From: Streptomyces halobius
GTDB taxonomy: Bacteria > Actinomycetota > Actinomycetes > Streptomycetales > Streptomycetaceae
DNA: 64,000 nt
NCBI RefSeq assembly: GCF_023277745.1
Contig: NZ_CP086322.1
Location: forward strand, 2,666,001 to 2,730,000
Direction of reading: 5' to 3'
In this document: one piece after another, positions 1-64,000 of the stretch
Layout: each line of letters starts with the position of its first letter
Position numbering within the stretch: the first letter of the stretch is position 1
Position numbers and translations under genes: made by a program
The notes under the pieces: model-generated
What the model saw: the letters and a program-made list of their open reading frames with translations, nothing else
Databases searched by the model: none
What the model was told of the DNA's origin: nothing

Positions 1-905
1 CCGACCGGAACACCCTCGTCCAGCAGGTCACCGGGGCCCTCACCGGCCTGCCCGGAACCGCCTCCGTCAGCCCCGTGCGGACCACCCCCGACGGCAACGT
101 CCTGAGCGCCACCGTCATCCCCTCAGCTTCGCCCCAGGCCGGGAGCACCACTGCCCTGGTCAACCACCTCAAGGACACTGTTCTCCCCAAGGCTGTCGCC
201 GGTACCCCCGCCGACGGCTACGTCACCGGCACCACCGCCGTCCAGGTCGACTTCACCAACCTCCTCTCCAGCCGCCTGCCCCTCATCATCGCCATCGTCG
301 TCGGCCTGGCCTTCCTCATCATCCTCACCGTCTTCCACGGACTGGCCGTGGCCCTCAAGGCGGCCCTGCTCAACCTCGCCTCCATCGCCGCCTCCTACGG
401 CGTCGTCGTCGCCGTCTTCCAATGGGGCTGGGGCGGACCCGCTCTCGGCGTCAACGGGACGGTGCCGATCGAGAGCTACGTACCGATGATGATGTTCGCC
501 ATCGTCTTCGGCCTGAGCATGGACTACGAGATTTTCCTGCTCTCCCGCGCCCACGAAGCCTGGCTGCGCACAGGCGACCCCCATGGCAGCGTCGCCCACG
601 CCTTGGAGATCACCGCACGCGTGATCACCTGCGCTGCGCTCATCATGGCCAGCGTCTTCGCCGCGTTCATCATCAGCCAGACCATCGTCGTCAAAATGCT
701 CGGCCTCGGCCTGGCCGTCAGCGTCCTCATCGACGCGACCGTCATCCGGCTCGTCCTCGTCCCGGCGAGCATGACGCTGCTCGGCAAGAGCAATTGGTGG
801 GCGCCTCGCTGGCTCGACCGGATCCTGCCCCGCCTCGACGTCGAAGGCCAGGGGCGGAACGGCGTGGGTACCGGCCAGTCACTCGACTCGTCGGACACGG
901 CCTAA
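1..905 (+). CDS. MMPL/RND-family exporter, C-terminal part
   Basis: This is the C-terminal third of a large inner-membrane exporter of the MMPL type; the gene begins upstream of the window and its frame is open from base 3. After a periplasmic stretch come about five hydrophobic helices, including one with a GLSMDYEIFLLSR motif, which is typical of the second half of MMPL/SecDF-like proton-driven exporters. The tail ends shortly after the last helix, so the C-terminus looks natural. The stop is at 903-905, only 6 bp before a tRNA-derived repeat, so this gene probably marks the left edge of the accessory block. Substrate unknown. Confidence 0.88.
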   Translation, partial: DRNTLVQQVTGALTGLPGTASVSPVRTTPDGNVLSATVIPSASPQAGSTTALVNHLKDTVLPKAVAGTPADGYVTGTTAVQVDFTNLLSSRLPLIIAIVVGLAFLIILTVFHGLAVALKAALLNLASIAASYGVVVAVFQWGWGGPALGVNGTVPIESYVPMMMFAIVFGLSMDYEIFLLSRAHEAWLRTGDPHGSVAHALEITARVITCAALIMASVFAAFIISQTIVVKMLGLGLAVSVLIDATVIRLVLVPASMTLLGKSNWWAPRWLDRILPRLDVEGQGRNGVGTGQSLDSSDTA

Positions 906-911
906 CTAGAG

Positions 912-947
912 GCGGTGGGCACGGACGGATTTGAACCGCCGACATCT
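912..947 (-). repeat. tRNA 3'-end fragment, left copy
   Basis: Read on the minus strand, the segment contains a T-arm (GGCGG, loop TTCAAAT, CCGTC) followed by an acceptor-like TGCCCACC end. It matches 16831-16866 at 35 of 36 positions. No D-arm or anticodon arm follows, so it is not a functional tRNA. Duplicated tRNA 3' ends are the usual scars of tyrosine-recombinase integration (known biology); that this pair bounds one element is inference. Confidence 0.7.
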
Positions 948-1386
948 TCGGGGACTGGGTTCTGCTGACGCTGGGCCGAGTTTTAGCAGGTCAGAATGGG
1001 TAGCGGGGCTCGCGGGGGCCGTTCAAGGTGCTCCTTATGCGGCCTCGTCTTCCCTCGTTTTTCCTTGGTCGTCTTCGGCCTTCTGTCCCCCGCCGTACGT
1101 ATCCCGGGGCATACAGCCAGGCCCTGGTTTCGGAAGGGGTGAATGGGAGCCACGTTGCTCCGTCCGTGGCGGCGATGGACACCTACAGAGGTCCATGATT
1201 GGCAACGACCTGGGAGCCACCCCTTTCGAATGACTCCCGCGTCGTCAGCCGACCGCTCGCTCCCTGCTCGATCTCCGCTCATCGGCGGCGAACGTAGTTC
1301 CGGACAGTCTTGAGCTCGCAGCCCGCCTCTGATCACTCGTCCACCCGACCAGAGAACCAAGGGGCACGAGGCCGTCGCGGTCCCCG
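948..1386. other. Non-coding stretch between tRNA scar and SRPBCC gene
   Basis: No credible gene is seen on either strand. It contains one TGTCCCCC octamer (1084-1091) and copy A of the ACAGCCAGGCCC repeat (1107-1126). The octamer also occurs twice beside copy B (13703, 13712) and twice beside the right tRNA scar (16746, 16757), which suggests recombinase arm sites. Confidence 0.5.
1107..1126 (+). repeat. ACAGCCAGGCCC repeat, copy A
   Basis: This 20-bp segment is identical to 13747-13766 (copy B); its 12-bp core also occurs at 2422-2433 (copy C). Copies A and B agree to the left of the core, while B and C agree to the right of it (GCACG.TG after the core in both). That is the pattern expected if B is a recombinant of A-like and C-like attachment sites. 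Confidence 0.5.
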
Positions 1387-1884
1387 TCAAGCTGCGGGGC
1401 CGGCCAGCAGTGCGTCGACCTGGTTCAGGGCTGCGGACATGCCCTCGACCATGCCCATGGACACCAGTTGCTCCATCGCCTCGGGCGTGGGGAAGGTGCT
1501 CTCGATCGTCATCGTGGTGGCCGTCTCGCCTTCTGCGGTGAGCTGCACGCGGACGGTCATAGTGGGCATGTCGGGGTTGGGATGGCCGGAGTCGTCGGCA
1601 AAGCCGTCTTCGAACTCCAGCCGGTACGGGGCATCGACGGACACGATGCGCCACCAGCCGTTGTGCTTGTCGCCTTCCGGCCCGGTCATGAAGTACGTGA
1701 CCGCACCGCCGGGGGTCAGGTCATGGTCGACTACGGTCGCGGGGTAGGTCGGCGGGCCCCACCACCGCTCAAGCTGGCGGGGGTCCTGCCAGATCTGCCA
1801 CACCCGCGCCGGCGGCGCGTCGAACCGCGCGGTAATCGTCAGCGTAAGGGTTTCAGGGTTCTTCTGGACGTCGATCACGGTCAT
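1387..1884 (-). CDS. SRPBCC (AHSA1/START-like) protein
   Basis: This 165-aa cytoplasmic protein has the activator-of-Hsp90-like SRPBCC fold: an early FDAPPARVWQIWQDP segment, then WWGPPTYP, a central beta-rich part and a C-terminal helix (EQLVSMGMVEGM). Such proteins bind hydrophobic ligands; the ligand here is unknown. It is the second gene of a pair with an ArsR-type regulator, and its ATG at 1884 lies inside the end of that gene (32-bp overlap), so translational coupling is likely. ArsR-SRPBCC pairs are common in actinomycetes. Confidence 0.85.
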   Translation of the reverse strand: MTVIDVQKNPETLTLTITARFDAPPARVWQIWQDPRQLERWWGPPTYPATVVDHDLTPGGAVTYFMTGPEGDKHNGWWRIVSVDAPYRLEFEDGFADDSGHPNPDMPTMTVRVQLTAEGETATTMTIESTFPTPEAMEQLVSMGMVEGMSAALNQVDALLAGPAA

Positions 1885-2242
1885 GCGCTTGCTCCTTGCT
1901 GTCTCCTGAGTTGCGATCGGCGAGGATCGCGCCGATCCGGTCGATGCGCCCGCGCCACACGGCCTCCAGCTGGTCCAGCAGCCGATGGACCTCGCGCAGG
2001 GCGTCCGCGTTACCCCGCACCCGCTGCTCCCTGCCTTGCCGTTGCTTGGTGATCAACCCGGCGCGTTCCAGCACCGCTACGTGCTTCTGGACGGCGGCGA
2101 AACTCATCGGGAACCGGCTGGCAAGGTCCGAGACTGAGTGCTCACCGGCCAGGGTGAGGGTCACGATCTCTCGCCGCGTCGCATCAGCCAGAGCATGGAA
2201 GAGGCGATCGGCCTGGTCGGCGGACCCTTGATTTACAACCAT
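1853..2242 (-). CDS. ArsR-family winged-helix repressor
   Basis: This 129-aa regulator has the ArsR winged helix at about residues 12-85: FHALADATRREIV, then a recognition helix around FPMSFAAVQKHVAVLERAGL, then a wing with KQRQGREQ. No cysteine metal site is seen, as expected for the subgroup paired with SRPBCC proteins. I chose the ATG at 2242 because homologues begin just before the ADRLFHALAD helix and the upstream frame looks non-coding. It overlaps the SRPBCC gene downstream. A dyad spans its start codon, which suggests autorepression. Confidence 0.87.
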   Translation of the reverse strand: MVVNQGSADQADRLFHALADATRREIVTLTLAGEHSVSDLASRFPMSFAAVQKHVAVLERAGLITKQRQGREQRVRGNADALREVHRLLDQLEAVWRGRIDRIGAILADRNSGDSKEQAHDRDRRPEEP

Positions 2243-2250
2243 CAGGTTGT
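2235..2250. promoter_or_regulatory. Candidate ArsR operator
   Basis: A perfect 6-bp inverted repeat, ACAACC / GGTTGT, with a 4-bp spacer covers the start codon of the ArsR-type gene. Its position fits autorepression; binding is inferred. Confidence 0.45.
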
Positions 2251-2421
2251 ACGTTAGCGGGTGACGTCGGACTGAGCAAGCACCGCCGCAGCTGTCTCCA
2301 GCCACCCAACCCGGCAACTACCGCCAACAGCGGTATGAGTCACCCGGTCAGGCAAGGTGGCCCCCTATTCCCGATGCCGACCGAGCCCGTCGCTCTGGTG
2401 GCCTTACGCCCCCTGTCGAAA

Positions 2422-2433
2422 ACAGCCAGGCCC
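2422..2433 (+). repeat. ACAGCCAGGCCC repeat, copy C, beside integrase
   Basis: The 12-bp core lies 46 bp past the 3' end of the degraded integrase gene, the usual place for an attachment site in integrase-encoding elements. It shares its right flank with copy B at 13747. Confidence 0.45.
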
Positions 2434-2479
2434 GCACGATGAAGCCGGGCGGGGGCGGGGCCTGGAGGATTCGGGCGGA

Positions 2480-4101
2480 TCAGGCCGCGACTGGCTGGTC
2501 TGGGGCCAACCGGGGGACGAGGCTGAGCTGCGGGGGCTTGGAGGATGCCTCAGATGCGGGCGCATCCGGTCGCTGGCCGCCGTCAGGATCGGTCGGCAGC
2601 GCAGGCGCGGTGCGCCGCGGGACCATAGCGACGGTGGCGTCCGCTTCGGCTTTCGCGAATTGCGGCATGAGGCTGGTGTACGTGTCGGCGGTCAGGGAGT
2701 AGCTGGCGTGGACCAGGAGGGCCTGGATGGCCTTCATGGAGAGGCCGGCGGCGAGGCCTGAGGGACGCTGCGCAGTGTCGCAGGTCGTGCAGGCGGATGG
2801 GGGGGCAGGCCGAGCCGTGTGATGAGTCGGCTGAACGCCTGGGAAACGGTGTCGGGGTGCCAAGGGCGGCCATCGGGCATGGTGAACACGTAGCCGGAGT
2901 CGACGTAGGGTCCGTATTTCTGAGGGTTCTTGCGGTGCTTGGCCTGCCATGCGGCTTTCTCTTCCTTTTGGATGTCGCGCCAGGCGGACATCAGCGCGAA
3001 GGTCGCGCTGTCGAGGGTGATTGTTCGCTTGCTCGCCCGGCTCTTGGTCGTGTCTGAGCGGGCCTTGTGCTGGTAGTTGGTGACCGGGTCTCCGCGATGT
3101 TGGCGGTGCCGAGGGTCATGTCGATCTCCGCCCAGGGGAGGCCGGTGACTTCTCCTCGGCGTGGGGCGCGGAAGACCATGAGGTGGAAGGCGGGGTAGAG
3201 GCGGCGGTCAACTGCGGCGTCCAGGAATTTGCCGGTGAGTTGGGGGGTCCACACCATGACAGGGCCAGGGACCTCGCCGGTTTCGCGCCATCGGGTAACG
3301 CGCTCGTCGATCCACACGAGCGGGTCGGGCTTCTCGTACTTGGGGATGACGACGTTGTCGCACCAGTTCTCGGTGATCAGTTTCTGCTTGACGGCGTCCT
3401 TGAGTGCGCCTGAGAGGGTGTTGAGGAGTTTCTTCTGGCGTCCGGACCCTGTGTCCTTGCGGGGCTTGGCCAGTGCCTCCTTGCGGGCGATCTTGGCGAG
3501 GTTCCAAGTGTGGCGCAGCTCGGGTGGCCGCGGCGTAGGAGCGTTCTTCCATGCCTGGTGGGCGGCCTCGCACGCTGCCTTTGCCTGTTCGGCGGCGATC
3601 CGGTTGGCCTTCTTGACTTCGTTGAACGCCCAGATGTCTTCAAACATCGCCTGGATGGACTCGGTGCGCAGTTCTCGCATCGCGAGGTGTCCGAGGGCGG
3701 GGATGAAGACCTTCTCGATGTCGGCCTGGTAGTCGTCGCGGGTGCCGATCTTGAGGTCCGCGTTTGGCTATCCAGCGGCGCAGGAAGGCGGCGACGGTCT
3801 CCTTGGAGTCGATATCGATGCCTGCGTGGGCTTCGTCCCAGATCTTGTGGGCGGCCTCTTCGGCTTTCTTCTGGGTGAGGAAGCCGCCTTTGCGGGGGCG
3901 TCGGCGCTCGCCTCGGGGGCCGTCGGGGAGTTTGACGTAGTAGTACCAGGAGCCATGGCCACGCTTGCTCAGTTCGGGGCATGCGGAGCCGAGTTCGCGC
4001 AGCTTGGGTTTGCCGGCGGCATCGAGTACAGGCTGCCCTGATTCATCCACCTTGGTCTCGGTGCACTTGCACCGTCGGTAGGTACTTCCGTCGAAGGCCA
4101 C
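2480..4101 (-). pseudogene. int: Tyrosine integrase, multiply frameshifted
   Basis: Read from 4101 downward, the pieces add up to a full actinomycete integrase of roughly 530 residues. The N-terminal arm-binding part (SWYYYVKLPDGP) comes first, then an SAM-like domain, then the catalytic domain with PRRGEVTGL (first Arg), a HDLRH box and TADTYTSL (nucleophilic Tyr). The reading frame changes near 3775, 3095, 2810 and 2765. The usual LGH motif before the tyrosine reads LVHAS, so the glycine before the second catalytic His is lost. The gene must be inactive unless the breaks are sequencing errors. It is divergent from the excisionase-like gene. Confidence 0.85.
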
Positions 4102-4262
4102 GAGGTCCCTTGGCGAGCTGGGTTGTCCTTACGTGCCCTGATATTTCTGTAGCGAAGGTGACGCTTCCTTGGGCGCCGTATGCTTCCGGTCAGGTGGCGC
4201 GGGGAAGAGGGATGTGACCACCTTTGTCCTCATCTTCATCTGCCACTGAGCCTCGCGGCCCG

Positions 4263-4484
4263 ATGACCATGGAGGAGCTGTTGTCGCTACCTCCGGTGGT
4301 GAGCGTGCAGACCGCCGCTCGGGCTTTCCGGATCGGTGCGGACAAGGCGTACGAGTTGATCAAGAGCGAGGCGTTCCCCGCGCGGACGATCTCTCTGGGG
4401 CAGACGAGTAAAGTCGTGACGACTTCCCTTTGGGAGGTTTTGGGGGTACAGCCATGCCGCTGTGATGCGTCGCAGCCCATTTAG
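4263..4484 (+). CDS. xis: Excisionase-like helix-turn-helix protein
   Basis: This is a 73-aa protein (about 86 aa from a TTG at 4224). It has a single winged-helix/MerR-like DNA-binding domain: MEELLSLPPVVSVQTAARAF, then GADKAYELIKSEAFPAR and a TTSLWEVLGV tail, the pattern of Xis/AlpA-type directionality factors of actinomycete integrative elements. It is transcribed away from the integrase and ends 3 bp before a strong hairpin. In AICE-type elements xis normally precedes int in the same direction, so the divergent arrangement is unusual and may instead mark a regulator. Confidence 0.65.
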   Translation: MTMEELLSLPPVVSVQTAARAFRIGADKAYELIKSEAFPARTISLGQTSKVVTTSLWEVLGVQPCRCDASQPI

Positions 4485-4487
4485 CAC

Positions 4488-4526
4488 GCGACCCGCTGCC
4501 CTACAGGGCGGCGGGTCGCCTTGATT
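4488..4526 (+). terminator. Hairpin terminator after xis-like gene
   Basis: A stem of about 15 bp (4488-4502 with 4505-4519, one G-T pair) has a 2-base loop and is followed by a T-containing tract. It starts right after the stop codon at 4482-4484. Confidence 0.75.
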
Positions 4527-4778
4527 TTGCAGGTCAAAGACGATGGGAGCCTCGGCTTCATTGGCGCGGTTCACGCACGAGTGGTTGCAATGACCTCAAC
4601 CACAGTCCGGTTCGCGGTTGCGTGGCTCTGACTGCGGTGACCTGCGGAAATGAGCCTTTCTCGCATGGCGAGAAGAGCGTTAGGAGATGACCCGGCGGGC
4701 ATCCCAAGTACATTGGCCTATGCCAGGTCTAAGCGGCCCTAACGTGAAGTCGTCGTCAGCGGTCGCAGGTGCGAATCA

Positions 4779-5708
4779 TTGATCGGAGTCAGCTGCGTGG
4801 GACGGTTGTCGGGCTACGTGCGTGCAGGGGTGGCACACCCTGAGGAGGCCCCCCTACTGCGAGAGGCCGTCACGCTGGTGTTCGACGGTGGCTCGGAAGC
4901 CGATGCGACGCGATGGCTGACCGGCAAGGGGATGCTGACGCCGCGCGGCAATGCGTTTCGCCGCGAGGTGTTGCACCGGCTCCTCACCAATCCGCGGCTG
5001 GCAGGTCTGGACGAGAATGGCGAGCCGATCGAGGGCTGGGAGGAGCGGGTTTTGGAGCCTGACGTCTTCCGTCGCCTGCAGAAGCTCTTCGCCGAGCGCA
5101 GCGAGAAGCGCGGCGAGTCCCGTGATGCGTACGAGTACCTGCTCACCGGCGGGTGCGCAGTGTGCGACGAGTGCACAGAGGCCATGGTGGGCAGCCGCGC
5201 TCACGCCGAGGCGCCGCCGTCCTACAAGTGTGATGGCTGTGGCAAGACCCGTATCAACGCCGACAGGCTCGAAGACTTCGTGGCCGAGCATGTCCTTGCC
5301 GAGCTGCTGAAGCCGGGGGCACGCGCGCGGCTTGAGAAGTTGGAATGTGACATCGAGGCGGAGATCACCTGCCTCAAAAGGCACATCGAGGGTGCTGACG
5401 AACGGTTCGCCGGGATTGGCGAGTTGTACGGTCGTGGGCTGATGGTGAAGGCCGCGTTCGTCGCCGCGCAGAAGGCCAGCAAGGAAGACCTGCGGGTCTC
5501 CAAGCTCCGGCTGAAGCACCTGGAGCAGATGACCGACCTGCCAATCGGTGATGTGCACGACTTGGTGGCCTGGTGGCGTACGTCCCCGTACGCGTCGAAA
5601 CGGGGCCTTGTGCTGCTGTAGATCGAGCGCGTACGAGTCGGGCGCGCCGAGGGCAGTCAGGCTCCGGAGAAGCGTGTCCTTATCGACTGGCGGCAGCCGG
5701 CCGTCTGA
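4779..5708 (+). pseudogene. Large serine recombinase, catalytic domain missing, internal stop
   Basis: The reading frame encodes the recombinase domain (PEEAPLLREAVTLVF, then TPRGNAFRREVLHRLLTNPRLAGL), a zinc ribbon with two Cys pairs (CAVCDEC and YKCDGCG) and a C-terminal coiled coil, in the order found in large serine integrases. The N-terminal resolvase domain with the catalytic serine is absent and no remnant lies in the preceding 250 bp. A TAG at 5619-5621 interrupts the frame, which then continues to a TGA at 5706-5708 (IERVRVGRAEG...). It therefore cannot catalyse strand exchange. Confidence 0.85.
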
Positions 5709-5722
5709 AGAGCACCGTGACC

Positions 5723-6667
5723 ATGCGCATTGCGATACCTGATCAGCCTGCCCTTTGCTCTCTGTCCGAGGCGACGTGGGCGTGGATGCACGACCGCACC
5801 GACTGGGGCTTCAGCAACAGCGGCCTCATCGCCTCCCAGGGCCAGGCCCTCTTGGTGGACACGCAGTTCACCCTGAAGGCCACGCGGGAACTCCTTGCCG
5901 CCGTCGAGGAGATACGTCCCCTCGATGACGTCGGCGCGGTGGTCTCCACGCACCAAAACCGTGATCACACATGGGGTAACCAGCTTCTGCCGCAGGCCGA
6001 GATCATCACCTCGGCGGCAAGCGCCGCAAGCGGCTGCCACGAGATGGGCCCCGACCAGCTCACGCTGCTCGCACGCTCGGACGGGGCAGACGAGGCATCG
6101 GCCTATGTGGCCGAGCACTTCGCACACTTCGACTTCACCGGCATCACGGTGATGGCCCCCACCCGCACGTTCGAGGGGCGTGAGGAAATCAAGGTCGGCG
6201 GCACGCTGGTGGAACTGCTTGATCTGGGTGCCGGGCACAGCGCGGGAGATGTCGCCGTTCATGTGCCGGACGAGGGGGTGGTGTTCGCCGGGGACGCGCT
6301 GTTCTCCGGTGCTCACATGGTGGTGTGGTCAGGATCGCTCAGCGGCTGTATCCGGGCCTGCCAGATGCTGTTGGACACTGGGGCCGAGGTGTTCGTGCCG
6401 GGGCACGGACCGCTGCTCGATCGTGCCGGGGTCATCGCCATCCAGGATCAGCTCACTGGCGTGGCCGAGACCGCGGGCGCGTACGCACAGCGTGGGGTGC
6501 CGCTGGCCGACGCGGCTCGCCTGGTCAAAGCGAGCCACGCCGGCGCCTGGGCGCATCCGGAGAGGCTGTTCACCCAGGCCGCGGCCGCTTACGCGGAAGC
6601 CGGGGTGCCTGGGGTTCCGTCGGGCACTTGGGCCATGGTGGAAGGCATGGCGGCTTTGTATGTGTGA
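5723..6667 (+). CDS. MBL-fold metallo-hydrolase
   Basis: This 314-aa cytoplasmic protein has metallo-beta-lactamase fold motifs in order: THQNRDHTWGN (metal-binding loop, with Asn where many members have the second His), GHSAGDVAVH, GDALF and PGHGPL. The HxNxDH variant occurs in a recognised MBL subgroup, so it need not be inactive. The ATG at 5723 is chosen because the fold begins about 25 residues later; the gene starts 14 bp after the recombinase remnant. Substrate unknown. Confidence 0.82.
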   Translation: MRIAIPDQPALCSLSEATWAWMHDRTDWGFSNSGLIASQGQALLVDTQFTLKATRELLAAVEEIRPLDDVGAVVSTHQNRDHTWGNQLLPQAEIITSAASAASGCHEMGPDQLTLLARSDGADEASAYVAEHFAHFDFTGITVMAPTRTFEGREEIKVGGTLVELLDLGAGHSAGDVAVHVPDEGVVFAGDALFSGAHMVVWSGSLSGCIRACQMLLDTGAEVFVPGHGPLLDRAGVIAIQDQLTGVAETAGAYAQRGVPLADAARLVKASHAGAWAHPERLFTQAAAAYAEAGVPGVPSGTWAMVEGMAALYV

Positions 6668-6674
6668 CCTTCGC

Positions 6675-7358
6675 TTATGCAGCCAGCATGGCGTCCTTGA
6701 TGTCCTGACGGATCTCGCCGGGCATCACCACCATGAGACGGGTCTTGTTGCTCATCCGGCCGAAGCTGAAACTCGACCTCGACTTCCTCGTCCCTGTGCG
6801 GCAGGAACAGGCGGCGCCGGTCACCGTCGGGATGGATGACCGTGGTGACGTCGTCTACGAGGATCCTGCGGGCAACTTCGTCGCGCTGCTTGATCTCGTC
6901 GCAGACTTCGTTGAGCCGCGCGTCGTCCGGGTTGGCCTTGTGGGCGATGCGCAGCTGTGAGGCCATGGGCTTGGCCCATTTCTCTTCCCAGTCGCTCAGC
7001 TGCAGCCTGGCCTCGCGGTAGGTCAGGGCCCAGATCATGACGTTGATGCCGTGGAGCATCCACGGGTAGTCCCGGGCCGCGGCTTTGTTGAAGACGCGGA
7101 TGTCCCACCGTTGGTCGAAGGTGTATGCCGGCCAGGGCAGTTGGTGGATGATCGCCGACACCACAGGGTCGATGGTGCGGGCGTCCGGGCGGGGGCGCGG
7201 CGGCGGCTCGCACTTGTTGGCTTCGAGGAACAGGTGGGCTCGCTGAGCGTCGTTGAGGTCGAGGACGCGGACGATACTTTCCAGGAACTCGTCGCCGACG
7301 TGGTCGAGCTTGCCGCGCTCCAGCTTGCCGTACCAGCCCTCGGTCACGCCGGCTAGTT
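6675..7358 (-). pseudogene. MmyB-like XRE regulator, cut by IS3 insertion and frameshifted
   Basis: The remnant starts in the middle of the helix-turn-helix (LAGVTEGWYGKLERG) exactly at the IS3 left end and continues into the MmyB-like ligand-binding domain (LPWPAYTFDQRWDIRVFNKAA, then EVEVEFQ). A frameshift near 6775 separates it from its natural tail, which reads SNKTRLMVVMPGEIRQD in another frame and ends at 6675. The missing first helices are not found on the other side of the IS nest, so more than a simple insertion occurred. Confidence 0.78.
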
Positions 7359-7426
7359 TGAGCCGCCCCGAAGTTCTCGGACAGTGGTCCTCATAGGATC
7401 GAAGTCCGGAACGACGGAGAGAGCAC

Positions 7427-7717
7427 GTGGCACAGAAGCGTAGGAAATTCAGTCCTGAGTTCAGAGACGAGGCGGTCAAGATGGTGGTCGTGGAGTCACG
7501 GCCGATCGCCGAGGTCGCGCGGGAGATACAGGTGAACGAGGGAACTCTCGGCACCTGGGTCAGCCGGTACCGCCAGGAGCATGCCGGCGAGGAACCTCCG
7601 CTGAACATCAGCGAACGCGCCCGCCTACGGGAATTGGAGAGGGAGAACCGGGAGCTTCGGATGAAGACCGAGTTCCTGGGAAAAGCGGCGGCCTTCTTCG
7701 CCCAGGAATACCGGTGA
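7427..7717 (+). CDS. IS3-family transposase subunit OrfA
   Basis: This 96-aa protein carries an N-terminal helix-turn-helix (KFSPEFRDEAVKMVV, then IAEVAREIQVNEGTLGTWV) and a C-terminal leucine zipper (RLRELERENRELRMK), typical of IS3 OrfA. It starts with GTG and overlaps orfB by 4 bp. In this family programmed -1 frameshifting usually makes an OrfAB fusion; no slippery heptamer was identified here. Confidence 0.9.
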   Translation: MAQKRRKFSPEFRDEAVKMVVVESRPIAEVAREIQVNEGTLGTWVSRYRQEHAGEEPPLNISERARLRELERENRELRMKTEFLGKAAAFFAQEYR

Positions 7718-8341
7718 CGGAGAAGTACGAGTTCATTGACGGCGAGTCCGGCAACTACCCCGTGCAGCAGATGTGTGCCTGGGCGCAAGTGTCCAGATCG
7801 GGTTTCTACCACTGGCGGTCGCGGCCGTCTTCGGCCACCGCCCAGCGCCGCGAGGAGCTCAAGGCCGTCATCCGCCAGATCTTTACCGACTCGGGTGAGA
7901 CCTATGGATACCGGCGCGTCCACGCGGCGCTCCAGAGGATGAACGTGCAGGCCGGCCCGGAGCTGGTCCGTGCGCTGATGCGCGACCTGGGGCTGGTTCC
8001 GTGCCAGCCAAGGCCGTGGCGGATCACCACGATCGCTGACGAGGCGGCGCCGCGGGTACCCGACCTGATGGGCCGTGACTTCACCGCCGGTGAACCCGGG
8101 CAGAAACTGGTCAGCGACATCACCTACATTCACACCTGGGCGGGATTTCTCTACCTCGCTACCGTCATCGACTGCCACACTAAGGCCGTGGTCGGCTGGG
8201 CGATGGCTGACCACATGAAGACCGCTCTTGTTACGGATGCGCTCGACATGGCGCCCCGGAACATCGACCTCGCCGACGGCTGCATATTTCATAGCGACAG
8301 AGGGAGCCAGGGCGGATTCAATCGGTCGTCGCAACACCTCC

Positions 8342-11300
8342 ATGGTGGAGGAGCGTGTTGTGGCGCAAGGAAGAGCGCGTGCGGCGATTCAGGCCGGTCG
8401 TCCTCCGCTGCGGTCGCCGGGACGTCCCCCGGTCAACCGGCGTGCGGAGAAGCAGCGGTTCTGGCGGAAGATCGCTGAGGGGCTGTCCAGTGAGGACGCG
8501 GCGGTCGCGTGTGGCGTGTCGCAGCCGTTGGGGCCGAGGTGGTTTCGTGAGGGTGGCGGCATGCCGCCGATCAGCCTCGATCCACCGTCGGGACGTTACC
8601 TGTCATGCTCCGAGCGCGAGGAGATCGCACTGCTACGGGCGAAGGAGTGCGGGGTCAGGGAGATCGCTCGCCGGACCGGCCGTTCGCCGTCGACGATCTC
8701 GCGGGAGCTACGGCGTAATGCGGCGACGCGCGGCGGTCGTCTGGACTACCGGGCCTCGGTCGCGCAGTGGCATGCCGACCGGCAGGCCCGCCGGCCCAAG
8801 ACGTCCAAGCTCGCCAACAACGCGCGGCTCCAGCAGTACGTACAGGACCGGCTTGCCGGCGCGGTCAGCGCGGCGGACGGCAGCGAGATCCCAGGTCCGC
8901 AGACGCGCTGGATCGGGCGACGGCACGGCCGTCGGCAGGACCGGCGCTGGGCGACCTCCTGGAGCCCGGAGCAGATCGCCCGCAGACTACCGGCCGACTT
9001 CCCCCATGATGAGTCGATGCGCATCCCACACGAGGCGATCTACCAGGCCCTCTACATCCAGGGACGTGGTGGTCTGCGCCGCGAGTTGGTGGCCTGTCTG
9101 CGCACCGGCCGGGCCCTGCGTGTTCCCCGGGCCCGCGCCCGCGGCCGTGGCAAGAAGTTCGTCACCGAGGAGGTCAAGATCAGTCAGCGGCCTGCCGAGG
9201 CTGAGGACCGGGCGGTGCCCGGACACTGGGAAGGCGACCGTGCGACACGATGCCGCACGAATTTGAGTGGACTGACCGATTGGAGAGGCGGTTGATGAAA
9301 CCGTAGGTGCAGTCACGGGTCCGTGTCTGTATGACCCGTCCCCGCCCTTGACGTGCGATGCCGGCAACGGCCTGGTGCGAAGCTCAGGGGAAAGCCCAAG
9401 GACTTCCGTTCCATCCGGGAGTTACCGGCAAGGGGAAGACCGGACGGGTGAAGCAAATGAACTCCCGATGATGCCTCGTGATCCCAAGCCCCGCCGATGG
9501 AATGCGTGAGTGGGGTGCATGGCTAGCCGTTGAGAAGCGGCAGGCGCTGGCCGGTAGAGGTCACTCCGGCCAGGTGGACACCGCCGCCTCGGGGTAAAGG
9601 GAGCACCCACCCCGGTCGTATCTCATTCGTGTGGAACGTGGAAACCCCGTTGCGGTCCGGGCCTCTTTGGCTCGGTCAGCCGACCGCGAGGAAGGCTCAA
9701 CTCCCCAGCGGGAACAGGACGGCCCAACAAGCCAACGCCGGAAGCCGAAAGGAAACGGGAAAGCGGTGCATCATGACCGGCCTCTCCGCCGGACGCCTCG
9801 CATAACCGTCCGGATACGGGCGCACTGCCCGGACCCGAAAGGGTGCTGACGTGGGCCGGGTGAGCCTGTGCAGAATCACTGGATAAAGACGACGGAACCG
9901 AGGGGCAAGTTGGACACCATGCAGATAGTGGACGGATCGGCCCCGGCCCTTCCGGCTGCCTCTGTGCCGGTGAACGGACCCGAGGGCGAAGACTTGGACT
10001 GGGCGTCGATTGACTGGCGGCGGGTCGAGGAAGACGTACGGCGTCTGCGGCAGAGGATCTTCACGGCATCGCAGGCAGGGGACTTGAAGAAAGTCCGCAA
10101 TTTGCAGAAGCTGATGCTCCGGTCTCGCTCGAACACACTCCTGAGTGTGCGACGGGTAACGGAGATCAACGCTGGACGCGCGACGGCGGGAGTCGACGGA
10201 AAGGTCGTGTTGATGTCCCAGTCCAAGGCCGCATTGGCCCACTGGGTCCAGCACCGCGCCCGACCGTGGATTCCCAAACCCGTCAAAAGGGTGTTCATCC
10301 CCAAACCGGGAACCATGAAGAAGCGCGGACTCGGGATTCCCGTGATTGTCGACCGGTGCCTGCAAGCTGTGGCACTGGGAGCATTGGAGCCCGAGTGGGA
10401 AGCGCGGTTCGAGCCGAAGTCGTATGGCTTTCGGCCCGGCCGCGGCTGTCACGACGCGATCGGGGCCATCTACTCCACGCTCAACGGGAAGAACCCGCAG
10501 CGGGCGTGGGTACTCGACGCGGACCTGACGGCGGCGTTCGATCGCATCGACCACGCCCGGCTCATGGCCGCACTCGGCACCTTCCCCGCCCGGGGATTGG
10601 TCCGGCAGTGGCTGAAGGCCGGGATCGTGGATCGCGGTCGGTTCGCCCCGACCGAGGAGGGAACTCCGCAGGGTGGGGTGATCAGCCCATTGCTCTTCAA
10701 CGTGGCCCTGCATGGAATGGAGGAAGCCGCAGGGGTCCGCTACTACACCACCGGCAGAGATGCCGGGAGTGCACAAAGCGGCAGCCCTGTGCTGGTGCGG
10801 TACGCAGATGATTTTGTCGCGATGTGCACAAGCCGTGAACAGGCTGAACAGGTCAAAGAGCGGCTGGCTGCCTGGCTGACGCCCAGGGGACTCGCCTTCC
10901 ACGAGGACAAGACACGAATCGTCCATGCGGAGAGCGGGTTCGACTTCCTGGGATTCAACGTCCGCCGCTATCACGGCAAACTGCTAATCAAACCGAGCAA
11001 AGCGGCTCAGCGACGGATCCGGGAACGGCTCAGCACCGAAATGTTGGCCCTGCGAGGGGCAAACGCCGGTGCAATACTCAAGAAGATCAACCCGATCGTG
11101 CGGGGTTGGTCGGCCTACTACCGGACGGTGGTGTCCAGCGAGATCTTCACGGCGCTGGACAATCACATGTGGAAGCTCGCTTACAAGTGGGCCAAACACA
11201 GCCACCCGAACAAGCCGAAGCACTGGATATCCGACAAGTACTTCGGCCGGTTCAACAGGACCAGGAAGGACCGATGGGTGTTCGGCGACCGCGACAGCGG

Positions 11301-12310
11301 CGCTTACCTCCTCAAGTTCTCCTGGACGAAGATAGTCCGGCACCAGCTGGTCAAGGGAAAGGCGTCCCCGGACGATCCCACCCTGGAATCCTATTGGGCT
11401 CAGCGGCGCCGCAAGGGCACCCCTCTACCAGTCGACGCCATGACCGTACGCCTACTACAGGCACAGCACGGCCGTTGCCCGATCTGCGGAAGGCTCCTGC
11501 TGCACGCCGACCACTCGCCACAAAGCCCACGAGAATGGGAAGCGTGGCGGGTCGTCATCCGGAAGGCGATCTCCAAGCAATACATCGCGTTTCCAGACGA
11601 GAGCACGCCGGACGGTCAACGAATCCGTCTCCTCCACACTCATTGTCAACGGCGGAATGGAGCCGCCGCAATGACAAGTCCAGCACCTTCTCCTGCCAGC
11701 CAGCCTTTGGGGCTTGCTTGAGCCGTGTGCGGCGAATAGCTGCTTGCACGGTTCTGAGGGGGCGGGGACGCAGTAATGCGTCCCCGCTACCCGACTCATT
11801 ATCGGCCTGAACAGCTCCGCGATCGGCACCCTGGTCGAGCGCACTACCCGGTTCACGATGCTGCTACACCTTCCGCCCATGCCCGGACACGGCGGGCCCC
11901 GCATCAAGAACGGCCCGGCACTGGCCGGGCACGGAGCAGAGGCCGTGCGTGACGCCGTGGGCATGACGATCACGACCTTGCCCGAACAGCTCCGCAAGTC
12001 GCTGACCTGGGACCAGGGTGCGGAGATGGCCCAGCACGCCCAACTCCGCGTCGATACCGGCCTGGAGATCTACTTCGCCGATCCCCACAGCCCGTGGCAG
12101 CGCGGCACCAACGAAAACACCAACGGCCTGCTCCGGCAGTACTTTCCCAAGGGCACCGACCTGGCCCGGCACACGCGCGGCGACCTCGACGCCGTCGCTT
12201 CCGCCCTCAACTCCCGCCCACGGAAAACACTCGGCTGGCGAACTCCCGCAGAAGCCCTCAACGATCACCTACTCTCGCTACAGAACAGCGGTGTTGCAAC
12301 GACCCCTTGA
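8342..12310 (+). CDS. IS30-family transposase, two exons around a group II intron
   Basis: Exon 1 (8342-9239) encodes the N-terminal helix-turn-helix region (SCSEREEIALLRAKECG, RRTGRSPSTISRELRRN) and runs to GHWEGD. Exon 2 (11796-12310) begins LIIGLNSSAIGTLVERTTR and contains the DDE core (SLTWDQGAEMAQH; WQRGTNENTNGLLRQYFP). Joining 9239 to 11796 restores the codon and gives 1413 nt, exactly 470 residues plus stop. Precise splicing could therefore restore an intact transposase, which catalyses cut-and-paste or circle-mediated movement of IS30 elements. Confidence 0.85.
9868..11721 (+). CDS. ltrA: Group II intron-encoded protein: reverse transcriptase/maturase/HNH-like
   Basis: This protein of about 617 residues carries a reverse transcriptase (IPKPGTMKKRGLGIPVIVDR, FDRIDH, GTPQGGVISPLL, catalytic VRYADDF), a maturase X domain (FLGFNVRRY, VRGWSAYYR) and a C-terminal HNH-like zinc domain (CPICGRLLLHADH ... 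LLHTHCQRRN). It would assist splicing and target-primed insertion. The HNH region lacks the usual HHI box, so nuclease activity is uncertain. The start is GTG at 9868 or ATG at 9919. The stop codon overlaps the first bases of RNA domain V. Confidence 0.9.
   Translation: MQNHWIKTTEPRGKLDTMQIVDGSAPALPAASVPVNGPEGEDLDWASIDWRRVEEDVRRLRQRIFTASQAGDLKKVRNLQKLMLRSRSNTLLSVRRVTEINAGRATAGVDGKVVLMSQSKAALAHWVQHRARPWIPKPVKRVFIPKPGTMKKRGLGIPVIVDRCLQAVALGALEPEWEARFEPKSYGFRPGRGCHDAIGAIYSTLNGKNPQRAWVLDADLTAAFDRIDHARLMAALGTFPARGLVRQWLKAGIVDRGRFAPTEEGTPQGGVISPLLFNVALHGMEEAAGVRYYTTGRDAGSAQSGSPVLVRYADDFVAMCTSREQAEQVKERLAAWLTPRGLAFHEDKTRIVHAESGFDFLGFNVRRYHGKLLIKPSKAAQRRIRERLSTEMLALRGANAGAILKKINPIVRGWSAYYRTVVSSEIFTALDNHMWKLAYKWAKHSHPNKPKHWISDKYFGRFNRTRKDRWVFGDRDSGAYLLKFSWTKIVRHQLVKGKASPDDPTLESYWAQRRRKGTPLPVDAMTVRLLQAQHGRCPICGRLLLHADHSPQSPREWEAWRVVIRKAISKQYIAFPDESTPDGQRIRLLHTHCQRRNGAAAMTSPAPSPASQPLGLA
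11720..11795 (+). ncRNA. Group II intron domains V and VI
   Basis: Domain V is the 35-nt hairpin at 11720-11754, beginning GAGCCGTGTG and ending GCACGGTTC. Domain VI is a long stem (GCGGGGACGCA / TGCGTCCCCGC) with a candidate branch-point A at 11789, 6 nt before the intron's last base. Confidence 0.87.
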
Positions 12311-12644
12311 ACCTGAGCAGTACACTTCGAGAGAACTCCGGAGCAAACTCCACACTTTGGGCCTGCGGGCATCGGTTGGCCGCACCGGAGTCTGCTGGGA
12401 TAATGCAATGGCCGAATCATTTTTCGGCGCCCTCAAGAACGAACTCGTTCACCGAACTGCCTTCCCGACACGGGCACATGCCCACCGGGCGATCGTCCGC
12501 TACATCGAGATGTTCTACAATCGAAGACGTCTTCATTCCCGGCTCGGCTACAGGACTCCTGCGGAAGTCCAAGCCGAGTACGAAGAGTCCCAAGCAGCAT
12601 AGGAAACCCTCAAGGACGCTGTCCGAGAAACGCATGGCCCCTCA

Positions 12645-12923
12645 CACGCCGCCGCCCTGCGAGAAGGCGACACCTTCACCCTCGTCGGCGACGGCAGCCC
12701 CCTGACCATCCTCACCAGGCGACGCCACCTTCAGCCGCTGTGGCTCCTCACCCTCGAAGACCAGGAAGCGCCAATCACGCTGCGCAACGACGAGCAGATA
12801 CGGCCCCTGCGCATGCTGCGCGCCTTCGACCTCACCTGCCAACTCTGCACGCGCACCGGCCGACGCGTCCTCGACCTCCCCGTCCACGGCATCCCGCAGA
12901 CCTGGGTCTGCGACCAGCACTAG
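12645..12923 (+). pseudogene. 5'-truncated gene of unknown function beside IS3
   Basis: An open frame with Streptomyces-like codon use runs from the IS3 right end to a TAG at 12921-12923. It encodes about 92 residues (ALREGDTFTLVGDGSPL ... RAFDLTCQLCTRTGRR ... TWVCDQH). No start is left, so the IS removed its 5' end. A CxxC and a later C-x-x-H could bind zinc. Family not recognised. Confidence 0.6.
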
Positions 12924-12987
12924 CCTCACCAGGGCGGCCGGACCGCATGCCGGCCGCCCCGCCTCCCTGCATCAAGGACGCACGAAC

Positions 12988-13746
12988 ATGCCCTCCACCG
13001 ACCGCACCATACGTGTCGGCTCCATCGACGTCACCATTCGCACCAGCAACAGGGCCACGCTCGCCGTCACCGTCAACAAGCGCGGCAACATCATCGTCCA
13101 CGGCCCGCACACCACGACCGACACAGACGCCGCCGCCCTCGTCAAACGACGGCGCTCATGGATCTACCGGCAACTCAATCGCCTCGCCAAGACCGCCCCC
13201 GAAGACCCCCTCAAGGAACTCACCCCCGGCGCAGGATTCGACGTTCTCGGCCGACCGCACCGCCTGCGAATCGTCCCCGACAGCCACCAGAAAAAGCCAC
13301 TGATCCAGCTGCGGAGCACTCCGGCCGGCGGCTGGCTCCACATGCGGCGCAGCACAACGCCAAATCTGGATGAAGCACAGCGAACCATCATCAACTTCTA
13401 TGCCGAAACCGGTCGTGAATGGCTGAAACTCAACCTGTCACAGATCGCGGCAAACATCCCAAACAAGGACCTACCCGTAACCTTCTCGACCCGGATGCGC
13501 ACCACCTGGGCCCGCCACCACCCAGACCGCGGACTCACCCTCCACTGGGCCACAGCCCAACTCCCACCCACCCTCCTCCGCGAACTCATCCACCGCACCC
13601 TCAACCTTCACACCGTCGCCAGCAACGGTGACCTCGACAACGCCCTCCGCACTCTGGCTCGGCCGACTCGCCACCCCATCACCCCCGAACCGCGAACCCA
13701 CCTGTCCCCCGTGTCCCCCGGACGTCCCCCGCCGGACGCCATGCCT
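12988..13746 (+). pseudogene. YgjP-like metallopeptidase-domain protein, degraded
   Basis: About 250 residues are encoded. The N-terminal beta-rich part (RVGSIDVTIRTSNRATLAVTV), the WIYRQL helix and the late LLRELIHRTLNLHTV helix match YgjP/DUF45 proteins. The zinc HExxH box reads R-E-L-I-H, so the first metal-binding His is lost. The C-terminus is not natural: from the ACAGCCAGGCCC repeat onward the frame runs without a stop into the MFS exporter. The native tail appears briefly in another frame, so this looks like a decayed gene cut at an attachment-like site. Confidence 0.6.
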
Positions 13747-13766
13747 GGGCATACAGCCAGGCCCTG
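13747..13766 (+). repeat. ACAGCCAGGCCC repeat, copy B
   Basis: Identical over 20 bp to copy A at 1107-1126, and shares its right flank with copy C at 2422. It lies exactly between the truncated YgjP-like gene and the MFS gene and is preceded by two TGTCCCCC octamers at 13703 and 13712. It may be a hybrid attachment site. Confidence 0.5.
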
Positions 13767-13824
13767 CACGGTGGTGCGGAGCCTTCGCCGTGCACGTGCC
13801 CCTGCCACGGGGCAAGCTCGCCGT

Positions 13825-15342
13825 ATGAGCGAACGGCTTGAGCCCGAGGCCCCCGGTGGGGTCCGGCTGGCCTCGTCGCAGGGGCGCTGGGTGCTGGCGA
13901 CGGCGGTGCTGGGCTCGGGCATGGCGATGCTGGACAGCACCGTCGTCAATGTCGCCCTGCCGAGGATCGGCACCGACCTGGACGCGGATCTGGCAGTCCT
14001 CCAGTGGACCGTCACCGCCTACATGCTCACCCTCGCCTCGCTGATCCTGCTGGGCGGCGCGCTCGGCGACCGCTACGGCCGACGCCGGATATTCGTGATC
14101 GGCGTGGTCTGGTTCGCGGCTGCCTCCCTGTTGTGCGGTCTCGCGCCGCATGCCGGGGTGCTGATCGCGGCCCGTGCGCTCCAGGGCGTCGGCGGGGCGC
14201 TGCTCATGCCGGGCTCGCTGGCGCTGATCCAGGCCGTGTTCCGTCCGGACGACCGGGCGCGGGCTGTCGGCGCCTGGTCGGGGCTCGGCGGGGTGGCCGC
14301 GGCGGTCGGACCGTTCGTCGGCGGCTGGCTGGTGGACGGCCCGGGCTGGCGCTGGGTGTTCTTCCTGAACGTGCCGCTGGCGGCGGCGTGCGTCCCGGTG
14401 GCGTTGCGGTACGTACCCGAGACCCGGGAGAGCAAGGCGGCTGGGCGCCGCGGCTTCGACGTACCGGGCGCGGTGTTGGGGGCGCTGGCGCTGGCCGGGG
14501 TGACCTATGCGCTGATCGCCGCGCCGGACCGGGGCGCCGCGCCGAGCGTGATCGTTCCGGCGGTGACCGGGCTGCTGCTCGGCGCGGTCTTCGTACACGT
14601 CGAGCGGCGGCGGGCGGATCCGATGCTGCCGCCAGCGATCTTTGCGATCCGGCAGTTCACGGCCGTCAATGCGGTGACGCTGTGCGTCTATGCGGCATTC
14701 AGCGGCTTCTTCTTCCTCTCCGTGCTCCAGCTCCAGGTCGTGGCGGGCTATTCGGCATTGGAGGCCGGTACGGCACTGCTGCCCACGACCGTGCTGATGC
14801 TGCTGCTGTCCGCCCGCTCCGGGGAGCTGAGCCAGCGCATCGGGCCGCGGATCCCGCTGACCGTCGGACCTGTGTTGAGTGCCGCCGGCATGCTGCTGAT
14901 GATGCGGGTGGGCGTGGACGCGTCGTATCCCGCCGATGTGCTGCCCGCGCTGGTGGTGCTCGGCGCGGGGATGGTGACGCTCGTCGCGCCACTCACGTCG
15001 ACCGTGCTGGCTTCGGTGGATGTGGACCGGGCGGGCCTGGCCAGCGGCATCAACAACGCGGCCGCGCGGGCCGCTGGCCTGTTGGCGGTGGCCGCGCTCC
15101 CGCTGCTGGCGGGCATGGGCCCGGACGCGTACCGCTCGGCCGACGAGTTCGCCGCGACGTTCCGCCGTGCGATGCCGCTGTGTGCGGCCGTGCTGCTCGT
15201 CGGCGCCGTGATCGCCTGGCTGACGGTACGCCCCGATGTACTGCGCGCTGCGAAGCCCGGAGCCGAGGAGCCGTGCCACCCGGAGTGCACGTACCACTGC
15301 GGGGCGAGCGCGCCGCCGCTGGACCCGGGGGAGCCGGGGTAG
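13825..15342 (+). CDS. MFS drug exporter, DHA2 (14-helix) type
   Basis: This 505-aa inner-membrane proton antiporter has the DHA2 motifs: LDSTVVNVALPRIGTDL (helix 1), GDRYGRRR (motif A between helices 2 and 3), RALQGVGGALLMPGSLALI (motif B) and GPFVGGWLVD (motif C). About 14 hydrophobic segments are present. The C-terminus ends with CHPECTYHC, a His/Cys cluster that could bind metal. Start is ATG 13825; the open frame upstream belongs to the decayed YgjP-like gene. Substrate is not predictable. Confidence 0.9.
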   Translation: MSERLEPEAPGGVRLASSQGRWVLATAVLGSGMAMLDSTVVNVALPRIGTDLDADLAVLQWTVTAYMLTLASLILLGGALGDRYGRRRIFVIGVVWFAAASLLCGLAPHAGVLIAARALQGVGGALLMPGSLALIQAVFRPDDRARAVGAWSGLGGVAAAVGPFVGGWLVDGPGWRWVFFLNVPLAAACVPVALRYVPETRESKAAGRRGFDVPGAVLGALALAGVTYALIAAPDRGAAPSVIVPAVTGLLLGAVFVHVERRRADPMLPPAIFAIRQFTAVNAVTLCVYAAFSGFFFLSVLQLQVVAGYSALEAGTALLPTTVLMLLLSARSGELSQRIGPRIPLTVGPVLSAAGMLLMMRVGVDASYPADVLPALVVLGAGMVTLVAPLTSTVLASVDVDRAGLASGINNAAARAAGLLAVAALPLLAGMGPDAYRSADEFAATFRRAMPLCAAVLLVGAVIAWLTVRPDVLRAAKPGAEEPCHPECTYHCGASAPPLDPGEPG

Positions 15343-15964
15343 TTTTTCCCCTCGCCGTGGGGCGGCCAAAGACGCGGCGGATGCAAGCGCAGCGGACCGG
15401 CCGGAAAGCCAAAGACGCAGGAGACAACGGTCTGCTGCGGCAGTACTTCCCCGACTTGTATGACGGCTTCGCTCTGATCGCCTATGTCCTGTTCATGCTT
15501 TTTGGCGTTTGGAGGGCGCAGCCGCAATCGAGAACCGCAGCAGCACGAGCGGCCTTAGGCCTGTCGGACGGGTCTCATGATCCGCCAGACGTCGGGTCGC
15601 TGGAACGAGTCGCACCTACTGGCGCCCCGGCTTCTGGCAGTTGGCGGACTGGCGGCGAGCTTCAGGATGACGCAATGCCAGCGGCCACCCCGGCTGCAAG
15701 TCGACCGATCCCCTTACGCACTCAGCGGTCACACGCCGTCCACCGCGCGGCCGGGCCTCTTCGGGGGCGCACACAGCGGACCGGCCCAGCCGCAGAAACC
15801 GGCCGCCACCAGGCCACAAACCCCGGCAATGATGTAGCTCAGATCCCCAGATGGCGTGGCTGATCACCATACAGGGGAGCGCAGGCGACTCTTGGCCTGA
15901 CCGGCTCGCTGGGATAGGCCCCGCCGGGGTGCGGTAAGGGCTGACGGCCCCAACAGTGGAAGTC
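15343..15964. other. Gene-poor stretch with an IS30 scrap
   Basis: No intact gene is seen. A short piece of IS30 transposase is at 15423-15455; the remaining ~500 bp encode nothing I recognise. GC-rich open frames are present on both strands but lack family motifs. Confidence 0.5.
15423..15455 (+). pseudogene. IS30 transposase fragment
   Basis: Eleven codons (DNGLLRQYFPD) repeat the conserved catalytic-helix motif of the IS30 transposase at 12115-12150. Flanking sequence does not match, so this is a tiny scar of an older insertion or deletion. Confidence 0.5.
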
Positions 15965-16459
15965 ATGAACGACAACGTCCTCTTCCTGAACGTCGACGGC
16001 CCACAGGCCGGCCACCGTGCGCTCGATGCGCTGCGGCAGGCGCACGTCGACGGCGAGGTGAAGCTGCGCGAGGGGGCAGTCGTCGCGCGCGACGCCGACG
16101 GCGCCCTCGACTTCCCCGATGCCGTCGACAACACCGGCACCGCCCGTGCCTTCGCCGTCGGCGGGCTGATCGGCGGGCTCCTTGGCATTCTCGGCGGCCC
16201 GCTCGGCGTCATGATCGGCTTCGGCGCGGGCGGGCTTGTGGGCGGGGCCCATGACGCGCGCGAAACGACGGCGGCGAATGCGGCACTAGAGATGCTGGCG
16301 GCGGAGGTGCCACCGGGTAGCACGGTGCTGGTCGCCGAGATCGTCGAGGGCGATTCGGCGTATGTGGACGGGCTGCTCGCCTCTTACGGGACGGTGGCGC
16401 GGTATCCCGCGCAGGAGATCCGCAAGGAGGTGGAGGAGGCGATCACGGAGAGACGCTAG
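15965..16459 (+). CDS. Small protein with a glycine-zipper membrane segment (DUF1269-like)
   Basis: This 164-aa protein has an N-terminal alpha/beta domain (HRALDALRQAHVDGEVKL, then GAVVARDADGALDF), a hydrophobic glycine-rich segment at about residues 60-95 (GGLIGGLLGILGGPLG, GFGAGGLVGG), and a second alpha/beta part (TVLVAEIVEGDSAYVD). This layout fits DUF1269/DUF6325-type membrane-associated proteins. Start is ATG 15965, eight codons before the first beta strand. It stands alone and its role is unknown. Confidence 0.7.
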   Translation: MNDNVLFLNVDGPQAGHRALDALRQAHVDGEVKLREGAVVARDADGALDFPDAVDNTGTARAFAVGGLIGGLLGILGGPLGVMIGFGAGGLVGGAHDARETTAANAALEMLAAEVPPGSTVLVAEIVEGDSAYVDGLLASYGTVARYPAQEIRKEVEEAITERR

Positions 16460-16772
16460 CTGAGCTAGCGCGAATGCCGCTGGGGCCCCACAGCCCAGTG
16501 CATGATCCTTCCGAGGCCGTAAGGCCAGAATCGCCAACGCGGAGCAGTAGTCGCAGGTCTGCGAAAGCCCTGGTCCGCGTATGGATCTCTGTCTCCTGCC
16601 GGCACAGGCTGTGCGCACCCGTTACCGGCTGCATGTGTGACCAGTCAAACGGAGTGTCACCGCGGCCTAGCGAGGGCCCATGGATCAGGTCCGGCGAGTC
16701 GAACGCCTCGCCCTGCGGACTCCGGCGGGACGCTGCCCAGCACCTTGTCCCCCGCCTGTCCCCCGGAGACCA

Positions 16773-16810
16773 AAAATGCCCTTCCGGAGCGTGCTCCAGA
16801 AGGGCATTTT
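16773..16810. terminator. Bidirectional hairpin terminator next to the tRNA scar
   Basis: A long stem (AAAATGCCCTTC / GAAGGGCATTTT, extended by GGAGC / GCTCC with single bulges) has A and T runs on either side. Two TGTCCCCC octamers precede it (16746, 16757) and the tRNA 3' fragment follows. It probably was the terminator of a tRNA locus or of the element's end. Confidence 0.75.
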
Positions 16811-16830
16811 CTGCGTTTGCGCTGGTCAGC

Positions 16831-16878
16831 GCGGTGGGCACAGACGGATTTGAACCGCCGACATCTGCTTTGCAAGAG
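16831..16878 (-). repeat. tRNA 3'-end fragment, right copy
   Basis: On the minus strand it carries part of an anticodon arm (CTCTTGCAAAGCAG), a variable loop, a full T-arm and an acceptor-like end TGTGCCCACC. 16831-16866 matches 912-947 except for one base. The 5' half of a tRNA is missing, so no functional tRNA is made; the isotype is not assigned. Confidence 0.65.
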
Positions 16879-17203
16879 TGCCGAATCCCCGAATGCTCAA
16901 CGGCGGCCTTCGCCGAGATGACCAGCCTGCCGGCACTCGGCAACAGCCGCCGCTACCCCCTTGTTCTCCACACCTGGATATCGGAGTCCCACAGCTCGGC
17001 GGTCTTCGATCACGGGACGCTACTTTCAGTAGCGCCCGTTACTTTACGTGAGCATGGAGGTGGGTGCCGCCGTGCAGCGTGGACGCCAACCGGACCAAAC
17101 GAGCCCTCGCCCGCGGCCATCCCAGGTTGCCGCGAGCCAGTGCGCCCCCGGTACGCCGTTCGGGGGACTCGTCGCCACCGGCCGGTGCCCCCGTGGGACC
17201 GGC
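16879..17203. other. Non-coding stretch
   Basis: No gene recognised. A 7-bp perfect hairpin (CGCTACT / AGTAGCG) at 17018-17034 may terminate transcription of the minus-strand gene that ends at 17204. Confidence 0.4.
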
Positions 17204-17701
17204 TCAGCTCTCGCCGGAGTCCTGCGACTGGTCGTCGGCCGTGTGCGAGAACAGCTTGAGGACCGGCACGCCGACCTTGTGGCGGGCGCGGGAGGCCCAG
17301 TCGCGGTGAAAGAACTCCTCGACGAAGTGCGGGGTGGTCAGCACGATCACCTCGTCCGCCTTGGTCTGCTCGACGACGGACTTCAGCAGGTCGATGGGGT
17401 GCTTCTCGACGACCTGCCCGATGGCCTCGGCCCCCCTGGCGCGCAGCGCGTCGAGGGTGTGCGAGAGGGCGCGTTCGGCGGGGAGTTCGGCCTGCGCGCC
17501 CGCCGTCTCCGCGCCCTCGCGTACCGCGTCGTCGAACTCGCCGAGCGCGACGTCGTCGATCGCCCGCAGCAGGATGTCCTGCTTGCCGCGCGGCTGCATG
17601 AGGACGACGAAGGAGGTCGGGTCGTCGCCGTGCAGCGAGCTCACAAACTCCACGTCGGCGGGCGTCAGGGGCTTCTCGATCATCAATACGCTCGTGAACA
17701 C
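17204..17701 (-). CDS. USP-like conserved actinobacterial protein
   Basis: This 165-aa cytoplasmic protein has alternating beta strands and helices (FVVLMQPRGKQDILLRAI; VVEQTKADEVIVLTTPHFV; ARHKVGVPVLKLFSHT) that resemble a universal-stress/Rossmann-like fold. The GTG at 17701 is chosen because a GAGGAG ribosome site lies about 12 bp upstream and relatives I recall begin MFTSVLMIEKPL. No nucleotide-binding GxxG loop is evident. Specific function unknown. Confidence 0.65.
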   Translation of the reverse strand: MFTSVLMIEKPLTPADVEFVSSLHGDDPTSFVVLMQPRGKQDILLRAIDDVALGEFDDAVREGAETAGAQAELPAERALSHTLDALRARGAEAIGQVVEKHPIDLLKSVVEQTKADEVIVLTTPHFVEEFFHRDWASRARHKVGVPVLKLFSHTADDQSQDSGES

Positions 17702-17840
17702 GACGGGCGCCCTTCTCCTCTTCCGGGCACCGCATGGCAACGGCGCCCACAGAAACCATCCTGCCCCGTCGCCACACGGGGCCTGTTGGCCTTAAGTGTG
17801 CCCAACGGAAGCTAAGCGGAACGGGTAATTCCGTTGATAT

Positions 17841-18662
17841 TCACGACCGACGGTAGCGGGTGAACAGAAACCCGGCCTCCTCCAGCACGGAGACCAGCGA
17901 GAAGCGTTCGGGAACCGGGACCGCCGGACCGTTCATGATCCGCGGAGCGTCACCGACGGCAACGACCGGAGCCAGCGACAGACACATCTCGTCCAGCGTC
18001 CCGGCCGCCGCGAACTGCCCCAGCAGCCTCGGCCCGCCCTCGGTGAGCAGCCGGGTGAGCCCCCGTCCCGCGAGCGCCCCGGCCACCCGCTCCGGATCGA
18101 CGCCCAGGCCCTCGCCCGCGAACAGCACCTCCACACCTGCCGCACGGGCCTCGCGCACCCGGTCGGCGGGGGCGCCCGCGCCGGTCAGGACGAGCGTCGG
18201 GACCAGCGGCCCGGTGAACAGCGGCAGGGTGAAATCCAGCCCCAGACCGGCCGTCACCACGGCGATGGCGGGGGCCGGCCGCTGCCCGGCGGCGGCCCGG
18301 CGGGCGGCGAACGCCTCCCGGGCGCGGGCCGGCCGGTACCCCTCCTGCCGGACCGTTTCCGCGCCGACCACCACCGCGTCCGCGAGGGCCCGCAGCACGC
18401 CGAAGATCCGCATATCGGCGGCGCTGGAGAGCGGCTGCGAGCGGCCCTCGTGATGGGCCGCGCCGTCCACGGACGAGACCATGTTCGCGCGCAGCCACCC
18501 CGGCCGGCCCGCCCGCACCGGATCGTCCGCCTCCGGATACGCATAGGCATCGGCCAGCTCGTCCAGCGTCCACTCACGCTCCACGGAGTCGGGGACCGCT
18601 ACGGGGCGCCCGGCGTCGGGGGCGGGCACGGACGGGGCGGGAAGGGGGAACAGGCGTCGCAT
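17841..18662 (-). CDS. RibD C-terminal-type reductase (pyrimidine reductase family)
   Basis: This 273-aa protein has a dihydrofolate-reductase-like RibD-C fold: RANMVSSVDGAAHHEG (substrate loop), DMRIFGVLRALADAVVVGAETVRQEGY, PAIAVVTAGL, and the nucleotide loop LTEGGPRLLGQF. These features define NADPH-dependent reductases of the riboflavin-pathway superfamily, but stand-alone members act on unknown substrates. Start ATG 18662 is about 30 residues before the conserved region. It is divergent from zapE, 67 bp apart. Confidence 0.88.
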   Translation of the reverse strand: MRRLFPLPAPSVPAPDAGRPVAVPDSVEREWTLDELADAYAYPEADDPVRAGRPGWLRANMVSSVDGAAHHEGRSQPLSSAADMRIFGVLRALADAVVVGAETVRQEGYRPARAREAFAARRAAAGQRPAPAIAVVTAGLGLDFTLPLFTGPLVPTLVLTGAGAPADRVREARAAGVEVLFAGEGLGVDPERVAGALAGRGLTRLLTEGGPRLLGQFAAAGTLDEMCLSLAPVVAVGDAPRIMNGPAVPVPERFSLVSVLEEAGFLFTRYRRS

Positions 18663-18729
18663 GGCGGCAGTGTGACATGGCTCGCTGCCCGGACCACTCG
18701 GTCTCCTCCAGCGACTAGGCTGGACGGCT

Positions 18730-19848
18730 GTGTCACCTTCCCAGTCCTCGTCCCCGCCGCCCGCCCCGATAGCCGGAGAGCCGGCCGACGGGAGCGACGC
18801 GGCCCCCGCCGCGCTCACCGCACGCGCCCCGCACGTCCCGGCCGAGCATCTGGTCGCCGAGATGGTGCCGCCGCCGCGCTTCCAGGGCGCCCGCTTCGAC
18901 ACCTACATCCCGGACCCGCAGCAGGCCAGCCAAGGCGAGGCCGTCGACGTCCTGAGCGCCTTCGCGGCGAGCATCGACGGCGGGACACGTGCGGGCAAGC
19001 GGCGCTGGTTCGGCAAGAGCGCCAAGAAGAGCACGGCCCCCAAGGGCCCGCGCGGTGTCTACCTGGACGGCGGCTACGGCGTCGGCAAGACCCATCTCCT
19101 CGCCTCCCTGTGGCACGCCACCCCCGCCCCGGCCGAGCACAAGGCGTTCGGCACCTTCGTCGAGCTGACCAACCTCGTCGGCGCCCTCGGCTTCCAGCAG
19201 ACCGTACGCACCCTCAGCGGCCACCGTCTGCTGTGCATCGACGAGTTCGAACTGGACGATCCCGGCGACACGGTCCTGGTCTCCACACTGCTCGGCAAGC
19301 TGGTGGACAACGGGGTGGCGCTGGCCGCCACCTCCAACACCCTGCCCGGCAAGCTCGGTGAGGGCCGGTTCGCGGCCGCCGACTTCCTCCGCGAGATCCA
19401 GGGGCTGAGCGCCCACTTCCGGCCCCTGCGCATCGACGGCGAGGACTACCGCCACCGCGGCCTGCCCGAGGCGCCCGCCCCGTACGACGACGCGACCGTC
19501 ACCCGTACCGCGTACCGCACCCCCGGCGCTTCCCTCGACGACTTCCCCTCCCTCCTGGAGCATCTGTCCAAGGTGCACCCCAGCCGGTACGGCGCGATGT
19601 GCGACGGCATCCAGGCCGTGTGCCTCACCGACGTCCAGGCGGTGCCCGACCAGTCCACCGCGCTGCGCCTGGTGGTCCTCGCGGACCGGCTCTACGACCG
19701 TGAGGTACCGGTGCTGGCCTCCGGCAAGCCCTTCGACGAGCTGTTCAGCGACGAGATGCTGCGCGGCGGCTACCGCAAGAAGTACTTCCGGGCCATCTCC
19801 CGTCTGACGGCGCTGGCACGCGACGCGGGGGCGCTGGTAGCGGGGTAG
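18730..19848 (+). CDS. zapE: AFG1-family ATPase, ZapE-like
   Basis: This 372-aa P-loop ATPase has a Walker A loop (GGYGVGKTHLL, about residues 115-125), a Walker B motif (LLCIDEFEL) and an arginine/sensor region (AATSNTLPGKL; EGRFAAADFLREI) as in AFG1/ZapE. In E. coli ZapE acts on FtsZ rings; mitochondrial AFG1 aids protein quality control. The first 35 residues are Ser/Pro/Ala rich and likely disordered. It starts with GTG and is divergent from the RibD-like gene. Confidence 0.9.
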   Translation: MSPSQSSSPPPAPIAGEPADGSDAAPAALTARAPHVPAEHLVAEMVPPPRFQGARFDTYIPDPQQASQGEAVDVLSAFAASIDGGTRAGKRRWFGKSAKKSTAPKGPRGVYLDGGYGVGKTHLLASLWHATPAPAEHKAFGTFVELTNLVGALGFQQTVRTLSGHRLLCIDEFELDDPGDTVLVSTLLGKLVDNGVALAATSNTLPGKLGEGRFAAADFLREIQGLSAHFRPLRIDGEDYRHRGLPEAPAPYDDATVTRTAYRTPGASLDDFPSLLEHLSKVHPSRYGAMCDGIQAVCLTDVQAVPDQSTALRLVVLADRLYDREVPVLASGKPFDELFSDEMLRGGYRKKYFRAISRLTALARDAGALVAG

Positions 19849-20071
19849 GGACCGGCAGCCGGAGCGGGGCCGGGCGGGGCGGGGCCGACAGCTGTGAGCG
19901 GTGCAGGGCCGGCAGCTGGAGCGGGGTGGAACCGTCGCCCCCGGTTACGGCGCCCCCCGGTTCCGTGGCCACGGCATCTGGAGGACGGCGCTTCGCGGAT
20001 GGTTCCCGGCGGCCGGGGTGCGTGATACACACATGCGGTCACGTCACCTGTCCGCCAACAGGGAGTTTCCC

Positions 20072-21436
20072 ATGACTGCGACACGACGTCAGATCCTGGC
20101 CAGAACCGGTGCGCTGGGCGCGGGGATCACCTTCGCCGGCAGCCTCTCGGAGATCTTCGCGGGGACCGCGACCGCCCGGACCATGGGACAGGGCGGCTAC
20201 GGCCCGCTGATCCCGGACCCCGACGGTCTGCTCGACCTCCCCAAGGGCTTCCGCTACAAGGTCCTCTCCCGGGAGGGCGACCCGCTGCCCTCCGGCGAGG
20301 GCAATGTCCCCAGCAACTGCGACGGGATGGCCGCCTTCCCCGGGAAGGGCGGCCGCAGGCACCTCGTACGCAACCACGAGAACCGTACGGCGTCCCGCTC
20401 CGCCGTCCCCACCGTCCGCGGCCTGACCTACGACCCCGGCGGCGAGGGCGGCTGTACGGCCCTGGAACTCGACGCGGGCAACGGCGTCCGCTCCGAACGT
20501 GTCGCCATCGCCGGCACCTCCACCAACTGCGCGGGCGGCCCCACTCCCTGGAACACCTGGCTGACCTGCGAGGAGACCGAGTTCCGGGCCGGTGACGAGA
20601 ACTACACCAAGGACCACGGCTTCATCTTCGAGGTCGATCCGTACGACCCGCGCCGCACCGGCGCCGTGCCGCTGACCGCGATGGGCCGCTTCCAGCACGA
20701 GGCGATCGCCGTGGACCCCAGGACCGGCACCGTCTACGAGACCGAGGACGCCTTCGAGAAGCCGTTCGGGCTCTTCTACCGCTTTCTGCCCAACAAGCCG
20801 CTGGGCGGCCGGGGTTCGCTCCGGGCCGGTGGCCGCCTCCAGGCGCTGCGCGTCCCCGGCGTGCCCGACCTGTCCACCGTCCAGCAGCCGGGCACCACCT
20901 TCGACCACGTCACCTGGGTCGACGTCCCCGACCCGCTCGCACGCCGCACCCCCATCCGCTTCCAGGACTTCGGCCCCGGGGGCATCACCCACGCCCAGAA
21001 GCTGGAGGGCTGCTACTGGGGCGGCTCCTGCGTCTACTTCGTCGCCAGCTTCGCGCACCGCAAGGACGGTTCGGCGGCCGACCACTACGGCCAGGTGTGG
21101 AGGTACGACCCGAAGCGGCGCCGCCTCACCCAGGTCGTCGTCTTCGGACCGGACAGCGACCTGCAGCTCCCCGGAGAGTCCCCCGACAACATCTGCCTCG
21201 CACCCAGCGGCGGCCTGATGGTCTGCGAGGACGGCGACGGCGCCCAACATGTGTACGGGCTGACCCGGCGCGGCAAGGTCTACGCGATGGCGCGCGGCCG
21301 GCAGAACATCGGCACCCCGGAGAAGCCGAAATGGGGAGAGTTCGCGGGCGTGACGTTCTCGCCCGACCACCGGACCATGTATGTCAACTGCTATGAGCCG
21401 GGGACTACGTTCGCGGTGATGGGGTCGTTTGTTTAA
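20072..21436 (+). CDS. Tat-exported PhoX/DUF839-type protein
   Basis: This 454-aa secreted protein has a twin-arginine signal (TRRQILARTGALGAGITFAG). The rest carries DUF839/PhoX features: HLVRNHENR, WNTWLTCEET, DHGFIFEVDP, GRFQHEAIAVDP, YETEDAFEKPFGLFYRFLP and CLAPSGGLMVCEDGDG. PhoX phosphatases are Ca/Fe enzymes that hydrolyse phosphate esters outside the cell; many DUF839 relatives are uncharacterised, so the reaction is inferred. Start ATG 20072 follows an AGGGAG site. No PHO box was sought in detail. Confidence 0.85.
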   Translation: MTATRRQILARTGALGAGITFAGSLSEIFAGTATARTMGQGGYGPLIPDPDGLLDLPKGFRYKVLSREGDPLPSGEGNVPSNCDGMAAFPGKGGRRHLVRNHENRTASRSAVPTVRGLTYDPGGEGGCTALELDAGNGVRSERVAIAGTSTNCAGGPTPWNTWLTCEETEFRAGDENYTKDHGFIFEVDPYDPRRTGAVPLTAMGRFQHEAIAVDPRTGTVYETEDAFEKPFGLFYRFLPNKPLGGRGSLRAGGRLQALRVPGVPDLSTVQQPGTTFDHVTWVDVPDPLARRTPIRFQDFGPGGITHAQKLEGCYWGGSCVYFVASFAHRKDGSAADHYGQVWRYDPKRRRLTQVVVFGPDSDLQLPGESPDNICLAPSGGLMVCEDGDGAQHVYGLTRRGKVYAMARGRQNIGTPEKPKWGEFAGVTFSPDHRTMYVNCYEPGTTFAVMGSFV

Positions 21437-21935
21437 GCCGACTGGGTTGCTCGCCGTGTTCGGCCGTCCGACCGTGGGGGGGCGCCCGCGGCGGGCCTGC
21501 GCCCCGCGTTGTCGGCTTCCCCGCCGTGAGGGTCCGCCTGCGGCGGCGGGCGTGGGTTTTTCGGGTGCGGTGACGGACCTCCGGACTCCGTCCTGCGGCC
21601 CTCCCCCATAGCCTGAAGGGCATGGGAGGTACCCCCATCCTCCCGACGGTGGGGGAAAAGGGCCGGTGGGGCACATGTGGTCTGTCATATGTCTGTGATC
21701 GCGACCACAGGGCGCACACGACCGGCTACGTGCACCCCACCGTCTACTCCCACCTCCCTCGGGAGGTGCCGGTCCGCAGGACGGAGTCGGGAGGACGGAG
21801 TCGGGAGGACGGAGTCCGGAGGTCCGGCGCCGCTGCCGAACAGCCCCGCGCAGCGGACCACAGCCCCGCAGCAAGCGTTACGGCGGGACAGCCACAAAGT
21901 GGGGCTCAGGCCCGCCGCAGGCGAACCCATGTCGG
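21437..21935. other. Intergenic region rich in inverted and tandem repeats
   Basis: There is no gene. The sequence GACCTCCGGACTCCGTCCTG near 21575 recurs in inverted orientation near 21773-21826, bounding about 180 bp. A 14-bp unit is repeated three times within the right arm. Such repeats between convergent genes are common in Streptomyces and may act as terminators. Confidence 0.6.
21779..21820 (+). repeat. Tandem repeat, 14-bp unit x3
   Basis: The unit GGACGGAGTCGGGA occurs at 21779, 21793 and, with one change, 21807. Confidence 0.85.
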
Positions 21936-22604
21936 CTACGCGGAGCGGCGAGCGCTCAGCGCACAGGCGACGGCGGTGGCGGACGCGATCAGCACGGCGG
22001 CGGCGAACGGCAGCCAGGGTGTGCTGATCGTGCCGCTCGCGGACCCGGTGACCAGCCCCGTCACGGCGGCGTTCGCGGGCGAGGCGCCCAGGACGAGCAG
22101 CAGCAGCGCCGCGAGCAGGCCCGCCGGTATCGAGGAGCCGGGGCTGCGCAGCACCGGCCAGTTGCACAGCGCGCCGATCGCGATCCCCAGCAGCACACAG
22201 GCCAGCGCGGTGAGCAGCCCGGCCCCGGTCGCGGCGGGGACCGGGACGGCTACGCGGTGGTTGGAGAAGTGCGGGTCGGAGAGCAGCGCGACAAACGCCG
22301 TGCCGAGGAGCGCGAGGAACACCGACGCGCTCGTCGCGGTCAGCACGCCGGCGAGATGCACCCTGCCGGGCCCGGCGGCGGCCGCGGCACAACTGCGGGC
22401 GGCGGGCGGCTCATTGGTGACGCAGATACGGGTGAGCCATACCGCGACGGGCAGCACCCCGGCGGCGGCGTAGCCGTATCCGTCGAGGATGGGCCCGCCC
22501 GTCTGGACGCCGACGGCCAGCCATGCGGCGTAGACGATGACCGGCGGCAGCCAGCGGTGCGAGCCGACGAGCAGCGCCGTCTGATAGCGGAGGAGAGCGA
22601 TCAC
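21936..22604 (-). CDS. ABC transporter membrane subunit
   Basis: This 222-aa, very hydrophobic protein has about six transmembrane helices (VIVYAAWLAVGVQ; AGVLPVAVWLTRI; LALLGTAFVALL; LLTALACVLLGIAIGALC; LLAALLLLVLGA; LPFAAAVLIASATAVACAL). It overlaps by 4 bp the gene for an ABC ATPase, so the two very probably form one transporter. No substrate-binding protein is nearby, which favours an exporter. Confidence 0.8.
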   Translation of the reverse strand: MIALLRYQTALLVGSHRWLPPVIVYAAWLAVGVQTGGPILDGYGYAAAGVLPVAVWLTRICVTNEPPAARSCAAAAAGPGRVHLAGVLTATSASVFLALLGTAFVALLSDPHFSNHRVAVPVPAATGAGLLTALACVLLGIAIGALCNWPVLRSPGSSIPAGLLAALLLLVLGASPANAAVTGLVTGSASGTISTPWLPFAAAVLIASATAVACALSARRSA

Positions 22605-23593
22605 GGGAGGTAACCCTGGTCGGAGTTGGGGGCAGGGGGAGGAGTGGGGATGGAGGGAGGGGTCGCGTCGGGGGCGGTCCCGGGGCCCGGGGCGAAAGCG
22701 CGGCTCCCGGGCTGGTCAGCGGGCTCGTCCGGCCTCGGGGCAGCCATGACCGAGCGGATGTGCCACGGCGGACGGGACGTGAGCAGGGCCCGCAGCAGCG
22801 CATCGGAATGGACGGCCGGGACGGTGAGCCGGGTCGTACCGTCCGGGCCGGCCGCGATGTCCGGTGCGCCGGGCAGCGCCGGGCCAGTGCCCGGCAGTTG
22901 GTCCGGCGCGGCTCCCGGTGCCCCCTCGGCCTCGATGATCACTCGCGGACCCGCCGGGCCCACGGCACCGTAGACCGTCCCGCTCTCCCCGGCCAGCAGC
23001 CGCCCGTCCGCGACCCGATGGCGCGCGTCGGCCGCGCCCTCCAGGCGGCGCGGGTCATGGTCGACGAACACCACGGTGCCGCCGTCCGCGACCCGCTCGG
23101 CGACCGCCCGGTCCAGGACATCACGCGCGCCACGGTCCAGGCCGGTCCACGCCTCGTCCAGAACGAGGAGTTCGGGCTCGGCGAGCAGCGCCTGGGCGAC
23201 CGCGACCTTCTGGCTGGTGCCTTTGGACAGCTCGACCAGCGGCGTACGCGCATGCCCGGCCGCTCCGAAGCGTTCCAGCCACTCGGTGGCGCGCTGGGCC
23301 GCCACGGGGCCCCGGAGGCCATGGACCCGTCCGAGGTGGGTGAGGTAGCCGACGGCGGTGAAGGGCAGTGCGCCCGGGAACCGCTCGGGTACGTACGCGG
23401 TGCGCGGGCGGCCGGTGATCCGTCCGGTGCTGGGCCGGTCGATCCCGGCGAGGAGGCGCAACAGGGTGGACTTCCCGCTGCCGTTGGTCCCCTCGACGCG
23501 TAGCAGCGCACGCGCGGGCACTTCAAGATGCACATCCCGCAGCACCCAGGGCCCGCCCACCCCGTAACGCCGCCCGACCCCGTCCAGTCTCAT
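22601..23593 (-). CDS. ABC transporter ATP-binding protein
   Basis: This 330-aa protein has Walker A (GTNGSGKSTLL), signature LSKGTSQKVAVAQ, Walker B (LLVLDEAWTGLD) and a switch His (VFVDHD). The nucleotide-binding domain occupies residues 1-205; the remaining ~125 residues are a low-complexity Pro/Ala/Gly-rich extension that ends abruptly at the permease start. The signature has Lys at the second position rather than Gly. Cytoplasmic face of the membrane; substrate unknown. Confidence 0.88.
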   Translation of the reverse strand: MRLDGVGRRYGVGGPWVLRDVHLEVPARALLRVEGTNGSGKSTLLRLLAGIDRPSTGRITGRPRTAYVPERFPGALPFTAVGYLTHLGRVHGLRGPVAAQRATEWLERFGAAGHARTPLVELSKGTSQKVAVAQALLAEPELLVLDEAWTGLDRGARDVLDRAVAERVADGGTVVFVDHDPRRLEGAADARHRVADGRLLAGESGTVYGAVGPAGPRVIIEAEGAPGAAPDQLPGTGPALPGAPDIAAGPDGTTRLTVPAVHSDALLRALLTSRPPWHIRSVMAAPRPDEPADQPGSRAFAPGPGTAPDATPPSIPTPPPAPNSDQGYLP

Positions 23594-23656
23594 GCGTTCC
23601 TGCGCCTCCCCCGGCTTGCCCCGCTCCCCCCACCTTCCCGACGTTTCGCGGGCGGA

Positions 23657-24334
23657 TCAGTTCCCGGACGCCTTCTCGGGGCGCAGCTCGCTGGGCCGTA
23701 CGATCACGAAGCCCTCACCGTCCAGGCGGAGTTGGACGGCCTCTCCGGAACCGCCGCGGATCATCGAGCCGACGCTCTGCGAGCGGTGCAGGGAGGTCTG
23801 CAGGGAGCTGCTCCAGCCGACCACCGCGTCGGTGTCGACGAACACCGGCGCCTGCGGCGAGACGGGGATGACGATGGGGTTGCCCTCACACATCACCCCC
23901 AGCTTGCCCTGGCCGCTGAAGACGGAGTTGAACAGCCCGCCGCCGGCCATGCCGGCGCCCTTGACGACCGTGATCTCGTAGGAGAGCGACGGGTCGAAGC
24001 ACAGCACATTGCGGCCGTTGACGGTGATGCCGTCGCCTTGGGCGAGGTCGATGATGAAGCAGTTGGCGGCTTCGTGGGCGAACCACACCTCGCCCCGGCC
24101 CCGTACGGCCATCAGCGCCAGCCCCTCACCCGTGACGGCGCGCTTGAGAAACCTGCCGACTCCTTGTCCCTGCTTCTCGAACTGCAGGTCTCCACGGAAG
24201 GCGATCATCGAGCCCTGACGGGCGTAACACTCACCGTCCAGGGCGTACTTGAGCGACTTCGCGTTCTGCTGCGTCATGCCGGGCGCGGTCGCCGACCTGG
24301 CCATGTTCTCCGCGGCGAAGAGGTCACTGTTCAT
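23657..24334 (-). CDS. AIM24-family protein
   Basis: This 225-aa protein has the repeated beta-sandwich of AIM24/TerD-neighbour proteins: LDGECYARQGSMIAFRG, GEGLALMAVRGRGEVWFAH, IDLAQGDGITVNGRNVLCFDPSL, VKGAGMAGGGLFNSVFSGQGKLGVMCEGNPIV split over the family core. No signal peptide. Streptomyces usually carry several paralogues in a row; here there is only one. Role unknown. Start ATG 24334 is backed by strong codon bias; the open frame upstream is antisense to the PTH2 gene. Confidence 0.88.
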   Translation of the reverse strand: MNSDLFAAENMARSATAPGMTQQNAKSLKYALDGECYARQGSMIAFRGDLQFEKQGQGVGRFLKRAVTGEGLALMAVRGRGEVWFAHEAANCFIIDLAQGDGITVNGRNVLCFDPSLSYEITVVKGAGMAGGGLFNSVFSGQGKLGVMCEGNPIVIPVSPQAPVFVDTDAVVGWSSSLQTSLHRSQSVGSMIRGGSGEAVQLRLDGEGFVIVRPSELRPEKASGN

Positions 24335-24491
24335 GGCCAGGATGCTAGGGCGGGACGGAGAACGGCCCGCCGTAATCGCCGCGTCCGGCGACAGGCTGGG
24401 GTGAGGCCGGGGGGCGGCGCCCGTCGAAGACCGTTTGACGAAGAAGTCTGACGAAGAAGGTCTGAAACGGAGAAGGTCTGAAGGAGAACGG

Positions 24492-25298
24492 TTGTCAGTG
24501 GTGGCTGGCAGACTTGGTCGCGTGATCAGCACCGAGAGCACCTGCCCCGGCAGTCCCAGTGACCCCAGCGGGACGGGCGGCAGCAGCAGCCCGTTCCACC
24601 ACGAGGAGACCGGCCGGGACGCCGCCCCGCAGTTCGTGCTGCCGCTCGTCGCGCGGATCGAGAAGGCGTCGCCGCCGGCGCGTACGGACGCTCTGGAGAC
24701 GGCGGCGCGGGCGGTGCTCGTGCTGCTGTCGGACGAGCGGGCGGTGGGTGACGGCGAGTGGGCCGAGGCGGTCCGGGACTGGCAGGACGCCCGGATCCGG
24801 AAGGTGGTGCGGCGGGCGCGCGGCGCGGAGTGGCGGCGGGCGGAGGCGCTCCCCGGGATCACGGTCCATGGCGAGAGCGCGGAGGTACGGGTCTTCCCGC
24901 CGGTGCCGCTGGACGGATGGCCGAAGGAGCTGGCGCGGCTGCAGGTGTCGGGGACGGAACTGGCCGATCCGCAGCGGCCCGCCGCGCCCGGATCGCAGGA
25001 GGCCGTGCTGTGGCTCAACCCCGATCTGGAGATGTCGGCCGGCAAGGAGATGGCGCAGGCCGGGCACGGAGCGCAGCTCCTGTGGTGGGAGCTGGGCGCG
25101 GCGGAGCGGGCGGCCTGGCGAGCGGCGGGGTTCCCCCTGGCGGTGCGGTCCGCGGAGCCGGGGGCATGGGAGGCGCTGACGCGCAGTGGGCTGCCCGTGG
25201 TGCGGGATGCCGGATTCACGGAGATCGCGCCCGGGGTAACTCTTGCAGTGGAAGGGATCGACCGTATCCGTTCTCTTTCGCGCCTGCAGCGGCCGTAG
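24492..25298 (+). CDS. PTH2-like peptidyl-tRNA hydrolase
   Basis: This ~268-aa protein has a C-terminal PTH2 domain (VLWLNPDLEMSAGKEMAQ, then AGHGAQLLW, the helix that follows the PTH2 start strand). The N-terminal ~130 residues (LPLVARIEKASPPARTDAL...) are typical of the actinobacterial long form. PTH2 enzymes cleave peptidyl-tRNA to recycle tRNA. The start is TTG 24492, with AAGGAG 5 bp before it; GTG 24522 is possible. Its last codons (EIAPGVTLAVEG...) are copied six times downstream, so the 3' end seems to be a recombination site. Confidence 0.8.
   Translation: MSVVAGRLGRVISTESTCPGSPSDPSGTGGSSSPFHHEETGRDAAPQFVLPLVARIEKASPPARTDALETAARAVLVLLSDERAVGDGEWAEAVRDWQDARIRKVVRRARGAEWRRAEALPGITVHGESAEVRVFPPVPLDGWPKELARLQVSGTELADPQRPAAPGSQEAVLWLNPDLEMSAGKEMAQAGHGAQLLWWELGAAERAAWRAAGFPLAVRSAEPGAWEALTRSGLPVVRDAGFTEIAPGVTLAVEGIDRIRSLSRLQRP
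25221..25256 (+). repeat. PTH2-tail repeat R1 (in the gene)
   Basis: The reference copy, GAGATCGCGCCCGGGG followed by TAACTCTTGCAGTGGAAGGG, encodes EIAPGVTLAVEG, 14 codons before the stop. Six degenerate copies lie downstream in the same orientation. Confidence 0.8.
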
Positions 25299-25353
25299 GC
25301 GGGCTGCTCTGCGTCCGGACGCGGGAGCGGTGGGGCGTGTGTGTTCCCGGCAC

Positions 25354-25570
25354 TCAGCGGTTGCTGCGTGCCCACTGCGCGGCCCGGACCGTTCCTTCCT
25401 GGATGTCCTGCTGGGGCAGTTGAAGGCCGAGTGCGTAGATGGCCTTCGCGGCGCATGCGCTCAGCTCCACCGTCTCTGTGACTCCGAGCCGCATGAAAGC
25501 GCCCTGGCGGCGCTGTGCGTCAAGAAGCTCGCGGAGAGATCTCGGGTTCAGGGCGCGTACCTGTCCGAGG
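25354..25570 (-). pseudogene. Gene remnant in block 1
   Basis: A minus-strand frame with good codon bias encodes about 72 residues (LNPRSLRELLDAQRRQGAF, then ETVELSACAAKAIYALGLQ, ending QWARSNR) and stops at 25354. Upstream it is closed by a TGA and no start remains. Family not recognised. It converges on repeat R1. Confidence 0.45.
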
Positions 25571-25654
25571 CACCAGCGTCACCCCCCTGGGGTCCTCAAC
25601 AGCCAGAAAGACAGGGAATAATGCAGGTGAGACCACAAATCCAAGGGCTCGAAC

Positions 25655-25689
25655 GAGATCCCCCCGGGAACACTCTGGTAGTCGAAGGG
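25655..25689 (+). repeat. PTH2-tail repeat R2
   Basis: GAGATCCCCCCGGGAACACT followed by CTGGTAGTCGAAGGG; the frame reads PPGNTLVVEG then stop. One base shorter than R1 before the CCCGGG core. The next ~25 bp also resemble R3 (TTCTGCCCTCTCCCGC). Confidence 0.8.
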
Positions 25690-25824
25690 AGGTGATCGTT
25701 TCTGCCCTCTCCCGCACGTACGACGGCCGTCTGGCAGGTAAACGGGACTGCGGGGTTCGACCGCAGTGAGCTGACGGCTTTGTTTGACCTGCGTCAAGTA
25801 CCGCGGAGGACACGTCGCTGCGAC

Positions 25825-25858
25825 GGTTGACCCTGACGCAGGGGCAACCTCTCAGCAT
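25825..25858 (+). promoter_or_regulatory. MerR-type promoter/operator
   Basis: The 11-bp arms GGTTGACCCTG and CAGGGGCAACC (one mismatch, 3-bp centre) overlap a TTGACC -35 element; a weak CAGCAT -10 element lies 20 bp downstream. Overlong spacers holding a dyad are the hallmark of MerR-controlled promoters. A second short dyad (TTGAC / GTCAA) is at 25785-25798. A MerR-type gene is the second gene of the transcript. Confidence 0.6.
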
Positions 25859-25976
25859 GGTGGGCATGACCACGAGAAACAGTACGAGCGAGGTCTCTGG
25901 AAAGCGCACGCCGTACAGCGCCCATGCAGTGGCCGACCGAGTCGAACAAGGAACCCACCATCGGACAGTTGCCGGC

Positions 25977-26840
25977 ATGCCGACAGACGGCGGGGAACAG
26001 AGCGAGAGTGGCGACGGGACTGTGCGGCACTTCACGGTCCACCACGACGGCGTCACGATCCCGGTGTCCCGCGGTGGCCGGGAACGGCCACTGGTCCTGT
26101 GCCCTGGACTGAACTCGACGGAGGCCGACCTGCACGAACTGGCCGGGCTTCTCCGGCGTGACCACGACGTGGTGACCTTCGACCTCAGGGGACATGGCCT
26201 CGCCTCGGCCGCCGACCGGTACTCCTTCGGAGCATTTCTGAGCGATCTTGTCGTCGTGCTGGCAGAGCTCGACCTGCCTTCGGCGCCCGTTCTCGTGGGC
26301 TACTCGCTGGGGGCGGACCTGGCCGTGCACTACGCCTCCGAGCATCCTGACGACGTCGCCGAGCTGGTCCTCATCGATGGGGCGAACCCGCTGCCCGCGC
26401 CGTTCATCACCGATGCTGACCTGGCGGAATTCCGCGAAATGGCGGACGACCTGGCGACGGAGGCTGAGCGGTCCAAGGGCACCGCACGTCAGGTGTTGCT
26501 CACCGCACAGGACATCCACGACCTGAACCTCGAAATGGATGTGGTTCGGTCCGCAATCCTCGACCGGTACCGGAAGATCGACCACCCGATCAGCATGATC
26601 ATGTCGGCCTCGGTCGCCGGTGACAGCACCGAAGGGCGCGCGCCACGGCACAACCACCTCTGGCGTGCCGGCATAGAGCAGCTCGTCCGCGAGCGGCCGC
26701 ACACCTCCACGTCGTGGCTCGACGCCGATCACCGGCTGGTCTTCACCCATGCCCCGGAAATCACGCAGATTATCCGGAGCGCCCAAGGACCAGCCAGGCC
26801 GAATTCTCGGCCCGACCTTGGAAGACTGGTCCGATGCTGA
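25977..26840 (+). CDS. Alpha/beta hydrolase
   Basis: This 287-aa hydrolase has PLVLCPGLN (oxyanion loop), FDLRGHG, a nucleophile elbow GYSLGA (Ser near residue 106), and a late DADHRLVF containing the probable catalytic His. It is in the esterase/epoxide-hydrolase-like superfamily; substrate unknown. Start ATG 25977 is favoured because the preceding ~110 bp show poor codon bias, though ATG 25866 would fit a leaderless transcript. It overlaps the MerR gene by 7 bp and shares its promoter. Confidence 0.8.
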   Translation: MPTDGGEQSESGDGTVRHFTVHHDGVTIPVSRGGRERPLVLCPGLNSTEADLHELAGLLRRDHDVVTFDLRGHGLASAADRYSFGAFLSDLVVVLAELDLPSAPVLVGYSLGADLAVHYASEHPDDVAELVLIDGANPLPAPFITDADLAEFREMADDLATEAERSKGTARQVLLTAQDIHDLNLEMDVVRSAILDRYRKIDHPISMIMSASVAGDSTEGRAPRHNHLWRAGIEQLVRERPHTSTSWLDADHRLVFTHAPEITQIIRSAQGPARPNSRPDLGRLVRC

Positions 26841-27667
26841 GCATCGGCGAGCTGGCGTCGTACGCCGGCGTGACGGTGCGTGCGGTGAGGCACTATCACG
26901 CCAAGAGCCTTCTGCCGGAGCCGGAGCGGGACCGCTCCGGATATCGCAGGTACGACGCCGCCGCTGTGGTCCAGCTGATCAAGATCCGGACCCTCGCCGA
27001 GGCCGGGGTCCCGCTGGCGCGCGTGCGGGAGCTGCTCCAAGCCGACGGGAAAGAGTTCGCCGCGGCGGTCGCAGACATCGACAAGCGGCTGCGAGCGGAA
27101 ATCCGTGAGCTACAGCGGCACCGCGGGCGGATCGCCCGCCTTGCCGCGGGGGACAACCTGGCACTGCCTGAGGAGGTGGTCGAGTTCCTCGACCGGCTGC
27201 GGGCGCTCGGGGTCGACGAGCGGATCGTGCAGGCTGAACGCGACGGCTGGATCCCGCTTGCCGCGCACGCACCCGAGCGAGTCCCGGAGTGGATAGCACG
27301 CAAGCGGGAGCAGATCGCCGACCCGCAGCCCATCGACTTCTACCTCACCCTGAGCCAGGCTCTCGACCGGACCGACGACGACCCACAGCTGAGCGAGCTG
27401 GCCGACAAGCTGGCCGCCTACCTCACGCAGATGGCCGGCGAGCGGGGCGAGGACTACATCGATGATGCCGACATCGAGCCACCGCTGGCCAAACTCATGG
27501 ACACCCTGGCGTTCGACACCGTACCGCCGGCCCGTCGACTGATCGAGCTGCTGAAGAAGCGAGGCTGGACCGGCTGGACCAAGGTCGAGCGCGTGAGCGC
27601 CACACGGAGTGAGAGCGGAACGCAGCAGGAAGACACTGCGGAGCTGCGTTCCCGGCGTAAGCGGTGA
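26834..27667 (+). CDS. MerR-family regulator
   Basis: This 277-aa protein has an N-terminal MerR winged helix (LSIGELASYAGVTVRAVRHYH, then RDRSGYRRYDAAAVVQLIKI) and a dimerisation coiled coil (RLRAEIRELQRHRGRIARL). The long C-terminal part (FLDRLRALGVDERIVQAERDGW...) resembles the effector domain of actinobacterial MerR proteins that sense small organic ligands. It is coupled to the hydrolase gene and probably controls their common promoter at 25825-25858. Confidence 0.87.
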   Translation: MLSIGELASYAGVTVRAVRHYHAKSLLPEPERDRSGYRRYDAAAVVQLIKIRTLAEAGVPLARVRELLQADGKEFAAAVADIDKRLRAEIRELQRHRGRIARLAAGDNLALPEEVVEFLDRLRALGVDERIVQAERDGWIPLAAHAPERVPEWIARKREQIADPQPIDFYLTLSQALDRTDDDPQLSELADKLAAYLTQMAGERGEDYIDDADIEPPLAKLMDTLAFDTVPPARRLIELLKKRGWTGWTKVERVSATRSESGTQQEDTAELRSRRKR

Positions 27668-27746
27668 CGGCGCTCGGCCATAGAGAGTCCCCAGGATCGC
27701 CGGCCCGCACCGGGGTAGAACGCCGTCTCCATGCCCCGACCGTACC

Positions 27747-27782
27747 GAGATCGCCCCCGGGAAAACTCTTGTCGTCGAAGGG
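27747..27782 (+). repeat. PTH2-tail repeat R3
   Basis: GAGATCGCCCCCGGGAAAAC followed by TCTTGTCGTCGAAGGG; the frame reads EIAPGKTLVVEG and stays open for the same number of codons as PTH2, ending GCGTAGGCGGGCT like PTH2's GCCGTAGGCGGGCT. This is the best copy and extends about 85 bp. Confidence 0.85.
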
Positions 27783-27863
27783 GGCAGTCGGTTCTGCCCT
27801 CTCCCGCGCGAACGACCGGCGTAGGCGGGCTAGACCCTGCCAACGTGCGTCGCCCTGGGGCGG

Positions 27864-28838
27864 CTACTTGCCGGAGAAGAAGGCGTTCAGCAGCAACTCG
27901 ACGACGATCAAGCCGACACCAGCGATGCCACCGGCTGCCGCGTTCTGATAAAGGATCGCCGCGACCACCACAGCGGCGGCAATCGCGGCTGGCTCAGGAA
28001 CCCCCTGCCGCGCTGCCACGATGACAATCGCCGCGACCAGGACAGCTGTGAGAGACAGACACAACGCATCGCCCATCCGACGCGGTCGTTTGAGGTCAGG
28101 CTCGTCCAAGAGCGCTCCGAGCCGCCCCGAGGCGTACCGCTCGCTGATCGTCAGCGCCATGCGCGCAAGGTCGCGCGCCGCCTTCCGCGGATCCTTGTCC
28201 AGTTCGGCCTCAGCGGCCCGCAACGCCCCCACGACCTGGGCCGCGCGGCCCTTCAGCGGGCCGTTACGCCGCGAGAACAAGGGGACAGTCCCCCGGGTCA
28301 TCCGGGCACCCCGCACGCGCATCACTGGAAGCCGAAGGGACAGATTCCGGAGGTGAACATCACGGCTTCCGGAAGAGCGCACGATGTCCGCACACTGCCC
28401 AATCAAGCGAGTCCGGACGTTCACGCGTTCGAAGGTGTAGCCCCCTGCACCACACATCCGGGCAACAGAAGCCAGAAGCGACCACAGAGGGTATGTCAGC
28501 AGCAGCAAGGCGATAGCGCCTGCGCCTACGTCGCCGATGAACCAAACGACCAGAGCTTTCGCATCGCTGTAGTACGGAAACTGCTCGGCACGTTCGTCTG
28601 TTTGCTTCACATAGATCGACAGCACATTGCCGCTCACGCGGAGGCAAACGAAGGCGAACACAGCCCACAGCACCCACGTCCGTACTCGACGCTGGTGGTA
28701 GTGCCGTAAAGCCACCCGAGCCGGGCCCGGTACAGGACCGATCCCGAGCACTTCGGCGTCCTCACGCAGCTTCCGTATCGCCTCATCCGCCTGCCGCCTG
28801 TGGCGTGCAGCCAGAGGAGCCCCCCTCCATCTCATCAC
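27864..28838 (-). CDS. Hypothetical membrane protein, block 3
   Basis: This 324-aa protein has a basic N-terminus, two transmembrane helices near residues 53-75 and 98-125 (GAGAIALLLLTYPLWSLLA), a ~130-residue cytoplasmic part with helical repeats (AQVVGALRAAEAELDKDPRKAARDLARMALTI split across two helices), and two C-terminal helices (AVLVAAIVIVAARQG; GVGLIVVELLLNAF). No family recognised. It is the only gene between repeats R3 and R4 and converges on R3. GC is somewhat lower and rare codons more frequent than in the backbone. Confidence 0.65.
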   Translation of the reverse strand: MMRWRGAPLAARHRRQADEAIRKLREDAEVLGIGPVPGPARVALRHYHQRRVRTWVLWAVFAFVCLRVSGNVLSIYVKQTDERAEQFPYYSDAKALVVWFIGDVGAGAIALLLLTYPLWSLLASVARMCGAGGYTFERVNVRTRLIGQCADIVRSSGSRDVHLRNLSLRLPVMRVRGARMTRGTVPLFSRRNGPLKGRAAQVVGALRAAEAELDKDPRKAARDLARMALTISERYASGRLGALLDEPDLKRPRRMGDALCLSLTAVLVAAIVIVAARQGVPEPAAIAAAVVVAAILYQNAAAGGIAGVGLIVVELLLNAFFSGK

Positions 28839-28936
28839 CAGCCGATCATCGCATCCGGCGACCAGTAGCTTCGGTCGTCCTCAACTCCCTGCGGATGAGC
28901 GCCACCTGGGAACAATGCAACATCCTGCCCCCGAAC

Positions 28937-28971
28937 GAGATCGCCCCCCGGATAACTCGTGCAGTCGAGGG
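28937..28971 (+). repeat. PTH2-tail repeat R4
   Basis: GAGATCGCCCCCCGGATAAC then TCGTGCAGTCGAGGG; the frame reads EIAPRITRAVEG. The 22 bp before it (AATGCAA...GCCCCCGAAC) match those before R7 with four differences, though not the PTH2 gene itself. Confidence 0.8.
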
Positions 28972-29120
28972 ATACGAACGCGTCGGCGCCTCGCCGGACC
29001 CGCGCGCGCCGGCCGATCACCTGGCGCTGAGGGGCGTGGAAACTCTTCGCGGAGCTGAGGAACACCCGGCGGGTGGCTCTCCTGCAGGGAAGTGACCGGG
29101 CCCGGTCGGCGGAGGACTTG

Positions 29121-30314
29121 TCAGGCCGGCTGGGCGGAGGAGCTCATCGCCGGGGTGGGAGCGGGGGCCGGGGTCTCGGGAGCGTGGGGGTAGGCGGCTG
29201 TCCGGTTCTGGAAGGAGAGGATCTTCGGGTTCAGGACGACGCCGTCGCGGATCTCGATGGCGTTGCTGACCGTGGCGTCGGTCTCCCATACCGCCGGGCC
29301 GCTCATGACCTTGCGCAGGTAGGGCAGGAGCGCCTGGCTGATTTCCCACGTGGCCGAGTTCCACAGATGGGACGGGCTGTGGTCCACCGCGTAGTAGTGG
29401 CAGCCCGGCCCGACCGTGGGCATCGGGTCGCCGAAGGAGGTCGGTCGGGACCATTCGAAGCCCATGCCCTCGTCGCAGGCGACGTCGATGAAGAAGGTTC
29501 CCGGCCGGAACAAGGCGAGTTCCCGGTCGGAGACGAACACGAGCGGCGCGTCGGTGTCCTGCCGGATGCAGTTGACGATGATGTCGAACCCGGCCAAGTA
29601 CTCCGCGAACGGCACGGGACCGGCCGCGCTGAGCGTCTGCAGGCGCGACGGATCTCCTTCCTCCTCCTGGAAGTGGCCCATCACGACCGACGGCATCGGC
29701 GATGCCACCGCCGCTGCGGCGCGTTGAGTGAGCACCGTGACGTCTGAGACCCCCATGGCACCCAGGCCCGTGACCGCTCCGCGCGCCGTGGCGCCGAAGC
29801 TGATGACCACTGCCCGCAGGCGACGCCCATAGCTGCCGGTCAGCCCGCCGAGTTGCAGGGCGTGCAGCACCGAACAGTAACCGGCGAGCTCGTTGTTCTT
29901 GTGGAACACATGGACGCTGAAGGCGCCCGTGGAGGTCCAGTGGTTCATGGCCTCCCAGGCGATCAGCGTCAGCCGTCGGTCGATGCCGATCTGGGTCATC
30001 TTCTCGTCCTGCACACAGTGCGGCCATCCCCAAAGCACTTGACCTTCGCGCAGCGCCGCGGCGTCTTCGTGTCTGGGTTTGGGCAGCAGCAACACATCGC
30101 ACTCGGCGAGGAGTTGCTCGCGGGAGCGCAGGCCGGCCACGAGGGGGCGCAGTGCGTCGTCGGCGACGCCGAACCGTTCACCGTACCCCTGTTCGAGGAA
30201 GATCCTCTCGCGTACGTCGGGGGCGATCCGGCCGAGGTGACCGGGGTACAACGGCAGCCGGAACTCGTTCTCCTTGCGGGAGGAGGCGAGTACTCCGAGG
30301 CTCATCAGGCTCAT
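29121..30314 (-). CDS. N5-(carboxyethyl)ornithine synthase-like dehydrogenase
   Basis: This 397-aa NAD(P)-dependent enzyme is of the alanine dehydrogenase/transhydrogenase fold. Features in order: LASSRKENEFRLPLYP, GYGERFG, VLWGWPHCVQ, LIAWEAMNHW, FHKNNELAGYCSVLHALQ, the Rossmann loop ISFGATARGAV, FDIIVNCIRQDTD, FIDVACDEGMGFEWSRPT and YYAVDHSPS. These best match N5-(carboxyethyl)ornithine synthase, which reductively condenses pyruvate with ornithine or lysine; the substrate here is inferred. Several ATGs lie at 30305-30329; 30314 is preferred. A Cys-rich small gene lies 56 bp upstream. Confidence 0.75.
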   Translation of the reverse strand: MSLMSLGVLASSRKENEFRLPLYPGHLGRIAPDVRERIFLEQGYGERFGVADDALRPLVAGLRSREQLLAECDVLLLPKPRHEDAAALREGQVLWGWPHCVQDEKMTQIGIDRRLTLIAWEAMNHWTSTGAFSVHVFHKNNELAGYCSVLHALQLGGLTGSYGRRLRAVVISFGATARGAVTGLGAMGVSDVTVLTQRAAAAVASPMPSVVMGHFQEEEGDPSRLQTLSAAGPVPFAEYLAGFDIIVNCIRQDTDAPLVFVSDRELALFRPGTFFIDVACDEGMGFEWSRPTSFGDPMPTVGPGCHYYAVDHSPSHLWNSATWEISQALLPYLRKVMSGPAVWETDATVSNAIEIRDGVVLNPKILSFQNRTAAYPHAPETPAPAPTPAMSSSAQPA

Positions 30315-30370
30315 GCGCTTCCTCATCATTTCGTTCTTGTCGTGCCGGTTGTGGCTGCCGGGTTTCCGGG

Positions 30371-30643
30371 TCAGGAGTGGTCGGCCTGGTGCCTGCGTAC
30401 GCGCTCGGCCAGAGGGAGGGGCGTCTCGTCCAGACCGTTGACCGACCCGCTCGCCATGCGTGCGCACGTTCCGTGGCAGGCGAGCAGTCGCCTGTCGTCG
30501 CGGTGGGAAACCACCACCGCCTCCGGGGCCGGCGCGCTCCGGTAGTCGGTGCCGCAGATGAGGCACGCCAAGCCGGAGAGCATCTCGGCGGTCGGTTCGG
30601 TGCGGCCGCGGCGGCGGCCGGAGATCGATTCCTGTGAATACAT
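30371..30643 (-). CDS. Small Cys-rich protein
   Basis: This 90-aa protein has CLIC followed by CHGTC, four cysteines and a His that may bind one zinc ion (GLACLICGTDY ... RLLACHGTCARM). The rest is polar, with no signal peptide. Similar small proteins occur beside many Streptomyces operons with no known role. It precedes the carboxyethylornithine-synthase-like gene and is probably co-transcribed with it. Confidence 0.6.
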   Translation of the reverse strand: MYSQESISGRRRGRTEPTAEMLSGLACLICGTDYRSAPAPEAVVVSHRDDRRLLACHGTCARMASGSVNGLDETPLPLAERVRRHQADHS

Positions 30644-31150
30644 GCGTCCTGCATCCTCTTGATCGGTTCAGGGCGTGCATGAGGCGCCGGAATACCTCTC
30701 GGACGCCCCGGGAACAAGGAAATCCACTACCGCGGGGCGCGGAACGGGATACCGAAGACAACGCGTCAGGACGAGCCAGGGGGCATGGTGCGGCTCTTTT
30801 CCGGCCGGACGCGATGTGCTCCGGCCTTGCCGTTCCCCGAGGGCGACGCCGACACGGATGACGGCATGCGAGGTGCGCTCGGTGCCGCAACCGTACTCCC
30901 CTCCGGACCTGCAGACGACCCGTGAGGGTGTCGCCGGACCCTTCCCCGACCGACCGGGAACGTTCTCGGTGCTCCGGACGTTGTAGCGAGTGGTTGTAGT
31001 TGAAGTTTGCGACGTGTAAGCGCCCGCGGAGTTCTGACAGCGGGTGCTTCGCCGTTTTCGGGGGTTTTCTTCGACTGCTGGCGACCAGCAGCCCGGGATC
31101 GCGCGAGTGCGCGTTCTCCGACCTCCTCGCCATCTCGAAGGAGACGTCAC
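30644..31150. other. Long intergenic region upstream of a cold-shock gene
   Basis: 507 bp without a supported gene, between divergent transcripts. It must hold the promoter of the Cys-rich/dehydrogenase pair and a leader for the cold-shock gene; the end carries a GAAGGAG site at 31137-31143. Cold-shock genes often have long leaders that refold in the cold, but no conserved cold box was recognised. Confidence 0.5.
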
Positions 31151-31355
31151 ATGGCTCAAGGAAACCGTGAGGTGGTTCAACCCGGACAAGGGCTTCGGCT
31201 TCATCGCCCCCGATGAGGGCGGCGCCGGCATCTTCGTCCACCACTCGGCGATCGACATGGGTGGTTTCCGCTCTTTGGAGGAGAACCAGCGAGTGGAGTT
31301 CACCGCCAGCCAGGGCCCCAAGGGTATGCAGGCCGACCAGGTCAGCGCGCTCTGA
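31151..31355 (+). pseudogene. Cold-shock (CSD) gene with a +1 shift at its start
   Basis: From codon 6 on, the gene encodes a standard cold-shock domain: RNP1 KGFGFI, RNP2 IFVHHSAI, ending QADQVSAL, about 67 residues. The ribosome site and ATG at 31151 would begin MAQG as in normal Csp proteins, but GAAACC at 31161-31166 has one A too many. The ATG frame therefore ends in a stop at 31216. Translation could start only from a downstream GTG (near 31166), missing the first strand. Either a real frameshift or a sequence error. Confidence 0.72.
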
Positions 31356-31477
31356 AGACACCCCATTCCGAGGCAGGCCCGCGCCACGGTCCTGCCTCGC
31401 GCTGCTTCCGAACGGGTGCCGCTTCCGGCGCCCCCTTCGCGCCGGAGGCAGCGCCCGTGCACGCCGAAAGGAACACT

Positions 31478-32569
31478 GTGGCCACTGACATCAGCTACCG
31501 GGGCACCGGTCCGGCGGACCACGCCGAGATGACCAAACCCCCGCCCGCCGGCCGGGGCAGCGACTACGCCGCGCTGTCCCGCGAGGTGAAGCAGAGCGGG
31601 CTGTTGAAGCGGCGGCCGGGCTACTACTCCGTCAAGGTGGGGACGAACCTGCTCCTGCTGGCCGCCGGCTGGACCGCGTTCGCCCTGATCGGGCAGTCAT
31701 GGTGGCAGCTGCTGACGGCCGCCTTCCTCGCGGTGATGTTCACCCAGACCGGGTTCATCGGGCACGACGCCGGACACCACCAGATCGCCGCCTCCAAGCG
31801 CGTCAACAACCTGATCGGCCACGTGCACGCCGACCTGCTGATCGGCCTCAGCTACAGCTGGTGGATCTCCAAGCACAACCGTCACCACTCCCACCCCAAC
31901 CACGTCGACCGCGACCCCGACATCGCCGACGGCGCTATCGCCTTCACCCAGGACCACGCTCGCGTCCGCCGCGGACCGTATGCCTGGCTGGCCCGCCACC
32001 AGGCCTGGCTGTTCTTCCCGATGCTGCTCCTGGAAGGACTCGCCCTGCACGTCGCCGGCGTACGGGCGCTGCTCGACCGCACCGGCACCGCAACCTCGCG
32101 GAGGACCAAGTTGGCCGAGGCGGGACTGCTGACGGCGCATCTCGGCGGCTATCTCGCCGCCCTGTTCCTGGTCCTGTCCCCCGTCCAGGCCGTGTGCTTC
32201 CTCCTTGTGCACCAGGGGCTGTTCGGGCTCTACATGGGGTGCTCGTTCGCCCCCAACCACAAGGGCATGCCCATCTTCGCCAAGGACGACAAGATCGACT
32301 TCCTGCGTCGGCAGGTACTGACGTCACGCAACATCCGTGGCCATAGGTTCACCGACTTCGCGCTCGGCGGGCTGAACTACCAGATCGAACACCACCTGTT
32401 CCCCTCTATGCCGCGGCCCAGCCTGCGCCATGCCCAGGAACTCGTCCGCACGTTCTGCGTCCGGCGCGGCATCGCCTACCACGAGACCGGACTCTTCAAC
32501 TCCTACGCCCAGGTCCTGCGGCACCTCCACGCGGTCGGCGGCCCCCTGCGCCCCGAACTGGAATACTGA
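31478..32569 (+). CDS. Membrane fatty-acid desaturase
   Basis: This 363-aa di-iron membrane enzyme has the three His boxes HDAGHH, HNRHHSHPN and QIEHHLFP, with helices between (NLLLLAAGWTAFALIG; LFLVLSPVQAVCFLLV). It would use O2 and electrons from a ferredoxin-type donor to desaturate acyl chains. The GTG at 31478 follows GAAAGGA. It lies 122 bp after the cold-shock gene in the same direction; a cold-shock protein and a desaturase are a sensible membrane-cold-response pair, but co-regulation is inference. Confidence 0.9.
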   Translation: MATDISYRGTGPADHAEMTKPPPAGRGSDYAALSREVKQSGLLKRRPGYYSVKVGTNLLLLAAGWTAFALIGQSWWQLLTAAFLAVMFTQTGFIGHDAGHHQIAASKRVNNLIGHVHADLLIGLSYSWWISKHNRHHSHPNHVDRDPDIADGAIAFTQDHARVRRGPYAWLARHQAWLFFPMLLLEGLALHVAGVRALLDRTGTATSRRTKLAEAGLLTAHLGGYLAALFLVLSPVQAVCFLLVHQGLFGLYMGCSFAPNHKGMPIFAKDDKIDFLRRQVLTSRNIRGHRFTDFALGGLNYQIEHHLFPSMPRPSLRHAQELVRTFCVRRGIAYHETGLFNSYAQVLRHLHAVGGPLRPELEY

Positions 32570-32605
32570 TCGCCAGTCCGCTGCCGTAGGCCACGATGTC
32601 TTGAC

Positions 32606-32630
32606 GAGATCACCCCCGGGAAAACTCTTG
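32606..32630 (+). repeat. PTH2-tail repeat R5
   Basis: GAGATCACCCCCGGGAAAAC then TCTTG; the frame reads EITPGKTL. On the other strand it provides the last codons (QEFSRG, stop) of a minus-strand gene. Confidence 0.82.
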
Positions 32631-32945
32631 GGGGTCGGCTCCGTGGAACTGAGCGATCTGTTCGACGCTGATGTCGTCGCCGCGGAAGAAGGCCAGGTTG
32701 GTGTAGGGGTCCTGCCCCTGCCATGCGCCAGCGATCCAGGCAAGACGTTCCAGCGGATCGTGCCCGCACGGTTGTGCCGTCTGCGTACCGTCCATACCGC
32801 CGCTGCGGAATCGTCTGCCCCATGCGGGGTCGATCTGGTCCAGCATCTCGGCCTGCCCGGTGACGAGGTTGGTGACCGGGCCGTACCCAGGGGAGCGGGC
32901 TGCGATGTGCTCAGCGAGATTGTGGACACTGTGGTGGCCGCGCAC
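32610..32945 (-). CDS. Small hypothetical protein, block 5
   Basis: This ~111-aa protein from GTG 32945 has a well-biased codon use (HSVHNLAEHIAARSPGYG; AEMLDQIDPAWGRRF; LERLAWIAGAWQGQDPY; DDISVEQIAQFHGADPQEF). The open frame begins right at repeat R6, where it also reads EFSRGD, and ends at a TGA inside repeat R5 that reads EFSRG. The gene thus fills the block exactly from repeat to repeat. No family recognised; the SVEQIAQFHGA segment recalls the end of a helix-turn-helix domain. Confidence 0.5.
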   Translation of the reverse strand: MRGHHSVHNLAEHIAARSPGYGPVTNLVTGQAEMLDQIDPAWGRRFRSGGMDGTQTAQPCGHDPLERLAWIAGAWQGQDPYTNLAFFRGDDISVEQIAQFHGADPQEFSRG

Positions 32946-32981
32946 GGTGCCGTCCTCGTCCAGGAAGGCTCCCAGACGGGA

Positions 32982-33005
32982 GGGATCGCCCCGGGAAAAC
33001 TCTTA
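32982..33005 (+). repeat. PTH2-tail repeat R6
   Basis: GGGATCGCCCCGGGAAAACT then CTTA; the frame reads GIAPGKLL. Two bases shorter than R5 in the C/G core. Confidence 0.78.
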
Positions 33006-33011
33006 CGGTCG

Positions 33012-33233
33012 ATGTCGTGCGGAACTCACCGGATGCCCTCCTGGACAACCCCGCGCCGTCTCGCCGCCGCCGTGGTCCTCTGCGCGGTGTTCGCGTCCGG
33101 CTGGTTCCTCGGCCAGCCCGTGTACGTCCCCGAATGCACCATAGGCCCCCACCGCTACAGCGATCACCTGGAGGCGGAAAACTGCGACACCCGACCGCGT
33201 CTGCTCGCGTGGTTGAACGGCGACTGGAGCTGA
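33012..33233 (+). CDS. Small exported or membrane-anchored protein
   Basis: This 73-aa protein (or 66 aa from ATG 33033) has one N-terminal hydrophobic helix (AAAVVLCAVFASGWFLG) and a short exported tail with two cysteines (VPECTIG ... ENCDTRP) that could form a disulfide. It begins 7 bp after repeat R6. No family recognised. Confidence 0.5.
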   Translation: MSCGTHRMPSWTTPRRLAAAVVLCAVFASGWFLGQPVYVPECTIGPHRYSDHLEAENCDTRPRLLAWLNGDWS

Positions 33234-33249
33234 CCGCGAACCGGCCCGC

Positions 33250-33538
33250 TCAATGCCCCTCGTTGAGCGGGCCGGTACCGTTCGTGTGCCAGAGTTCGCC
33301 GGTGAGGGCGAGGACGGTGAGGGTGAAGAGGACAACCGTTGCGAGGAGGATGAGCGCGGCCAGCGCATACACCTTCCCCTCCCCATCTTTCCGCTGCGGC
33401 CGCTGTGCCGCCTCGATGCTGGCCTGAGGAGCAGCCCGCAGCGACGGTAGCCAGCACCCAGCCGTCGTTCTCCAGGTCCCAGTACTCCAGGAGACTGCCG
33501 CACCGTATGCAGTTGACCGTGTATCGCTGCTGCACCAT
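33250..33538 (-). pseudogene. Small zinc-ribbon plus membrane-helix protein, frameshifted
   Basis: From ATG 33538 the first part encodes VQQRYTVNCIRCGSLLEYW, a CxxC half zinc ribbon. About 40 codons on, the coding frame moves by one base and continues ASIEAAQRPQRKDGEGKVYALA, then a transmembrane helix (LILLATVVLFTLTVLALTG), ending GPLNEGH at 33250. The second part has no start of its own. The ATG overlaps the TGA of the upstream gene (TGATG), so they form an operon. It converges on repeat R6. Confidence 0.55.
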
Positions 33539-33807
33539 CACCCCGTCAGCAGGGCGAAGGCGGCGAGGACCAGGACGAGGCCGGCGGCGACGATGGCGAC
33601 GGACGCCCAGGAACGGCGGTATCCGGAGTCGGTGAACCGCGCAGGCCGCACACCTGGGTCCGGGTCCGCGCGGAACGGCTGCGGTCCGGGCGGGTTGTCC
33701 TTCCACCGTGCGGCGAGCATACGGGCACGCGCCGATGGCTCCTTCGGCCCTTGCTCCGCCCACTTGATATCGAACTCGTCGGGTATGTCGCCCTGTCGCT
33801 CTGTCAT
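33538..33807 (-). CDS. Small single-span membrane protein
   Basis: This 89-aa protein has a charged N-terminal 65 residues (PDEFDIKWAEQGPKEPSAR; ARWKDNPPGPQPFRADPDP) and a C-terminal transmembrane helix (ASVAIVAAGLVLVLAAFALL). It overlaps the next minus-strand gene at TGATG and is divergent from the LmeA-like gene, 84 bp apart. Function unknown. Confidence 0.6.
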   Translation of the reverse strand: MTERQGDIPDEFDIKWAEQGPKEPSARARMLAARWKDNPPGPQPFRADPDPGVRPARFTDSGYRRSWASVAIVAAGLVLVLAAFALLTG

Positions 33808-33891
33808 AACGAGCACTGTAGCGACGCCGCCGGAGCACGAGTGGTGAGATGGGGCGGTACAGACCAATCCTTCGGGAAGGAGCACCCCGCC

Positions 33892-34533
33892 ATGCGCATG
33901 CGTATGCCCCTCATCCTCCTCGGCTCCCTCGTCGTCCTGGCCGTCGGCGCCGATCTCGCCGCCGAGCAGATAGCCGAGAACATAGCCGCCAACAAGTTCG
34001 GTGAGAGACTGCCGGGGCAACAGGGCAGCGCCGAGGTGGACATCAAGGGCTTCCCCTTCCTCACCCAGGCCGCGACCGGGACGTTCGACGAGATCAGCGT
34101 CACCGTGAAGGACACGGCTGCCCCGGCCGGCTCCTCCACGGTGACCCTGCCCAGAGCCACGCTCACCGCGCGCGGAGTGAAAGTGGAGGGCACCTCATCC
34201 GCCGTGGCCGATCTGGTCGAGGGGCAGGCAACCGTCCCCTACAGCGCACTCGCAACCGCCCTCGAACAGCAAAACCCCTCGGGCGGACCGGTGGAGATAG
34301 CTCCTGTCACCGGCGGTGCCGCCCGCGTACGGATCACCCAGGGCGGACGGGACCTCATCGCCCGACTCTCGGGCCAGGGCGAGGACATCGCGTTCACCCC
34401 GGAGGTCGAGGGTGCGCCGCCGCAGGCCGTCGCCGTGGCTACCGGGCCCCTGCGGGCGGACATCACCGGCGCCACTCCGGATGAGGGCGGAGTTCGGCTC
34501 CACTTCGCCGGGCGGCTGGTCAGCCTCGGTTAG
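33892..34533 (+). CDS. LmeA-like DUF2993 phospholipid-binding protein
   Basis: This 213-aa envelope protein has an N-terminal hydrophobic signal/anchor (PLILLGSLVVLAVGADLAAE) followed by the DUF2993 pattern (AEQIAENIAANKFGERLPG; DIKGFPFLTQAATGTFDEI; LPRATLTARGVKVEG; GPVEIAPV). LmeA of mycobacteria binds phospholipids and supports lipomannan elongation; this assignment is by family only. A GAAGGAG site precedes ATG 33892. Confidence 0.82.
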   Translation: MRMRMPLILLGSLVVLAVGADLAAEQIAENIAANKFGERLPGQQGSAEVDIKGFPFLTQAATGTFDEISVTVKDTAAPAGSSTVTLPRATLTARGVKVEGTSSAVADLVEGQATVPYSALATALEQQNPSGGPVEIAPVTGGAARVRITQGGRDLIARLSGQGEDIAFTPEVEGAPPQAVAVATGPLRADITGATPDEGGVRLHFAGRLVSLG

Positions 34534-34710
34534 GCACCTCGCGGGACTCACGGCGCGCGTGAGGACCGCCTTCGAAACTTGCACCCGGGCCCCCGGACTT
34601 GCCAACCCGGGGGCCGCGCGCTGCCAGAAGACCGCCCTTGACCGGGCACCTCTTATCCGGACAGGGGATACCTGCAGGTGAGAGCAGAATGCAAGGTCCC
34701 GCCCCCGAAC

Positions 34711-34740
34711 GAGATCGCACCGGGTTCGTGCACGTTGTCG
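34711..34740 (+). repeat. PTH2-tail repeat R7
   Basis: GAGATCGCACCGGGTTCGTG then CACGTTGTCG; the frame reads EIAPG then diverges. It shares the upstream AATGCAA...GCCCCCGAAC stretch with R4. It is the last copy before the backbone resumes. Confidence 0.75.
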
Positions 34741-34800
34741 CCGATCATCCCGCATTGCGGGGCCGCCGGCGCCGACACGGGCGAGAGCGTTCCCGCCTCC

Positions 34801-34928
34801 GGGCACAGCGGGCAGGGCCACGAGCTGTCGGCGGGCGCGGTCGCAGGGGTCACGAGCTCTCACCGGGCACGGCGGGCAGGGCCACGAGCCGCCACCGGGC
34901 ACGGCGGCCGGGGTCACGAGCCGCCACG
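34801..34928 (+). repeat. Imperfect ~32-bp tandem repeat
   Basis: Units GGGCACGGCGGGCAGGGCCA then CGAGCCGCCACC start at 34801, 34865 and 34897, with a shorter one between. The surrounding 34,534-35,044 contains no supported gene. Confidence 0.7.
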
Positions 34929-35044
34929 CCCCGCCCCCACCGCACCACCGGAAGCTCAAATCAACCTCTGAACCCCGCGCGCGAAGGGTTCGGCTCGCCG
35001 TAACGGGCCATGAGTACCGACACCACGGAGCGAGAGGGGGAAGC

Positions 35045-35887
35045 ATGGAGCGCCTTGGCACGGGAATCGGCTGGCGGCCGGAGATCGCCGCCGAGATCGC
35101 GGGGCTGCCCGGTGTGGACTGGGTGGAGGTCGTGGCCGAGAACATCTGCCCCGGCCATCTGCCGCCCGCCCTGCGGGAGCTGCGCGAGCGCGGCACGACC
35201 GTCGTCCCGCACGGTGTCTCGCTCGGCCTCGGCGGCGCGGACCGTCCGGCCCCCGGGCGGCTGACCGCCCTCGCCGAACGCGCCGTGGCACTGGGCGCGC
35301 CGCTGGTCACCGAACACATCGCGTTCGTCCGCGCCGGCGGGCCGCTCACCGCCTCACCGGTGGTGGAGGCCGGGCATCTGCTGCCCGTGCCGCGCACCCG
35401 CGACGCCCTGGACGTGCTGTGCGAGAACGTACGGATCGCCCAGGACGCGCTGCCCGTACCGCTGGCCCTGGAGAACATCGCGGCGCTGATCAACTGGCCG
35501 GGCGAGGAGCTGACCGAGGGGCGGTTCCTCCGCGAACTCGTCGAGCGGACCGGCGTACGGCTGCTCATCGATGTCGCCAACCTCCATACGAACCACGTCA
35601 ACCGGGGCGAGGACCCGGCCGTCGCACTCGACGAGCTGCCGGTCGAGGCCATCGCGTACGTCCATGTCGCGGGCGGGGTGGAGCGGGACGGGGTGTGGCA
35701 CGACAGCCATGCGCACCCGGTGACCCAGCCGGTGCTGGACGTGCTGGCCGAGCTCTGCGCCCGGATCACGCCCCCCGGTGTGCTGCTGGAACGGGATGAG
35801 GACTTCCCCGAGGGCGGCGAGCTGGCCGGGGAGCTTGATGCGATCCGCGCCGTGCTGAAGGAGGCCCGTCGTGCCGAGGCGGCTTGA
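35045..35887 (+). CDS. MNIO (DUF692) multinuclear iron enzyme
   Basis: This 280-aa TIM-barrel protein has the DUF692 signatures: [56 protein letters not shown] and DSHAHPV, supplying the His/Asp/Glu/Asn iron ligands. MNIO enzymes oxidatively modify cysteine or other residues in ribosomally made peptides (MbnB, TglH). The next gene overlaps it by 17 bp and a TIGR04222 remnant follows; TIGR04222 proteins commonly accompany actinobacterial DUF692. Substrate in this lineage is unknown. Confidence 0.85.
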
Positions 35888-36356
35888 GCCGGTGACGGAC
35901 CGGTCCCAGGGCGGGACGGCAGCGCCGCCCGGGTCCACCGAGGCGGCGCGGCAGCGGCTGGCGCTCGCCCAGACCGCGCTGCTGTCCGCGCTCGTCGCCG
36001 GGACGCCCGCCCCGGAGGGTTTCGACCGCGCCCGCTTGCGGGTGCAGAGCCGGGCGCTGACCGCCAAGCGGGCCTCCGTCGTCGCCAAGGTGGCCCCCGA
36101 GCTGCCGGAGATCCTCAGCGAGGACTTCCGGATGGCGTTCCTCGGCTACGCCCGGCACCGGCCCATGAGCGGCGGCTACCGGCAGGACGCCCTGGACTTC
36201 GCGGCATATCTGCTGGCGCAGGGCCGCCCCGACGACCCTGCGGCACGGCGGCGGTTGGCCCAGTGGTGGCATGATCGCGCCGGACCCGAACCGCCGTCCA
36301 CGGGCCCCGCGTCCCGTCTCACCCACGCCATCCGGCGCGCGCTGCACCGAAGGTGA
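35871..36356 (+). CDS. MNIO partner protein
   Basis: This 161-aa helical protein ([89 protein letters not shown]) is translationally coupled to the DUF692 gene. Its size and helical segments fit the substrate-recognition partners (DUF2063-like) that accompany MNIO enzymes, though homology cannot be shown by eye. The GTG start at 35871 lies within the end of the previous gene. Confidence 0.65.
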
Positions 36357-36429
36357 GCGCCCCGCCCGGCTGACGCCGATAGCCCCCTGCCACACAGCCC
36401 ACAAACGGCCGCGTAACACGCAAGACGGA

Positions 36430-36946
36430 CCTTCGTGGCTCAATCCCTCCCGGCTCCCGGACGCCGCCCTCACCGCCATAGGGCCCGACGGCCAGCGCCC
36501 CATCCCCGCGATACGCGACGGCCTGGCCACCGCCGATGAGGTACGGGAGCTGTCCGACCGGTTCGTCGGCTCCGGTCTCGCGCTGCCCGCCGCGGCCCCT
36601 ACGGCCATCGTCCGGGCGGTCCGCCAGGTGAAGGGCGCCGTTCTGCTGGTGCTGCCGACCGCCGCGGCATCCGTGTGGACTGCCCCCCTCCGGCACGGAG
36701 ACCGGGCTGCTCCTGGCGTGGTTCGCGCTGCCGCTGATCCTTGCCGCCGGCACCCGGGCGATGGCCCACTTCGAGGTCAACCCGTCCGCCACATGGGCGA
36801 CCGCGGCGGGCGAACGCCTGCTGCGGCGCGTCGCCGCCGGACACGCCGGAAACCCCCGCCCCGCGCTCACCGCGCTCGCCGTCCACGGCCCCGGAACCCT
36901 CACCGAACCCGCACTGCGGACCGCCCTCCACTCTTCCGGGGCATAG
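36430..36946 (+). pseudogene. TIGR04222-like membrane protein remnant
   Basis: One frame encodes LPDAALTAIGPDGQRPIPAI, DEVRELSDRFVGSGLALPA and IVRAVRQVKGAVLLVLPT. After a shift near 36690 a second frame continues TGLLLAWFALPLILAAGTR, AMAHFEVNPSATWATAAGE, RLLRRVAAGHAGN and stops at 36946. This order matches the TIGR04222 membrane domain; the N-terminus and the Gly/Cys-rich tail usual in that family are missing. If the tail is the MNIO substrate, this locus has lost it. Confidence 0.55.
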
Positions 36947-37076
36947 CGCCCGACACCGGTGCCAGGTGCTTTACTTCGGCAACCACCCCCTCAACTATCC
37001 CTTTTGTATGCACACCGTGCGGCCCAGCGGAGTGAGCCTCTCGCCGTGCGCCACGCACCATACGAAGGGACGGCTC

Positions 37077-38783
37077 GTGAGAGCACTCGCGTTGTACGGC
37101 ACCATCGGATCGCTGGTCCTGACCGCGCTCGCCACCGCCCCGGCGGGGAGCGCCGACGGCCCTCCCCTCAAGCCCCCCGCCCCGGTGCCGCACCCCATCG
37201 ACTTCGGCACATGCTCTCCCGTCGAGCATCTGCCGGACTCCGTCGAATGCGGCAAGGTCACCGTGCCGCTCGACTACGCGCACCCCGACGGCAAGAAGAT
37301 CAGCCTCACCGTCAGCCGGATCCGGGCCACCGCGCCCAAGGAGCGGCAGGGCGCCCTGGTCTTCAATCCCGGCGGTCCCGGTGCGAGCAGCATGGATTTC
37401 CCGCTCTACGGCGCGCTCGCCAGATGGCGCAAGGTCGCTCGCGTCTATGACTTCGTCGGATACGCGCCGCGCGGTGTCGGCCGGTCCGCGCCGCTCTCCT
37501 GCCAGGACCCGGAGAAGTTCGCCAAGGCTCCGACGGACAGCCAGCGGCACCCCACCGAGGAGTTCAAGCGGAAGAAGGTGGCACAGGCGAAGGCGTACGC
37601 GCGGGGGTGCGTCCGCAACGCGGGCGCCGACCTGCCCTTTTACAACTCGGTCAACAACGCCCGCGACCTGGACATGATCCGGGCCGCCCTGGGCGAGAAG
37701 AAGCTGACGTTCATGGGCGCCTCGTACGGGACGTACTTCGGTGCCGTTTACGCGGCGCTCTTCCCCGGCCACATCCGCCGCATGGTCCTCGACAGCGTGG
37801 TCAACCCCGAGCCCAGCCAGATCTGGTACGCCAACAACCTCAACCAGAACATCGCCTTCCAGCGCCGCTGGCGCGACTGGCTCAAGTGGGTCGCCAAACA
37901 CCACGCCCGATACGACCTCGGCAAGACGCCGAAGGCGGTGCAACGCTCGTACGACAAGGCCGTCCGGCAGGTCCGCCGAGCGCCCGTCAACGGCAAGATC
38001 GGCCCCGCCCAGCTGCAGGCGGCGTATCTCAAGACCGGCTACAACGACGCGTACTGGGCGATGCGCGCCCAGGCGCTCTCGGATTATCTGCACGGCAATC
38101 CGAAGCAGCTGATCGCCCAGGCGGAGCCCAAGGCCGGCGCCGCCAAGGAGGAGGAGAACAGCAACGCCGTCTACACGGCGGTCGAGTGCAATGACGCGCC
38201 CTGGCCGCGCGACTGGCGCGTCTGGGACCGCGACAACACACGGGTCGCGAAGGTGGCGCCGTTCGAGACCTGGGACAACGCCTGGATGAATCTGCCGTGC
38301 GCCTTCTGGCCGGAGCGGTCGGAGCAGGCCGTGGCCGGGCTCGAAGACGCGATCAGCAGGGCCACCGACCGCGCCACCGGGAAGAACGCCGACAGCGCCA
38401 ACGGCGACGATGTGGTGGACGGGCTGGCCGCCGCCACCAGCCGTACGGTCGAGGCCGGTCTGGACGACGTGTTGAACGGTGGTTCCCGGCCCCTCGACAT
38501 CCGTACGGCGCCCGGCGCGCTGCCCCCGGTGCTGCTGCTGGCGGCGGAGCGGGACGCGGCGACGCCGTATCCGGGGGCGCTGAATCTGCAGCGGCGACTG
38601 CACGGCGCCTCGCTGGTCACCGAGAAGGGGGCCGGCACACACGGCATCGCGCTCAACGACAACGAATGCGTCAACAAGTACACGCTGGCGTATCTGCTGC
38701 GCGGGGAGGCCCCGGGGCACCGGGTGTACTGCCCGGCGCGCGCGGAACCGAAGCCGGACGACCGGGCGAAGCCCATGAAGTAG
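37077..38783 (+). CDS. Secreted alpha/beta hydrolase, tripeptidyl-aminopeptidase type
   Basis: This 568-aa exported enzyme has a signal peptide (ALYGTIGSLVLTALATAPAG) and the TAP-family layout: VECGKVTVPLDYAHPDGK, FNPGGPG (oxyanion), GYAPRGVGRS, nucleophile elbow MGASYGTYFG, a helical cap, then LLLAAERDAATPY (Asp) and KGAGTHGI (His). Such enzymes release N-terminal peptides outside the cell or hydrolyse esters. GTG 37077 follows a GAAGGGA site. A strong terminator follows. Confidence 0.88.
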   Translation: MRALALYGTIGSLVLTALATAPAGSADGPPLKPPAPVPHPIDFGTCSPVEHLPDSVECGKVTVPLDYAHPDGKKISLTVSRIRATAPKERQGALVFNPGGPGASSMDFPLYGALARWRKVARVYDFVGYAPRGVGRSAPLSCQDPEKFAKAPTDSQRHPTEEFKRKKVAQAKAYARGCVRNAGADLPFYNSVNNARDLDMIRAALGEKKLTFMGASYGTYFGAVYAALFPGHIRRMVLDSVVNPEPSQIWYANNLNQNIAFQRRWRDWLKWVAKHHARYDLGKTPKAVQRSYDKAVRQVRRAPVNGKIGPAQLQAAYLKTGYNDAYWAMRAQALSDYLHGNPKQLIAQAEPKAGAAKEEENSNAVYTAVECNDAPWPRDWRVWDRDNTRVAKVAPFETWDNAWMNLPCAFWPERSEQAVAGLEDAISRATDRATGKNADSANGDDVVDGLAAATSRTVEAGLDDVLNGGSRPLDIRTAPGALPPVLLLAAERDAATPYPGALNLQRRLHGASLVTEKGAGTHGIALNDNECVNKYTLAYLLRGEAPGHRVYCPARAEPKPDDRAKPMK

Positions 38784-38801
38784 CGCCAGGTGCCGACGGA
38801 A

Positions 38802-38842
38802 AAGCGCTGCGGGCCGTCCCCTGGGGGACGGCCCGCAGCGCT
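38802..38842. terminator. Strong hairpin terminator
   Basis: A near-perfect ~18-bp stem, AAGCGCTGCGGGCCGTCC paired with GGACGGCCCGCAGCGCTT, 18 bp after the hydrolase stop. It can serve both convergent transcripts. Confidence 0.88.
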
Positions 38843-38854
38843 TGCGCGGCGAGG

Positions 38855-38903
38855 TCAGGCGAGCCCCGCGACCAGCTCGGACACCGGCTTCCGCCGCCCC
38901 GTG
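38855..38903 (-). repeat. Orphan second copy of the hemQ 3' end
   Basis: The 38 bp at 38866-38903 match 38971-39008 in hemQ base for base. On the minus strand it encodes [14 protein letters not shown] plus TGA, the same last residues as hemQ but with different final codons (GGG CTC GCC TGA against GGC TTG GCG TAG). About 66 bp of CCCCGG-rich DNA separate the copies. Confidence 0.85.
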
Positions 38904-38960
38904 CTGCATCCCCCGGGGGATAACCCCCGGACCCCCAGCCCAACGCCCCGCGCACCCCGA

Positions 38961-39704
38961 CTACGCCAAGCCCGCGACCAGCTCGGACACCGGCTTCCGC
39001 CGCCCCGTGTAGAACGGGATCTCCTCGCGGACGTGCAGACGCGCCTCGGAGCCGCGCAGGTGCCGCATCAGGTCGACGATGCGGTAGAGGTCATTGGCCT
39101 CGAACGCCAGGATCCACTCGTAGTCGCCCAGCGAGAACGCCGGCACCGTGTTGGCGCGGACGTCCGGGAAGCCGCGGGCCATCTTGCCGTGGTCGGCGAG
39201 CATCCGGCGGCGGTCCTCGTCGGGGAGGAGGTACCAGTCGTAGGAGCGTACGAAGGGGTAGACGCTCACATAGTCGCGGGGCTCCTCGTCGGCCAGGAAG
39301 GCCGGGATGTGCGACTTGTTGAACTCGGCGGGGCGGTGCAGCGCCATGTTCGACCACACCGGCTCCAGCACACGGCCGAGGCGGGTGCGGCGGAAGAGGT
39401 TGTACGCCTCCTGGAGGGCGTCCGAGCTCTCCGAGTGCCACCAGATCATGACGTCGGCGTCGGCACGCAGGCCGGACACGTCGTAGGTGCCGCGCACGAC
39501 GACGTCCTTGGCGGCGAGCTGGGCGAACAGCTCCTCGACCTCGTCGGCGTAGCCGCCGCGGTCCTCCGGGAGGACGTCACGCAGCTTGAACACCGACCAG
39601 AGGGTGTAGCGGATGACCTCGTTGAGGTCCTTCGCCTTCTTACCGGCGTTCGGGGTCTTCTCGGGAGCGGTGGCGGGGGTGGAAGCGTCTGTCATGTCGT
39701 CCAT
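38961..39704 (-). CDS. hemQ: HemQ coproheme decarboxylase
   Basis: This 247-aa cytoplasmic enzyme of the chlorite-dismutase family has the actinobacterial HemQ/ChdC features: [34 protein letters not shown], a [15 protein letters not shown] segment with the catalytic Tyr region, HGKMARGF with the haem-ligand His, and [12 protein letters not shown]. It decarboxylates coproheme to haem b, the last step of the coproporphyrin pathway. It follows hemG with only 2 bp between stop and ATG 39704 (ATG 39695 is an alternative). Its 3' end is duplicated downstream. Confidence 0.93.
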
Positions 39705-39706
39705 TC

Positions 39707-41161
39707 TCACTCGCCGCCCGCGGTGCCCGCCGCCAGGGTGGCCAGGACGTCGTCGGCGGCGCGGTGCGCGGAGCCGATGCAGGCCGGGATGCCGACACCG
39801 TCGTAGACCGCGCCGCACACCCGCAGCGCCCCGGGCAGCCCGGCGACCGCGTCACGGATCCTGGCCACCCGCCGCACATGGCCGACGGAGTACTGCGGCA
39901 GCCCGCCGTGCCAGCGGGTGACCGTGTTCGCGACGGGCCGGGCCCGCAGGCCGACCGCCGCGCCGAGGTCGGCCAGCGAGAGATCGACCAGCTCGGAGTC
40001 GTCGCGCTTGAGGTCGGCGTCGTCCTCGTACCGGCCGATGGAGGTGCGCAGTACGAAGAGGTCGGGGTCGGCGTCCCCGATCCAGCCCCATTTCTGGCCG
40101 GCGAACGTCGATGCCTTGATCCGGTGCCCGTCGACGGGCGGTACGAGGAAGCCGCTGCCGCTGGGGACGCTGCCCAGGTCCGAGCGGCGGAAGGCCATGG
40201 TGACCAGCGCCATCGAGGCGTAGTCGACGGTGTCCAGCTCGACGGCGGCGGAGGGGCAGTCGCGGCGGAGCAGGCGCGCCGCCGCTCCGGCCGGGGCGGC
40301 CATGATCACCGCGTCCGCCTGGAACATCCGTTCGTCGGCGCGGATCTGCCAGCCGTCGTCGCCGGCCCACCGCAGCTCCCGCACGGCGGAGTCGAGGAGG
40401 ATCTCACCGCCCCCCGCGCGCACGGCGTCGGCGACGGCACCGGGCAGCGTCCCGATCCCGCCGTCGATCCCTATGAAGACCGGACCTTCGGGCGGTGCCG
40501 TGGCGGCCGCGCGCGCCTGGATGGCCCGTACGCCTTCGAGCAGCGAACGCTCGGCACGCGCGGCCTCGAAGAGCTGGGGGACGGCGGCGCGCATCGAGAT
40601 GCGGTAGGCACCGCCCGCGTAGACGCCGCCGAGCAGCGGCTCGACGAGCCGGTCGACGACCTCGCGGCCGAGCCGGGCCGCGACATACTCGCCGACCGCG
40701 ACATCCTCACCGGCCTCGGTCCGCGCCAGCGTCTCGTCCTCGGCGATCCGCGCCAGACCGGCCGGGGAGATCACTCCGGACGCGGCGAGCGGATCGAGGT
40801 CCCCCGGGACGCCCATGACATGGCCCTTGGGCATCGGGCGGAGCGCGTCACGGGTCCACAGGGACGCGGTGGTGGTGGCGGGCGGCTGCAGCCGTTCACC
40901 GAGTCCGACGGCACGCGCGAGCCGCACCGCCTCCGGCCGCCTGGCCAGCATCGATTCGGCCCCGAGGTCGACCGGTACACCCGCGATCTCACCGGCGCGC
41001 AGCTTGCCGCCGAGCCGGTCGGACGACTCCAGGACGGTGACCTGGACGCCGCCTTCCAGAAGGCGGTGCGCGGCGGCCAGTCCCGAGATGCCGCCTCCGA
41101 TGACGACGACATGACGGACGGTGCCCGGCGCCCGGCCGGTACTGGTGTGCGCAGGGCTCAT
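39707..41161 (-). CDS. hemG: HemG/HemY-type (coproporphyrinogen III) oxidase
   Basis: This 484-aa flavoprotein has an N-terminal FAD-binding GxGxxG loop ([17 protein letters not shown]), ESSDRLGGK, a central substrate domain ([18 protein letters not shown]) and a C-terminal FAD segment ([19 protein letters not shown]). In actinobacteria this HemY-type enzyme oxidises coproporphyrinogen III to coproporphyrin III (CgoX), directly upstream of the HemQ reaction; the gene order hemG-hemQ supports this. Confidence 0.92.
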
Positions 41162-41371
41162 GCCCCCAACTCTCTCAGAGTCAGGAATGCGCCGGTTTCG
41201 GGGAGGAGGTGAGGGCCGGGCCAGGACGGCCGCACCCCCCGCCGGCCGCCCGGCAAGGAGTCCGTCCGGAGTCCGGAACGTGACCGCATCGCGACCCGCG
41301 GACGGCAACCCGTCGCCCCTGGGCGGCGTCGAACGGGCAACACCATCAAGCCACTTAGAGGGGGATGAGGC

Positions 41372-42592
41372 ATGCGGGGAGCAGGGCGGGTGCGGCAGGT
41401 CCGGGGAACCGGGCGGATGCCGGGAGCCGGTGCGAGGCGCGCTCCGAAGGGCCGTCGGGGTGCCGCGGCCGGGTTGCTGCTCGCGGCGTCGCTGACGGTC
41501 GCCGGGTGCGGTGCGTCGGACAGCGAGAGCACGGCGAGCGACGCGATGGCCGACAAGGGGGCGGCCCGGCCGACCCGGGCGCCGGGCAGCGGATACGCGC
41601 AGGGCGGGCAGCGGACCGGCAGCGACGGGCGAACCGGGACGGCGGCCGAGGAGAGCGCCCCGGGGCGGCCGAAGGCGACGAAGATCGCACCCGCCCAGAT
41701 CATCCGGACCGCCACGGTCACCGTGCGGACCAAGGACGTACCGGAGGCACTGGCCAAGGCACGTACGGCGGTGGAAGGCGCGGGCGGCTATGTCGGCGAC
41801 GAGACCACCGACCGGGATGCCGAGGGCCACGACCGGTCACGGCTGGTGCTGCGGGTGCCGCCGAAGGAGTACGACGCGGTGCTGGGACGACTGTCCCGGC
41901 TCGGCAAACTCGTCTCGCGGGAGGTCTCGACGAAGGACGTCACCGATCAGGTGGTGGACACCGACAGCCGCATCACGTCGCAGCGGGCGAGCGTGGCACG
42001 CGTCCGGGAGCTGATGGCGAAGGCCACGACGATCAGCGACATCGTCTCCCTGGAGTCCGAGCTCAACACCCGCGAAGCGAGCCTGGAGTCACTGGAGGCG
42101 CAGCTGCAGTCGCTCAAGGAGCGGACGGGGATGGCCACCATCACCCTGCTGCTGCGGGAGCCGGACGCCGCCCCGGAGAAGAAGCCCGACGAGCCGACGT
42201 CCTTCGGGGACGCGCTGGCCGGCGGCTGGCACGCCTTCACGGCGGCGGTGCGGTGGCTCCTGGTGATCATCGGCGCGGTGCTCCCGTTCGCGGTGGCCGG
42301 GGCCCTGCTGTACGGGCTGTGGCGACTGGTCCGCGGCCGGCTGCCGGCGGGGCTCCGTACGCGACGGAGGGCGAGTGGCGGGGACGCCGAGAGGCGGGCG
42401 GGTGCGACGACGGGGACGGGTACGACGATGGCGGCGGGCGCGGCGAAGGGAGCGGGCGCGGCGACGCGGACACGCGCGGCCTGTGAACCGGAAGTCTCAA
42501 CCGGACCGGAGGCCTCGGACGAACCGGCAGCCGGCGACGAACCGGAAGCCTCGTCCGGCCCCGGAACCGGCGCCGGCCCCTCCCACCCGTGA
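41372..42592 (+). CDS. DUF4349 lipoprotein
   Basis: This 406-aa exported lipoprotein has an N-terminal basic stretch, a hydrophobic helix and a lipobox (LTVAGCG, Cys near residue 46). The DUF4349 core follows: IRTATVTVRTKDVPEALAKA, GGYVGDETTDRDAEG, LVLRVPPKEYDAVLGRL and a coiled coil around DIVSLESELNTREASLESLEA. A transmembrane helix lies near residues 292-315 (LLVIIGAVLPFAVAGALL), then an Arg/Ala-rich disordered tail. Role unknown; divergent from hemG. Confidence 0.87.
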   Translation: MRGAGRVRQVRGTGRMPGAGARRAPKGRRGAAAGLLLAASLTVAGCGASDSESTASDAMADKGAARPTRAPGSGYAQGGQRTGSDGRTGTAAEESAPGRPKATKIAPAQIIRTATVTVRTKDVPEALAKARTAVEGAGGYVGDETTDRDAEGHDRSRLVLRVPPKEYDAVLGRLSRLGKLVSREVSTKDVTDQVVDTDSRITSQRASVARVRELMAKATTISDIVSLESELNTREASLESLEAQLQSLKERTGMATITLLLREPDAAPEKKPDEPTSFGDALAGGWHAFTAAVRWLLVIIGAVLPFAVAGALLYGLWRLVRGRLPAGLRTRRRASGGDAERRAGATTGTGTTMAAGAAKGAGAATRTRAACEPEVSTGPEASDEPAAGDEPEASSGPGTGAGPSHP

Positions 42593-42777
42593 GCCCAGCC
42601 CCTGTATGCCAACCCGCCCCCGTGAGCCCGAATCGCCCCGCCCCCGACAAGGTGGCCCAAGACCCCGTTGACAGCGGGAGGCGACGGGCCAAGACTCGGG
42701 GCGGGCGGCAGCGATCTTCACACCGCCGCCCGCCGACCTCCGAGCCGGGACCGCGAGCACAGCGAGGACACACCCTG

Positions 42778-43974
42778 ATGACCGACCCACACGTACGGGA
42801 TGTCTACATCGTCGATGCCGTACGGACCCCCGTCGGCAAATACGGCGGCGCACTGGCCGGAATCCGCCCCGACGACCTGGCCGCCCATGTGGTCAGGGCG
42901 CTGGTGGACCGCACCCCGGAGCTGGACCCCGCCCGGATCGATGACGTCTGCTTCGGCGATGCGAACGGCGCGGGCGAGGACAACCGGAATGTCGCCCGGA
43001 TGGCCGTGCTGCTGGCGGGACTTCCGGTCACCGTCCCCGGCGTGACCGTCAACCGCCTGTGCGGCTCCGGTCTGGAGGCGGTTGTCCAGGCCGCCCGCGC
43101 CCTCGCGCTCGGCGATGCGCATATCGCGGTGGCGGGCGGTGTGGAGTCGATGAGCCGCGCGCCGTACGTCCTGCGCAAGCCCGACCGGGCCTTCCCCGCC
43201 GGCCATCAGGAGATGTACTCCTCGACGCTGGGCTGGCGGATGGTCAATGAGCGGATGCGCCCCGAATGGACGGTTTCCCTGGGCGAGGGCGCCGAGCTGA
43301 TCGCCGAACAGCACGGCATCACCCGCGAGCAGCAGGACGTCTTCGCGCTGGCCAGCCACCAGAAGGCGGTACGGGCATGGCGGGAGGGCGGCTACCACGC
43401 AGAGGTGGTGCCGCTTGCGGGCGTCGCGCTCGAACGGGACGAGACGATCCGGGAGGCGTCCTCCCTGGAGTCGCTGTCCAAGCTGAAGCCGGTGTTCCGT
43501 ACGGTCGGGGGCACGGTCACCGCGGGGAACTCCTCGCCGCTCAACGACGGCGCGGCCGCGCTGCTGCTGGTCGACGAGGAGGGCCTGCGGGCCACCGGGC
43601 GCGAACCGCTGGCCCGTATCCGCGCAAGCGCGGTGACCGGCGTCGAGCCGCAGCTGTTCGGCCTCGGCCCGGTGGAGGCGGTACGGCGCGCGCTGGACCG
43701 GTCCGGGCGCGGCTTCGGCGATCTGGCGACGTTCGAGCTCAATGAGGCGTTCGCGGCCCAGGCGTTGGGCTGCCTCGGCCAGTGGCCCGACCTCGACCCG
43801 TCGGTGGTGAACCCGCGTGGCGGCGCCATCGCCATCGGCCATCCCCTGGGCGCGTCCGGCGCCCGTCTCGCGGGGTCGGTGGCACATCAGCTCGCCGCGC
43901 TGGGCTCGGGAACGGGGCTGGCGGCACTGTGCATCGGCGTGGGGCAGGGGCTCGCGCTCGTCCTGGAGCGGTAG
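42778..43974 (+). CDS. Thiolase, acetyl-CoA acetyltransferase type
   Basis: This 398-aa thiolase has the acylated cysteine in NRLCGSGLEAV, the NEAFAAQALG motif, GGAIAIGHPLGASGAR (His) and the second cysteine in ALCIGVGQG. The overall sequence resembles PcaF-type beta-ketoadipyl-CoA thiolases (VESMSRAPYV; GWRMVNERM), but no pca genes are nearby, so general acetyl-CoA acetyltransferase activity is equally possible. ATG 42778 begins the conserved MTDPHVRDVYIVDAVRTP segment. Confidence 0.88.
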   Translation: MTDPHVRDVYIVDAVRTPVGKYGGALAGIRPDDLAAHVVRALVDRTPELDPARIDDVCFGDANGAGEDNRNVARMAVLLAGLPVTVPGVTVNRLCGSGLEAVVQAARALALGDAHIAVAGGVESMSRAPYVLRKPDRAFPAGHQEMYSSTLGWRMVNERMRPEWTVSLGEGAELIAEQHGITREQQDVFALASHQKAVRAWREGGYHAEVVPLAGVALERDETIREASSLESLSKLKPVFRTVGGTVTAGNSSPLNDGAAALLLVDEEGLRATGREPLARIRASAVTGVEPQLFGLGPVEAVRRALDRSGRGFGDLATFELNEAFAAQALGCLGQWPDLDPSVVNPRGGAIAIGHPLGASGARLAGSVAHQLAALGSGTGLAALCIGVGQGLALVLER

Positions 43975-44327
43975 GGCCTGTCCGGCGGGTCAGACCGGAA
44001 AGGCCCCGGCCCCCGGCCGATCACGCCGCGTGGCATCTCCGCGTGGCATCTCCGCGTGCGTGTCCACGCCGCATTCCCCGCATCGTGACGGCGCCCGACA
44101 GGCGCGTCCGATCAGCACGTCAGGACGCCGTGCGGCAGGACCGGAGTCGCCCCCTGCCCCGTCCTGCCGCGTCGTCCTGCCAGGTCCCGCCGCCCTCGGC
44201 GTCCCGGCTGCCGTACTCCCCGCTGCCGCATGTGTGGCGCAGACATGGCGCCGCCCGCCGCCCCGCGGGAGAATGAGAACACCCATTCATGCCTCAACTG
44301 TTTCCCTGTGACCGGAGGTTGGCCCCG
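43975..44327. other. Intergenic, no gene seen
   Basis: 353 bp with GC-rich sequence and the direct repeat CGCGTGGCATCTCCGCGTGG (44,028-44,055 region). It presumably contains the promoter of the aldehyde dehydrogenase gene; no motif is convincing. Confidence 0.4.
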
Positions 44328-45788
44328 ATGCCCCTGCTCGACCCGAAGGACCAGCTGTCCCTGCACGGCGGCGAGGCCGAGGCCGTCGAGCCCGCGACGG
44401 GGGACGTGCTGGACACCTTCACGCTGGCCGCCCCCTCCGATGTCGAGGATGCCACGATCATCGCCGCCCGCGCCCAGCGGGACTGGGCCGCCAGGACGTA
44501 TACGGAGCGTGCCGCGGTGCTGCGCCGGGCCGGCGATCTGATCCAGCGGTACGAGCCGGAGATCGCCGAGTGGATCATCCGCGAGTCCGGCAGCATCCGG
44601 GGCAAGGCGGACTTCGAGGTCCGCACCGCGACCGAGGAGTGCTACCACGCCGCCGCGCTCGCCCACCGGCCGATAGGCCAGGTGCTTCCCTCCGCCGCGC
44701 CCCGTCTCTCCTACACGTCCCGGGTGCCGGCCGGTGTCGTCGGCGTGATCGCGCCGTTCAACGCCCCGCTGGTGCTCGGCATCAGATCCGTCGCGCCCGC
44801 CCTCGCGCTCGGCAACGCCGTCGTCCTCAAGCCCGACCCGCGCACCGCGATCTGCGGCGGCCATGTCCTGGCGGCGGTCTTCGCGGAGGCCGGGCTGCCC
44901 GAGGGGCTGCTGCACGTTCTGCCGGGCGGCGCGAAGACCGGCGAAACGCTGATCACTGATCCGCGGGTCCGCGTCATCTCGTTCACCGGCTCGAGCGCCA
45001 CGGGCCGCAGCGTCGGCGCGCTGGCCGCGACCCATCTCAAGCGCGCCCACCTGGAGTTGGGCGGCAACAGCGCGTTCATCGTCCTGGAGGACGCCGATCT
45101 GGACGCCGCGATGTCCACCGCCGCCTGGGCGTCCTTCTTCCACCAGGGCCAGGTGTGCATGACCGCGGGCCGCCATCTCGTGCACGCCTCGCTCTACGAC
45201 GAGTACGTGGCGCGGCTGGCGGCCAAGGCGGACGCGCTGACCGTCGGTGACCCGTTCCGCGAGCAGGTGCACCTCGGCCCGGTCATCGACCGCGGTCAGC
45301 TCGCCAAGATCGATGAACTGGTACGGAGCAGCGCCGAGGCCGGTGTGCGGATCGCCGCCGGCGGCACCCACCGCGACCTCTTCTACCGTCCGACGGTGCT
45401 CGCCGACGCGGGCGCCGGCTCCGCCCAGGGGCCGGGCTCCGTGGGGGCCTGCGCCGCCTACGCCACGGAAGTCTTCGGCCCGGTGGCCCCCGTGCGCGCG
45501 TTCCACACCCCCGACGAGGCCGTCGAGCTGGCGAACGACTCCGCCTACGGCCTCGCGCTCGGGATCGTCACCCGCGACGCGGCCCGCGCTCTGGACCTGG
45601 CCGACCGCATCCCCACCGGCCTCGTCCACATCAACGACCAGACGGTCAACGACGAACCCATCGCGGCGTTCGGCGGCCTCGCCGACTCCGGCACCGGCTC
45701 CCGCTTCGGCGGCGAGGCCAATCTCGACGCGTTCACCGAAACCCGCTGGACGACGGTGCGCGCGACACCCGCCGCCTACCCGTTCTAG
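44328..45788 (+). CDS. Aldehyde dehydrogenase (benzaldehyde/vanillin type)
   Basis: This 486-aa NAD(P)-dependent enzyme has VPAGVVGVIAPFNAPLVL (cofactor strand), VVLKPDPRTAICGG, FTGSSATGRSVG, the general base in LELGGNSAFIV, the catalytic Cys in FHQGQVCMTAGR, and EVFGPVAPV. The HRPIGQVLPS segment and short length point to the benzaldehyde/vanillin/salicylaldehyde dehydrogenase group, which oxidises aromatic aldehydes to acids. The start ATG 44328 has GGAGG 9 bp upstream. With the PcaF-like thiolase upstream it hints at aromatic catabolism. Confidence 0.85.
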   Translation: MPLLDPKDQLSLHGGEAEAVEPATGDVLDTFTLAAPSDVEDATIIAARAQRDWAARTYTERAAVLRRAGDLIQRYEPEIAEWIIRESGSIRGKADFEVRTATEECYHAAALAHRPIGQVLPSAAPRLSYTSRVPAGVVGVIAPFNAPLVLGIRSVAPALALGNAVVLKPDPRTAICGGHVLAAVFAEAGLPEGLLHVLPGGAKTGETLITDPRVRVISFTGSSATGRSVGALAATHLKRAHLELGGNSAFIVLEDADLDAAMSTAAWASFFHQGQVCMTAGRHLVHASLYDEYVARLAAKADALTVGDPFREQVHLGPVIDRGQLAKIDELVRSSAEAGVRIAAGGTHRDLFYRPTVLADAGAGSAQGPGSVGACAAYATEVFGPVAPVRAFHTPDEAVELANDSAYGLALGIVTRDAARALDLADRIPTGLVHINDQTVNDEPIAAFGGLADSGTGSRFGGEANLDAFTETRWTTVRATPAAYPF

Positions 45789-45821
45789 GCCCCGTCCACA
45801 GGGCCCAGGGAAAGTCCCGGG

Positions 45822-46889
45822 TCAGCGCGCCGTCTGCTGGTGCACGTACTCCACCAGCCGCGTCAGGGAGTCCGGGTCGGTGTGGGGCAGGACGCCGTGG
45901 CCGAGGTTGAACACATGGCCCTCCAGGCCGGCGGCCGCGTCGAGGACCTCGCGAGCCTTGGCCTCCACCGCCTCACGCGGGGCGAAGAGGACGGCCGGAT
46001 CGAGGTTGCCCTGGAGCGCCCTGCCAGGGCCGACGCGGCGGGCCGCCTCGTCGAGCGGGACGCGCCAGTCGACGCCGACCACGTCCGCGCCCGCCTCGCC
46101 CATCAGGCCGAGGAGTTCACCGGTGCCGACGCCGAAGTGGATGCGCGGGACGCCGTAGGAGGCGACCGCGTCGAAGACCTTGGTGGAGGCCGGCATCACG
46201 GAGCGGCGGTAGTCGGCCGGTGCGAGCGCGCCGACCCAGGAGTCGAAGAGCTGGACGGCGCTCGCCCCGGCCTCGATCTGCACCTTCAGGAAGGCCGCGG
46301 TGATCTCGGCGAGTCGGTCCAGGAGGTCGGCCCACAGCCGCGGGTCGCCGTACATGAGCGCCTTGGTGCGCTCGTGGTTACGGGACGGGCCGCCCTCGAC
46401 GAGATAGCTGGCGAGGGTGAAGGGCGCGCCGGCGAAGCCGATGAGGGGGGTGGTGCCGAGTTCCCGGACGAGCGTGCCGATGGCCTCGGTGACGTACGGG
46501 ACGTCGCCGGGCTCCAGGTCGCGCAGCTGCGCCAGGTCGGCGCGGGTGCGGATCGGGTGGGCGACGACCGGGCCGACGCCCGGCTTGATGTCGAGGTCGA
46601 TGCCCATGGCCTTGAGGGGGACGACGATGTCGCTGAAGTAGATCGCGGCGTCGACGTTGTGGCGGCGTACGGGCTGCAGGGTGATCTCGGTGACCAGCTC
46701 GGGCCGCATGCAGGAGTCGAGCATCGCGATGCCCTCGCGGACCTTGCGGTATTCGGGCAGTGAGCGCCCGGCCTGGCGCATGAACCACACCGGCGTGTGC
46801 GGCACCGGCTCGCGGCGGCACGCCTTGAGGAAGGCCGAGTCGTATGTAGCGGTCTGCTGCTGGCCCTTGGGGCTGTGGTTGGCGCTCAC
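45822..46889 (-). CDS. hemE: Uroporphyrinogen decarboxylase
   Basis: This 355-aa enzyme has the HemE signatures [15 protein letters not shown] and [16 protein letters not shown], with [48 protein letters not shown] and [12 protein letters not shown]. It removes four carboxyl groups from uroporphyrinogen III to give coproporphyrinogen III, the substrate of HemG here. It starts with GTG at 46889 and is divergent from the DUF3000 gene. Confidence 0.95.
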
Positions 46890-47104
46890 GCCCAAATCTT
46901 CGCATGCGCACCCGGGGGCATCGTCCCGGTCCCGTGGTTCGCCCGTGGTACGGGGCGGGATGCCTCCGGGACGGCTCCGGCGGAGTCCGGGAGGAGCACG
47001 TGAGAGGGACTGTGCCCGCGTCGTTGCGGGCACCTCCGAATGGGCGACGCGCGCACCGGGTGTCCTCCCGGGATGAGGGCCTCCTTCCGCCTAATCTTCC
47101 GGGC

Positions 47105-47764
47105 ATGGCTGCGGCTCAAGAACACCTCGCGGACAGCGCTGACGAGACCCCGATCCCCTTCCGTCAGGCGGTCGAGGCGCTCCGCGCGGCACGACTGCGG
47201 CCGGAGATCGAGATCGACCCGACGCCGGCGCCGAAGCGGCTCGCCCCGTTCGCGTACGCGCTGGAGGCGGCGGTCGTCGAGCGTGCGTCGGGGCCGGGCG
47301 ACGAGGACCGGGATCTGGCGGACGGGCGGCTGGTACTGCTCCACAATCCGGCCGGGCACGACGCCTGGCAGGGCACGTTCCGTGTGGTGACGCTGGCGCG
47401 GGCGGAGCTGGAGCCGGAGATGGGCGCCGATCCGCTGCTGCCGGAGGTGTCCTGGTCGTGGCTGACGGGCGCGCTGGAGGCGCGCGGGGTGCGGTACGGG
47501 GAGCCGAGCGGCACGGTGACACGGGCCGGGTCGCACTACTTCGGTGGTCTCGCGGCGCGGGAGCCGGCGACGCAGATCGAGATCCGGGCGTCCTGGACGC
47601 CGGCCGAGGGGCCGGGCGGGGTGCCGGATCTCGCGGCGCATCTGTCGGCGTGGTGTGATCTGCTGTGTCAGGTCGCGGGTCTGCCGCCGGCCGCGCCGGA
47701 CTCGGCGGAGCGCGGCGGCGGTGTCGTCGCCCTGCCGCAGCGCCGGGGCCCGCAGGCCCGCTGA
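47105..47764 (+). CDS. DUF3000 protein
   Basis: This 219-aa cytoplasmic protein of the actinobacteria-specific DUF3000 family contains PFRQAVEALRAARLRPEIEI, APFAYALEA, GRLVLLHNPAGHDAWQGTF, SWSWLTGALEARG and AGSHYFGGL. DUF3000 genes usually sit next to hemE, as here. Function unknown. A hairpin follows at 47802-47823. Confidence 0.88.
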   Translation: MAAAQEHLADSADETPIPFRQAVEALRAARLRPEIEIDPTPAPKRLAPFAYALEAAVVERASGPGDEDRDLADGRLVLLHNPAGHDAWQGTFRVVTLARAELEPEMGADPLLPEVSWSWLTGALEARGVRYGEPSGTVTRAGSHYFGGLAAREPATQIEIRASWTPAEGPGGVPDLAAHLSAWCDLLCQVAGLPPAAPDSAERGGGVVALPQRRGPQAR

Positions 47765-47801
47765 GGGCCTGACGTCCCGGGTGCCGGACGTCGTCCGAAA
47801 C

Positions 47802-47823
47802 CCCGGCCGGGCTCCTGGCCGGG
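47802..47823 (+). terminator. Hairpin terminator after DUF3000
   Basis: CCCGGCC and GGCCGGG form a 7-bp stem around an 8-base loop, 38 bp after the stop. Confidence 0.55.
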
Positions 47824-48158
47824 CGGGTCCCACGGCACCCTTCGCGGACAGCCTCTGAGCACCTACGACAACGCTTGATCACGTTCGCGCGTCAACCGTG
47901 CTCTTCGCGTTTCGTCCCTGAAGGGTTCCGGGCGACAAGGCGTCACCACATACGCCTCTGTTCACCTCTGTGGTCACTCGATGCTCAGCTCTGATCGACC
48001 AAGCGTCCGATTTGCCCGAATTGCCCCTAACTAAATCGTGATCAAACTCTAAAGTCCCGCCCGATTACTGCCGAAGAGGTCAGTGACCCTTCAAACACGG
48101 ATCATTCCGACGCTCCCAAGTCGGCTTCCGTCCCCAGCCACTCCCCCCAGGAGGCCCG
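47824..48158 (+). promoter_or_regulatory. AT-richer leader/promoter of LuxR-type gene
   Basis: This 335-bp stretch is clearly less GC-rich than its surroundings and has no gene. It includes TGATCAAACTCTAAAGT near 48040-48056, which may hold a -10 element, and a purine-rich ribosome site (CAGGAGG) just before the GTG at 48159. A long regulated leader is plausible. Confidence 0.4.
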
Positions 48159-48821
48159 GTGTCTGTTCTCCTCGAGCAACCTTCGAGCCTGGTCGCCTAC
48201 CGCCCGAACAAGCCGACGGCCATGGTCGTCGTGGCCGACCCTCGCGTCCGCTCCACCGTCACCCGCCATCTGTGGGCGCTCGGAGTACGTGATGTGATCG
48301 AGGCGTCGTCCATCGCGGAGGCCCGTCCCCGCGTCGGCAATCCGCGCGACATCTGCGTTGCCGACGTCCACCTTCCCGACGGCTCCGGCCTCACGCTGCT
48401 CTCCGAGACGCGGGCCGCCGGCTGGCCCAACGGCCTCGCCCTGTCCGCCGCCGACGACATCGGCGCGGTACGCAACGCCCTCGCGGGGGGCGTCAAGGGC
48501 TATGTCGTCACCGGCACCCGCACCAACCTCGCCCTTCCGGGCCGACCGGGCGCCGCGCCCATCGGCGCCAACGCGGCCCGTATGCAGCGCCGGCCTCCGG
48601 GCGCCCCCGGCCACCCGGGCGGTTACCGCGAGCTGTCGGGCCGCGAGGTCGAGGTGTTGCGGCTGGTGGCGGAGGGCCAGTCCAACAAGGCCATCGGCGT
48701 CTCGATGGGACTCTCGGCACTGACCGTCAAGAGCCACCTCGCCCGCATCGCACGCAAGCTGGGCACCGGCGACCGGGCCGGAATGGTGGCGGTCGCGCTG
48801 CGCACCGGCATCATCCACTGA
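48159..48821 (+). CDS. Atypical response regulator, LuxR/NarL type
   Basis: This 220-aa protein has a receiver-like domain (VVVADPRVRSTVTRHL; DICVADVHLPDGSG with the likely phospho-site; GGVKGYVV with the conserved Lys) and a C-terminal LuxR helix-turn-helix (LSGREVEVLRLVAEGQSNKA, VKSHLARIARKLG). One of the two acidic residues at the end of the first strand is Ala, so it may work without classical phosphorylation. No histidine kinase is adjacent. GTG start. Confidence 0.88.
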   Translation: MSVLLEQPSSLVAYRPNKPTAMVVVADPRVRSTVTRHLWALGVRDVIEASSIAEARPRVGNPRDICVADVHLPDGSGLTLLSETRAAGWPNGLALSAADDIGAVRNALAGGVKGYVVTGTRTNLALPGRPGAAPIGANAARMQRRPPGAPGHPGGYRELSGREVEVLRLVAEGQSNKAIGVSMGLSALTVKSHLARIARKLGTGDRAGMVAVALRTGIIH

Positions 48822-48853
48822 CCCCCTGCAGCGGCCCTTACACGCAACCGGAT

Positions 48854-48885
48854 CGCCCGTCGAGGGAACGTTCCCTCGACGGGCG
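48854..48885. terminator. Perfect 15-bp hairpin terminator
   Basis: CGCCCGTCGAGGGAA pairs with TTCCCTCGACGGGCG around a 2-base loop, between the regulator and rnd. Confidence 0.85.
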
Positions 48886-48912
48886 ACGTGCATACACAGA
48901 TACCCTTGACTG

Positions 48913-50187
48913 GTGACCGACGCCCAAAAGACCGCAGCAGACACGACACTGCGAGCAGCCGGAGAGTCTCCTCCGGATCTCGGACCGGCGCCGGTACCGC
49001 TATTGGAGCCCCGCGAAGGCATCCCCTCGGTGACCGCCACGAACGAGGCGCTCGCCGAGGTGGTGGCCGCGTTCGCGGCCGGCACCGGCCCGGTCGCCGT
49101 CGACGCCGAACGCGCCTCCGGCTACCGCTACGGCCAGCGCGCCTACCTGGTGCAGCTCCGCCGCGAGGGCGCGGGCAGCGTTCTGCTCGACCCGGTCGGC
49201 TGCCCCGACCTGACGGCGCTCGGCGCCGCGATCGACGACGCCGAGTGGGTACTGCACGCCGCCACCCAGGACCTGCCGTGTCTGCGTGACATAGGGATGG
49301 TCCCCACCCATCTCTTCGACACCGAGCTGGCCGGGCGGCTGGCCGGGTTCGCCCGGGTCGGCCTGGGCGCGATGGTCGAGAACGTCCTCGGCTTCGCCCT
49401 GGAGAAGGGGCACTCCGCCGTCGACTGGTCCACCCGCCCGCTGCCCGAGCCATGGCTGCGCTACGCGGCGCTCGATGTCGAGCTGCTGGTGGATCTGCGC
49501 GACGCGCTGGAGGAGGAGCTGGCGCGGCAGGGGAAGCTGGAGTGGGCCCGCCAGGAGTTCGCGGCGATCGCCGCCGCTCCCCCGCCGGCGCCCCGCAAGG
49601 ACCCCTGGCGCCGTACGTCCGGTATGCACAAGGTGCGTCGACGCCGTCAGATGGCGGTCGTACGGGAGCTGTGGACGGCCCGGGACCGGGTCGCCCAGCG
49701 GCGCGACATCTCCCCGGGCAAGGTGCTCGGTGACGGCGCGATCGTGGAGGCGGCGCTGAATCTGCCGGCGAACAGCCATGCGCTGGCCGCGCTGCCCGGC
49801 TTCGGCCACCGTATGGGCCGCCGTCAGCTGGAGCAGTGGCAGGCCGCCGTGGACCGCGCGCGAGCGCTGCCGGACAGCGAGCTGCCGCAGCCCGGCCAGC
49901 CGCTCAACGGGCCGCCGCCGCCCCGCTCCTGGGCCGACAAGGACCCGGCCGCCGCGGCCCGGCTGTCCGCCGCGCGTGCCGCGGTGACCGCGCTCGCGGA
50001 GAGTCTGAACCTCCCCCAGGAGAACTTGATCACCCCGGACACGGTGCGCCGGCTGTGCTGGGAGCCGCCGGCCGAGCCGACTCCGGAGACGGTCGTCGAG
50101 GTCCTGCGGGGGTACGGTGCCCGTCCGTGGCAGATCGAGCAGGTCGCGCCGATCCTCACCGAGGCGCTGCTGACGAACGACGACTGA
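48913..50187 (+). CDS. rnd: Ribonuclease D
   Basis: This 424-aa 3'-5' exoribonuclease has the DEDD catalytic domain (VAVDAERASGYRYGQRAYLV for Exo I; HAATQDLPCL for Exo II; LRYAALDVELLVDL for Exo III with the final Asp and Tyr) and an HRDC domain (RELWTARDRVAQRRDISPGK). Ser/Ala-rich flexible parts join a C-terminal helical extension. RNase D trims tRNA and other small RNA 3' ends. It begins with GTG 48913, close to a -10-like GATACC, so a short or absent leader is possible. Confidence 0.92.
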   Translation: MTDAQKTAADTTLRAAGESPPDLGPAPVPLLEPREGIPSVTATNEALAEVVAAFAAGTGPVAVDAERASGYRYGQRAYLVQLRREGAGSVLLDPVGCPDLTALGAAIDDAEWVLHAATQDLPCLRDIGMVPTHLFDTELAGRLAGFARVGLGAMVENVLGFALEKGHSAVDWSTRPLPEPWLRYAALDVELLVDLRDALEEELARQGKLEWARQEFAAIAAAPPPAPRKDPWRRTSGMHKVRRRRQMAVVRELWTARDRVAQRRDISPGKVLGDGAIVEAALNLPANSHALAALPGFGHRMGRRQLEQWQAAVDRARALPDSELPQPGQPLNGPPPPRSWADKDPAAAARLSAARAAVTALAESLNLPQENLITPDTVRRLCWEPPAEPTPETVVEVLRGYGARPWQIEQVAPILTEALLTNDD

Positions 50188-50204
50188 CCTCACTGGTGGC
50201 CGAT

Positions 50205-50235
50205 GGCCCCGGCTGCGCGAGCGCGCGCCGGGGCC
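50205..50235. terminator. Hairpin terminator after rnd
   Basis: GGCCCCGGC and GCCGGGGCC form a 9-bp stem, 17 bp after the rnd stop. Confidence 0.65.
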
Positions 50236-50393
50236 GTCGTCGTACCTGGAGACCGGAAGACCGGAAGCTCCCGGGCACGCCCCCACCGTCGTCTGCCGCA
50301 CCCGGCCGTACGGGCACCCCCGGTCGGCCCAGGCAAAGCGCGGCAAATCGGTGTGACGTTCGCCGCTCCGGCCGATGGGGGTGTGCAGCCTGG

Positions 50394-50403
50394 TTACCCG
50401 TAA
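50394..50403. promoter_or_regulatory. Candidate operator upstream of fadAB
   Basis: The short palindrome TTACCCGTAA (two 4-bp arms) is followed by TAGCAT, a plausible -10 element, 76 bp before fadA. TetR-type regulators often control beta-oxidation genes through sites of this kind; the regulator is not known. Confidence 0.3.
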
Positions 50404-50478
50404 GTAGCATGTGGGGTGTGAAGCGTCCCCCGGGGCGCCCAGCAGCAGTGCCATCCCGCACCCTGGAGGAGAGCCAAC

Positions 50479-51696
50479 GTGCCTCGTACCGCTAGGGACG
50501 TCGTCTTCGTCGACGGCGTCCGCACCCCGTTCGGCAAGGCGGGCCCGAAGGGCGTCTACCACGAGACCCGCGCCGACGACCTGGTCGTCAAGTGCATCCG
50601 GGAGCTGCTGCGCCGCAACCCGGACCTGGACCCTGCCAAGATCGACGAGGTCGCCCTCGCCGCGACCACCCAGATCGGCGACCAGGGCCTGACCCTGGGC
50701 CGTACCGCCGGCATCCTGGCGGGCCTTCCGCAGTCCGTGCCCGGCTTCTCCATCGACCGTATGTGCGCCGGCGCGATGACCGCCGTGACCAGCATCGCCG
50801 GCGGTGTCTCCTTCGGCGCGTACGACATCGCCGTCGCCGGTGGTGTCGAGCACATGGGCCGCCACCCCATGGGCGAGGCCGTGGACCCCAACCCGCGCTT
50901 CGTGTCGGAGAAGCTGGTCGACCAGTCCGCCCTGTTCATGGGCATGACGGCGGAGAACCTGCACGACCGCCTCCCGCACCTGACCAAGCAGCGCGCCGAC
51001 GAGTACGCCGTGCGCTCCCAGGAGAAGGCCGCCAAGGCGTACGCCAACGGCAAGATCCAGGCCGACCTGGTGCCGATCTCCGTCCGCCGGACGAACGCCG
51101 AGGCGGGCGAGACCGGCTGGGGACTGGCCACCGCCGACGAGCCGATGCGTCCGGGCACGACCCTGGAGAACCTGGCCGGCCTGAAGACGCCGTTCCGCCC
51201 GCACGGGCGCGTGACCGCGGGCAACGCCGCCGGCCTCAACGACGGCGCCACCGCCTCGCTGATCGCCGCCGAGGACGTGGCGCGCGAGCTGGGCCTGCCG
51301 GTCAAGATGCGCCTGGTGGACTACGCGTTCGCCGGTGTGGAGCCCGAGGTCATGGGCATCGGCCCGGTCCCGGCCACCGAGAAGGCGCTGGCCAAGGCCG
51401 GTCTGACCATCGACGAGATCGGTCTGTTCGAGATCAACGAAGCCTTCGCGGTACAGGTGCTCTCGCTCCTGGACCACTACGGCATCGCGGACGACGACCC
51501 GCGCGTCAACCAGTACGGCGGCGCGATCGCCTTCGGCCACCCGCTCGCGTCGTCCGGCGTGCGTCTGATGACGCAGCTGGCCCGGCAGTTCGAGGAGCAG
51601 CCGAACGTCCGCTACGGCATCACCACCATGTGTGTCGGCTTCGGCATGGGCGGCACCGTGATCTGGGAAAACCCGCACTTCGAGGGGAACAAGTGA
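50479..51696 (+). CDS. fadA: Acetyl-CoA acyltransferase (beta-oxidation thiolase)
   Basis: This 405-aa thiolase has [12 protein letters not shown] (nucleophilic Cys), [33 protein letters not shown] (His) and [11 protein letters not shown] (second Cys). It makes acetyl-CoA and a shortened acyl-CoA in the last step of fatty acid beta-oxidation. It overlaps fadB by 4 bp (GTGA), and the pair resembles the two-subunit trifunctional complex. GTG start preceded by GGAGAG. Confidence 0.93.
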
Positions 51697-53843
51697 CTAC
51701 CACCGCAGAGCTTCTGAAGGGCGCGGCCGAGCTTTTTCCCGACGAGGTCGTGACCCAGGCGCATGTACGCCATCTCGACCTGCCGCAGGGCGCCGGCCGC
51801 TTCGCGCTGATCACGCTGGACAACGGCCTGGACCACACCAAGCCCACCACCTTCGGCCCCCAGTCGCTGGCGAACCTCGACGCCGCCATCGACCAGGTGG
51901 AGCAGGAGGCCGCGGACGGCTCGATCGTCGGTGTCGGCCTCACCGGCAAGCCGTTCATCTTCGCCGTCGGCGCCGACCTCAAGGGCGTCGAGCTGCTGAA
52001 GCAGCACGACGAGGCGCTCGCCATCGGCAAGGGCGGCCATGACGTCTTCAAGCGGCTGTCCGGCCTGGCCGTGCCGACCTTCGCGTACTACAACGGCGCG
52101 GCGATGGGCGGTGGCGTCGAGGTCGGTCTGCACTGCAGCTACCGCACCGTCTCCAAGGCGCTGCCGGCGTTCTCGCTGCCCGAGGTCTTCCTCGGCCTGG
52201 TCCCGGGCTGGGGCGGCTGTGTGCTGCTGCCGAACCTGATCGGCGCGGACCGCGCGGTGAGCGTGATCATCGAGAACTCGCTCAACCAGAACAAGCAGCT
52301 CAAGGGCCAGCAGGTCTTCGACCTCGGCATCGCTGACGCGATCTTCGAGGGCGCGGACTTCCTGGAGCAGTCGCTGATCTGGACCGCGGGCGTCCTCAAG
52401 GGCGAGACCGAGGTCGTACGGGCCGAGATCGACCGCGGTGCGGCCTGGGACGACGCCGTGGCGCGCGGCAAGGCCATCGCCGACGGCAAGGTGCACGGCG
52501 CGGCCCCGGCCGCCTACCGCGCGCTGGACATCATCGCCGCGGCCAAGGGCCTCGGCTCCGCCGACGAGGGCTTCGACGCCGAAACCGGCTTCGATCTCGA
52601 AAACGTGGCGCTCGCTGACCTGATCATGGGCGACGAGCTGCGCTCCGGCATCTACGCGTTCAACCTGGTGCAGAAGCGCGCCAAGCGTCCCGCCGGTGCG
52701 CCGGACAAGAACCTGGCCCGCCCGGTCACCAAGGTCGGTGTCGTCGGCGCCGGTCTGATGGCCTCGCAGCTGGCGCTGCTGTTCGCGCGCCGCCTCGAGG
52801 TCCCGGTCGTCCTCACGGACATCGACCAGGCCCGGATCGACAAGGGCGTGGAGTACGTCCACGGCGAGATCGACAAGCTGCTGCTCAAGGGCCGGGTGAA
52901 CCAGGACAAGGCGAACCGCCTCAAGGGCCTGGTCTCCGGTCACCTCGACAAGGCCGCCGCCTTCGGCGACGCGGACTTCGTCATCGAGGCCGTCTTCGAG
53001 GAGATGGGCGTCAAGCAGCAGGTGTTCGCGGAGGTCGAGGCGGTCGTCCCGGAGCACGCGATCCTGGCGACCAACACCTCCTCCCTCTCGATCACCGAGA
53101 TGGCGTCGAAGCTCAAGCACCCCGAGCGGGTCGTGGGCTTCCACTTCTTCAACCCGGTCGCGGTCCTGCCGCTGCTGGAGATCGTCCGGGCGGAGAAGAC
53201 CGACGACGCGTCGCTGGCCACCGCATTCTCGGTCGCCAAGTCCCTGAAGAAGACGGCCGTGCTGGTGAAGGACGCCCCGGCGTTCGTCGTCAACCGCATC
53301 CTGACCCGCTTCATGGGCGAGATCCAGAACGTCATCGACGAGGGCACCCCGGTCGAGGTCGCCGAGAAGGCCATCGAGCCGCTCGGACTGCCGATGTCGC
53401 CGCTGGTGCTGCTGGAGCTGGTCGGCCCGGCGATCGGTCTGCATGTGTCGGAGACCCTCAACAAGGCGTTCCCCGAGCGCTTCAAGGTCTCGCCGAACCT
53501 CAAGGCCGTCGTCGAGGCGGGCAAGCGCGGCTTCTACGTCTACGACTCCGGCAAGCCGGAGCTGGACCCGGAGGTCGCCGCGCTCCTCAAGCAGGGCGAT
53601 GCCGTCCTGACCGAGCAGCAGGTGCGGGACCGCGTCCTGGACGCCGTCGCGCAGGAGATCGGCCTGATGCTGGACGAGGGTGTCGTCGCCGAGCCGCAGG
53701 ACATCGACCTGTGCCTGATCACCGGCGCCGGCTGGCCCTTCCACCTGGGCGGCATCACGCCGTACCTGGACCGCGAGGGCGTCTCCGAGCGGGTGACGGG
53801 CAAGAAGTTCCTGGCACCGGGCGTCGCGAGCCTGCCCGCGTAG
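51693..53843 (+). CDS. fadB: Enoyl-CoA hydratase/3-hydroxyacyl-CoA dehydrogenase
   Basis: This 716-aa fusion has an N-terminal crotonase domain (GLTGKPFIFAVGADLKGVELL; AYYNGAAMGGGVEVGLHCSY; FSLPEVFLGLVPGWGG, giving the oxyanion hole and catalytic Glu) and a C-terminal 3-hydroxyacyl-CoA dehydrogenase (VGVVGAGLMASQLALLFAR NAD loop; NTSSLSITEMA; VVGFHFFNPVAVLPLLEIV split by the catalytic His). It performs the middle two steps of beta-oxidation and hands product to FadA. Translationally coupled to fadA. Confidence 0.95.
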   Translation: MTTTAELLKGAAELFPDEVVTQAHVRHLDLPQGAGRFALITLDNGLDHTKPTTFGPQSLANLDAAIDQVEQEAADGSIVGVGLTGKPFIFAVGADLKGVELLKQHDEALAIGKGGHDVFKRLSGLAVPTFAYYNGAAMGGGVEVGLHCSYRTVSKALPAFSLPEVFLGLVPGWGGCVLLPNLIGADRAVSVIIENSLNQNKQLKGQQVFDLGIADAIFEGADFLEQSLIWTAGVLKGETEVVRAEIDRGAAWDDAVARGKAIADGKVHGAAPAAYRALDIIAAAKGLGSADEGFDAETGFDLENVALADLIMGDELRSGIYAFNLVQKRAKRPAGAPDKNLARPVTKVGVVGAGLMASQLALLFARRLEVPVVLTDIDQARIDKGVEYVHGEIDKLLLKGRVNQDKANRLKGLVSGHLDKAAAFGDADFVIEAVFEEMGVKQQVFAEVEAVVPEHAILATNTSSLSITEMASKLKHPERVVGFHFFNPVAVLPLLEIVRAEKTDDASLATAFSVAKSLKKTAVLVKDAPAFVVNRILTRFMGEIQNVIDEGTPVEVAEKAIEPLGLPMSPLVLLELVGPAIGLHVSETLNKAFPERFKVSPNLKAVVEAGKRGFYVYDSGKPELDPEVAALLKQGDAVLTEQQVRDRVLDAVAQEIGLMLDEGVVAEPQDIDLCLITGAGWPFHLGGITPYLDREGVSERVTGKKFLAPGVASLPA

Positions 53844-53859
53844 GCGCGCGCAGGCAGTG

Positions 53860-53901
53860 CGGATGCGCGGGCCGGCTCGGCGGAGCCGGCCCGCGCATCC
53901 G
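53860..53901. terminator. Strong terminator after fadB
   Basis: A perfect 19-bp stem (CGGATGCGCGGGCCGGCTC with its complement) and a loop of about 4 bases, 16 bp after the stop. Confidence 0.88.
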
Positions 53902-53940
53902 TGTGTCCGGGAGCGGGGACGGTCGTGGGAGGCTGGCCGC

Positions 53941-54357
53941 ATGGATTCCTTGGTGATCGTCGATGCCGCGAATGTCGTCGGCTCGGTGCCCGACGGCTGG
54001 TGGCGGGACCGGCACGGTGCGGCGGAGCGGTTGCGGGACGCGCTGCCCGAGTACGCCGCGACCGGGCTGCCGGGGCTGGTCGAACCTCCCCTGGAGATGG
54101 TCCTCGTGGTGGAGGGCGCAGCGCGCGGGGTGACGTCCGTCGAGGGCGTACGGGTGGTGTCCGCGGGCGGCAGCGGCGATGACCGGATCGTGCAGCTGGT
54201 GGCGGACGAGGGCGGCGGCCGGGAGTGTCTCGTGGTCACCGCGGACCGGGGACTGCGGGAGCGCGTCGAGGCGCTGGGCGCCCGGGTGACGGGGCCGCGC
54301 GCGGTGTGGGGCGGGGGCGGCGGCCGGCGGAACGGCGGAGCGCGGCATCGGGCTTAG
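53941..54357 (+). CDS. NYN/YacP-like ribonuclease-domain protein
   Basis: This 138-aa protein has the start of a PIN/NYN fold (SLVIVDAANVVGSVPDGWW, first acidic residue), GGSGDDRIVQLVADEGG and LVVTADRGLRERVEALGA. This order of three acidic clusters is shared with YacP/NYN nucleases that cut structured RNA. A Gly/Arg-rich tail follows. Function in Streptomyces is not established. Confidence 0.75.
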   Translation: MDSLVIVDAANVVGSVPDGWWRDRHGAAERLRDALPEYAATGLPGLVEPPLEMVLVVEGAARGVTSVEGVRVVSAGGSGDDRIVQLVADEGGGRECLVVTADRGLRERVEALGARVTGPRAVWGGGGGRRNGGARHRA

Positions 54358-54504
54358 GGGGCTTGGAGGGGGTCTCCGATGGGTCGGGGCAGGGCCCACG
54401 GCGTCCGGCACGGCACCGCCCCGCAGCCGCGGGCGACGCGGCATACGGGGCAGTTGGGGCGGCGGATGAAGGAGGGCGGGTCAAGTCCGGGCAAACGGCC
54501 GGTT

Positions 54505-56031
54505 TCAGCCCTTGCCACCGGCCCGGTTCCGGATGCCGAGGCGGCTGTGTGAGCGCCCGTAGACGAAGTAGATGCCGAAGCCGGCCACCATCCAGACGGC
54601 GAACCGGATCCAGGTCTCCGCGGGCAGATTGAGCATCAGCCACACCGAGGCCATGACGGACAGGATCGGCACCAGCGGCACCAGCGGGGTCCGGAAGGAC
54701 CGCGGCAGGTCGGGCCGGGAGCGGCGGAGCAGGACGACACCGACAGCGACCACGACGAACGCGAACAGCGTGCCGATGTTGACCAGTTCGGCGAGTTCGT
54801 CGATCGAGGTGAAGCCCGCGACCACGGCGACGACGACACCCAGGACGACGGTCGACCGGTAGGGGGTGCCGTACCGCGGGTGGACCCGCGAGAAGACCTG
54901 CGGCAGCAGCCCGTCACGGCTCATCGCGAAGAACACCCGGCTCTGGCCGAGCAGCAGGATCATGCTGACCGTGGTCAGGCCGACGGCCGCGCCGAAGCTG
55001 ATCACGCCCGCGTAGAAGGGTTGCCCGGAGGCTTTGAAGGCATCGGCGAGCGGGGCGTCGGTGGAGAGTTCGCTGTATTTCTGCATGCCGGTGACGACGA
55101 TGGACACGGCGACGTACAGCAGCGTGCAGATGGCCAGCGAACCCAGGATGCCGCGCGGCACATCGCGCTGCGGAACGCGGGTCTCCTCCGCGGCGGTGGC
55201 CACGATGTCGAAGCCGATGAAGGCGAAGAAGACCACGGCCGCCGCGGCGAAGATGCCCATGGTGCCGAAATGGGCCGGGGTGAACCCGAACATCAACTGG
55301 ACCAGCGGTGCGCCCAGCCCGTGGCCGCCCTCGCTCGGCTCGCTCGGCGGGACGAACGGCTCGTAGTTGGCACCGCTGATGAAGAAGGCGCCGACGACGA
55401 TGACCAGCAGGACGACGGTGACCTTGATGGCGACGACCACCGCCGTCACCCGCGAGGACAGTTTCATCCCGAGGACCAGGATCGCGGTCAGCAAGAGCAC
55501 CAGGATGCAGGCGAGCAGGTCGAAGCCGAACTGTCCCTCGTGCGTGCCCGACAGTCCCGCGGGGAGATGCACCCCGGCGGTGTCCAGGAGCGAGCGCACA
55601 TAGCCGGACCAGCCGACGGCGACCACCGCACAGCCCAGCGCCATTTCCAGGATCAGGTCCCAGCCGATGATCCACGCGGGCAGCTCGCCGAGTGACGCGT
55701 ACGAGAAGGTGTAGGCCGATCCCGCGACCGGCACGGTGGACGCGAACTCCGCGTAACACAGCGCCGCCAGCGCGCAGACCACGCCCGCGACGACGAAGGA
55801 GAGGGCGACGGAGGGACCGGCCTGTTCCTTGGCGATCTTGCCGGTGAGGACGAAGATGCCGGTACCGATGATGACGCCGACACCGAAGACGGTCAGGTCG
55901 AGTGCCGAGAGGGACTTCTTGAGCGAGTGCTCCGGCTCCTCGGTGTCCCGGATCGACTGCTCAACGGTCTTCGTCCGGAACAAGCCGCGATGGCGGCGTG
56001 CATCGTTCTTCGCGCCGTGCTGTGTGCTCAT
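54505..56031 (-). CDS. APC-family amino acid permease (cationic type)
   Basis: This 508-aa inner-membrane protein has about 12-14 helices and the APC core motifs GVGVIIGTGIFVLTGKIA (helix 1), AGSAYTFSYASLGELPAWIIGWDL (helix 3, given in two parts: AGSAYTFSYASLG and ELPAWIIGWDL) and FFAFIGFDIVATAAEE (helix 6). It resembles CAT-type transporters of arginine/lysine or small amines. The 40 N-terminal residues are polar. Its upstream region holds inverted repeats. Exact substrate unknown. Confidence 0.88.
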   Translation of the reverse strand: MSTQHGAKNDARRHRGLFRTKTVEQSIRDTEEPEHSLKKSLSALDLTVFGVGVIIGTGIFVLTGKIAKEQAGPSVALSFVVAGVVCALAALCYAEFASTVPVAGSAYTFSYASLGELPAWIIGWDLILEMALGCAVVAVGWSGYVRSLLDTAGVHLPAGLSGTHEGQFGFDLLACILVLLLTAILVLGMKLSSRVTAVVVAIKVTVVLLVIVVGAFFISGANYEPFVPPSEPSEGGHGLGAPLVQLMFGFTPAHFGTMGIFAAAAVVFFAFIGFDIVATAAEETRVPQRDVPRGILGSLAICTLLYVAVSIVVTGMQKYSELSTDAPLADAFKASGQPFYAGVISFGAAVGLTTVSMILLLGQSRVFFAMSRDGLLPQVFSRVHPRYGTPYRSTVVLGVVVAVVAGFTSIDELAELVNIGTLFAFVVVAVGVVLLRRSRPDLPRSFRTPLVPLVPILSVMASVWLMLNLPAETWIRFAVWMVAGFGIYFVYGRSHSRLGIRNRAGGKG

Positions 56032-56064
56032 GCCGATACCTCGCTTCGCCCGGCCCCGCGCCCC

Positions 56065-56118
56065 CTGGGGGCACCTCCCAGCGGTAGCTGGGGGACTTCG
56101 GCCGGGAGGTGCCCCCAG
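56065..56118. repeat. Inverted repeat upstream of permease gene
   Basis: CTGGGGGCACCTCCCA at 56065-56080 is inverted at 56104-56118. A second palindromic stretch with GCGAGCG units follows near 56140-56160. Such repeats are dispersed in Streptomyces genomes. Confidence 0.7.
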
Positions 56119-56357
56119 CTCGATGTCCACCTGTCAGTGATTCGCTCGCTACGCTCGCTCATGGGCGAACCTCCGCCTCGACGACCCTCGCAACTCTCCT
56201 GAACTGACCGAGTCTCCGCAATGGCGGGAAACAGACAGGTACGGCGGGCCCTCGCGGGACGGGTATTCACCCGATGAGGCGTGGCGGCGGATATGCCGAT
56301 GGGCCGGGCGGAACACCCGTACGGGTGGCCGGCCGGCCCATCGCGGTGGTGTGCGGA

Positions 56358-58313
56358 TCAGTCGCGGGCGACCTCGGCGGGCCGGACCGCGCCCGTGGCG
56401 TCCGGAGCATCGGCGGCCTCCTCGGCGCCTGCCCCACGGTTGTCGATCCGGACGACAAGTCCCGTCACCTGCCGGGCGATATCCGGCGCGGTGAGCCCGA
56501 TCTCCGCCATGACCTCCTTACGGGAGGCGTGGTCGAGGAACCGCTCGGGAATGCCGAAGTCACGCAGCGGGAGGTCCACACCGGCGTCCCGCAGCGACTG
56601 CGCGACGGCCGAACCGACGCCGCCGGTACGGATGTTGTCCTCGACGGTGACCACCACCCGGTGCTTGGCGGCGAGTCCCGGCAGCGCCGGGTCGACCGGC
56701 TTGACCCAGCGCGGGTCGACGACGGTGCTGGAGATGCCCTGCTTGTCGAGCAGATCGGCGACCTCCAGACACATCGGGGCGAGCGCGCCGACGGAGACCA
56801 CCAGGACGTCCGGCTTGTCGGCCGAGGGCTTCCGCAGCAGGTCCATGCCGCCGATCTTCCCGACGGCGGGGACGGCCGGGCCGACGACGCCCTTGGAGTA
56901 CCGCAGCACGGTCGGGGCGTCGTCCACCTTGACCGCCTCGCGCAGCTGGGCGCGCAGCTGCGCGGCGTCGCGCGGGGCGGCGATCCGCAGCGTGGGCACG
57001 ACCTGGAGCATCGACATGTCCCACATGCCGTTGTGCGAGGCGCCGTCATCGCCGGTGACACCGGCCCGGTCGAGGACGAACGTCACTCCGCACTTGTGCA
57101 GCGCGACATCCATCAGGACCTGGTCGAAGGCCCGGTTGAGGAACGTCGCGTACACGGCGAAGACCGGGTGCACACCACCGGTGGCGAGACCCGCGGCGGA
57201 GGTGGCCGCATGCTGCTCGGCGATGCCGACGTCGTAGATACGGTCCGGGAACGCGTCCGCGAACTTCTTCAGGCCGACCGGCTGCAGCATGGCCGCGGTG
57301 ATCGCGACGATGTCCTCGCGCTCCCGGCCGAGCTTGACCATCTCGTCGCCGAACACGGAGGTCCAGCTGGCGGCCGCGGTCTTGACCGGCAGGCCGGTGT
57401 CCGGGTGGATGACCGGTACGGCGTGGAAGCGGTCGGCCTCGTCCTGGACCGCGGGCTGGTAGCCGCGGCCCTTCTCCGTGAGGCAGTGCACGATGACGGG
57501 GCCGCCGAAGCGCTTGGCGCGGGCGAGCGCGGACTCCAGGGCCTCGATGTCATGGCCGTCGATCGGCCCGACGTACTTCAGGCCCAGGTCCTCGAACATG
57601 CCCTGCGGGGCGATGAAGTCCTTGAGGCCCTTCTTGGCGCCGTGCAGGGTCTCGTAGAGCGGCTTCCCGACGACGGGCGTGCGCTCCAGGATGTCCTTGC
57701 CACGGGCCAGGAAACGCTCGTAGCCGTCGGTGGTGCGGAGAGTGGCGAGGTGGTTGGCGAGGCCGCCGATGGTCGGGGCGTAGGAGCGCTCGTTGTCGTT
57801 GACGACGATGACGAGCGGGCGGTCCTTGGCGGCCGCGATGTTGTTGAGCGCCTCCCAGGCCATGCCGCCGGTGAGGGCCCCGTCACCGATCACCGCGACG
57901 ACGTGGTCGCCCTTGCCGCGCACCTCGTTGGCCTTGGCGAGGCCGTCCGCCCAGCCCAGCACCGTCGAGGCATGGCTGTTCTCGATCACATCGTGGTCCG
58001 ACTCGGCACGCGAGGGGTAGCCGGACAGCCCGCCCTTGGCCCGCAGCCTGGAGAAGTCCTGCCGACCGGTGAGCAGCTTGTGGACGTAGGACTGGTGCCC
58101 GGTGTCGAAGAGCACCCGGTCCTGCGGGGAGTGGAAGACCCGGTGCAGGGCGATGGTCAGCTCGACCACACCGAGGTTCGGCCCGAGGTGTCCGCCGGTC
58201 TTGGCGACCGCGTCAACGAGGAAGGTACGGATCTCCCCCGCCAGCTGCTCCAGCTGCTCCGGCCCAAGCCGGTCCAGATCGCGCGGTCCCCTGATGCGGG
58301 TCAGCAACGCCAC
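56358..58313 (-). CDS. dxs: 1-deoxy-D-xylulose-5-phosphate synthase
   Basis: This 651-aa ThDP enzyme has [16 protein letters not shown], the ThDP motif [39 protein letters not shown], the transketolase centre with the catalytic Glu ([17 protein letters not shown]) and [12 protein letters not shown], and a C-terminal transketolase domain ([14 protein letters not shown]). It condenses pyruvate and glyceraldehyde-3-phosphate for the MEP isoprenoid pathway. It starts with GTG 58313. Streptomyces often have two dxs genes. Confidence 0.95.
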
Positions 58314-58519
58314 CCCTGCCTCCTTGCTGTCGAGCTTCGAACGGGTCGAGCTAGCGATCAGATGAGTCTAATGTTCCGCCCGCTGCGGCTGCGGCCGGGC
58401 CTCGCGATGTATGTCACTCGGGTGATGGGACCCGATGCGGCCAAACGGAGCCGTTTCCGGACACGGGTCGGCCCCCACCCTTGATACCTGGTGGGGGCCG
58501 GTCCGGTCGGCGCGCGGAC

Positions 58520-58710
58520 ACGTGCGCCCGGAGCGCTGCCGCAGAAGAACGACGACCTGCGGTTACGTGCGCCCGGAGCGCCGCCGCAGTCCGACGACAG
58601 CCGGCACCCACGTGCGCCCGGAGCGCCGCCGCAGTCCGACGACAGCCGGCACCCACGTGCGCCCGGAGCGCCGCCGCAGTCGAACGACAGCCGGCATCTA
58701 CGTGCGCCCC
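58520..58710 (+). repeat. 45-bp tandem repeat, four copies plus a partial one
   Basis: Units start at 58520, 58565, 58610, 58655 and 58700 (partial) with ACGTGCGCCCGGAGCGCCGC. The last, partial unit overlaps the stop codon of the sugar permease gene, so the array could have grown from that gene's 3' end. It is in the space before dxs and has no unique spacers. Confidence 0.85.
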
Positions 58711-60011
58711 GCAGTCTTCTGCGTCCGCCGCGACACCGAGTCGATCACGACCGCCGCGAGCAGTACCGCGCCGGTGATCATGTACTGGATCTCACTGGCC
58801 ATACCGAGCAGGTTCAGGCCCTGCTGGATGGACTGGATGACCAGCATGCCCAGCAGCGCGGACCAGATCTTGCCGCGGCCGCCGAAGAGGCTGGTGCCGC
58901 CGATGACGGCCGCCGCGATGACGTTCATCAGCGTGTTGCCGGCGCCCAGGTTCTTCGTCGCGCCACCGGAGAGGCTGGCGATGAAGAGTCCGCCGAAGGC
59001 GGCGAGCATGCCGGAGATCGCGAACACCGTGATACGGATCTTGTTCACGTTGATACCGGCCCGGCGGGCCGCCTCGGCGTTGCCGCCGACCGCGAAGATC
59101 TGCCGCCCGTAGGTGGTGCGGCGCACCACGAAGTCCGCGATGACCAGCACCGCGAGGAACAGCACCAGGGCCAGCGGGAGACCGCGGGCACCGGCCGGCT
59201 CGTTCAGGACGTAGGCGACGGCGAAAGCGAGCAACGCGACGACGCCGGAGCGCAGCAGGATCTCACCGAGCGGCCGGGCGGGCAGCGCGGCGGTCCTGCG
59301 GCGCTTGGCGTCCAGCAGCAGCGAGCCCGCGTAGGCGAGCACCGCGATCAGCGCGAGGCCATAGGCGGCGGCCTTGTCCTCGAAGTAGTAGCCGGTGAGG
59401 CTCTCCACCAGGCTGCCGCTGGGCGTGTTGATGGAGCCTTCGTTGCCCATCATCCAGATCTGCAGGCCGCTCCAGCCGAGGAAACCGGCCAGCGTGACGA
59501 CGAACGCCGGGACACCGATCTTGGCGAAAAAGAAACCGTGCAGCGCGCCGATGGCGCACCCCGCGCCGATGGCGATCAGGACCGCGAGGACGTCATTGAC
59601 GCCATTGGTGACGCCGAGCACGGCCCAGACCGCCGCGCCGACGCCCGCCACCGAGCCGACGGACAGGTCGATCTCGCCCAGCAGCAGGACGAAGACGATA
59701 CCGACGGCCATGATGCCGAGGCCGGAGGTGTAGACGCCGATGTTCGCAAGGCTGTCGGCGGACAGGAAGCTGCTGTTGTTGACCTGGAAGACGATCGCGA
59801 TGACGATCAGGCCGATGATCACCGGCAGGGAGCCCAGCTCACCACCGCGCACCCGGCGCTTGAAGTCACCGAGGTAGCCGGCGAAGCCCGCCTCGCGGAC
59901 CAGCAGCCGGGGGTCGACGGCGGCCGACTGCAGGGCGTCGGCGGCCGCCGGCGCGGCCTCCGCAGCCGTGGCTTCCGTGTCCTCGGCAGACTGCTTCGTG
60001 AGATCACTCAT
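58698..60011 (-). CDS. xylH: Xylose-type sugar ABC transporter permease
   Basis: This 437-aa inner-membrane permease is of the XylH/RbsC class, with 10-12 helices: GSLPVIIGLIVIAIVFQV, GIMAVGIVFVLLLGEIDLSV, HGFFFAKIGVPAFVVTLAG, the family loop RRTTYGRQIFAVGGNAEAAR and NTLMNVIAAAVIGGTSLFGG. It overlaps the ATPase gene by a few bases. The 45-bp repeats begin at its stop. In xylFGH-like operons it carries the monosaccharide across the membrane. Confidence 0.9.
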   Translation of the reverse strand: MSDLTKQSAEDTEATAAEAAPAAADALQSAAVDPRLLVREAGFAGYLGDFKRRVRGGELGSLPVIIGLIVIAIVFQVNNSSFLSADSLANIGVYTSGLGIMAVGIVFVLLLGEIDLSVGSVAGVGAAVWAVLGVTNGVNDVLAVLIAIGAGCAIGALHGFFFAKIGVPAFVVTLAGFLGWSGLQIWMMGNEGSINTPSGSLVESLTGYYFEDKAAAYGLALIAVLAYAGSLLLDAKRRRTAALPARPLGEILLRSGVVALLAFAVAYVLNEPAGARGLPLALVLFLAVLVIADFVVRRTTYGRQIFAVGGNAEAARRAGINVNKIRITVFAISGMLAAFGGLFIASLSGGATKNLGAGNTLMNVIAAAVIGGTSLFGGRGKIWSALLGMLVIQSIQQGLNLLGMASEIQYMITGAVLLAAVVIDSVSRRTQKTAGRT

Positions 60012-60798
60012 CACCGGCCTCCTTCTTCACCTGGTCCGTACGCGCCTTGCGGCGGGTCACGGCGTTGTCCGACGCGCCGGTGATGGCGGCGATGATCTCT
60101 TCGTGGGAGGTGCCCTCGACGTCGAAGACACCGTTGTTGCGGCCCAGCCGCAGCACCGCGACCCGGTCCGCGACGGCCTGCACATCGGCCATGTTGTGGC
60201 TGATGAGGATGACGCCGAGGCCACGCTCACGCAGCCGCTCGACGAGGTCGAGGACCTGTGCGGTCTGCTCGACGCCGAGGGCGGCGGTGGGCTCGTCGAG
60301 GATGACGACCTTCGGGTCGCCGATCAGCGCGCGGGCGATCGCGACGACCTGCCGCTGGCCGCCGGAGAGCGCGGCGACGGGGATCCGCACGCTGGGGATG
60401 CGAATGGAGAGGGTGTCCAGCAGTTCCTTGGCCTGCTTCTCCATCGCGATCTCGTCCAGGACGCCCGCGGTACGGATCTCGCTGCCGAGGTAGAGGTTGG
60501 CGACCACATCGAGGTTGTCGCAGAGCGCGAGGTCCTGGTAGACGGTCGCTACGCCGAGTTCCTGGGCGTCGTGCGGCTTCTGGATGCCGACCGCGTTGCC
60601 CTCCCACTCGATGACGCCGTCGTCGACGGGGTGGACGCCGGAAATCGTCTTGACGAGCGTGGACTTGCCGGCGCCGTTGTCGCCGACGAGGGCGACCACC
60701 TCACCGGGGTGGATCTCCAGGGTGACGTCCGTGAGTGCCTGGACGGCGCCGAACCGCTTGGAGACTCCGCGCAACGCCAGCACAGGCGTAGCGGACAC
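60004..60798 (-). CDS. xylG: Sugar ABC transporter ATPase
   Basis: This 264-aa single-domain ATPase has Walker A (GDNGAGKSTLV), Q-loop, signature LSGGQRQVVAIARAL, Walker B (VVILDEPTAALG) and the switch SHN (ISHNMADV). Many monosaccharide importers have a fused double ATPase, whereas this one-domain form is the XylG type common in Streptomyces. The GTG at 60798 is preferred because AAGGAG lies 9 bp before it. Confidence 0.9.
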   Translation of the reverse strand: MSATPVLALRGVSKRFGAVQALTDVTLEIHPGEVVALVGDNGAGKSTLVKTISGVHPVDDGVIEWEGNAVGIQKPHDAQELGVATVYQDLALCDNLDVVANLYLGSEIRTAGVLDEIAMEKQAKELLDTLSIRIPSVRIPVAALSGGQRQVVAIARALIGDPKVVILDEPTAALGVEQTAQVLDLVERLRERGLGVILISHNMADVQAVADRVAVLRLGRNNGVFDVEGTSHEEIIAAITGASDNAVTRRKARTDQVKKEAGDE

Positions 60799-60967
60799 GT
60801 GAATCATCTCCTTCGCCGCCGTCACAACGGCGGGGATGGTGGTGCGAAGAGCGGGGTGTGCGGGGACGGTCCGGCGCTGCCCCGGGGGCGGGGGAAGTGG
60901 GGGCGGGCGCCGGACCGCGTTCGCGGGGCCGCGGGCTGTGCCGGGCGGCCCCGCGTGACCGGGGGTG

Positions 60968-62062
60968 CTACTTGATGCCGGCCGCCTCGCACGCCTTCTT
61001 GACGTCGGCCGTGCAGATCTGGCTCGCCTTGTAGACCTTGTCCTTGAGGATCGTGTCCTTGATGTTGTCCTTGGTCACGATCTCCGCGTCGTACAGCTTG
61101 GCGGGGATGCCCTTGACGTCACCGCTGAGGCTGTCGACCTTGGTGGGCGCCAGGGAGTCGATCTTTTCGCCCTTGAGCAGCTTGACCGCGATCTCGGCCG
61201 TGGTCTCCGCCTCCGGCTTGATCTGCTTGTAGATGGTGAACGCCTGGGTGCCCTTGAGGATCCGCTGCAGTCCCGCGAGCTCGGAGTCCTGGCCGCCGAC
61301 CGGGACCTTCACGCCCTGCTGCTTGAGGGCGGTGATGATGCCGCCGGCCATACCGTCGTTGGCGGAGTAGACGCCCTGGAAGCCGTCCTTGCCGAGCGAG
61401 TCGATGGCGGCGCTCATCTTCTTGTTGGCCTCGTCCGGCGACCAGTCGGGGATGTCCTGCTCGTAGCTGATCTTCTTGACCTGCTTGTCGAGGACGCTGT
61501 GCGCGCCCTTCTTGAAGAACGGCGCGTTGGGGTCGGTCGGCGACCCGTTGATCATGACGACATTGCTGTCCTCGGCCTTGTCGCCGAGCGCCTTGACCAG
61601 CGCCTCGCCCTGGAGGCGGCCGATCTCCTCGTTGTCGTAGGAGACATAGGCGGAGATCTCCCCCTCGGCCAGCCGGTCGTACGCGACGACCTTGACGCCC
61701 TTCTTGGCGGCCTGGTTCACCCAGGACCTGGTGGCCTTGTAGTCGACGGCGTCCAGAATGATCACCTTCACACCCTGGGTGATCAGCGCGTCGAACTGCT
61801 TCTTCTGGGTCTGGGTCTCCTGCGCCGCGTTGTTGTACTTGACCGTGCAGTCGCTGCACAGTTCCTTGATCTTCGCCTCCATCAGCGGGCGGTCGAAGGT
61901 CTCGTAACGCGTGGTCTTGTTCTCCGGCAGCAGCAGACCGATGGCCTTGCCGTCGCCATCGTCGCTCTTGGCGCCGTCACCGGCCTTGCCACAGGCGGCC
62001 ACGGAGAGCGCCATCGAGACGGCGGCGGTGCCTATGACGACGCGACGCGTCCAAAGGTTCAT
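60968..62062 (-). CDS. xylF: Sugar-binding lipoprotein, XylF type
   Basis: This 364-aa lipoprotein has a signal with lipobox (LSVAACG) and a periplasmic-binding-protein-1 fold: KAIGLLLPENKTTRYETFDR, GVKVIILDAVDY, KGVKVVAYDRLAEG, VVMINGSPTDPNAPFF, VYSANDGMAGGIITAL and GGQDSELAGLQRIL. It should bind a monosaccharide, most likely D-xylose by similarity, and deliver it to the permease. First gene of the operon, 169 bp before the ATPase gene, a gap that may hold an attenuating structure. Confidence 0.92.
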   Translation of the reverse strand: MNLWTRRVVIGTAAVSMALSVAACGKAGDGAKSDDGDGKAIGLLLPENKTTRYETFDRPLMEAKIKELCSDCTVKYNNAAQETQTQKKQFDALITQGVKVIILDAVDYKATRSWVNQAAKKGVKVVAYDRLAEGEISAYVSYDNEEIGRLQGEALVKALGDKAEDSNVVMINGSPTDPNAPFFKKGAHSVLDKQVKKISYEQDIPDWSPDEANKKMSAAIDSLGKDGFQGVYSANDGMAGGIITALKQQGVKVPVGGQDSELAGLQRILKGTQAFTIYKQIKPEAETTAEIAVKLLKGEKIDSLAPTKVDSLSGDVKGIPAKLYDAEIVTKDNIKDTILKDKVYKASQICTADVKKACEAAGIK

Positions 62063-62187
62063 TGGGGTTGCCTCCCTGACGAGGCCGCGTCGTTGCGGCC
62101 GAGGTGGCTGGAAGTCAACTCGGCCGTCAGCCGACCGTCAAGGAGTAAACCCTTAACGAGATGACAACGGTGCCATGCGTTAGCTGT

Positions 62188-62206
62188 GTGAACTCAATGC
62201 GTTCAC
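62188..62206. promoter_or_regulatory. Candidate ROK operator upstream of xylF
   Basis: The inverted repeat GTGAAC / GTTCAC with a 7-bp spacer overlaps the stop of the ROK gene and lies about 125 bp before the xylF start. Its place between regulator and target operon fits an operator; binding is inferred. Confidence 0.4.
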
Positions 62207-63402
62207 GCTATGGCGGGTGCGTCCACGGCCTGGACACCGTCGAGAAGCGTCGAATCGCCCATCTCGCTCAGCACCAGCGCGAGCGCTCCCAGCACCTCGG
62301 CCCGGCCGCCGAGCGTGCCCGTCACGATCCCCAACTGCCGTGCCGCGCTGGGGATTGCGTACCGCGACACCGACTCGCGGATCGGCGCCAGCACCAGCTC
62401 CCCGGCCTCGGCGAGATCGCCGCCCAGCACCACCCTGCTCGGATTGAGCAGATTACACAAATTGGCCACGCCGCTGCCGATATGGCGGCCCACGTCCGCG
62501 ACGACCCGCCGGCAGCCCGGATCGCCCTCGCGGGCCAGCTGGACCACCCGGGGCATGGTCAGATCGGGGCCGTGGCTCGGCTGCAGCAGCGGGAGCACGT
62601 ACCGGGCGGCGGTGAAGGTCTCCAGGCAGCCGCGGTTGCCGCAGCGGCACACCGGGCCCGCCTCGTCCAGGGTGATATGTCCGATCTCGCCCGCCGTACC
62701 GCCCGGCCCGCGGTAGATCTGCCCGCTTATCACCAGTCCCGCGCCGACACCGCTCGCGACCTTGATGTACGCGAGGTCGGAGGCTCCCCGGCCGCCGCCC
62801 CACACCAGCTCGCCCAGCGCGCCGAGGTTGGCGTCGTTGTCGACGTAGACGGGCACGCCGAGGCGCTCGGACAGCTCCTGGCTGGGGTTGGTGCCGGACC
62901 AGCCCGGCAGGATCGCCGTCGACCCGAGGGTCCCGGATTCGACGTCGATGGGACCCGGTACACCGAGACCGACACCGATGACCTTGCCCGGGTTGATCCC
63001 GGTCGTCTCGATCAGCCTGCTCACCAGATGTTCCGCCCGGTCGAAGCCCTCCGCGGCGGAGGCGTCCACATCGATCGGCTCGGACTCCTCGGCCAGCACC
63101 TGGTGCGCCAGGTTGCCGACCGCCACCCGTAGATGGGAGTGGCCGAAATCGACGCCTACGACGATGCCCGCGTCGCCGGAGAGCGAGACGCTGCGCGCCC
63201 GCCGGCCGCCCGCAGAGGTGGGCGTCACCTCGACGGTGCCGCTGTCCTTCAACTCACGAACGATGTTGGAGACCGTGGCCGCGGACAGCCCGGTGCTCCG
63301 GGCGATCTCCGCCTGGGTGAGCGAGCCCGCCATACGTACCGCGCGTACCACCCGCTCCAGATTGGCCCGGTGCAGCGAGGACTGCGATCCCGGAGTCTCC
63401 AT
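62203..63402 (-). CDS. rok7B7: ROK-family transcriptional regulator
   Basis: This 399-aa regulator has an N-terminal winged helix (GSLTQAEIARSTGLSAATVS, NIVRELKDSG) and a ROK sugar-kinase-like domain: VGVDFGHSHLRVAVG, GLGVPGPID, DNDANLGALGE, the zinc motif CRCGNRGCLE and PSRVVLGGDLAEAG. Location before a xylFGH-like operon matches S. coelicolor Rok7B7, which affects xylose uptake, carbon catabolite control and antibiotic production; the symbol rests on this context. Start ATG 63402 or GTG 63414. Confidence 0.88.
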   Translation of the reverse strand: METPGSQSSLHRANLERVVRAVRMAGSLTQAEIARSTGLSAATVSNIVRELKDSGTVEVTPTSAGGRRARSVSLSGDAGIVVGVDFGHSHLRVAVGNLAHQVLAEESEPIDVDASAAEGFDRAEHLVSRLIETTGINPGKVIGVGLGVPGPIDVESGTLGSTAILPGWSGTNPSQELSERLGVPVYVDNDANLGALGELVWGGGRGASDLAYIKVASGVGAGLVISGQIYRGPGGTAGEIGHITLDEAGPVCRCGNRGCLETFTAARYVLPLLQPSHGPDLTMPRVVQLAREGDPGCRRVVADVGRHIGSGVANLCNLLNPSRVVLGGDLAEAGELVLAPIRESVSRYAIPSAARQLGIVTGTLGGRAEVLGALALVLSEMGDSTLLDGVQAVDAPAIA

Positions 63403-63735
63403 CGACTCATCCACTCCCGCCTGCGGCGGCCGGCACGACGACCGGCCGCCGGGCCGGGCCACAGCAGCGGGGCCCGGCTTGTCTCCAACATGTGAATCTA
63501 AGCTGAGCGGCCCGAGCCACGTCCCGTCAAGCCCTTTGAGACGGCGAGAGAGAACTGGAGGGAAGGGGAACAGGCGGTGTGGGCGGTTTGCGTGTTTGAT
63601 CACGTCGGGTAGCGGGGTGACGCCGGTCTGCGACCCTGGAGCGGGGCGGGGCGAGCGCGCGCCGGTACGAGGCGGGCCGCCGTGTGAGCGCGCGCACCGC
63701 TGCGTGGCGGGGCCTGCCGTCAAGGCGCCGGTCGG
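63403..63735. other. Intergenic, promoter of the ROK gene
   Basis: 333 bp without a gene. It includes the TGATCACGTC region near 63,598 and purine-rich DNA at 63,545-63,570. No clear operator or terminator was identified. Confidence 0.4.
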
Positions 63736-64000
63736 CTACTTGAGCGCACCGGCCGTCAGACCGGCCACCACCTGCCGCTGGAAGATGATGTACGCCGCGA
63801 GCACCGGCAGCATCGCGATGGTCAGGCCCGCGAACAGCCCCGACCAGTCCCCCTTGTAGCCCTGGCTCACCGCCAGCGCCACCAGTCCCTGCGTCAGCAT
63901 CTTCTTGTCCGGGTCGCCGACGTTGAGCACCGTCGGCAGCAGATACTGATTCCACTGCCCGAGGAAATTGAAGATGCCGACGCTGATCAGGCCGGGCTTG
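63736..64000 (-). CDS. Carbohydrate ABC permease (MalG/NgcG type), partial
   Basis: Only the last 87 residues are in the window. They show FLGQWNQYLLPTVLN and GDWSGLFAGLTIAMLPVLAA, with a final helix (YIIFQRQVVAGLTAGALK), the usual MalG-type C-terminus ending near a GALK motif. By position next to the ROK gene it may be the NgcG-like permease of an N-acetylglucosamine/chitobiose importer, as I recall for S. coelicolor. The upstream part, which would hold the EAA loop, is outside. Confidence 0.82.
   Translation of the reverse strand, partial: KPGLISVGIFNFLGQWNQYLLPTVLNVGDPDKKMLTQGLVALAVSQGYKGDWSGLFAGLTIAMLPVLAAYIIFQRQVVAGLTAGALK

Follow-up and report, generated by a model that had tools for sequence, protein, structure and literature searches.

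In Streptococcus, accretion of CIMEs (1.2–13 kb) and microCIMEs (130–220 bp) has been described at the 3′ ends of rpmG, rpsI, fda and rplL, and the CIMEs are reported to lack integrase and mobilization genes (excerpts of PMC7563491). The TR1/TR2 islands of scab-causing Streptomyces consist of a CIME plus an ICE with an internal att site (excerpts of PMC8369830), and SCC composite islands are found at orfX/rlmH (excerpts of PMC7029136). The Samy phage integrates into a conserved protein gene, encoding a radical-SAM protein (excerpts of PMC12924846); the term "peptidyl" has 0 occurrences in the text of this Streptomyces phage attB paper. No account of PTH2 or peptidyl-tRNA hydrolase as an integration or island site was found in open-licence PMC full texts.

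We analyzed a stretch of 64,000 nucleotides of Streptomyces halobius DNA (the window), in which an array of small blocks follows a PTH2-like gene. As in the Streptococcus CIMEs, att-flanked blocks stand in tandem at the 3′ end of a protein gene; the array differs from them in its host site (PTH2 in Streptomyces), in that no ICE/IME partner was seen within it, in the alteration of the encoded C-terminus by the element, and in that a tailed phage and a polyketide synthase (PKS) island share the site (excerpts of PMC7563491). With TR1/TR2 it has in common accretion in Streptomyces and an internal att site, but those islands use aviX1 and the PAISt att TTCATGAA, a resident ICE and large modules (excerpts of PMC8369830). 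A series of variable direct repeats at a housekeeping gene partitions the array as in SCC composites, which are defined with ccr recombinase genes; none were found in the PTH2 array, and target, core and host differ (excerpts of PMC7029136). The Samy phage likewise enters a conserved protein gene, yet its target is another and it encodes a serine integrase (excerpts of PMC12924846).

The target gene, its current end and the gene on the far side of the array are as follows:

24435..25298, + strand: PTH2-like gene, the insertion target; ORF of 287 aa, start uncertain (Pfam PTH2 PF01981, E 2.3e-5)
25236..25298, + strand: swapped PTH2 C-terminal tail, supplied by an element, VTLAVEGIDRIRSLSRLQRP-stop; native relatives end differently
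35045..35887, + strand: DUF692/MNIO-family gene, right flank of the empty site (Pfam PF05114)

Relatives of the PTH2-like gene were compared at 80 Streptomyces loci and have two types of tail, native and swapped, the latter at 18 of the 80. The current PTH2 end in the window is an element-borne tail, a point missed by the first-pass annotation. AT-ending codons make up 7–11 of 20 in the tails with ACT CTT (9 in the window), against a fraction of approximately 0.10 in native tails, and the swapped tails have a long coding stretch in common. A tree of 104 rows requires at least 19 changes of tail type, 12 of them forced by well-supported (starred) branches, which rules out the swap as a marker of a single lineage. 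The distance from PTH2 to DUF692 is variable among relatives and exceeds 1.2 kb at 13 of 18 swapped and 10 of 60 native loci (Fisher p 2e-5, kinship ignored); the long intervals at native loci indicate that DNA also arrives by other routes. Fewer than 300 bp separate a swapped tail from DUF692 at L030, L035 and L058 (3 of the 18 loci), and also in G165, G203 and G248.

The array itself comprises six blocks of 0.4–3.7 kb between seven att-type junctions:

25221..25245, + strand: R1, attL-type junction, core GAGATCGCgCCCGGG plus element arm; the empty-site match stops at 25227
25655..25678, + strand: R2 junction, with a 1-nt deletion
27747..27771, + strand: R3 junction, best copy of the consensus; similarity to R1 continues beyond the stop
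28937..28961, + strand: R4 junction, consensus match
32606..32630, + strand: R5 junction, consensus match
32982..33005, + strand: R6 junction, left half apparently gene G and right half element (hand alignment)
34674..34710, + strand: element right-end arm GCAGGTGAGA...CCCGAAC, also at R2 and at the right ends of G217 and G030
34711..34762, + strand: R7, attR-type junction that carries the native PTH2 tail, displaced and with a 1-nt deletion; the empty-site match restarts at 34711

R1, R3, R4 and R5 (starting at 25221, 27747, 28937 and 32606) match a 25-bp consensus without gaps, with 3, 0, 3 and 1 mismatches, respectively, and R2 (25655) and R6 (32982) each align with a 1-nt deletion. As a null, 60 dinucleotide shuffles of the window yielded a mean of 0.017 sites at ≤6 mismatches. 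A degenerate 23-bp pattern had 6 matches at ≤3 mismatches in the whole 9.24-Mb genome, four of them at the PTH2 locus (0, 0, 0 and 2 mismatches) and two elsewhere (3 each); the repeats are genuine and cluster at this locus. The first-pass annotation had described seven copies of the gene tail in one orientation, from which EIAPG(K)TL could still be read. We confirm the seven sites, all on the same strand, but R7 does not repeat this tail: the right half of R7 corresponds to the original native PTH2 tail minus one base, as found in relatives (local alignment score 68 vs 31 on the reverse strand). The peptide can be read roughly in R1, R3 and R5, but is altered in R2, R4 and R6; the GTAGGCGGGCT noted 3′ of the stop in both R1 and R3 is real. 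The repeats represent att-type junctions left by site-specific insertions at the PTH2-like 3′ end, and the right half of R7 is the displaced original tail, which had likewise been overlooked.

Comparison across Streptomyces, proposed as a check, shows an empty site in S. piniterrae and recurrent swapped tails in relatives. S. piniterrae, the nearest relative on the tree, lacks 9,490 bp at this site, with an overlap of 7 bp (GAGATCG). Displaced native tails occur in the window, in G051 (two), G018, G030 and G217, with a decayed one in L084; they were seen in only 7 of 44 swapped rows, the downstream sequence being short for many loci. In G218 the displaced-tail score of 34 does not exceed the reverse-strand null of 40, and the assignment relies on a flank that G218 has in common with G018 and L084. 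At the internal junctions of G051, swapped and native tails alternate; the right junction of G095 was searched for and not found. Of the features that characterize CIMEs, flanking att sites with a shared core are seen in R1–R7 and the empty site. As to descent from an ICE or IME, right ends of the array recur in the inserts of G217 and G030, but a search for a parental ICE found none, and a phage parent is possible.

G217 carries an insert of 93.2 kb that contains type I polyketide synthase genes and is bounded by exact att sites; exact empty sites for it exist in L032 and L044, and its displaced native tail is intact. Right-end homology joins R2/R7 of the window, G217 and G030, and window positions 25517–25668 (R2 included) are 73.5% identical to the right end of G217 over 166 columns. 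The tailed-phage contig IMG/VR UViG 2660238227 has a PTH2 tail that carries the repeat sequence, together with terminase, head, tape measure, tail and holin families; only its PTH2-side end is present, and the 38.9-kb phage fragment gave no match to PF00239 or PF00589. In relatives of the phage in G295, G013 and G109, PTH2 is absent from the stretches examined. The serine integrase of a related phage, L247, was considered as a candidate and dropped, as no PTH2-type core lies beside the gene; IMG/VR returned only this integrase itself, and a relative of 34–35% at E 1e-60 occurs in 3 of 295 genomes. L247 and the phage tail arm have the 8-mer TCGACTGC in common, too little to count.

Neither attP-like patterns nor the native-tail pattern had a hit in IMG/VR (0 each). 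The right-end pattern gave 8 hits, and in the fetched stretches there was no core at one mismatch, recombinase relative, PTH2 or DUF692. The 121-bp R3 region was without a match in the phage or plasmid sets, as was the PTH2 protein in the annotated phage set. Among 392 genomes, 76 were matched by the 23-bp pattern at ≤2 mismatches, many off target by sequence; a 35-bp degenerate pattern was too loose, with many off-target gene families, and served only for choosing genomes. Site-specific integration at the 3′ end of a housekeeping gene, as put forward in the first-pass annotation, is strongly supported by the empty sites, the displaced native tail and the recurrent tail swaps, and is further backed by the phage contig, which has a tail of this kind, and by the PKS island between exact att sites.

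The blocks contain the following:

25367..25509, − strand: block A, C-terminal remnants of gene G, 89% and 83% to the uninterrupted L218 frame
25517..25654, + strand: right end of an element, homologous to that of the 93-kb insert in G217
25827..27667, + strand: block B cargo, alpha/beta hydrolase and MerR regulator (starts uncertain; Pfam)
27864..28838, − strand: block C cargo, 324-aa ORF without a Pfam or NCBIfam family
29121..30317, − strand: block D cargo, alanine dehydrogenase/PNT-like protein (Pfam PF01262, PF05222)
31044..31355, + strand: block D cargo, cold-shock domain ORF (start uncertain; Pfam PF00313)
31457..32569, + strand: block D cargo, fatty-acid desaturase (Pfam PF00487)
32631..32963, − strand: block E, fragment of the N-terminal part of gene G, complementary to that in block A (match to L218)
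33892..34533, + strand: block F cargo, LmeA-like phospholipid-binding protein (Pfam PF11209)

Those of the larger block ORFs that have a family are metabolic, regulatory or LmeA-like, and no phage structural families were detected among those block ORFs of the window that were scanned with Pfam and NCBIfam. Block B DNA is matched on four Streptomyces plasmids at approximately 85%, with the core absent at the flanks in the two examined; the relative of block C in G005 is limited to that block, a single 91% match in G040 covers most of block D, and block E matches L218 at 82% over 290 bp and 86% over 36 bp. Among the matches listed, those of the cargo are confined to single blocks and none crosses a repeat, and the best relatives of blocks B–E sit in different genomes. 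At the flanks of cargo relatives in other places the core was absent (14 places checked). As gene G is split between blocks A and E, insertion was not at the PTH2 end only, nor did the array grow just from one end.

In accordance with the first-pass annotation, no recombinase was found in the six blocks by similarity to 32–34 known recombinases, and a similarity search of the extended intervals of G217, G218, G051, G095 and G056 found none either. When 32 recombinases of the organism's own genome were compared with 14,383 ORFs (from the window, 80 Streptomyces loci and 20 further loci, 16 of these with PTH2), only pieces in the window were recovered, remnants approximately 20 kb upstream of PTH2. 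The rest of the genome has 33 PF00589 and 13 PF00239 matches. In a search for both families in seven swapped-tail genomes, matches could be placed relative to PTH2 in L084 only (C1, probable contig assignment), where the nearest PF00589 match is approximately 103 kb off; this is weak evidence. The ccr recombinases of SCC are of the serine class; here, the target is PTH2-like and not rlmH, the locus lacks PF00239 matches, and the search of the array for relatives of recombinases found none. Nor was a recombinase relative, such as the intI-type tyrosine recombinase expected beside the first site of an integron, found in the sequence covered around PTH2 in the window or the 80 + 16 PTH2 loci, the window remnants approximately 20 kb upstream excepted.

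We consider it likely that the PTH2 3′ end is a bacterial attachment site for phages and islands, and that the window holds a tandem accumulation of such elements; its array of six integrase-less blocks fits best with accretion of the CIME/SCC kind at a new site. The attachment site would be the PTH2-like 3′ end GAGATCGCNCCCGG, encoding E-I-A-P-G, and the attP of phages and genomic islands would combine the same core with a substitute reading frame, such that integration would give PTH2 a new C-terminus. Several elements may then have piled up in the window through core-to-core recombination, having lost their integrase or used that of another element, to leave six CIME-like blocks, with at least one event seemingly at a degenerate site within a cargo gene (gene G). 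The enzyme is assumed to be a phage-type serine or tyrosine integrase.

A rather unlikely, bolder reading makes the PTH2 tail the fixed point of a gene-accretion system: a diffusible recombinase, coming from a gene elsewhere or from visiting phages, would repeatedly insert integrase-less units from 0.4 kb up to the 93-kb polyketide island, and the replacement 3′ end of each unit would keep PTH2 translated. The first-pass annotation had favored cassette accretion in trans, and a dedicated, integron-like system, with a recombinase encoded elsewhere that captures and shuffles small integrase-less cassettes at PTH2, seems improbable to us. It would accommodate the six blocks without a detected recombinase, the different genomes of the best relatives of blocks B–E among the matches listed, the PF00589 and PF00239 matches elsewhere in the genome, and the recombination that seems to have taken place at a degenerate site within gene G. 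However, no recombinase gene could be linked to the PTH2 site, growth is not one-ended, the core is missing at the ends of cargo relatives elsewhere, unlike in circulating integron-style cassettes, and the use of the site by a tailed phage and a 93-kb island makes a special system unnecessary. CIME/SCC-type accretion by phage or ICE integrases accounts for the data through processes already known.

Ordinary homologous recombination or old allelic variation of PTH2, with the repeats spread by tandem duplication or gene conversion, would agree with the swapped-tail genomes without an insert, the long coding stretch common to swapped tails and the small share of swapped rows with a displaced native tail (7 of 44); it is nevertheless very improbable, given the exact empty sites with a short core overlap, the unrelated cargo that separates the cores, and the native tail at the far insert end, which is hard to reconcile with it. 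One gene is divided over blocks A and E, which implies that some of the array was formerly contiguous, but a single larger prophage or ICE that decayed at PTH2, its internal repeats being secondary duplications of its ends, has scant probability in view of the different genomes of the best relatives of blocks B to E, the absence of a listed match crossing a repeat, and the alternating tails of G051.

Read as an attachment site for phages and islands, the PTH2 3′ end is a recurrent and apparently undescribed one in Streptomyces, entered by a tailed phage, a series of small blocks and a 93-kb PKS insert. The replaced PTH2 C-terminus is a readable scar, which makes past insertions countable across the genus. 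The site offers a testable route for the entry of biosynthetic clusters into chromosomes, and possibly a new integration tool.

In the named relatives the PTH2-like protein has either a native tail (18 residues) or a swapped tail, in which TEIAPG is followed by forms such as ETVVAEGGSRFCPLPRERRP; the window carries the swapped form. The named loci compared were the best 80 of 403, a choice biased towards relatives of the window. Script sorting of 87 PTH2 loci, with L001 (a copy of the window) excluded, gave 26 swapped and 61 native tails, which became 27 and 60 when L014 was moved to the swapped class by hand; L077, one of the native rows, has an unreadable frame. Among the named loci, the interval between PTH2 and the DUF692 gene exceeded 1.2 kb at 13 of 18 swapped loci versus 10 of 60 native loci, the available length being used for seven swapped loci where the sequence did not reach the DUF692 gene. 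Native loci with inserts (e.g., L034 and L081) indicate that the interval takes up DNA by other routes as well.

The nearest PTH2 kin of the window among the relatives compared is found in S. piniterrae. In a Blast comparison its locus (L007) matches window positions 24225–25227, 34711–34762 and 34950–35931, and bases 10763–10769 of L007 (GAGATCG) are common to the first two matches. The 9,490 bp that separate the two cores (the short sequence shared by the junctions) in the window are therefore absent from S. piniterrae.

A repeat search of the window, which spans C1:2666001–2730000 of a single-contig Streptomyces genome of 9.24 Mb, bore out the proposal that the repeats at the PTH2 locus all lie in one orientation. 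A 25-bp consensus fits four copies with no more than three mismatches, and R2 and R6 are one base shorter; shuffled windows gave a mean of 0.017 matches at up to 6 mismatches. A 23-bp pattern (≤3 mismatches) matched six places in the whole genome, of which four are at the PTH2 locus and the two outside it both have 3 mismatches; the motif is therefore not randomly scattered at similar density. The repeats are thus real, but they are not seven copies of the same PTH2 tail, as had been suggested, since R7 is a junction that runs into the native tail minus one base. Between this displaced tail and the DUF692 gene, imperfect 32-bp tandem repeats are present (34799–34921).

Displaced native tails were counted for 7 of the 44 swapped rows, a total that includes the window, G217 and the weak candidate in G218, with the available sequence too short to judge at many loci. 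In G051 a swapped tail is followed after 3.2 kb by a native tail (frameshifted, as read by eye), after another 5.8 kb by the core with a swapped tail and after 4.2 kb more by a native tail, and in G018 and G030 a native tail closes a single insert. L084 retains a decayed native tail (score 53 versus 33 on the reverse strand), whereas the candidate in G218 scored 34 versus a reverse-strand null of 40, showing no excess, and rests on a flank common to G018 and L084. The right flank of the inserts, GCAGGTGAGA, 18–23 bases and GANCGAGAYC, is common to R2 and R7 of the window, G030 and G217; a search of 283 loci (spacing 16–26) returned, beyond these, only two copies of the window itself.

G217 carries the core within PTH2 at C1:1763512, whereas its displaced tail (23 residues), still intact, lies near C1:1856712, just after a right end that shares 73.5% identity with window 25517–25668. 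Two large proteins scanned from the 93.2 kb in between are both modular type I PKS, and L032 and L044 represent the empty site, their two matches overlapping by 18 bp. In G095 (swapped tail) the stretch before DUF692 is about 39 kb long, and a scan of five of its proteins revealed type II PKS-like genes, but the right junction is not recognizable. Downstream of this PTH2 (L258, C6:2004300–2024200) lie two ketosynthases, a cyclase, an FAD monooxygenase and a carboxyltransferase, a type II PKS-like set. Four other swapped-tail kin (L024, L025, L038, and L041) resemble one another in their gene sets downstream of PTH2; in L024 matches were obtained to prephenate dehydrogenase, 4-hydroxyphenylpyruvate dioxygenase-like and ABC-permease-like proteins, perhaps part of a biosynthetic cluster. 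The inserts of L084, L125 and L131 partly share content, differently arranged relative to the cores (e.g., 93.7% over 2254 bp for L125/L131), with candidate DEAD-box helicase, CBS and MerR-like genes as judged by eye.

A DNA tree was built from 104 distinct PTH2 bodies with the tail removed (60 native and 44 swapped rows), after dropping L001, L077, L070 (which lacks the TEI motif) and any identical bodies. Swapped tails make up 18 of the 78 rows from named relatives; the other 26 rows (the window and further genomes) were chosen for their swapped tail, so that 44/104 is no frequency. Tail type requires 19 changes on the tree, at least 12 of them on starred branches, with gain and loss indistinguishable by counts. 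Since shuffled labels require approximately 34, tail type is clustered, yet has often changed.

IMG/VR yielded 37 pattern stretches and one contig with a confirmed PTH2 relative. This contig opens with a PTH2 gene carrying GATTGCCCCCGGGCTAACTCTTGCAGTCGAGGG; 14 bp past its stop comes a regulator-like ORF, ahead of more phage-contig ORFs. Of ten contig proteins compared with PHROGs, six matched terminase, major head, tape measure, tail, tail terminator and (weakly) holin, two gave replication- or regulator-type matches and two gave no match. No PF00239 or PF00589 match was found in this 38.9-kb fragment; in related phages the homologous regulator has an integrase gene nearby, of the serine type in L247 and of the tyrosine type in L248 and L249. 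The window itself contains two recombinase remnants:

2480–4229, minus strand: remnant of a tyrosine recombinase with a broken frame, related to L151
4779–5618, plus strand: adjacent large serine recombinase, C-terminal part (PF07508), where the whole-genome search gave no PF00239 match

Lying about 20 kb upstream of PTH2, they probably belong to another decayed element.

Among the matches listed for 61 genomes, with few candidates scored per genome, blocks B, C, D and E have their best relatives in G055, G005, G040 and G024, and no match outside the window itself spans a repeat. A block B stretch also occurs on four Streptomyces plasmids (about 85%). The core was absent from the ends of cargo relatives at all 14 places where flanks were read (the left flank of L212 being barely covered), with scattered weak motif matches farther out. 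Gene G is an uninterrupted frame in L218. In the window it is split, the C-terminal part falling in block A and the N-terminal part in block E, ordered as in the uncut gene. A later entry of blocks B, C and D between A and E is therefore probable, and insertion was not restricted to the PTH2 end. By hand alignment R6 appears to take its left half from gene G and its right half from an element, indicating use of a degenerate site. At window 31151–31167 the first ATG of the cold-shock ORF is out of frame with the domain, and by the sequence the in-frame start would be GTG 31167 or a codon farther upstream.

AT-ending codons account for 7–11 of 20 in tails with ACT CTT (9 in the window) and as few as 1 of 20 in other swapped tails, compared with a fraction of about 0.10 in native tails and 0.075 in PTH2 bodies, a range that fits foreign sequence arriving and then adapting. 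By sequence comparison, insertion has taken place recurrently at a fixed core, displacing the native tail and substituting the C-terminus, at a site used by both a phage and an island. The inserting enzyme would be a phage or ICE integrase, the small blocks may be deletion derivatives or passengers, and accretion could have proceeded through core-to-core recombination. CIMEs and microCIMEs at the 3′ ends of protein genes (PMC7563491), TR1/TR2 in Streptomyces (PMC8369830) and SCC composite islands (PMC7029136) work in a like manner. CIME/SCC-like accretion is preferred over the cassette system acting in trans that was originally proposed, which is retained as a minority reading. In the open-licence PMC literature we found no paper that connects integration in Streptomyces to PTH2 or peptidyl-tRNA hydrolase, and no earlier description of the site. 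The PTH2 3′ end is a real attachment site, and its array is best read as a new form of CIME/SCC-like accretion.
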